From Asterias amurensis (lineage: Eukaryota > Echinodermata > Asteroidea > Forcipulatida > Asteriidae): a stretch of DNA of 64,000 bases. The position numbers and the translations under genes are program-made. A model generated the notes under the pieces. That model was not told the DNA's origin. It was given only the letters and a program-made list of their open reading frames with translations, and searched no databases. The stretch spans positions 12,565,501 to 12,629,500 of the forward strand of contig NC_092668.1 in NCBI RefSeq assembly GCF_032118995.1, read 5' to 3'. Of this stretch, positions 1 through 64,000 are shown piece by piece. How positions within the stretch are numbered: the stretch's first letter is position 1; each line of letters opens with the position of its first letter.

Positions 1-300
1 CCTATGGAGTAATGTAGTTTTAGAGAAGATGTGGTTTTCCACACACAGCACACACAAATAATTTGAGAAAGGCTTCGGGCGAAATGACGCCTTTTCCGCA
101 CCAGAGGCATCTGGTGAAACACATTAACCCAGACTTTTTGTTGTTGTTGTTCATCTGTTTCGCTTTTTTCTTGCAGTTTTGAATTGAGTCAAATTTTTCA
201 CAGGTTTGTTTTTTATGCATAGGTTGTTGAGATACAACAAGCGAGATAATTGGTATTTCGGTATACCAAAATAGAAATGTACTGTGGTAAAATGCAACCT
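1..300 (-). repeat. Diverged copy of the MITE-A family
   Basis: Shares several short blocks with the MITE-A copies seen throughout the window, such as the 'cacaggtttgtt' block and the 'tgttgagatacaaca' block. Both termini are degraded or missing, so the limits are approximate. Confidence 0.5.
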
Positions 301-482
301 CATCCCTCAAGTACCGTGTCCCCGTGACAAGAATGTCTCATGGACATGTTACTGCCATGGAATTAATTGAGCGCAAACCATTGTCGATTAAATCCACCAG
401 TTGATTTATTTTCACGTAAAAAAAACTAAAATACAAAAGTAGAACTGCTTTTTAAAATCATTCAAAACTTCTTAACTCTTAC

Positions 483-755
483 CTGCGTCCAATTCCATCG
501 CATTCTTAGCTCAAAACCATCCAGGATTCCCGTCAAATTATTCGCGTGAGTTATGGCCGCTTCTACAGTCGACGGGAGGGAGGCGAAGTAGGGCACCTCA
601 ATCGGGAAGAATCCGCCGATGTACACGGGACGACGTCCTGCCGGGTCACGGTGAGTGGCCACATCACCTCGGACTCCACGTAGTTCATCGAAATCGATTA
701 CTATCTTCAGTAGCAGACCAAAGATGAGTGCCTTCGGAATTGTTCGACCTCCCAT
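483..755 (-). CDS. GABA-B receptor-like protein, first coding exon (gene continues off the left edge)
   Basis: The exon reads ATG (753-755 on the complement) through 91 codons and stops at a good splice donor (CAG|GTAAGAG, exon end 483, phase 0). The N-terminus has a hydrophobic stretch (KALIFGLLLKIVIDF, about residues 8-22) that could be a signal peptide. After it comes VYIGGFFPIE, then LPSTVEAAITHANN and GILDGFELRMRWNWTQ. This pattern (Y-I-G-G-x-F-P, an amphipathic helix with 'A..HAN', then '.I L . G . E L') is the start of the periplasmic-binding-like ligand domain of class C receptors, and closest in feel to GABA-B subunits, which are G-protein-coupled receptors at the plasma membrane. 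The rest of the ligand domain and the seven-helix region are outside the window. Other class C or receptor guanylate cyclase ligand domains are possible alternatives. Confidence 0.66.
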
Positions 756-3686
756 GGTTGTTATACTGTTCGGTCGCTCGGTAGATGTTTCAAAAGTGAC
801 AACGAATATTAACAGTAATGTATAACATTTCAGCCCTGAAATTGTTTTAGTTTAAGAACTTGTGAGTTTCTAGTAAAATAAAACATTTGTTTTAATATCT
901 TCAGTCCTTTTTTTAGTAGCGGATACGCCTTAATCGTAATAGGTTATTTTGAATCAGGAGTATTTTTCAATTTTTTTGTGAAATTTAGATTTTGATTGTC
1001 TCGTTTGCTATAAAATAGGCCCAGGCCGAAACAGATAATCAAACAAGAATCACTGACTGTTTTGAGCCGTAAATTATTGACTTGCTTCCATTTCCACTGT
1101 AGTTTGAATTGGAGCTCGAGCCAAACACCTTTATATATTGGAGATGTGTACACGTGATCTGATTACAGTAGTTGCAACGAAGCGCCGAATAAGGCGGTTA
1201 TGGAGCCCAATAAAATTATATCAGTTGGTACAGAACTAACTCCAAGAGCGAATTTCATAGAGCTTCTTAGCGGCTGATATTATGCTTAATGCGGCTTTTC
1301 ATTTTAGGGAGCTTCTTAAACCATACCCATAGCCATGCTAAACCTCCCGGTGCTTTCATAATATGCAAATTAGATACGTACAAATGCAAATTCATGGAGA
1401 ATGCGAAAGCTGGCCGCCTAATTTTCTTGCTAACATTGTATGAAATAAACTTACGCTTAATCAAAGTTGCTTACCATCAAACAGCGCTATAAAATTGCCC
1501 CATGCAAATTGCATACATTCTAATCGTCTTGTTCATAACGTAACCGGCCCCCCTCTAAATATTGACTTCATTCATCCATAAGGCCTTGGGTCAATTTGAT
1601 AGTGTGAAATGTCTTTAATTCAAATTCAAATTCAAAATCTTTGTGCAGTGTGCGAAACAATATTGATGACCTTACGTTCGCCATCTGCCTTATGGTCAAC
1701 CAACTCGTTTACACAGAAACAACGATGGACAATAAAACCTGATGTGAGCTTTTTCTCCTTGAAAGCCTGATGAAAGCTTACTCAGTCGAATGTAGAAACC
1801 ACTCACTCGGAATTATGACATCTTTTTCAATTGAATATCGGAAGGTATAACAGCATAACATATTCAGCTTACAGGGGTGTCTTTAATAATGTCATTGATG
1901 TCCTTGTTTTTGGAGTGAAGTAATCGTGTATGAATAATAAAGATCATTCTCAGCTGGCCCACCTGCCGGTCGAATCAATTTACAAACTGTTGGAGTTCTG
2001 CATCGGTAAAAGCTAATGGGTCGTATGGAGAAGACGGGACGAGGTTACCACCCCTGCCTTCAAAACTCTTTCAGCGTAATTATTTGAAGGTTCCGGACTG
2101 CTTGTCAAAAAAAAGACTCAAGTTTAAAGGCACTGGACACTGTTGTTTATTACTAAAACAAATCTTAGCATAAAAGTGCCACACCCTAAACAAGACCTTA
2201 TATGCCAGCAGGAGATTGGTCGAGGGTAGTGAACTCTGACATTATGCATAAATTATAGATTAACCAATAAACGTAAGAGAAGCATTTAAACAATTAGCAA
2301 CGTACATACATCATCGGTAGGAGATGACACTCGGTAACAGGTGGATAGCTGTTGGTACAAAGCATTGTAAGAAACAGCTTCCTCTAAAGGTGCATCATGA
2401 TTTGCCCTGCCCAAGGGTGGGATTCTAATTTCAATAAAACCCCCAAATCAAAAAAAAAAAATTGACAAAGAGGTAAATTCTCACTCAAAATGTTAAAAGA
2501 ATTCGGGACTGAAACCTTTTATTAGGCATCTGAAAGCACAGAAGTAATTTATGCATCAAGGATGCTTTTCTTTATTCTCTTTCCAACTTCGATGACCAAT
2601 TTAATCAAAATCTTGTTTTCACGGATGTGTGATGTTGTATGTTTAATGTTGGTGTTGGGACACGTATACACACCAAGTGAACTGCCATGATCTTTGGAAA
2701 TTGTACCCAATGTGTCCAGTACCTTCAAGGGCTGGTTCATCATCATCATCATCATCTTCCTATACTTTGCAGAAACCTCCTCTGGAGTATACACGCACAT
2801 TGGTTGATGTGCAAATTAGCAGGTGCAGACATAAACTCAAGGCATAAAAAGATACACATACTGTGCAAGTAAAAGCATTTAAGCATTTTGTGTGTGTGTG
2901 TGGGGGGGGTGGATAACTAACTGAAGGTGACACTGTTTAGTCTGGTCTTGAAGACGTCCAGTGTTGAATAAGGAGCCTTCCAGTAAGCTTGTGTGGGTTG
3001 ATGGAACAAGGAGTTTTGTTATTTCCTCTGGTGGTTATAGACTGTCAGTTAATTTCAAATGTTTTATACCATCAACCTCTCCCAAGAAACTCTTCACCAA
3101 GAAAGGTTTTTTAATTATTTTGAGTAATTACCAATTGTGTCCACTGCCTTTAAAAGGGCTGGTTATAGACTGCCAGTAAATTTCAAACGGAGTATTGAAA
3201 TCATGATAGACTTTTTGATAAAATTTGCTTTACACATGCTTACAAACACAATTGGATAGCCAACGTCATATAAGAGCATTAGCAGACGCAAAATTTCAGA
3301 GAGGGGCGGTGATTGATCTTAATAAATTTATTGTTCAAAGCTGTCAATAGTGGGTATCTTCAAAGGGGTTGTAGGTTATACCATTCTTCGCCTTTCTTTA
3401 GTTCCCCCGACGGCAATGTTTAGAATTGCCATCCCAAAAAGTTTCCCTTTTTAATTCGATTTAGGACGTGCCGCATGAAGCGCAGCATCCTGATTTATTA
3501 TCACTAAATAAATGTGTGTATACAACCTAGTCGTACTATTATGTGCTTGTATGGTTTAAGTTGATGGGCACCAGACTGAGTTATCTTTACTTCGCTGGTA
3601 CCCTTGAAACGTGTGTAAACACATATCCATTTAACACCGTGTCACCAACTGAGTTCTAAAAAACATGGCAGCCCCCTGTGTATGAT
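756..3686. other. Intergenic region without recognisable genes
   Basis: No supported coding exon. It holds diverged MITE-A material (about 2119-2735 and 2930-3160), a short CAT run near 2738-2757 and a TG/G run near 2890-2910. It should contain the promoter of the minus-strand receptor gene, but I see no clear core element. Confidence 0.5.
2119..2735 (+). repeat. Old MITE-A copy, enlarged
   Basis: Begins with a 'tttaaaggcactggacactg' end and closes with the inverse type of end ('gtgtccagtaccttcaa'), as in the complete copies, but with extra sequence and much divergence between. Confidence 0.45.
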
Positions 3687-6564
3687 GGTGGACACTTATT
3701 CTCAAACGTTTGGGGTTCATTGGTACACACTAATAAGTATCCGAAGGAAATATTGACCATGTCCCGTGTTATTGCTAAACTTCACCTAGTCCCAACTAAA
3801 ACGTTTGGGGGCCCATCGATTTCCGTGTCAGAATACAGCGTGTAGTCAACAGGCACGCTGACTGCAAGAACAGACCCCACTATTACCCTTCACATAACCC
3901 AACCTCATAATATTTAACCCTCGACGGAATTTCTTCAAATTTTTAGAATGTATTAATGACGAATGTAGCTTAATAAATAGTCTGTTTTCAGCTTTTTCCT
4001 ATGTATAGTTGTCAACTTATTCAAAGTTAAAGTCATCTCAAACGTTTGGGGCTCATCGACTTCCAAGTACCGCCAATACAGCGTATAGTGAATACTGTAA
4101 CATTCGTGCGTGCCAATCAGCCAGTAGACTTGATGACAAGTCGTTAGGCGCTGCCTATTTGTCTGCCTTTCATGCAACAGTCACAGTGCGATGTTACACA
4201 TATCAGCCAGTAGAGGGCGCCAGCACGGCTCCGCGGTGCAAGAACAGATCCCCACTATTATACCCTTCACAAAACCCGTCCTCATAGTATTTAAACCTCA
4301 GTATAATTTCTTCAAATGTTCAGAATCTATTAATGAAGAATGTAGCTTAATAAATAATATTTTTTCATATTTTTCCTATGTACAGTTGTCAACTTATTCA
4401 AAGTTAAAGTCATCTCAAACGTTTGGGGCTCATCGATTTCCAAGTACCGAAAAACAGCGTATAGTCAACAGGCACGCTGACTGCATTTCTGGTCAGAGAC
4501 GTCAAGACTGCAACCTTGTGAAAAAGATGCTTTATGGCTTCTAAAACCAAGACGTCTGTCAAGTACTGGTATCTGTAAGGAAAATGGAGAATCCTGTAAT
4601 GTTGCAACTTCGGAAGCTTGCATTTTAAAATTATCAATATTTGACGGTCCACACCGCCTTCGTGGAGGACGTATGACTAGCGGACACTATAGCTATTTTA
4701 ACGAAATGTTTTAGCACCATATGAAAACAAATCTTGAAAGCATCCCATTATTTTTTGTTTACCTGTAAACATTAGGTAAAATATAGGATTCGTATTTATA
4801 TAAAAACCTTATAATGTTGTATTAGTCTTCAGCCTAATTTTTAAGAAGTTCATTTCAATACAAGCCCCTCAAAGAAATAGTTGTTTCCAAAAATGTTGTG
4901 GAAGTCTGGAAATTTTTCATAAAATATAATAGAAACAAAATAAAAAACAATAATAATGTGAACGCTTTTTTCAATATTTTATTAATCATTTTTTTTTTCA
5001 ATGTATACATTGAATCATACAAAGTAAGAACGCTGCATTATTAGTTAATCCTCCTCTCTTTTTCATTTTGTTGGCCCACAAAAGACTGTTCAAGCGTTGA
5101 CACTTTGTTTTCATCCATCAGAATAATGATGTGCTTTTAAGATATCGAATCGACTGTATAAGTGTTATGCTTGTGCTTACTGCGGCCGATGACGATATTT
5201 CAACTTTTGAAGACGGCTGGTCAAAGTTTTCGGAAAGTTGAAGCTCTTAGGTGACACGAGTGAAAATAGCCCCCTGTGTACACGGAAATCGATGAGCCCC
5301 AAATGAAAAAAATTATATACTAAGCTACATTCCTCAACAATAGATTCTAAAAATTTGAAGAAATTCCGTCGAGGTTTAAATACTATGAGGATAGGTTCTG
5401 TGAAGGGTATAATAGTGGGATCTGTTATTACAGTCAGCGTGCTTGTTGACTATACGCTGTGTTGGCGGTACTTGGAAATCGATGAGCCCCAAACGTTTGA
5501 GATGACTTTAACTTTGAATAAGTTGACAACTATACATAGGAAAAATATGAAAAAATATTAATTATTAAGCTACATTCTTCATTAATAGATTCTAAAAATT
5601 TGAAGAAATTCCGTCGAGGTTTAACTACTATGAGGACGGGTTCTGTGAAGGGTATATTAGTGCGGTCTTTTCATGCAGTCAGCGTGCCTGTTAACTATAC
5701 GCTGTATTGGCGGTACTTGGAAATCGATGAGCCCCAAACGTTTGAGATGACTTTAACTTTGAATAAGTTGACAACTATACATAGGAAAAATATGAAAAAA
5801 TATTAATTATTAAGCTACATTCTTCTATAATAGATTCTAAAAATTTGAAGAAATTCCGTCGAGGTTTAACTACTATGAGGACGGGTTCTGTGAAGGGTAT
5901 ATTAGTGCGGTCTTTTCATGCAGTTAGCGTGCCTGTTGACTATACGCTGTATTGGCGGTACTGGAAATCGATGAGCCCCAAACGTTTGAGATGACTTTAA
6001 CTTTGAATAAGTTGACAATTATACTTAGGAAAAATATGAAAAAATAATATTTATTAAGCTACATTCTTCATTTATAGATTCTAAAACTTTGAAGGAATTC
6101 TATTGGGGTTTAAATACTTTGAGGACGGGTTCTGTGAAGGGTATATTAGTGGGGTCTTTTCATGCAGTCAGCGTGCCTGTTAACTATACGCTGTATTGGC
6201 GGTACTTGGAAATCGATGAGCCCCAAACGTTTGAGATGACTTTAACTTTGAATAAGTTGACAACTATACATAGGAAAAATATGAAAAAATATTAATTATT
6301 AAGCTACATTCTTCATTAATAGATTCTAAAAATTTGAAGAAATTCCGTCGAGGTTTAAGTACTATGAGGACGGGTTCTGTGAAGGGTATATTAGTGGGGT
6401 CTTTATATGCACTTAGCGTGCGTGTTCATTATACGCTGTGTTGTGTACACGGCCAATCGTGGGAAGTGTAAGGACTGTTGCTGCCAGTTTAGTGTAGCCT
6501 TATTACTTCGGATACTAATAGTGTGTACCAATGAACCCCAAACGTTTGAGAATAAGTGTCCACC
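3687..6564. mobile_element. 2.9-kb non-coding element with long inverted arms of 245-bp tandem repeats
   Basis: The outer ends are inverted copies of about 58 bp (3687-3746 and 6505-6564, 'ggtggacacttattctcaaa' on the left). Inside them, both arms carry the same repeat, marked by the 'gccccaaacgtttgagatga' block, in opposite orientation: about two to three degenerate units on the left (3780-4450) and five on the right (5270-6430). The middle (about 4530-5240) is unique. No transposase-like protein is visible. The architecture fits a non-autonomous foldback-type DNA transposon; no clear target-site duplication was found. The right end lies about 90 bp before the POLR3A start codon. Confidence 0.6.
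5345..6430 (+). repeat. Tandem repeat, about 245-bp unit, five copies
   Basis: Phase markers 'gaggtttaaatactatgagg' and variants recur near 5368, 5613, 5858, 6103 and 6348. Several units contain a 68-codon open frame with nearly the same sequence, but the 245-bp period is not a multiple of three and the frame is a by-product of repetition. Confidence 0.85.
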
Positions 6565-6657
6565 GTGTGCAGCAGGTTGTAAAATGTTTTCATTTAGCGC
6601 AATAAACATCGTTTTTCATTCATTTGTATAGTGTTGTGAGATAGACAAGAAAGCAAC
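6565..6657 (+). promoter_or_regulatory. POLR3A: Probable POLR3A 5' leader / proximal upstream DNA
   Basis: Only about 93 bp separate the inverted-arm element from the start codon, so the leader and perhaps the core promoter must lie here or inside the element. No TATA box or other named motif is obvious. This is inferred from position only. Confidence 0.35.
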
Positions 6658-34734
<28,077 letters not shown>

Positions 34735-34969
34735 AACAATTGGAGACAACTCACCGGAGCAGCTTCAAGATGAAACATTGGAGACAACAACGGGAGCGTC
34801 TCAAAAGTCAGAATGCTTGTATCGTTCTTATTGGATTGAACAATTCGACCTGATAACCTTATCATCGTCATCATTTAGCGGTCGCAACCAAGATTCCATT
34901 CACAATGTCAAGCCAGAGGTGTTTATCCCTCATCATGGTTTGAAAGTCCTCATATCAGACTCCATACCT

Positions 34970-35290
34970 CTATCAACTACGCCGATGTAGTTGAGAGGTC
35001 TATGTCCTCTGTTATGGCGTGGAAGTCTACAATATAACACGTCGGGTATGACCTAGTCTTTAGCATGATGGCAGTAGCTAGCAAAGCGGACTCTACGTTG
35101 AGCATTAGTAGCAGAGATTGTTGGAATGTCTCCGTAACTCTGTTCTTTGGTCTTGTGCTCCCACATAGTACCTCGGCCTTGCATGAGATTGCACCTGCCA
35201 CCGATACTTTGTTGATAAACTTGAGAGATTTCTTTGTTAAGGGATCCTCTCCCTATACAAGTGCAGCACACCCAAGGGCATTTCGCATAC
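34970..35290 (-). mobile_element. Decayed non-LTR retrotransposon (LINE) 3' ORF fragment
   Basis: Minus-strand frames contain 'YGDIPTISATNAQRRVRFAS' followed by 'CHHAKD'. This resembles the '(R)RLRFAGHC.RA.' segment near the C-terminus of LINE reverse-transcriptase ORFs. The reading is spread over two frames with stops, so it is an old fragment lying just downstream of POLR3A. Confidence 0.5.
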
Positions 35291-35295
35291 CTCCT

Positions 35296-35537
35296 GGGCC
35301 CAATTTCAAAGAGCTGCTTAGCACAAAAATTTGCTTAGCATGAAATTTTTGCCTTGATAAAAACAGGATTACCAACGAAATTTCTACATGATTTTCAGGA
35401 TAAGCAAACAACTACTGAATACCAGTAACAAGCAATTTGCAGCAAATGGAAAATTGGTTGGTAATCCTGTTTTTATCGAGGAAGAAATGTCATGCTAAGC
35501 AAATTTGTGTGTTTAGCAGCTCTATGAAATTGGGCCC
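35296..35537. mobile_element. Palindromic MITE, 242 bp
   Basis: Ends 'gggcccaatttcaaagagct' and the inverted 'agctctatgaaattgggccc'; inner arms with 'ggattaccaac' / 'gttggtaatcc'. No coding capacity. Confidence 0.8.
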
Positions 35538-35654
35538 TGGAGGCAATCGCCCCCATGCCCAGTCATTGCCTTGATGCCCCTTGAAATGTTCCAGTATGCT
35601 AAGGAAAACTGCCTTGCCCCGACAGGAACAAAGGACCACATGCATTAGGCCCGA

Positions 35655-35881
35655 TTTCTAACAAAGAAGTGATGTAGTTTTAGAGAAAGAGGTAACTTTT
35701 CACCCAAAAATTTGAATCTTTCTCGGGCAAACACGAACAACTCTATGCAACAAGGATGTCTTTACTTTCAACATTTTTATAAAACTTCGACGACAAATTG
35801 AGTTAAAATTTTCTCAGGTTTGTTATTTTATGCATATGTTGAGATACACCAAGTGAGAATACTGGTCTTTGACAATAACCC
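35655..35881 (+). mobile_element. MITE-A, partial
   Basis: Retains the distal half ('gttgagatacaccaagtgag', 'ctggtctttgacaat') but not the left terminus. Confidence 0.55.
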
Positions 35882-36233
35882 TAAAAATCAATATCTCGAC
35901 AGATCACAAAAATAAGTTTGTGAGATTTAAAAAACTATTGATCAATTTAACATTGCTAATTTTGTTATCTTAACAAATATAAATTGTTCACATTATTGTG
36001 TTTTGTTATTATTGTTATTTTATCTGAATTATGCAAATTCATTCTTATGATTTGATCTTGGAAAGGTCAAAGTTCGTTCAAATTGTTAAAGGTAATAGTA
36101 ATTTCTGGGTCAGTATGTTGCTATGAGGACTAAATAAAGACTACGTTTAAGATGACAACTTTGAAGTGTTGACTTGATTTTTTTGTATGAGTGTTTGTAG
36201 TGTTTTTAATTTGTCTCACTAATGACCGTCTGA

Positions 36234-36616
36234 CTTAAAGACAGTGGACACTATTGGTAATTGTCAAAGATAAGTATTCACAGTTGGTGTATCTCAACAT
36301 ATGCATAAAATAACAAACCTGTGAAAACTTGAGCTCAACTGGTCTTCGAAGTTGTGAGATAATAATGAAAGAAAAAACGCCCTTGTCACACAAAGTTGTG
36401 TGCTTTCTGATGCTTGATTTCAAGACCTCGAATTCTAAACTTGAGGTCTCGAAATCAACTTTGTGGAAAATAACTTCTTTCTTGAAAACTACGTCACTTC
36501 AGAGGGAGCTGTTACCCACAACCTTTTTTAATATCAACCTCTCCCCATTACTTGTTTTAAAGGAAGGTTTTATGATGATAGTTATTTTGAGTAATTATCA
36601 ATAGTGTCCACTCCCT
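36234..36616 (-). mobile_element. MITE-A, full-length, reverse
   Basis: Both termini present ('cttaaagacagtggacacta' and 'caatagtgtccactccc'). Confidence 0.8.
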
Positions 36617-36710
36617 GGGCTTATCTGTAATCCCACAGACCGAAGAATTTGAGGTATAAATTAACTGGCAACCAATAGTTCGGGACCATATCCAAATCAG
36701 TCTAGACGTG

Positions 36711-37008
36711 TTAAAGGCAGTGGACACTAGTGGTAATTAATCAAAATAAATATTAGCATAAACCTTACTTGGTTGCGAGCAAAGGAGAGCTGCTAGTTAT
36801 AAAACATTGTCCCTCTGAAGTAAAATAATAAAAACACTTCTGACCAGAAGCCTTATTCCTATCTGAAAGCACACTATTTTGTACAACAGGGGTGTTTTCA
36901 TCATTTTCTTGCAACTTCAATGACCAATTGAGTCCAAATTTTCACAGGTTTGTTGTTTTATGCACATGTTGGGATACACCAAGTGTGTATATTGGTCTTT
37001 GACAATAG
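36711..37008 (+). mobile_element. MITE-A, shortened copy
   Basis: Starts 'ttaaaggcagtggacactag'; the right end fades into 'gtctttgacaatag'. Confidence 0.65.
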
Positions 37009-37767
37009 TTAGCAAACGCAAATAGCATTGCATTTTTATCAAATTTTGCCCCCAAAATATACTAGAAACCTTGTGTACCCAATTTTGCCTGAAAATGTGT
37101 ACTTTTTCAGTTTTGCCTGAAAAAGTGTGCAAACATTCCAAACATTAAATTCCATATCGATAAATTTTATTTGCATTTTGTTTGTATTTTAAAAGTTGAC
37201 CATCCCCAAAAGTATTTAGTCTTTAGCTCCTAGCCTATGAACAATGATATTCAAATATGAATATTCATGAGCAGTGAATATCAAAGTAGTCACGGGGGGT
37301 GGCTTGCGGGTTTTAATTAGACTGGTCCGCTGTCTTTATCATACACGAGTGTGCTAATGTGACGTCAGGTGCTGAGGCCAAATTGATCGCGGGAGATTCT
37401 ACAATCCGCCAACAGAGGACGCGATTCCTATTTTAATACCTAGTCAGATACCCTAAACCAAATTCAACGCTGAATTATCGGATGAAGTCCAGCTTGATAA
37501 ATCACGCGCGGCCTATTCAGAAACGCATGCTGGATTAGAATTTCTCAAAAACATGGACGGAGAGGAGTCATTTGCTTCTTCAAGAGAATTTTGCCCGCAA
37601 TTTGGCTCCATTTTACCGTTTCCTGAAAAAGGAACGGTAGTTATGAAATGCAAGACGTGTCCTCACAAAGTAAATGCAAAAAGTAAGTTTAGAATTAATG
37701 TATTTCTTGTGGAAACCAGAGCTTGTAAAGTTGTGTGCGATGGGCCCCTGGACTTGTGCGTTTATAA

Positions 37768-37805
37768 AATGGGTAGGCGGGGGGGGGGGAGGGGGGGGGG
37801 GGGTG
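37768..37805. repeat. Poly-G run
   Basis: Two long G tracts separated by a single A, inside POLR1H intron 1. Homopolymers of this kind are often mis-sequenced. Confidence 0.9.
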
Positions 37806-38033
37806 AGGCTGATGCATGATCGCAACATACTTTGAATATAATATTGAATACATTAATGCAAATTCAGCTCAATGACTTTGAATCTGATGATGTAAATGAC
37901 AAGTGACTGATAATTTGTATTTTACAAAAAAAGTTGAATATTTTTTTTAGTATAAAAAAATATTTATAAACAAAATAGTAGACGTAGTTTTCAATATTAA
38001 TTTTGTAATTTACATCATAATCGGCCTACTAAC

Positions 38034-38165
38034 GGATAACTTTCCGTATGGCGCCACCACTTTTTCACTCATTTTTACAAAAAGGGATATATCAATCAGG
38101 TAAATTAGATACTATATTATTTTATTTCGAATAAAAAAGTGGTGGCGCCATACGGAAACTTTTCC
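38034..38165. mobile_element. MITE-C, palindromic, 132 bp
   Basis: Ends 'ggataactttccgtatggcg' and the inverted 'cgccatacggaaacttttcc'. Related copies are at 56371-56502 and 39018-39120. Confidence 0.8.
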
Positions 38166-38351
38166 TTACTAACTACTAGGCCTGCCTGTAAGATAAATGA
38201 TTGCCTTTTATATCATCCTTTGTAATGATTGCATCCCGGTGGCTCATCCGCTGTTTAGTCATGTTATAATTTATAAAAATATATATACAAAATAAATAAA
38301 ATTATATTTTTTAATTGTGGTAAAACAAACTAAAAGAAATACTCTTGGTAC

Positions 38352-39007
38352 GGTCCTACTAAAAGCCGACAACAAGCCGACAACGCCGACAACAAGTCCA
38401 GAGCGCCGCCAACACGCCGCCAACACGTTTTAAATACCTCAAAAATGGCAAATAAACCATATACATTTTAGAACTATATGTGTTCTGTAATATAAACATA
38501 AAGTTAATGAAAAAACTTCACAAAAAGTGTGAATTTTTAACCAGAAAAAAAATTCACTTGCACGGAAAGCGGTCGGACGCCATCTTGGCTTAAAAACCGT
38601 GTTTGGACCAGACCATTATGATACGGGTAGATTTAGCACTTGTCAACAACAGAGGGCGGGCTTCATGTGAAGACCTTCACTGCAGTGTGCACAGTGCATG
38701 ACGCCCGCCCTCTATTGCTAAGTCTGACTCACCCGCATCATAATGGACTGGTCCAAACACGATTTTAAGCCAAGATGGCGTCCGACCGTTCTCCGTGAAC
38801 GTTAAGTTTTTTTTCTGGTTAAAAATTCACACTTTTCGTGAAGTTTTTCCATTAAATTTATGTTTATACTACAAAACACACATAGTTCTAAAATGTATAT
38901 GGTTTATTTGCCATTTTTGAGGTATTTAAAACTTGTTGGCGGCGTGTTGGCGGCGCTCTGGACTTGTTGTCGGCGTTGTCGGCTTGTTGTCGGCTTTTAG
39001 TAGGACC
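38352..39007. mobile_element. 656-bp fully palindromic foldback transposon, 10-bp target duplication
   Basis: Ends 'ggtcctactaaaagccgaca' and the inverted 'tgtcggcttttagtaggacc'. The arms of about 300 bp pair over most of the length, with tandem GCCGACAAC-type subterminal motifs. The direct repeat ctcttggtac (38342-38351 and 39008-39017) flanks it exactly. A 9-10-bp duplication with long inverted repeats suits a Mutator-like (MULE) non-autonomous element. No coding capacity. It sits in POLR1H intron 1. Confidence 0.85.
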
Positions 39008-39017
39008 CTCTTGGTAC

Positions 39018-39120
39018 AACCACTTTTTCATTCGATGTGAAATATTAATTTACTTCAATGAGATATCCCTTTGTTTGTAAAAATGAGTGAAAAAGTGATG
39101 GCTATACGGAAAGTTATCCC
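39018..39120 (-). mobile_element. MITE-C copy broken by the foldback element
   Basis: Reverse orientation copy ('gggataactttccgtatagc' on the minus strand). The far end of this MITE lies on the other side of the 656-bp palindrome, near 38325-38351, so the palindrome is the younger insertion. Confidence 0.6.
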
Positions 39121-40099
39121 CATTGACTGTCTGACTTACTTTTTTTGGAAATGAATGTTTCAGATTTTCAAATCTTATGATGAGGCATGGTGGTCTGTGC
39201 TGTGCAACGTGCCGGTACCATGCACTCATGATTTCAAAATCGACCAACACAAGTTAAAATAACCTTCCTTTCATTCACAGATTTTCAACAAAACACTTGT
39301 GTAAATTTGTGTTTATTAATATTATCAGCGAATTTTTTTTATCTTTGTATCACTCAGTGGTGACCGCATATATCACTATCCTTAGCACAGACGGCATATT
39401 TTTGAATGAATGAAAGTTCACTTTTTGTCTTCCTTCACATTACAGCTGCATTACATGGTGTGGTCTATCATTCTTACCTGTGTCTCAACTCTCGCAAGAA
39501 TGTTAAAGGTCGTTACAAGGTTACAGCCAGAAAGACCTAGGACCACTGGTGAGTGAAACACTGGAGTTTTAGGCCAAGTTAAAAAAAAAAAACATGTTTT
39601 AAGCATCCCCGCCAGCTTCCTTTTTACATGCCGCCTCCTTTTTAATTTTTTACCTTTTATTAATATATTTTTTTATTCACATAAAAAAAAAAAATTACGC
39701 ACATTTTTTTTAAAGGGTATTTTTAAATGTTCTCAGCTAAAACAATCTGAATGTCTTGACCAATACGTTTCATTTATGTATTGTGTGTTTGAGCAGTAGA
39801 AAAAACAATGGATATTTGACATTTTAAAAAGAATGGTGGCCATCTTCAAATAAAAAATAAAAAGCCCCTCCTCCCCTTTTTTTGAGAAACCCGGATGCTA
39901 TACATGTTTCTTTTTTTACTCTGCCTTATCTTAGAAAATGTCCAATTTGTTCAGGTTTATATCTTGATGTTTACGTACAGAAATGTTCGTACTTTATGTT
40001 GTTTATTTGTCTATACTACAACCACCAAAACATTTTGTTTGTATTTGTTTCTTTCAGAGGTTTCATTATTTATATTTAACTGTGAATTAATTTAAAAAA

Positions 40100-41120
40100 A
40101 GATGTACAAATAAAATCTGTGAAAAGGGTTCACTACCCACAGCGAAACCTCTGGCAATTTCTAAAATTGGTTTATGAAAAAGATGCACAATAGATGAAAT
40201 TTATTCAGTGATTTATTTCATATGGTTTCTTTTGAGAAACATTTAGGTTTACCGTTTTATTTTATTTCAGGAAAGAAACAAAAACAAATCAGTGAAAGTG
40301 TTTGCTGCCTGTAGGGGAACCTCTGGTCAATATTATGATATTGTTTGAAAGATAAATGCGCAATTTTTGTTTGAATATAAGGTGGTTTATCATTTCGCCA
40401 TTTTGAAAAAAAAGCACCCCCAAATTTCTTTGTTTGTACTTGTTATTTTATTTCAGAGTTTTTTCCCCTCTGAAAAAAAGCAAAAATCAGGGATAAAGGT
40501 TTGCCAACTGTAGGGAAAGCTCTGGCCAATGTTTTAACTGCGTTTAATTGAAAAATGTACCAGCACTTCATTTTAACTGGCAATTTATTATATTATATGG
40601 TAATTTTTGATAATTACCCTCCCCCTCCCCAAATATTTGGCTAGAAATAGTTTTGTTTTATTTCAAAGATTTTATATTTAACACTGAAGAGCAAACTTCA
40701 GTGATATGGGTTCGCCACCCATAGGGAAACCTCTGGCCAATTTTTTAACTGTTAATTGAAAATTTTGCCACTTCATATTTATTAGGTGATTTATCATTTG
40801 GTAAGTTTTGAAAAACAAGCCCCCAAATATTTGGTTTTGTATTTTTAACTCTGAACACAGGAGAGCAAAAATTCAGTGACAAAGGGTTCGCCACCCGTAA
40901 GGAAACCCCTGGCCAATTTTTTAACTGTGTTTGATTGAAAATTGCGCCACTTCAAATAAAAAATTGATATTTGGTAAATTTTAAAAAATATCAAAAGCCC
41001 CTAAATATTTATATATACGAATGGGTTCTCTTTCATTTCAGAGGTTTTATATTTTACCTCGGTGATATTGTAAAATCGTTGACAAAGGGTTCGCCACCCG
41101 TAAGGAAACCCCTGGCCAAT
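40100..41120 (+). repeat. Older tandem repeat, about 190-bp unit, six diverged copies
   Basis: A core of the type 'gggttcgccacccgtaagga' recurs near 40120, 40300, 40498, 40708, 40886 and 41087, with 'aacccctggccaatttttt' after it. Copies become more alike from left to right. It lies in intron 2 of the POLR1H-like gene. Confidence 0.85.
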
Positions 41121-41502
41121 TTTTTTTGAAATGTTTGGGAAAAAGCAAATGTTATTTGTTGACGTATCGAAATCTTTACCTCGAATGGATTCATCACTAC
41201 TGTGACAGTGTTGTGCTTCTTTCTGTTTTCTCAGCAAGTAGAACCAGTAGACCTATTTTGTTGAAACTTTCACAGTTTTATTTCATCTTAGGCGCTTTAT
41301 CACAAATTTGTTTTTTCAGTGCTTGGTTATTTTTCACCACTTCCTAAATTTCATTTTTGTATCTGGTCGTGTTTCAGATTGACAGGGCATGTGCCAAGTG
41401 CGGTCACGATGGACTTCATTTCCACACCAGGCAAACCCGATCAGCTGATGAAGGACAAACTGCTTCTATTTCTGCCCATCATGCAAGTAAGTTAAGGACT
41501 AC

Positions 41503-41666
41503 TTAAGCCTGGTTCATTCTTCCTGCAAATGCACAGTGAATTTTGGCGACACAGCCCCGATTTCTTAGGGAATGTTTTGAAGGGGTTGTGACACAGTTCA
41601 ACTGTTGCGAGTTAGTGACAACAAAATTTGCTTCACATTCGCAGGAAGTATGAACCGGGCTTTAGG
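41503..41666. mobile_element. Palindromic MITE, about 164 bp (POLR1H intron 3)
   Basis: Ends 'aagcctggttcattcttcct' and inverted 'aggaagtatgaaccgggctt'; related to 8795-9012 and to a fragment near 34500-34570. Confidence 0.7.
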
Positions 41667-41704
41667 CTTGTAGACCCTTTTAGGTTTATCATACAGTTTC
41701 CATA

Positions 41705-41905
41705 GATTGCACAGGGGTTAGTAGGTACCTGTGAGGGCAGAGATGGTTCTTGAGATTTTTTTAGCTTGGCTGCACAGGCAGTTTATTCCCAAGGGAGCTG
41801 AGTTGGTTTGATGAATGAAATAAATGGCCTAGTGACTAGGGGTAACATTGTTGAAGAGCAACGACTGTCACTGAATTACGGATTTCAGTGCTATATGAGA
41901 ATTAG
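41705..41905 (+). mobile_element. SINE body/tail fragment (POLR1H intron 3)
   Basis: Same block as in 31255-31475 ('gtacctgtgagggcagagat', 'aaatggcctagtgac'). Confidence 0.6.
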
Positions 41906-42017
41906 TACAAGCAGAAATTCACTGTTTACATGACATGTGTAGAAAGCACAATATGGTTACAAGTGCAGCAATCAGCAAAACAGAAACAAACAAAACATGC
42001 AATTGGATCTTTAAGGA

Positions 42018-42164
42018 TCTGCGGTGGATTTCACAAAGAGTTAAGACTAGTCTTATCTCAAGTTACTCGTCTAACTTGGGATTGTTAGCCTTAAGTTTTA
42101 AATATCTCCTGGGACTAGTCCTAACATAGGACCTGTTCTAACTCTTTGTGAAATCGACCCCAGG
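42018..42164. mobile_element. Palindromic MITE, about 147 bp (POLR1H intron 3)
   Basis: Ends 'tggatttcacaaagagttaa' and inverted 'taactctttgtgaaatcgac'. Its right end was captured in every unit of the 590-bp array that follows. Confidence 0.7.
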
Positions 42165-45100
42165 ATGGTTAGGTTCAAAGGTTCATTTTTTATGTAAAAG
42201 TAATTTGTGATTTGTTTTTTTGATTTACAGGCATCAAGAGATTGAGTACTCCTGAAGAGAATCAACATCATCGGATCTGTCTACACTGAGAGGAACTCAA
42301 GGCAAGAGCTCACTGGAACAAGGAGATGAAATCAACACCGACGATGACGACGAAAATGGCGACCTGATGCCAGAGAGATGTCTTACTGATGAGGAGGCTG
42401 ATTTTTGACTGTGCTTATTCATTGAAAATTGCGCCACTTCATATAAGGTAATTTATAAGTTTTGAAAAACAAGCCCCGAAATATTTGGTTTAATATTTTT
42501 AACTCTAAAAAACAGAAGAGCAAAAATTCAGTGACAAAGGGTTCGCCACCCGTAAGGAAACCCCTGGCCGATTTTTTTTACATGTTTAGGAAAAAGCAAA
42601 CGTAATTTGTTGTACCGAAATCTTTACCTCGGATGGATTCATCTCTACTGTGACAGGGTTTGCTTCTTTCTATTTTCTCAGCAAGTAGAACCAGTTAACC
42701 TTTTTTGCTGAAACTTTCAACGTATTCATCTTTCTAACTCTTTGTGAAATCAACCCCAGGATGGTTAGGTTCAAAGGTTCATTTTTTATGTAAAAGTAAT
42801 TTTATATTAATTTATTGTTGGATTTACAGGCATCCAAAGATTGAGTACTCCAGAAGAGAATCAACATCTTCGGATCTGTCTACACTGAGAGGAACTCAAG
42901 GCAAGAGCTCACTGGAACAAGGAGATGAAATCAACACAGCAACGACGACGACGACGACAACCTGATGCCAGAGAGATGTCTTACTGATGAGGAGGCTGAT
43001 TTTTGACTTTGCTTATTCATTGAAAATTGCGCCACCTCATATAAGGTAATTTATAAGTTTTGAAAAACAAGCCCCGAAATAGTTGGTTTAATATTTTTAA
43101 CTCTGAAAACAGAAGAGCAAAAATTCAGTGACAAAGGGCTCGCCACCCGTAAGGAAACCCCTGGCCGATTTTTTTTACATGTTTGGGAAAAAAGCAAAGG
43201 TAATTTGTTGTATGGAAATCTTTACCTCGGATGGATTCATCGCTACTGTGACAGGGTTTGCTTCTTTCTGTTTTCTCAGCAAGTAGAACCAATTAACCTT
43301 TTTTGCTGAAACTTTCAACGTATTCATCTAACTCTTTGTGAAATCAACCCCAGGATGGTTAGGTTCAAAGGTTCATTTTTTATGTAAAAGTAATTTTATA
43401 TTAATTTATTTTTGGATTTACAGGCATCCAAAGATTGAGTACTCCTGAAGAGAATCAACATCTTTGGATCTGTCTACACTGAGAGGAACTCGAGGCAAGA
43501 GCTCACTGGGACAAGGAGATGAAATCAACACCGACGATGACGACGACGACGATGACAACAACGACGACCTGATGGCAGAGAGATGTCTTACTGATGAGGA
43601 GGCCGATTTTTGACTGCTTATTCATTGAAAATTGCGCCACTTCATACAAGGTAATTTATAAGTTTTGAAAAACAAGCCCCCAAATATTTGGTTTAAATTT
43701 TTTAACTCTAAAAAAAAAGGGTTCGCCACCTGTAAGGAAACCCCTGGCCGATTGTTTTTTACATGTCTGGGAAAAAAACAAACTTAAATTTGTTGTATCG
43801 AAATCTTTACTTCGGATGGATTCATCGCTACTGTGACAGGGTTTGCTTCTTTCTGTTTTCTCAGCAAGTAGAACCAATTAACCTTTTTTGCTGAAACTTA
43901 AACGTATTCATCTTTCTAACTCTTTGTGAAATCGACCCCAGGATGGTAAGGTTCAAAGGTTCATTTTTTATGTAAAAGTAATTTTATATTTATTTATTTT
44001 TGGATTTACAGGCATCCAAAGATTGAGTACTCCTGAAGAGAATCAACATCTTCGGATCTGTCTACACTGAGAGGAACTCAAGACAAGAGCTCACTGGAAC
44101 AAGGAGATGAAATCAACACCGACGATGACGACGACAACGGCGACCTGATGGCAGAGAGATGTCTTACTGATGAGGAGGCTGATTTTTGACTGTTTATTCA
44201 TTGAAAGTTGCGCCACTTCATATAAGGTAATTTATAAGTTTTGAAAAACAAGCCCCCAAATATTTGGTTTAATTTTTTTAACTCTGAAAACAGAAGAGCA
44301 AAAATTCAGTGACAAAGGGCTCGCCACCCGTAAGGAAACCCCTGGCCGATTTTTTTTTACATGTTTGGGAAAAAACAAACAAAAATTTTTTGTATCGAAA
44401 TCTTTACTTCAGATGGATTCATAGCTATTGTGACAGGGTTTGCTTCTTTCTGTTTTCTCAGCAAGTAGAACCAATTAACCTTTTTTGCTGAAACTTTATC
44501 TTTCTAACTCTTTGTGCAATCGACCCCAGGGAGGTTAGGTTCAAAGGTTCAATTTTTATGTAAAAGTAATTTTGTATTTATTTATTTTTGGATTTACAGG
44601 CATCCAAAGATTGAGTACTCCTGAAGAGAATCAACATCTTCGGATCTGTCTACACTGAGAGGAACTCAAGACAAGAGCTCACTGGAACAAGGAGATGAAA
44701 TCAACACCGACGATGACGACGACGACGACCTTGACGACCTGATGCCAGAGAAATGTCTTACTGATGAGGAGGCTGATTTTTGACTGTGTTTATTCATTGA
44801 AAGTTGCGCCACTTCATATAAGGTAATTTATAAGTTTTGAAAAACAAGCCCCCAAATATTTGGTTTAATTTTTTTAACTCTGAAAACAGAAGAGCAAAAA
44901 TTCAGTGACAAAGGGTTCGCCACCCGTAAGGAAACCCCTGGCCGATTTTTTTTTACATGTTTGGGAAAAAACAAACAAAAATTTGTTGTATCGAAATCTT
45001 TACTTCAGATGGATTCATAGCTATTGTGACAGGGTTTGCTTCTTTCTGTTTTCTCAGCAAGTAGAACCAATTAACCTTTTTTGCTGAAACTTTATCTTTC

Positions 45101-47150
45101 TAACTCTTTGTGCAATCGACCCCAGGGAGGTTAGGTTCAAAGGTTCAATTTTTATGTAAAAGTAATTTTGTATTTATTTATTTTTGGATTTACAGGCATC
45201 CAAAGATTGAGTACTCCTGAAGAGAATCAACATCTTCGGATCTGTCTACACTGAGAGGAACTCAAGACAAGAGCTCACTGGAACAAGGAGATGAAATCAA
45301 CACCGACGATGACGACGACAACGGCGACCTGATGGCAGAGAGATGTCTTACTGATGAGGAGGCTGATTTTTGACTGTTTATTCATTGAAAGTCGCGCCAC
45401 TTTATATAAGGTAATTTATAAGTTTTGAAAAACAAGCCCCCAAATATTTGGTTTAATTTTTTTAACTCTGAAAACAGAAGAGCAAAAATTCAGTGACAAA
45501 GGGTTCGCCACCCGTAAGGAAACCCCTGGCCGATTTTTTTTTACATGTTTGGGAAAAAACAAACAAAAATTTGTTGTATCGAAATCTTTACTTCAGATGG
45601 ATTCATAGCTATTGTGACAGGGTTTGCTTCTTTCTGTTTTCTCAGCAAGTAGAACCAATTAACCTTTTTTGCTGAAACTTTATCTTTCTAACTCTTTGTG
45701 CAATCGACCCCAGGGAGGTTAGGTTCAAAGGTTCAATTTTTATGTAAAAGTAATTTTGTATTTATTTATTTTTGGATTTACAGGCATCCAAAGATTGAGT
45801 ACTCCTGAAGAGAATCAACATCTTCGGATCTGTCTACACTGAGAGGAACTCAAGACAAGAGCTCACTGGAACAAGGAGATGAAATCAACACCGACGATGA
45901 CGACGACAACGGCGACCTGATGCCAGAGAGATGTCTTACTGATGAGGAGGCTGATTTTTGACTGTGCTTATTCATTGAAAATTGTGGCACTTCTTAAAAG
46001 GTAATTTATAAGTTTTGAAAAACGAGCCCGCATTATTTGGTTTAATATTTTTAACTCTGAAAACAGAAGAGCAAAAATTCAGTGACAAAGGGTTCGCCAC
46101 CCGTAAGGAAACCCCTGGTCGATTTTTTTGTACATGTTTGGGGAAAAAAGCAAACGTAATTTGTTGTATCGAAATCTTTACCTCGGATGGATTCATCGCT
46201 ACTGTGACAGGGTTTGCCTCTTTCTGTTTTCTCAGCAAGTAGAACCAAATAACCTTTTTTTGCTGAAACTTTCAACGTATTCATCTTTCTATCTTTTTGT
46301 GAAATCGACCTCAGGATGGTTAGGTTCAAAGGTTCATTTGTTATGTAAAAGTAATTTTATATTTATTTATTTTTGGATTTACAGGCATCAAAAGATTGAG
46401 TACTCCTGAAGAGAATCAACATCTTCGGATCTGTCTTACACTGAGAGGAACTCAAGGCAAGAGCTCACTGGAACAAGGAGATGAAATCAACACCGACGAT
46501 GACGACGACGACGACGACATTGACGACCTGATGCCAGAGAAATGTCTTACTGATGAGGAGGCTGATTTTTGACTGTGTTTATTCATTGAAAGTTGCGCCA
46601 CTTCATATAAGGTAATTTATAAGTTTTGAAAAACAAGCCCCCAAATATTTGGTTTAATTTTTTTAACTCTGAAAACAGAAGAGCAAAAATTCAGTGACAA
46701 AGGGTTCGCCACCCGTAAGGAAACCCCTGGCCGATTTTTTTTTTACATGTTTGGGAAAAAAAGCAAAGGTAATTTGTTGTATCGAAATTTTTACTTCGGA
46801 TGGATTCATCGCTACTGTGACAGGGTTTGCTTCTTTCTGTTTTCTCAGCAAGTAGAACCAATTAACCTTTTTTGCTGAAACCTTTAACGTATTCATCTTT
46901 CTAACTCTTTGTGAAATCGACCCCAGGATGGTTAGGTTCAAAGGTTCATTTTTTATGTAAAAGTAATATTTTTTATTATTTTTCTTTTTTTGGATTTACA
47001 GGCATCAAGACAGTTAATACTCCTGAAGAGAATCAACATCTTTGGATCTGTCTACACTGAGAGGAACTCAAGGCAAGAGCTCGTTGGAACAAGGAGATGA
47101 AATCACCACCGACGACAACCACCACCTGATGCCAGAGAGATGTCTTACCA
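42135..47150 (+). repeat. Tandem array, about 590-bp unit, nine copies of the last POLR1H exon
   Basis: Copies of the acceptor plus terminal exon begin near 42231, 42830, 43424, 44012, 44600, 45196, 45784, 46385 and 47002 (spacing 588-617). Each unit joins a piece like 40800-41275 (upstream of exon 3) to a piece like 42135-42410 (exon 4 and downstream), so exon 3 is left out. Middle units are nearly identical; the last is shorter and more diverged. Each unit holds an acceptor 'ttggatttacaggcatc', HPKIEYS-stop coding bases and a GAC/GAT run of variable length. Confidence 0.92.
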
Positions 47151-47726
47151 TCCCAGTATGGGTACTTAAATAAGATAAGGATCCTTTATCACTGACAGTG
47201 CCATCAAGATTGTCTCTAGAAACTAAATGACAGCAAAATTTATTCTGATTCCTTTTTTCAAGCGGGTCTCGATCGATACACGGGAACCAGACAAAATGGC
47301 CGAACTGTGGTAAAGGTGTTTTAAACTGTCAGTGTTGCTTACATTAGTTTGTGTTATACAACACCCGAGCAGATCCTTGCCATTTGATTTGAGGATTGAG
47401 CGCCGTGTGTTGGCAAATAAAATTACTATTGCATGCTAAAGTCACTCACCGTGCATTTTTCGTTCCATCCGAAAAGTACAATTGCCAGCTGAGCAAAAAA
47501 AATCTCCGCGTGTACGTGTCTTTGGTAACACAGCAGTGTTACTGCAAGGCACATTACTAGCGATTTGCTTCTGCGTATCCCAAAATAGCTGTACAGAACA
47601 CACATTGTTAAACAGGCCGACCCAAAAGAAACGGTTGTAATTTCACAATTAGAAATTGTACGCCTACGCTTTGTTTGTTATGAAAATTGTATCTTCCAAT
47701 CAAAACGACAAAGATCTACTTGAATG

Positions 47727-47890
47727 TTATATAAAACAAATAATGAATGTTTTTCATTCGTGCAAGGGTGCAAAATGTTCATTCATTAAAAGATGGAATG
47801 TTCCATTCAACTTGGCTCTGCTTCGTTGAATAGAACATTCCATCTTTCAACTCATGAACGTATTCGCACCATTCATTATTTGTTTAAAAC
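47727..47890. repeat. Palindromic element
   Basis: Arms 'aaagatggaatgttccattc' and 'gaatagaacattccatcttt', with outer 'aataatgaatg' / 'cattcattatt'. About 160 bp; could be a MITE. Confidence 0.7.
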
Positions 47891-48053
47891 GAGTATCTAA
47901 AACTTAGTTTCAAAAAAGAGTATCTAAAATTTCATTTTTTACCTTCATGAATTGTTGTTATTGATTGGTCCTCCCCTTACCCCTGGGGTGGGTTGATTGA
48001 TTGATTTTAAGAGCGAGCGAGGCATAACACTTCTGTATTTTACATAAATTGTC

Positions 48054-48419
48054 TTAAAGGCAGTGGACACTGTTGGTAATTACTCAAAATAATTATTGTC
48101 ATAGAACCTTTCTTTGTAACGAGTTATGAGGAGAGGTTGATAGTATAAAACATTTTGAGAAACAGCCCTCTCTGGAGTGACTTGGTTTTCGAGAAGTAAT
48201 TCCCCACAAATTTGATTTTGAGACCTCAGATTTAGAATTTGAGGTCTCAAAATCCAGCATCTGGAAGCACACAATTTTGTGTGACCATGGTGCGACAAGG
48301 ATTTTGACGGTCGATTAAGCTCAAATTTTCACAGGTTTGTTATTTTATGTATATGTTGAGAAACATCAACTGTGAAGACAAGTCTTTGACAGATACCAAT
48401 ACTGTCCAGTGTCTTTAAT
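48054..48419 (+). mobile_element. MITE-A, nearly full-length
   Basis: Termini 'cttaaaggcagtggacactg' and 'accaatactgtccagtgtct'; a few internal deletions. Confidence 0.75.
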
Positions 48420-48798
48420 ACATTTTATCAAGACATTCCCACGAAATGAGTTCACAATACTTCGTACAAAATGCATTAATTTTGACTTTACTTTCCTAAA
48501 TGCAGAATTTTAATTTTTTTTTTTTTTTCAAAACTCTCTTGGCAATTTTTTTTTCCCCTACTACTTTAAAAACTTTGCGCGCTTTAAAAACTCTTCTTTT
48601 CTAGATTTTTCCAACTTGGGAATCTTAGGAAAACACAAATTTCTGTAAAATTTGCTTGTGACTCAGATTGTGGGAATGCCTCTGGTTCTATATTGATACT
48701 TTGATGATTGTGAAGCCAAGTACAACATGCACTCAAGAACTAATGCAAGCGGAACACATCCTAAAGTTGTGTTCTTGGGACCAATCTTCATGACATAC

Positions 48799-48980
48799 AA
48801 GTATGTCATCATTTTAACTAAATTTATTCCTTTTTGGCACGGCATGTTTGGATAAGTGTGATGCACACCTGTCCAAACTCAAAATGAAATACGAGTACGT
48901 CATCAAGTTAACCAAATGTATTCATTTTAGGCATGATGTGTTTGGATAAGTGTGATGCACACCTGTCCAAACTCAAAATA
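48799..48980 (+). repeat. Tandem duplication, about 94 bp
   Basis: 'ttggataagtgtgatgcaca' followed by 'cctgtccaaactcaaaat' occurs twice in a row. Confidence 0.8.
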
Positions 48981-49267
48981 AAATTAATTAAAATGTGCAA
49001 TATATTTTACAAAACAGTCACAAACTTCATTTGAACATGTTTTTTCTTCTTCTTTACATTGCTGCGACAGTAATAATAAACAGTTCTAAATTTTATTGAA
49101 TTTTTTTTTGCATCAGCTGATACAAAAAAAAAAATCTAATTTCAGAGATATTAACTTTTTTTTCAACTCAAGGATAGTAAATGTTGTACTTGGCTTTTTT
49201 ACTTGGCTTTTTTATACTTTGAAAAATTATGTTGTAAAATAATTGGTTACCATTCATTAAATGCTGT

Positions 49268-52200
49268 AGAAAGCACCACTGAACTGTAGAAGCAGCAGAG
49301 TTGTGCAAACGTGTGTGCCTGTCGGTGTGGCCAACTACTATCTGGAAAGTGTGACGACCTAATGATCCAAGAGTTAATGGTTGGGTAAGCATTTTATTAA
49401 GTGAAATCTTGTTAATGTGGCGCTGGTGGTCTGTCTTACCGGTGTCCTACCTTACATGATTGACAAACTATTTCAACTTTCTCGATCTCCGACAAAAATT
49501 TGAAACCTAAGAAAGAAAGGATTTGGTTGCCTGTTGAAGTCTTTGGGGGCCTGTATCAAAAGTGTCAAGGACTGAGGACCATTGCACTTTTTTGCACATT
49601 TTTTACCTGATCATTTTGTTATCCTAAGTTGGTACCCGTCTCTCTATACTGTTCCTGTGTAAACGGGTCTACTTTTTGAGCAACTTCTCTACACTGGACA
49701 TCCTCTTCTGATCTGAGGGAGCCTCTGAACTTGACGAATGACGGAGACTTCTACCCAGATGTTGGTGCGAGGGTCGGAGAAACAAGATTCTGAACATGGC
49801 TATTCACATTTCAATCAGGTACTCAGGCTTTTACATTGGTTTCACTTGTGTTAAGAAGTTTTGAATGTATCAAAAGGAGATATCAAAGATGACATTGGGA
49901 TTGTGTAGGAAGTTAACAGGGCTCTTTATTGTAGAAGAAGCATGGTCGCTTAGAAAGATGCTGTTGTGCATTAGGTAATTGTGACTGGTTTAATTCTCAG
50001 CCACAGTAGGTTGTATGTACACTCCTTCGTAAGTTAGAGTAGTTGAACTGGTTAACAATATTCAGTCTATGATGTTAACTATTGGTCTATTTCAGTGACC
50101 AATTAACTAGGTTGTTCATTGTAGGTTTTGAGTGGTCAGCTTTATGACAGATTCTACAGTAGGTATATTAACGACAATCAGTAGAGGAAATGATTTACAA
50201 ATGATATTGATCAATAGATATTGCTTTTTTAACAAATATTGCCACTGTGGTGTGCATGATTTGTATACATTTTTCATAAACGTAATTTAGCTGCAGTAGG
50301 TGTTTTCAATCCTTCAGGGTATTAATTATTTATAATTGTGAACAGTTTTTACAACTGGTTAACCTTTTTCCAGCTGAACATGGTGACGACACTCGGGCGG
50401 TTTACAAAATTTGTTTAGCCGCACTGTTGGAATCTTGTTTCTCTGATCAGCACATCATCTAGGTTGAAGTTTTAGTTATTTAGGCTGTTAAAGTGACAAA
50501 GACACTTGGTTGTTAATATTTTGACAGGTTCTGAAAAGAGTAGGCAAGTTTAAGATAAACCTGTAGAACTGTTGGGAACAAATGCAACCTGTGTTTGTTC
50601 TTGTTAAGAACTCTTTGAAACAAAACAAATTTGTGCGATGTCCATCAATGATTTTAGTTTTTTTATGGTAAACATGAGAATGTCTCAACATGTACAACAG
50701 CGCAGTGTACAATAGATCAAACTACATGTAGGTGTTTATTAGCAGTATTAGTGTAGACTTATTCAGTTAAATAACCTCAGAACAAACAGTAATTTGTCAA
50801 ATGGCTAGGTAGATATAGGAAGTCCAGTATTAGTGTAGAACTATTAAATAAATAACTAAATTAGGTAGCTTGATTTTGTTATGAATATTATGCAAAAAAG
50901 ACACAGCAGGAATAGGTATTCTAAATAAGACCTCACTTTGTTACTTTAGTCATGCACTGTTTGCAGAATCACCGGTGTCTTTCTAGATGGAAAATACACC
51001 AAGTTTTCAGCGATTTTTATCGTCACTTAATAAAAAAACCTTAATTTTCGGACATCGACATCAGACTCAGTTTTATGCAAAAACATTGTACTTTATAATT
51101 GGTACAGAATCATTAGTATGCAGTGGTTGGTTTGCAGGTTTACATGTAGTTAATCAGTAGGAGTAGTTGTTGATCCTAGATGTTCAATACTTTATTGGGA
51201 CTTCATCAGCAATTTGTAGTTTGTAGGATTTGAAACTTTGTTGTACTTAGGATCTTATCGTCACTGATAAAACCTTAATTTTCTGACATCGACGTCGGAC
51301 TCATTTTTATGCAAAAACATTGTAATTTAAAATTGGTACGAAAACATTAGCATGCAGTTGTTGGTTTGCAGGTTTACATGAAGTTAATCAGTAGGAGTAG
51401 TTGTTGATCCTAGATGTTCAATACTTTATTCGGACTTCATTAACAATTTGTAGTTCCGTAGGATTTGAAACTTTGTTGTACTCAGGAGTTTAGATTTTGT
51501 TTAGAGATAGATTAGGTTGTTTTTTATTAGGTTTTTTCTCAGTCTAGTTATCCTCCATAAACCCAATGTCATCTACAATATCTCCTGTAACGATACTCAA
51601 TGCAATGAAGATGCAAATTTGATGTTTGTGTACAACCTCACTTTTGACTTTGAAATTTGACTTTGTTTGAACGTGTAATCACACACACTGTTAAAATGTT
51701 GCGATGTTTTAACAAATCCAAAACTTATGATTGATTTGAAACAAAATTTATGAAGAAGTGTAGTACTTCTAATGCAAGTGAAACCAATACATTCCTGAGT
51801 ATGCTGTTAATATTGAAAAGAACATGCGTATTTTAGTTCTGTTTTTTGTGCTTGTCACAAAAATTCACAAAATTGTTCAAGTTCAGCCGCCATGTTGGAA
51901 TCTTGTTTCTCTGATCAGCGCATCATCATCTGGGTTGAAGTCTTCGTTATTCTGATGGTACAGGACTCAATCGGTGACGGAGTGGAAGCATCCTTTTACA
52001 CTTCAACCAAAATTCGAACTTGAAACTTTACTCCAAGAACTTAGCGACGTGTTTGCCCGAACAGGGGGAGACGTCCGATGGTACACTTGATACAGATTCA
52101 TCAAACATTTTAACGGGCAACAGAATCCTTTCCGACTTTTGTTTTGGACTTTGGAAAAAAAAATCTTAAGTTTGTTTTTGGCTTCGGACTTTTAAAAAAC

Positions 52201-52408
52201 AATCTTTTTAGTTTGTCAATCATGTAAGGTAAGACATTGGTAAAACAGACTATCAATGAAACATTAACTTGATTTAACTTAATAATATGCTTTCCTTCCA
52301 TTAATACTTAGATCATTTAGTCGCTTCACTTTCTAAATAGTAGTTGGCCACACCGATCGGCACACACGTTTGCGCAACTCTGCTGCTTCTACAGTTCAGT
52401 GGTGCTTA
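49268..52408. mobile_element. 3.1-kb element with long (about 525-bp) inverted repeats, non-coding
   Basis: Left end 'agaaagcaccactgaactgt'; right end carries the inverse 'acagttcagtggtgctt'. The arms remain alignable inward to about 49795 and 51885 ('ttaccttacatgattgacaa' on the left; its inverse near 52215-52235). No transposase-like ORF and no clear target duplication. Best read as a non-autonomous, old DNA transposon with long terminal inverted repeats. Confidence 0.65.
51013..51489 (+). repeat. Tandem duplication, about 240 bp, inside the long-TIR element
   Basis: 'gtagttgttgatcctagatg' and the surrounding approximately 240 bp occur twice (51013-51251 and 51252-51489) with moderate divergence. 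Confidence 0.85.
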
Positions 52409-52779
52409 AAAAAATCAAAAAAAATCCCTTAAAAAACGCCTTTTTTATATAGACTAAGTCAGCCAAAAAAATTTCTCGTGCCGTTGTACGGTTCGAAATT
52501 AACTGCGTAAAAAGTTTGGCCCTACCCCCCCTATTATTAAAATCATGATCAACCAAGTGCACCCCCTATAGGGGTGCAGAAGAGACTGTATCCCAAAGTA
52601 ATGTACACCAACATGTAATCAAGTAGAAATTTGCATAAGACACTTAATACAAGGCGTCAAATTCAAATTACCATAAGATTATATTGCTAGGTACATCAAA
52701 ATGGAATGCAGCCCCTTATTAAAGGTATCGTCTTATAGCTTGTTGTGACTTTAAATAACAATAAAATGGAGTTCCATTG

Positions 52780-53285
52780 TGGACTTAGTCATTTTTTGAC
52801 CAAAACACTAGCCATTGTTTGTACTTAGTAATTTTTTGAGCAGAAACTCATAGTCAATGTTTGTACTTAGTCTTTTTTTGGACTTAGTCATTTTTTGACA
52901 GAAACACTTAGTAATTATTGACTTTCTGAGTCCTTTTGTGGACTTAGTCATTTTTTGACCAAAAAAACTAGCCATTGTTTGTACTTAGTAATTTTTTGAG
53001 CAGAAACTCATAGTCAATGTTTGTACTTAGTCTTTTTTTGGACTTAGTCATTTTTTGACAGAAACACTTAGTAATTATTGACTTTCTGTGTCCTTTTGTG
53101 GACTTAGTCATTTTTGGACCAAAAACACTAGCCATTGTTTGTACTTAGTAATTTTTTGAGCAGAAACTCATAGTCAATGTTTGTACTTAGTCTTTTTTTG
53201 ACTTAGTAATTTTTTGACAAAAACACTTAGTAATTACTGACTTTCTGTGTCCTTTTGTGGACTTAGTCATTTTTTGACAAACAAA
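52780..53285 (+). repeat. Tandem repeat, about 155-bp unit with internal short repeats
   Basis: 'ggacttagtcattttttgac' recurs at about 52780, 52936 and 53099 and, in a shorter form, near 53258. Between these, 'gtacttagtaattttttgag' gives a second layer of repetition. AT-rich and without coding sense. Confidence 0.85.
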
Positions 53286-53289
53286 ACTT

Positions 53290-55230
53290 TCCAAGATTGA
53301 GATTATAAAGTCACGGAACAAGCTATAAGATGCGGCCTTTACAGAAGATACAACATTGGTAGTTACGCTATTGTAAATTTTGGTAAGCATTCAAGTAAAC
53401 ATTCATCTAATGTCCACATGATGTAAAAACTGTTTTGAGATAAACAATTAACAAAGAAAGTTGTTTTGAAACGCTGCAAGTTTTAGATAATGTTTTTGTG
53501 TCCAAATTTGTGCACTCTTTATGCAGTATATGAATACCAATGTTGTACCTTCTTTATAAGTAAGAAACGCAACCTGTAAACCATAAAGGAGTCAAATTTA
53601 ATTAGATTTGTTTGAAAATAAACAAAAACGCTTCGATTCTTGGAATATTCTGAAAAAGCACAAACAATTATTTTACAAGTTTGTGGAAACCAAATAGTTA
53701 ATTTATGTTTTCATGAGACTAGTTTTTTTTCTAGCCATGTGGACTCCTTTTGGAAAAACAGGTTACATTTCTTCCTTGGTTGATCATTTATATTTCTTAG
53801 CTATGGTTGTCATTTGCCAGCTGATGTTTCTTCTCGGATAAATTCTTAACTGGTTTGGCGGTTTAAGTTTAATTTTGAAACTATACACATTTTCAATTCT
53901 TTTAATAAAGACAAGTATGAATTGAAAGCTGTCTTTGATTTTACAAATACAATTTTTTGAATTGTGGCACTTGACAAGTGCATTAAAAAAAAGACATTTT
54001 TAAATAATTTCAATGAGGTTTAAGTAAATTTACATCAACTGGCACATTTCTAACCATCAATTTAAGCAACTATCAAAATGAATAGTAAGGAAGCAATAGG
54101 AGTGCAAAAGCACCCCAAAACAAAAATTGTTTTAATTAAAACGTTCCGGAAACATAACATACATCTTAGTCATAATCAAGCTCTTGAGGTAGGGGTGGGC
54201 AGGGGTTAATGTCTAACAGTGTGGATGCACTAACTGCTGTTTTTAGGCGCTATACAAATCGAAAGTTATTATTATTATTATTTGTTCAAATAAAGTCTTG
54301 ACAATTCAAATAAACAATCTAGTCTGGTTTGCTTATTATTTTCTGATGAATCATAATATTTGGACAATTATTGGTTCTATGAACGGCTTTGGTGATCCCC
54401 TATTCCCCTTATAGGTGTTGATGAACTAATTAAATGTAACGTTTAGAAAATAAAAAAGATTTGGATACTTTTGGTAATTATCTCATCACTTGGTGTGCCT
54501 CAATAAATGCATAAATAACAAACCAGTTAAAGTTTTGGCTCAAATGGTCATCAAAGTTGAAAACAAAACATGAAAGGAAATCTACATTCCATGCATAAAA
54601 TTGTGTGCTTTCAGATGCATGACAAAGGCTTCATGCCTGAAGCCTTTTTCAGATTAAATTTGTTGAAAAAAATTACCACTTTCCCTAAAACTACATTTTA
54701 CTTTAAAGGGTGTTTTTCCAACAACATTGTTTTAACATCAACATGGTCAGTGCTCTAGCGTTTTCATGATAATTAATTTTTGGAGTAACTACAAAGTACA
54801 CCTATTTAATAGGATGCATTCAAAATTATGAAGCTAATCTTGGGGGGGGGGGTAGAGTTACATATTATTCATGAACAGTAATTCCATGTTTGCAAGTACA
54901 GAAATACAGTGTAATCGTTCCTCAAGGGTAGTTTAGTACTGAATTGACGATGCTTAGCCTGTAATACAGGCATTATGTTTGGCTCTTGAGGTAAAAGTAT
55001 GAACATTTCATCAAGAAGAAGGGCTCACCTAAATGAACGTTTTTAATAGAAATTTAATGGATTGTTCGGAGGCCCCACAAAAAAGAAAAAGTCATAAATA
55101 ATGTGGGTCTTAGGAGAAAAACAAGTACGAGAGAAATTTGGGCAAATGTGTTGGTATAAATTACTTTGGCCTTACAGCTAGTAATAGAAATAAACATTTT
55201 GGTTGCCTTACAGAACGGTTGAGGCTCGTA
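53290..55230. other. AT-rich non-coding stretch
   Basis: I recognise only a SINE/LINE tail (about 54180-54283, ending in ATTATTATT) and an old reverse MITE-A (about 54460-54790). No supported exon. Confidence 0.45.
54460..54790 (-). mobile_element. MITE-A, old reverse copy
   Basis: Recognisable blocks such as 'aaattgtgtgctttcagatg' in family order, but weak termini. Confidence 0.5.
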
Positions 55231-55231
55231 C

Positions 55232-55327
55232 CTCAGTGACTGCTGTTGTGGCTGGAAAGACTGCTGAGATGTAGGGAGAGGCAGCATACACTTCTGATGA
55301 TAGGGAAACATTCAGATTCCACGAACT
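55232..55327 (-). other. Candidate internal exon, minus strand
   Basis: On the complement an acceptor 'gttctttttcag' precedes 96 bases that end at CTGAG|GTACGAG. One frame starts with an ATG (55309-55311) and reads MFPYHQKC...QQSFQPQQQSL. I recognise no protein family. It would follow the candidate first exon at 55842-56130. Confidence 0.35.
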
Positions 55328-55841
55328 CTGAAAAAGAACAAAATTATATTTAGAGTATGGATGTAAATTAGTGTTCATACATAATGAGGAGATATAGAAA
55401 GTATAAGGCATTGGGAAACTTATCTTCAGGGCAGCACGTTCAGGGGGCCTTTAAATTGTCTCAACATATACATGACATGTACAGTACCTCATATACCTCA
55501 CAATTCAAAGAAAAATATGTGCGCCCTGTGAATTTACTTGCATTGAACTTTGAAGGAATTGGAGAAACTTGTAGTGCAAAGTGTTAGAATTCATCAGCAA
55601 AACCGATGTGGGTCAATGTTTCAACAAAAATGTCCGTCCCTAACAATATTTTCCTCACTTGTATTGAGCGAGAATTCAGTGGTTTAATCAATTTTAACAC
55701 AATCTATGTTTCTTCGATTTGTCTTGGGTTATATCATTGACATTTAGCTGACAATAGTTTGACTGTATTGCCCGAGACAATCTTGTCTTAGTTATAACCC
55801 CCTCAAATTTCCTCTTTTGCATCAACACATGAATCACTTAC

Positions 55842-56130
55842 CTAATTAAGAAGATTCTAGGAACATCCGTGCGGTTATCATCGTGGAAGTTGTTAAATTT
55901 TGATGTGTAAAATGCTACAGATGATCTGCTTTTCCTCCACACACACGTCGAGGAAACACACGATGCCCGCGCTCAGAAACAAAATGGCCGCGAGGAGTTA
56001 AGGGGTGCCTCGACCTCGTTCCCAGGGGTGATTGAGATCGCCATCTTTTCCCAGCATGCCTTGCTCGATGTGCATGCGCGTGAACGTAGTACGAACGGCA
56101 TCCTTTTATTGGCCCAAATTTGAAGGAATC
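55842..56130 (-). promoter_or_regulatory. ZNF143/YY1-type promoter and candidate non-coding first exon
   Basis: This GC-richer patch contains 'tcccagcatgccttg', the core of the ZNF143/Staf site, next to 'aagatggcg' on the minus strand and 'caaaatggccgcg' on the plus strand, both YY1-like. A very good minus-strand donor (TTAG|GTAAGTG, exon end 55842) follows. The combination is typical of housekeeping promoters, but no downstream coding gene was found on either strand. Confidence 0.5.
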
Positions 56131-56370
56131 TTAGGGGTGAGGCCAGCATTTTTATTAATTGCCTATTTTTTTTGTTAAGGTGCGATGTTGTGCTCTTCAT
56201 GATGCAGTAGGCTTTTCTGAAGCCTTTTTTATTGAATAGAAGCCAATAATAATATTTCAAGCAATAATTTAAGAAGTTGTTATTTTGTTTTTTACTTGAA
56301 AAGAAAAACAAAACCCACCAAAAATTTAAAAATATAATCTGCCTCCTGCAGATCTTAGCTGCCCCTAAGG

Positions 56371-56502
56371 GGATAACTTTCCGTATGGCGCCACCACTTT
56401 TTCACTCATTTTTACAAAAAAGGATATCTCAATGAGGTAAATTAGATACTATATTATTTCATATCAAATGAAAAAGTGGTGGCGCCATAAGGAAACTTTT
56501 CC
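56371..56502. mobile_element. MITE-C, palindromic
   Basis: 'ggataactttccgtatggcg' at the left, 'cgccataaggaaacttttcc' at the right; sister of 38034-38165. Confidence 0.8.
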
Positions 56503-56519
56503 GCGTAAGGCCGTTGATG

Positions 56520-56850
56520 TTTATTCTCCCAAATTATTATTATAGCCTTGTGTAATTGTTCAGTTTTGGTTTAGAAATGTGTACAAGCCTTTAACAATTG
56601 TCTGAAGGCTTTAGCCTTGTGTACTTTTTTGTTGCCTGAAAATGTGTACACGGCCGTGTGTACTTAGCAAATTTTGCCTGAAAATAATTACGAGGCTGTT
56701 GTGTACTAAGCAAATTTAGCCTGAAAATGTGTACCTACAAGGCTTATAATTATAATTATGGACATGTGTACTTTCTGAATTTTGCCTAAAAATCTGACGA
56801 GGCTAAAACCTTGTGTACAAGGCCTTGTGTCAAATTTTGCAATTCCTAAT
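56520..56850 (+). repeat. Short irregular repeat with 'gcctgaaaatgtgtac'
   Basis: The motif and its variants occur about five times here and three times near 37050-37140, usually after 'ccttgtgtac'. Likely one old repeat family. Confidence 0.6.
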
Positions 56851-58702
56851 TAAAACACAACACTGAAATGGTAAAGAAAATAAGTACAAGGTCAAACATG
56901 GGTCATAGGTCAAACAGGCTCACTGACCTCAATTTAATGCTGTGCCTTCTTGAAAAGCATAATACATGCCAACATCGAAGCGGGGAGTCTCGCTTTGTTA
57001 TACAATGTAATTCACGAACCAATCACAACGCTAGTATCCCAAGAATGCTCTCGTACTAGTGACGTACATATTCAAAAGCATCTCTTGAAATTTTTCTTAA
57101 AAGTCCACAAAAAATTTTAACAGAAAAAGACAAAATCTTACCACAGTGAAATGTATTAAACCTTTTACTGTGGTTTTTGTCAAGAATTTTCCTCACTTTC
57201 TTCTTCCTGCTTTACTTTTGTATTGCATCAAAACAATAAAGTAAATTGACACATAAATGGCATCTCTTCATTCGAGATGATATTAATTTTTTGGAATCAC
57301 AGTGGCTTGCGTCTCACTATAACAAATACCATCAATCAACAAAATTACTCTACTTGCCTCGCGTCAAAAACAAACCCCTACAGACATTATGGAATGCCTC
57401 TCCTTCAATATGCTTTCAAGCAAATATAGGATGGTCTCATTCACATAATAAGGGGGTTGACATTTTACAAGAAGGCAGTCTTTTATATTATCCTTTCGAT
57501 AGTCTAATTCAGAAACTGAAATCCAAGTCACATTTAATATTTTCCCCGGGTACTCAAACTCTCTGTCTCGCTCTCCCGGGGGACAAAGGTCAACATTGAT
57601 CAAAACTCCATAATAATAGAAGCAAAATAAAATGATTTCTACAGATACTGGTTCTACAGTTTTGGGAGGGGGAGGGGAGTAAAGACTATTAAAGATTTCT
57701 GATTCTAGAAAGATCTCAATTGTGAAAATTACTTTAACTTGTTAAATGGTGTCACGTTCAATTAAAACCTGTCCGCTAAAAGTTTACTCACTGAACCAGT
57801 AGTAAGTTAGGGGGTCTTTAAGGTTGGATGGCATGTCGGGTACCCTGTCTCAGATGGTCCTGTGGACTACATTTTAAGATTAGGGTACCTGTCTAATGCC
57901 AAAGGTCAGTACACCCTGTATTGCTAAAACAAAAAATCTTCACCGCAGTTAAACAAAATATAGGCTAGTTGGAAAAAACAGTCTGGTAACCTATGTTGTT
58001 CTGAGAAGCAATGTTTCTTTACTGCATAGGCATACCAGGAACCAGACAAAAATGGCTGCTTTGTAAGAAAGTCTACATGTTCATTTAAAATCCATGGGAA
58101 TTGTGTGGGATTTAAAATAAAAGAGTAAAAAATAAACATCACAAAAGGCGTTGGCTCATTAATTTTGACATCACTGAAATTCCAAATATTTCCAAAAGAG
58201 AGATTTTGTTTTAGTTGCCGACATCTACAAAACGTAAAAAATACAAGAAGAAATAACAAAAAGGTTAACTGTATTCCAGATAAGAGTTTGATTAAAAGTG
58301 AGACTGATTACAGATTTAACGTTAAAAAAAGATAAACATAACCACGTATGGGGGGAAACGTTTTTGCCACAATTCCAAACTGATCTTACTTTAGGGTATA
58401 AACATAACAATTCCTACGATTTTTGTATGTCTTCTACCATTTTAATCCAACATACTTAGATTTGTGTTATTTAGAAAAAAATACACCGACATTTGTCCCG
58501 AATTTGTTTTCAAAACCTTGCTTTGAAATTCATTTGATTTTGAAATTGGGGGGGGGGGGGAGACCTACACTACACTACAGCAATACAGGGTGACTGAAGA
58601 TTTGAAAATGGGGGGTGGGGGTGGGGTTTACCGCACTCGTACACCTGGGCTTAATAATGAAACAGCGCCCTCGGTGGCGGCAGATGGTGATGGCGCCTCA
58701 TG
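56850..58702. other. Non-coding region containing the ANKHD1/ANKRD17 3' UTR
   Basis: The minus-strand UTR must begin below 58703; where it ends is not visible. A 117-codon plus-strand frame (57246-57599) has no recognisable domain. Poly-G near 58548-58560. Confidence 0.4.
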
Positions 58703-61700
58703 TCACATAGCAGACTGGCTCCATGCTCCCCAAACCTATGAGAATAAAACAGGAAAACCAAATCAGGGGTTGAAAATTTAAACAAGAAATACCTGATCCA
58801 TTAATTTCACAAAAACTTAAAAATCTAGTCCAGATCCAGAATACAAACCGTAAATGTTACCCCAGGTTTTGTTTTACCAACACAATTAGGTAGGAAAGAG
58901 TATCTATCTAAAAACCAATAGTGGATTATATTGAATGGTCAGACAGTAGGAGGGTTGTACGTGGACTGTGTGGTTGCATTCACTGCATTATATAATTTGG
59001 CAGGCTGGCATGGTATTTTAATAATTAAAACCACAGTGATGATCAGACGGTAGGAGGGTTGACTGTGTACTGTTAAGATGCATTCACTACACAATATCAC
59101 ACTGTAGGCAAGTGTAGTTTATCAGTAAACCAGTGGATGATATTGAATGGTCAGACAGTAGGAGGGTTGACTGTGTACTGTGTTATCATCCACCAGCACA
59201 TGATAATGCTGGCTGGCATAGTTTATCTACCATTCAAAACCAGTGGGTGATATTGAATGGTCAGACAGTAGGAGGGTTGACTGTGTACTGTGTAGATGCA
59301 TTCACCACATGATATCGTATAGCAGGTTGGCATAGTTTATATATCATACGAAACACATTGGATGAAATTGAATGGTCACACAGTAGGAGGGTTAACAAAG
59401 CAGCATGAAACTAAACCCACCTTAGGATTGGTTCCATCCAGCTGTAGATTAGAGCTGGGATTCCATAATGCCTCGTCCATACCACGACCCCTGACCCCAC
59501 CTCCGACATCCCCCATGGCCATGTTGTGGTGTAACCCTCGCTGCATAGGCTCTTCAAATGGACTCACAGGTGCCTGAAGAAAAAAAATGACAAACAAGTT
59601 ACACCCAGCCCTCGACTGACAGCCGAAACCAAATTTGCAATCCACACCAAACCCCAAACTGTTGGACTTAAATAGTCAGTTTACCTTATGGTTTATTATT
59701 TGATATCTGAAATATAAAAGTTGCATTCCCTTTATGGTGATCCTCTGGCTGCCGCTTCCCAGGTTGTATCGTAAACTTGGTTGATCCCTGGCTACACAGC
59801 AGTTAATGGTATATGGCTTCCGACTGGCACCCCCGAAACAAAGATATTGACAGAATAGGGAGACTGCCAACATACATGTAGGGCCAGATAGCTCAGTTTG
59901 TAGAGCTAGGTCATTGGTTCAAATCCTGCTCTAGTAAATTTTTCTTTGACTTCAAAAATTACAAGACCAAACTGTTCGACTCTGATTTTGGCAGGACTGT
60001 ATGCCTGATCCAGTGATTAGCTTTACTAATGCAGTCCTGAGTCCAACAGAAACAAACAAAAGCAAGCAGTTGGATTTTGATGGGTTGGGGGTTTAGTTTG
60101 ATGATAAAGACCACATACCATGTGCATCTGGTAGGCGTCATCTCTTTGGTTTCCTTCATGGGGGAAGTTTGGCATTCCGTTGGCCGTGGCACCAGGGAGG
60201 TCCTCAAGGTTTGGGCTTTGTATCCAGTCACCGCCACTCCCTGTACAAATAATCATTTAGAATAATCAGAACGTGTGTCTATTTAGCAGGCCTTGAACGC
60301 CACTCTTGAAGGGGCACATCAATTTTCCTCGGGTCAGGGCACTGTTTTAATTTTTTCAGGTTTTCAGATACAGTTTTCTTGAATATGTCTTCATTTCAGA
60401 GGAACAAACTTCACATGTTTTCAAATTACATACACATTTTGCTTAATAGCAAAAATAGATTGCTAGCAAGTATGGTTGTTCAAATCTACTTCAGTAATTA
60501 TCAAGTTGAAGCCAGCTCAGCAAGTTTAATCGAGCTGATATCTTACCACTAGACCACTGAGCTAGCAGTTTGAAGGAAGTTTTGTCGTGATAAGAAAGGT
60601 GATTTTGTTTTTTCATTTGAAATGAAAGCAAACTCACCAGGTGTGTAAGCCCAGATGCTGTTTCCTGCAGGACCCACGGCATTGCCAAGATCACCAACAG
60701 GTACCCCGACAAAGTTCACCGGTGTCTTGCGTTGGCCTCGACTCCGCTCGTTGCCGATGGGGATTGGAAGCCGCCGATCCTGGCCAATGGCTGCCGGTGG
60801 TTGCTGCTGCTGCGGCTGATCAGTTGCCATGGTAACAGGGCTTGGCGTGGTGGCTGCAGAACGTGGCGACGCCCCGGGTGAGATCGGAGAGCTGCTGCTG
60901 GACATCATGGTGTTAGGCGGGGTCGGGGAGGGGGCAGGATTGGCGATTGGGGTAAACTGACGTGCGTTGGCATTCAGAGTTGAACCAATAGGAGAAGGGT
61001 AGTCGGACTGCTCCGAGGGTAGGTTCTGGTTGATGTTGACCCCAAACTGCTGGCCGGAGGTAAAGTTGGAATTACTTGGGTTGGTGGTTGGGTAGTTGTG
61101 AGGGAAAAACGGTATGGGGATGGATGAGGAGGGTTGCTGCTGCTGCTGCTGGAGTGGAGGGGTTGGGTTGACGTGGGAGTTTCGGTTGTACCCGGGCGCT
61201 TTGGACATCTCAACGTTGGGTGGGGACGGGGGGCGAAATTCACCGTTTGCTTCAGACCTGTTGGGGTGCTGAGTCACCCCGGTGCCCCAGAACCCGGTGC
61301 TGTGTGACTGGGTGAAGAAGTTATAGTTGGTGTGGGACTGGGAGGAGGTGGCGGTTGAGGTCGAGGATGAAGGAGTCACAGGACGGGGTCCCTGGGTCAT
61401 CTGCTGCTGTTGTTGCTGCTGCTGCAGCTGCTGCTGCTGTTGTTGTTGAACTTGCTGCTGGTAGGATGCCTGGGTGGGGTTAGGCTGTCGCAGTTGCTGT
61501 GGTCTTACTGTCCCTCCTGACTTAGTTGTCGTAGTAGTGAAAGAAGACTGTGTCTGAGAGGCGACTGTGACTAACCCCTGTGGTCGGGTACTTGCCATCT
61601 TGCTGTCGGAAATCTTGGAGGCGAACGAGGCTGAAGACGGGGGCGTAGTCGAGTAGCTATTCGGCTGTCTAGCATTAGGGATCTGGGGGTACTCCGCATT

Positions 61701-63625
61701 GGTTACCGGCGCAGGGGTCGCTGCACTAGTAGATGGTACAGGAGGGAAAAGCTGCCTTGCTGCTGATCGAGGGGACGCACCAGCCGTGTTGGTTGTCGTC
61801 ACCGACCCCGCAGAAGGGCTTCCCCCACCAGTGGTGGTGGCTGTTGGGAAGCGTTGCCCCGGTAGACTCGGACGCCTTGGTACACCGACCCCAGGCACCA
61901 CATTCCGGACATGGATTGCACCCCAGCCTGAGATAGTACCTGCAGCTTGGGCGAGTGGGAACCCGCCCTGGAACTGGGCTAAGGGGGCCCCTGGCGCTCG
62001 AAACTGCAAAGGCTGCTGCAGGGCGTTTGCAAAGACTGCCTGGGAGAACTGGGCGTGGTGGGCAGCACTGTTTTGGATGGACAGCGTTGGACGGACAACC
62101 CCTGCGGAACCTTTTGGATCGATGGCTAAACCCTTGAGGCTCGTCACCGACACCTTGACCGAGGTGGTGGTGGACACTGTGGCCACCGTCTTGGTCGCTG
62201 AGTGAGAATTGGAGACGCTGAAGGTCACCGAGTTGACTGAAGACTGATGGGAAGAGGTGACCTTTTTGACCTTAGGGAGGATGTCGGCGATGTCACGGTC
62301 GGGGTCTTTGATGAGAGCGGCGATTAGCTGGGAGGCTTGACGAGTGGCATCAGCAGAACCCCTAAGAGACAAGATAGAATCATCACATAATCAGAAAACT
62401 TACATATAATGTTCGGGAAAGGTACGGTATTGGTATTTTGTTTACAAGGAAGACAAGACAGCATAATGAACATCAGAAAAGTTCCACATATTAAAGCCAT
62501 CAGATTCACAGCATCTTGTAAACACTTATACAAGGTGCTACATAAATGGTCTCATAATTCAAAACATAGCTCTGCTTATCCTGTTGAAAAACAAATAATG
62601 AGAGCTTTGGTACAGCCTTATAGACCGTATTGAATTTGACGTCACCGTTCAAATATCTGCCCTACAACATGTCGTCTGTGCGCAAGTGAGTGTGTGTGTG
62701 TGCGTGCATGTGTTGAAGAAATCAAACCGGGAATGTTGCGTGCTGCGCGCTACAGTGATGTACGCGTTTGGACAGGCATACGGTTTGCCCTACAAGATGG
62801 CGACTTTTATAGCAAAAAGGGGGTTATTCAATACAGTCTATAGATGAGATATGAGAATCCAGAATCATAATTACTTGATATTGATGGTCCTCTCTCCACC
62901 CTTATTCTGCCGGTCTACGTCAATATGCGCTCCAGTCACCTCCCTAATGGCGTTGATATTACAACCCCCTCGACCAATCAGGCGACTGATCGCTGAGGCA
63001 GGAACGTTGACCTTCTTGGACCTGAACGACGAGAAGGATCTGCAAGAGTGATAGGAAAGAAGACGAAATAAGAACAAGGAGACTTAAGGGTACTGGACAC
63101 TATTGGTAATAACTCAAAATAATAAAAACTTACTTGGTAACTAGCAATTGAGAGCTGTAAAGTAAAAAACATTGTGAGAAATGGCTCCCTCTGAAGTAAC
63201 ATATTTTTTGAGAATAATAAAATACTTCAGGCCCAAAGCATTTTTTAGGCATCTATTAAAGCACACAAAATTCTGCAACAAGTGTTTTTTGTCTTCTTTC
63301 ATTATTCTCTTGCAACTGCGATGACCCAATTGAGTCCCCAGTTTCACAGATTTGTTATTTTATGCACCAAAGGTTTCCATCGCTTCAAAGGTAAGGTCAT
63401 AGAACGGTAAAGGCCCTTGTCAAGATAAGTCCAGGACAGGTAAGGGGGGTGGGGGAGAGGGAGTCTTTGTTTTACCTTCTAACAACTTCCTTCCATCCTT
63501 CGTCTCTTTTCTGTCCCCTCTTTGGGCTAGCTCCAGTTCCTGATGGATTCTTCAGACCTGACTGTGAGCCTCCGGTGTCTCCACTGCCGCCCCTTGGTGA
63601 GTTCTTGGTGCTACTGCTGTGGTCG
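58703..63625 (-). CDS. ANKRD17: ANKHD1/ANKRD17 (MASK) 3' part: KH domain and C-terminal tail
   Basis: MASK proteins are large ankyrin-repeat plus KH proteins, cytoplasmic and nuclear cofactors in growth and antiviral signalling. Visible exons on the minus strand: 63625-63476, 63039-62875, 62361-60638, 60240-60119, 59573-59421, 58735-58703 (stop TGA). Phases join and give 781 residues. The first exon ends GWKEVVRR, exactly where the KH domain begins: SKKVNVPASAISRLIGRGG, then CNINAIREVTGAHIDVD, with the GxxG loop as GRGG. The third exon continues ATRQASQLIAALIKDPDRDI, then a long disordered Ser/Thr/Pro tail with a Gln-rich block. RRLPIPIGNERSR matches the conserved KVPVPIGTERSAR of the vertebrate proteins. 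The last exon is VWGAWSQSAM. Ankyrin exons lie to the right of the window. Invertebrates usually have one gene ancestral to ANKHD1 and ANKRD17, so the symbol is a family label. Confidence 0.93.
58912..59396 (+). repeat. Tandem repeat, about 110-120-bp unit, five copies, last ANKRD17-like intron
   Basis: 'gaatggtcagacagtaggag' or a variant recurs near 58933, 59042, 59145, 59253 and 59369. It lies between the last two coding exons; the exon edges are not part of the unit. Confidence 0.85.
59880..59940 (+). repeat. tRNA-like SINE fragment
   Basis: 'gatagctcagtttgtagagc' followed by 'ttggttcaaatcctgctct' looks like A and B boxes with the anticodon arm largely lost. Confidence 0.5.
62619..62842. 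mobile_element. Palindromic-ended MITE, 224 bp (ANKRD17-like intron)
   Basis: Ends 'tatagaccgtattgaat' and inverted 'attcaatacagtctata'; a TG run lies inside. Confidence 0.7.
63084..63366 (+). mobile_element. MITE-A, right end missing (ANKRD17-like intron)
   Basis: Starts 'cttaagggtactggacacta' and is readable to 'tttgttattttatgcacc'. Confidence 0.65.
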
Positions 63626-63954
63626 CTGCAAAGAAAGGGCAGAGAATAATCATAATTATATAATAAATGTTACATAGCTCTCATATCCGTCACTCAGAGA
63701 ACTTATTATTCTGGGAGAGCACGGCCGGTCCGCGTCCAAGCCGCTGATATTCATGACCTCAAAAGAAACCTTGTTTATTCATGAGACTTATTGTTATACC
63801 AACAATAGCGCCCGGCATGGATAGCTCATAAACTTCGCCGTGCTTCACAAACATGACCGTTCTTCCGCGGATTGTCCAAGGTCCTTAGCAACGGCGGTAT
63901 TTGCAGTCCAGTCCGCGGCTTGTTGGCGGAGGAACGCTCGGGAGGTTTTGACAA

Positions 63955-64000
63955 GGCGCCTTATAGTGCACTGGGTTCTTTTATGTGTATGACACAACAA
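63955..64000 (-). mobile_element. SINE fragment at the right edge
   Basis: 'gtgcactgggttcttttat' is shared with 31945-31970; the copy runs out of the window. Confidence 0.45.

What the first reader, a model, noticed from the sequence alone, without database searches (positions are those of the whole stretch)
42135..47150. A 590-bp satellite made from the terminal exon of a polymerase I subunit gene
Nine units each carry a splice acceptor and the last coding exon plus downstream sequence of POLR1H. The unit was built by joining DNA upstream of exon 3 to DNA just before exon 4, within the right arm of a MITE, which dropped exon 3. Any transcript crossing the locus could in principle splice to nine alternative last exons. 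Middle units are nearly identical, implying recent amplification or homogenisation; the first and last have drifted.
Basis: seen in the sequence. Interest (0 to 1): 0.75.

Follow-up and report, generated by a model that had tools for sequence, protein, structure and literature searches.

The report
Broken polymerase-gene copies with exon arrays
A sea star genome appears to carry about fifty mostly decayed copies of one RNA polymerase I subunit gene, many with the gene's last exon repeated in a row like a small satellite; this looks like a passive by-product of DNA duplication, while other DNA travelling with the copies is much better preserved than the gene.

Summary
Nine splice acceptors followed by the last POLR1H codons lie at 42231-47002, 588-617 bp apart; units 2-9 carry the exon-3-dropping join (41289 to 42136, in the right arm of a MITE). 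The array is not confined to this locus. POLR1H exon hits and the 150 listed unit matches (of 355) form 51 clusters on 11 contigs, 35 with listed units; 99 of 100 listed junction sites and 100 of 100 listed acceptor sites lie within 15 kb of a POLR1H exon hit. The array travels with POLR1H copies. Two contig-15 copies have an intact 122-codon frame and one last exon as far as read. The window copy is broken: one-base losses in exons 2 and 3, and a zinc cysteine changed to phenylalanine (14 of 18 exon-1 copies examined). Elsewhere units are mostly ~800 bp; the 590-bp form is a shortened one typical of contig 21. Several arrays are homogenised locally and two show dimeric repeats. Codons are no better conserved than the UTR, so 'nine alternative last exons' has no support. 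Best reading: a tandem array born in a duplicated, decaying gene and spread inside a larger low-copy repeat. Unexplained: blocks downstream, apparently noncoding, 95-99% identical between copies.

The parts
37388..56301 (+). stretch of the window shared with other duplicon copies (as far as traced; one contig-21 copy shares more on the left, C1 and C19 copies go on to the right)
   Evidence: left limit; homology of four other copies to the window ends at 56289-56301
37553..37682 (+). POLR1H exon 1 coding part, CPQF instead of CPQC
38352..39007 (+). palindromic insertion in intron 1 (201-nt arms, 97%), absent from copy L039
39446..39548 (+). POLR1H exon 2, 103 nt against 104 in both contig-15 copies (frameshift)
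40060..41125 (+). intron-2 minisatellite (~200-bp units, limits by eye), also in the contig-15 copies; source of the unit's 5' half
   Evidence: sequence; repeated hits of feature A1
41080..41289 (+). intron-2 piece that ends at the unit's internal junction
41378..41486 (+). POLR1H exon 3, 109 nt against 110 in a contig-15 copy (frameshift), single copy here
42026..42160 (+). MITE-like palindromic element before the first exon 4; its right arm from 42136 is in the later units
42231..42401 (+). exon 4, first (ancestral-type) copy
42402..47148 (+). eight exon-3-less tandem units with acceptors at 42830, 43424, 44012, 44600, 45196, 45784, 46385, 47002
47150..48500 (+). 3' tail, partly shared with the single-exon contig-15 genes
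47416..47421 (+). first AATAAA after the array; none in units 1-8
   Evidence: weak, because a contig-15 gene has no AATAAA in 3 kb either
49270..49910 (+). unexplained highly conserved block A of the duplicon, apparently noncoding
   Evidence: 49270-49640 is 95-99% identical in the 39 other copies scored; alignment of five copies
51551..52407 (-). conserved block B, an old inverted relative of block A (49271-49470 against 52209-52407, 84.5%)

Best explanation
An intron-containing copy of POLR1H underwent a tandem duplication of [late intron 2 + exon 3 + intron 3 + exon 4]. In one repeat a microhomology deletion joined intron 2 to the right arm of a MITE and removed exon 3. The resulting ~800-bp exon-4 unit grew into a short array by unequal exchange. 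The copy, inside a segment of about 19 kb or more, was duplicated to about 49 places outside contig 15, where most gene copies examined have decayed. In the contig-21 branch, exchange between two intron-2 minisatellite repeats shortened most units to ~590 bp. Arrays are then homogenised locally. Shown: shared junction, intermediates, decay of the copies examined, local similarity of units in several arrays, co-occurrence with POLR1H exons. Inferred: order of steps, unequal exchange as the engine, how the segment moved between chromosomes. The array itself most likely does nothing.
For: Contig-15 copies have intact exons, 122 codons and one exon 4 in what was read (about 0.7 kb beyond it for one copy, 4.7 kb for the other). 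Feature maps show one order of parts in the array loci mapped, several only in part and some lacking exon 3, intron 3 or the MITE; L040 and L060 hold two and three tandem exon 3 + exon 4 units before exon-3-less ones. 51 clusters on 11 contigs; all 35 with listed units contain at least one POLR1H exon (150 of 355 unit matches were listed). 99 of 100 listed junctions (the other at 15.1 kb) and 100 of 100 listed acceptors within 15 kb of an exon hit. Decay: 7 of 18 exon-1 copies with an in-frame stop, 14 of 18 with Cys to Phe; 8 of 30 exon-3 copies with a frameshift or stop. Exon 1, 16 amplified copies: 11 synonymous and 54 nonsynonymous types of change, expected synonymous share 0.236. Tree of 97 exon-4 stretches: inner units group by locus at C13:3.59, C14:3.02, C14:4.81 and C21:14.09 Mb. 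Dimeric pattern in five of eight units at C21:14.09 and six of eleven at C21:13.36 Mb: 99-100% two units apart, about 95% next door.
Against: Exon 3 is less clearly neutral: 18 synonymous and 37 nonsynonymous types, expected synonymous share 0.245, and its mean majority share (0.966) exceeds that of the 30 bp before (0.957) and after it (0.927) and of DNA further out (0.916 and less); those 30 are the best of 58 protein hits. Exon-1 copies show no indels (0 of 18). The AG of the acceptor is slightly better conserved (0.979) than the rest of the unit. In the tree, units of C21:12.6, 13.36 and 13.65 Mb intermix, and support values were not read. No transcripts or long reads were available. The dispersal route is not shown.
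Confidence: 0.8

Rival explanations
1. A free-standing satellite that captured the exon and spread on its own.
For: Tandem arrays, local homogenisation and dimeric repeats resemble satellites; many loci.
Against: Each of the 35 clusters with listed units has a POLR1H exon, and 199 of 200 listed sites lie within 15 kb of one; the unit is built from POLR1H intron, MITE and exon; precursors with exon 3 exist.
Confidence: 0.06
2. Working alternative last exons: transcripts splice to different units and so vary the 3' UTR.
For: AG intact in 91 of 95 units, the AG columns being slightly better conserved than the rest, and most units still spell the last codons; the splice donor just before the array is intact.
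Against: Gene copy frameshifted twice; codons no better conserved than the UTR, pyrimidine tract worse; no AATAAA or ATTAAA in units 1-8, a weak point since a contig-15 gene also lacks both for 3 kb.
Confidence: 0.04
3. The segment of about 19 kb or more is a large non-autonomous mobile element with POLR1H as cargo.
For: Same order of parts at the traced loci; in three loci the left flank starts within a 48-bp satellite (read by eye); blocks outside the gene far better conserved than the gene.
Against: No terminal repeats with target duplication recognised by eye; borders differ between copies; the satellite is common elsewhere (1301 + 1544 matches with up to 3 mismatches); C1 and C19 copies continue past the window's right border.
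Confidence: 0.07
4. Assembly artefact.
For: Near-identical units can be misassembled.
Against: Same architecture with distinct sequence at many loci; if this is the Asterias amurensis assembly it rests on PacBio HiFi reads from a ~15-kb library (passages of PMC10625585), longer than the 5-kb array.
Confidence: 0.02

Closest known systems
Segmental duplications / low-copy repeats carrying gene pseudocopies
   Same: intron-containing copies interspersed on several chromosomes with shared flanks
   Different: copies on other contigs are only about 70-90% identical to the window in the comparisons made, so older than the usual >=90% cut-off (recalled), and many carry an internal terminal-exon array
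D4Z4/DUX4-type macrosatellite (starts of the abstracts of PMC2965761 and PMC3204225 seen in the listing)
   Same: tandem units each with a piece of a gene; sequence beyond the last unit may matter for 3' ends (recalled)
   Different: D4Z4 units hold a gene that can encode a protein; here nine C-terminal codons plus UTR, and no expression evidence
Satellite DNA with higher-order repeats
   Same: head-to-tail units, homogenised centre, drifted edges, dimeric repeats in two arrays
   Different: short arrays (1-11 listed units per cluster), tied to one gene
POLR1H (RPA12, ZNRD1)
   Same: both zinc ribbons in the contig-15 genes
   Different: window copy has two frameshifts and one lost zinc ligand

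Membership tests
POLR1H / RPA12 | two zinc ribbons (RPB9-like and TFIIS-like) in one ~120-aa protein | tested here: met
   contig-15 protein: TFIIS ribbon 1.5e-14; RPB9 ribbon 1.1e-4 with 22.4 bits, below its 25.2 cut-off; RPA12 chain 6e-26 over residues 5-119
POLR1H / RPA12 | intact reading frame in the window copy | tested here: not met
   one-base losses in exons 2 and 3
satellite DNA | head-to-tail tandem units with local homogenisation | tested here: met
satellite DNA | spreads independently of a gene | tested here: not met
   99 of 100 and 100 of 100 listed sites within 15 kb of POLR1H exons (145 and 258 sites in all)
segmental duplication | intron-containing copies of >1 kb at several chromosomal places | tested here: met
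segmental duplication | >=90% identity between copies (recalled criterion) | tested here: inconclusive
   contig-21 copy L039 about 92% over the gene, copies on other contigs about 70-90%
DNA transposon | terminal inverted repeats with target-site duplication | tested here: inconclusive
   none recognised by eye at the borders read; outer borders not resolved
D4Z4-like expressed macrosatellite | transcription from the array | not testable with these tools
   no RNA data

The most novel reading that the evidence does not exclude
The duplicated segment is kept or moved for a reason other than POLR1H: a pair of apparently noncoding blocks (49270-49910 and 51551-52407, old inverted relatives of one another), nearly identical in dozens of copies, is the working part (an unknown noncoding RNA, a regulatory centre, a very short coding gene, or the recognition ends of a mobile element), and the POLR1H arrays are passengers.
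Probability: 0.15. Interest if true: 0.65.

Novelty: new variant of a known kind. Interest (0 to 1): 0.42.

Why it matters
It catches, in one genome, what look like successive stages in which a gene's last exon becomes a satellite: single-exon gene, tandem exon 3 + exon 4 precursors, exon-3-less units, shortened units, dimeric higher-order repeats. With about fifty paralogous loci it allows the birth and homogenisation of tandem arrays to be studied with built-in replication. It also warns that annotation of this genome may list false POLR1H genes, and points to strongly conserved blocks of unknown nature.

Tried and rejected
Rejected: a link to the sex-determining region (chromosome 10 in PMC11757944, abstract and passages; none of the listed hits is on C10, and C numbers were not matched to published chromosome names). 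A known RNA in the array: one tRNA-Leu call at 22248 and an Rfam tRNA at 19363, nothing in the array. A structured RNA in block A: folds no better than shuffles, z +2.15; in 49100-53000 one chance-like Rfam hit at E 0.18 and no other up to E 1. Lack of AATAAA as proof that units cannot be last exons: dropped, because a contig-15 gene also lacks one for 3 kb. A clean right end at 56301: dropped, since C1 and C19 copies continue. Block A as certainly noncoding: dropped; a minus-strand frame of 92 codons (49168-49446) overlaps its start, and 59 codons of it stay open in all 5 copies compared. In print: by title and start of abstract, the searches (20 of 1,309 listed; 4 of 4; 20 of 40; 15 of 773; 15 of 17; 6 of 6) listed no paper on POLR1H copies or arrays in sea stars; beyond listings I saw passages of PMC10625585 and PMC11090083 and the abstract and passages of PMC11757944.
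Full report
Check of the observation. TRF, whose longest period here is 500, does not report the array, but reading and profile search do: nine acceptors of the form ...ATTTACAG|GCATC at 42231, 42830, 43424, 44012, 44600, 45196, 45784, 46385 and 47002. Codons after the acceptor read (K)HQEIEYS-stop in unit 1, (K)HPKIEYS-stop in units 3-7 and (K)HQKIEYS-stop in unit 8; unit 2 has lost the stop and unit 9 has an earlier one (read). Joined from contig 15, the gene gives a 122-codon protein whose best solved relative is an RPA12 chain, 7ob9_I (human by recall), E 6e-26, so the name POLR1H is right. Units 2-9 carry late intron 2 up to 41289 directly followed by DNA from 42136, the right arm of a MITE-like palindrome before exon 4. 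The first exon 4 at 42231 still has the whole MITE and intron 3 in front of it. Inter-acceptor stretches 4-6 are 99.0-99.3% identical, other pairs 93-96%.

Not confined to this locus. The window lies on contig 21 of a 491.5-Mb genome of 23 contigs. Size, 22 chromosomes and a longest chromosome of 38.00 Mb fit the 491.53-Mb HiFi assembly of the sea star Asterias amurensis (passages of PMC10625585); this identity is inferred. One unit finds 355 matches, of which 150 were listed. Protein searches find exon 1 at 53 places, exon 2 at 46 and exon 3 at 58. Grouped within 12 kb, exon hits and listed units make 51 clusters on 11 contigs, 49 of them outside contig 15; all 35 clusters with listed units contain at least one POLR1H exon. 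With up to 3 mismatches the exon-3-dropping junction occurs 145 times and the acceptor-plus-codons 258 times, against 0 and 0 for the patterns read backwards. Of the 100 places listed for each, 99 and 100 lie within 15 kb of a POLR1H exon hit; the remaining one lies at 15.1 kb. So, as far as could be listed, the array goes with POLR1H copies; that the junction arose once and was then copied is an inference from its sameness.

Source and decay. Two copies on contig 15 (0.86 and 1.59 Mb, opposite strands) have both zinc ribbons, intact exons and a single exon 4 in what was read. The window copy has a one-base loss in exon 2 and another in exon 3 and a Phe in place of a zinc Cys in exon 1. That change is seen in 14 of 18 exon-1 copies examined (of 53 hits); 3 keep Cys (both contig-15 copies and C13:3.58 Mb) and 1 has a stop there; 7 of 18 have at least one in-frame stop, and none has an indel. 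In exon 3, 4 of 30 copies have a frameshift and 4 a stop; these 30 are the best of 58 hits, so decay may be understated. In 16 amplified exon-1 copies there are 11 synonymous and 54 nonsynonymous types of change, where a synonymous share of 0.236 is expected without selection. For exon 3 it is 18 and 37, with 0.245 expected, and the exon is slightly better conserved than its flanks (0.966 against 0.957 and 0.927 for the adjoining 30 bp), a hint of constraint or of how the copies were chosen. Taken together most examined copies look like pseudogenes, though some may be expressed.

How the unit was made. Feature maps of the window and ten fetched stretches (two of them the contig-15 genes) show one order: exon 1, exon 2, intron-2 minisatellite, exon 3, intron 3, MITE, exon 4, then [intron-2 piece + MITE arm + exon 4] repeated, then a common tail; several stretches cover only part of this. 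L040 (contig 1) has two and L060 (contig 19) three tandem units that still hold exon 3, followed by units without it; these look like the precursor. L057 and L058 (contig 21) show no exon 3, the latter no intron 3 or MITE either. Intron 2 of the contig-15 copy at 1.59 Mb reads CATCTTTCTA, the window's MITE arm GTTCTAACTC (CCTAACTC in the 0.86-Mb copy) and the unit CATCTTTCTAACTC, consistent with a deletion at a 3- to 5-bp microhomology. Spacing is about 800 bp in most clusters with listed units but about 600 on contig 21, where one of two similar intron-2 repeats has gone; one contig-14 cluster has about 1.16 kb; L039 has 800 and 600 side by side. In a tree of 97 exon-4 stretches, inner units group by locus at C13:3.59, C14:3.02, C14:4.81 and C21:14.09 Mb, while those of C21:12.6, 13.36 and 13.65 Mb intermix; support values were not read. 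The arrays at C21:14.09 (five of eight units) and C21:13.36 Mb (six of eleven) alternate: units two apart are 99-100% identical and neighbours about 95%, a dimeric higher-order repeat. The window's array shows no such alternation.

Does the array act on splicing? Across 95 amplified units the acceptor AG is intact in 91 (mean majority share 0.979), but the coding codons (0.953) are no better conserved than the following UTR (0.954) or the MITE arm (0.954), and the pyrimidine tract is worse (0.842). Units 1-8 have no AATAAA or ATTAAA, the first AATAAA being at 47416 after unit 9. This is weak evidence, since a contig-15 gene has neither within 3 kb. Without RNA data the question stays open, but little points to use.

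The larger segment. Copies share flanks: left to about 165 bp before the start codon in the window and about 1-1.5 kb in copies elsewhere, right to at least 56.3 kb of the window. Some copies go further on both sides. In three loci the left flank starts in a 48-bp satellite (by eye) whose core has 2,845 matches genome-wide with up to 3 mismatches. I recognised no target-site duplication and no convincing ends, so I call it a low-copy repeat and leave the mobile-element reading at low probability.

An unexplained part. Outside the gene, 49270-49640 is 95-99% identical in the 39 other places scored, on 8 contigs with the window's own (112 candidates, 72 not scored). 51500-52230 is 91-100% in 35 full-length places, the window included, and 87-88% in 4, with one more copy split in two (96 candidates, 40 scored). 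The gene part is about 70-90% between contigs in the four comparisons made. In 200-bp tiles, 49.4-49.8 kb is 97-99% for the C13, C14 and C19 copies and 88-94% for contig 15; 52.0-52.8 kb is 91-98% in the seven copies compared. The stretch between is lower for most, but for C19 it too is mostly 86-99%, so the contrast is not equally sharp everywhere. No frame of 90 codons lies wholly inside, but one of 92 codons on the minus strand (49168-49446) overlaps the start of block A, and 59 codons of it are open in all 5 copies compared; coding is therefore not excluded. No Rfam family fits and block A does not fold better than shuffles. The outer 200 bp of the two blocks are inverted copies, 84.5% identical. 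Constraint or gene conversion could explain it; the data here do not decide.

Verdict. It is a new variant of known things (gene-derived tandem array inside a low-copy repeat), instructive rather than revolutionary.

Noticed in passing
window 49270-49910 and 51551-52407: Apparently noncoding blocks, old inverted relatives, nearly identical in dozens of duplicon copies while POLR1H beside them decays; a 59-codon minus-strand frame in block A is open in 5 of 5 copies compared.
   Followed up: partly
window 8183-8335 (+): Exon of the RNA polymerase III largest subunit gene POLR3A (Pfam Rpb1 domain 1, 2.1e-17; RPC1 chain 7a6h_A, 1.3e-23).
   Followed up: partly
window 38352-39007: Palindromic insertion (201-nt arms, 97%) in intron 1 that copy L039 lacks.
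   Followed up: partly
left flanks of copies at C1:5.80, C1:11.01 and C14:4.66 Mb; window 56530-56830: 48-bp satellite around GTGAACTTGTCAAATTTTGCTTGAAAAA, with 2,845 matches genome-wide (up to 3 mismatches) and related-looking repeats right of the duplicon in the window (by eye).
   Followed up: partly
L059, L060, L061 downstream of the array: A second minisatellite of about 93 bp (from the offsets between matches) in the shared 3' flank.
   Followed up: no
window 60549-62390 (-): 613-codon open frame rich in Gln, Ser and Pro; its start resembles the KH region of ANKHD1/ANKRD17 (recalled; Pfam gave no hit).
   Followed up: partly
window 55200-56000 (-): Possible promoter and small exons with splice-like borders on the minus strand, inside the duplicon (read by eye).
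   Followed up: no
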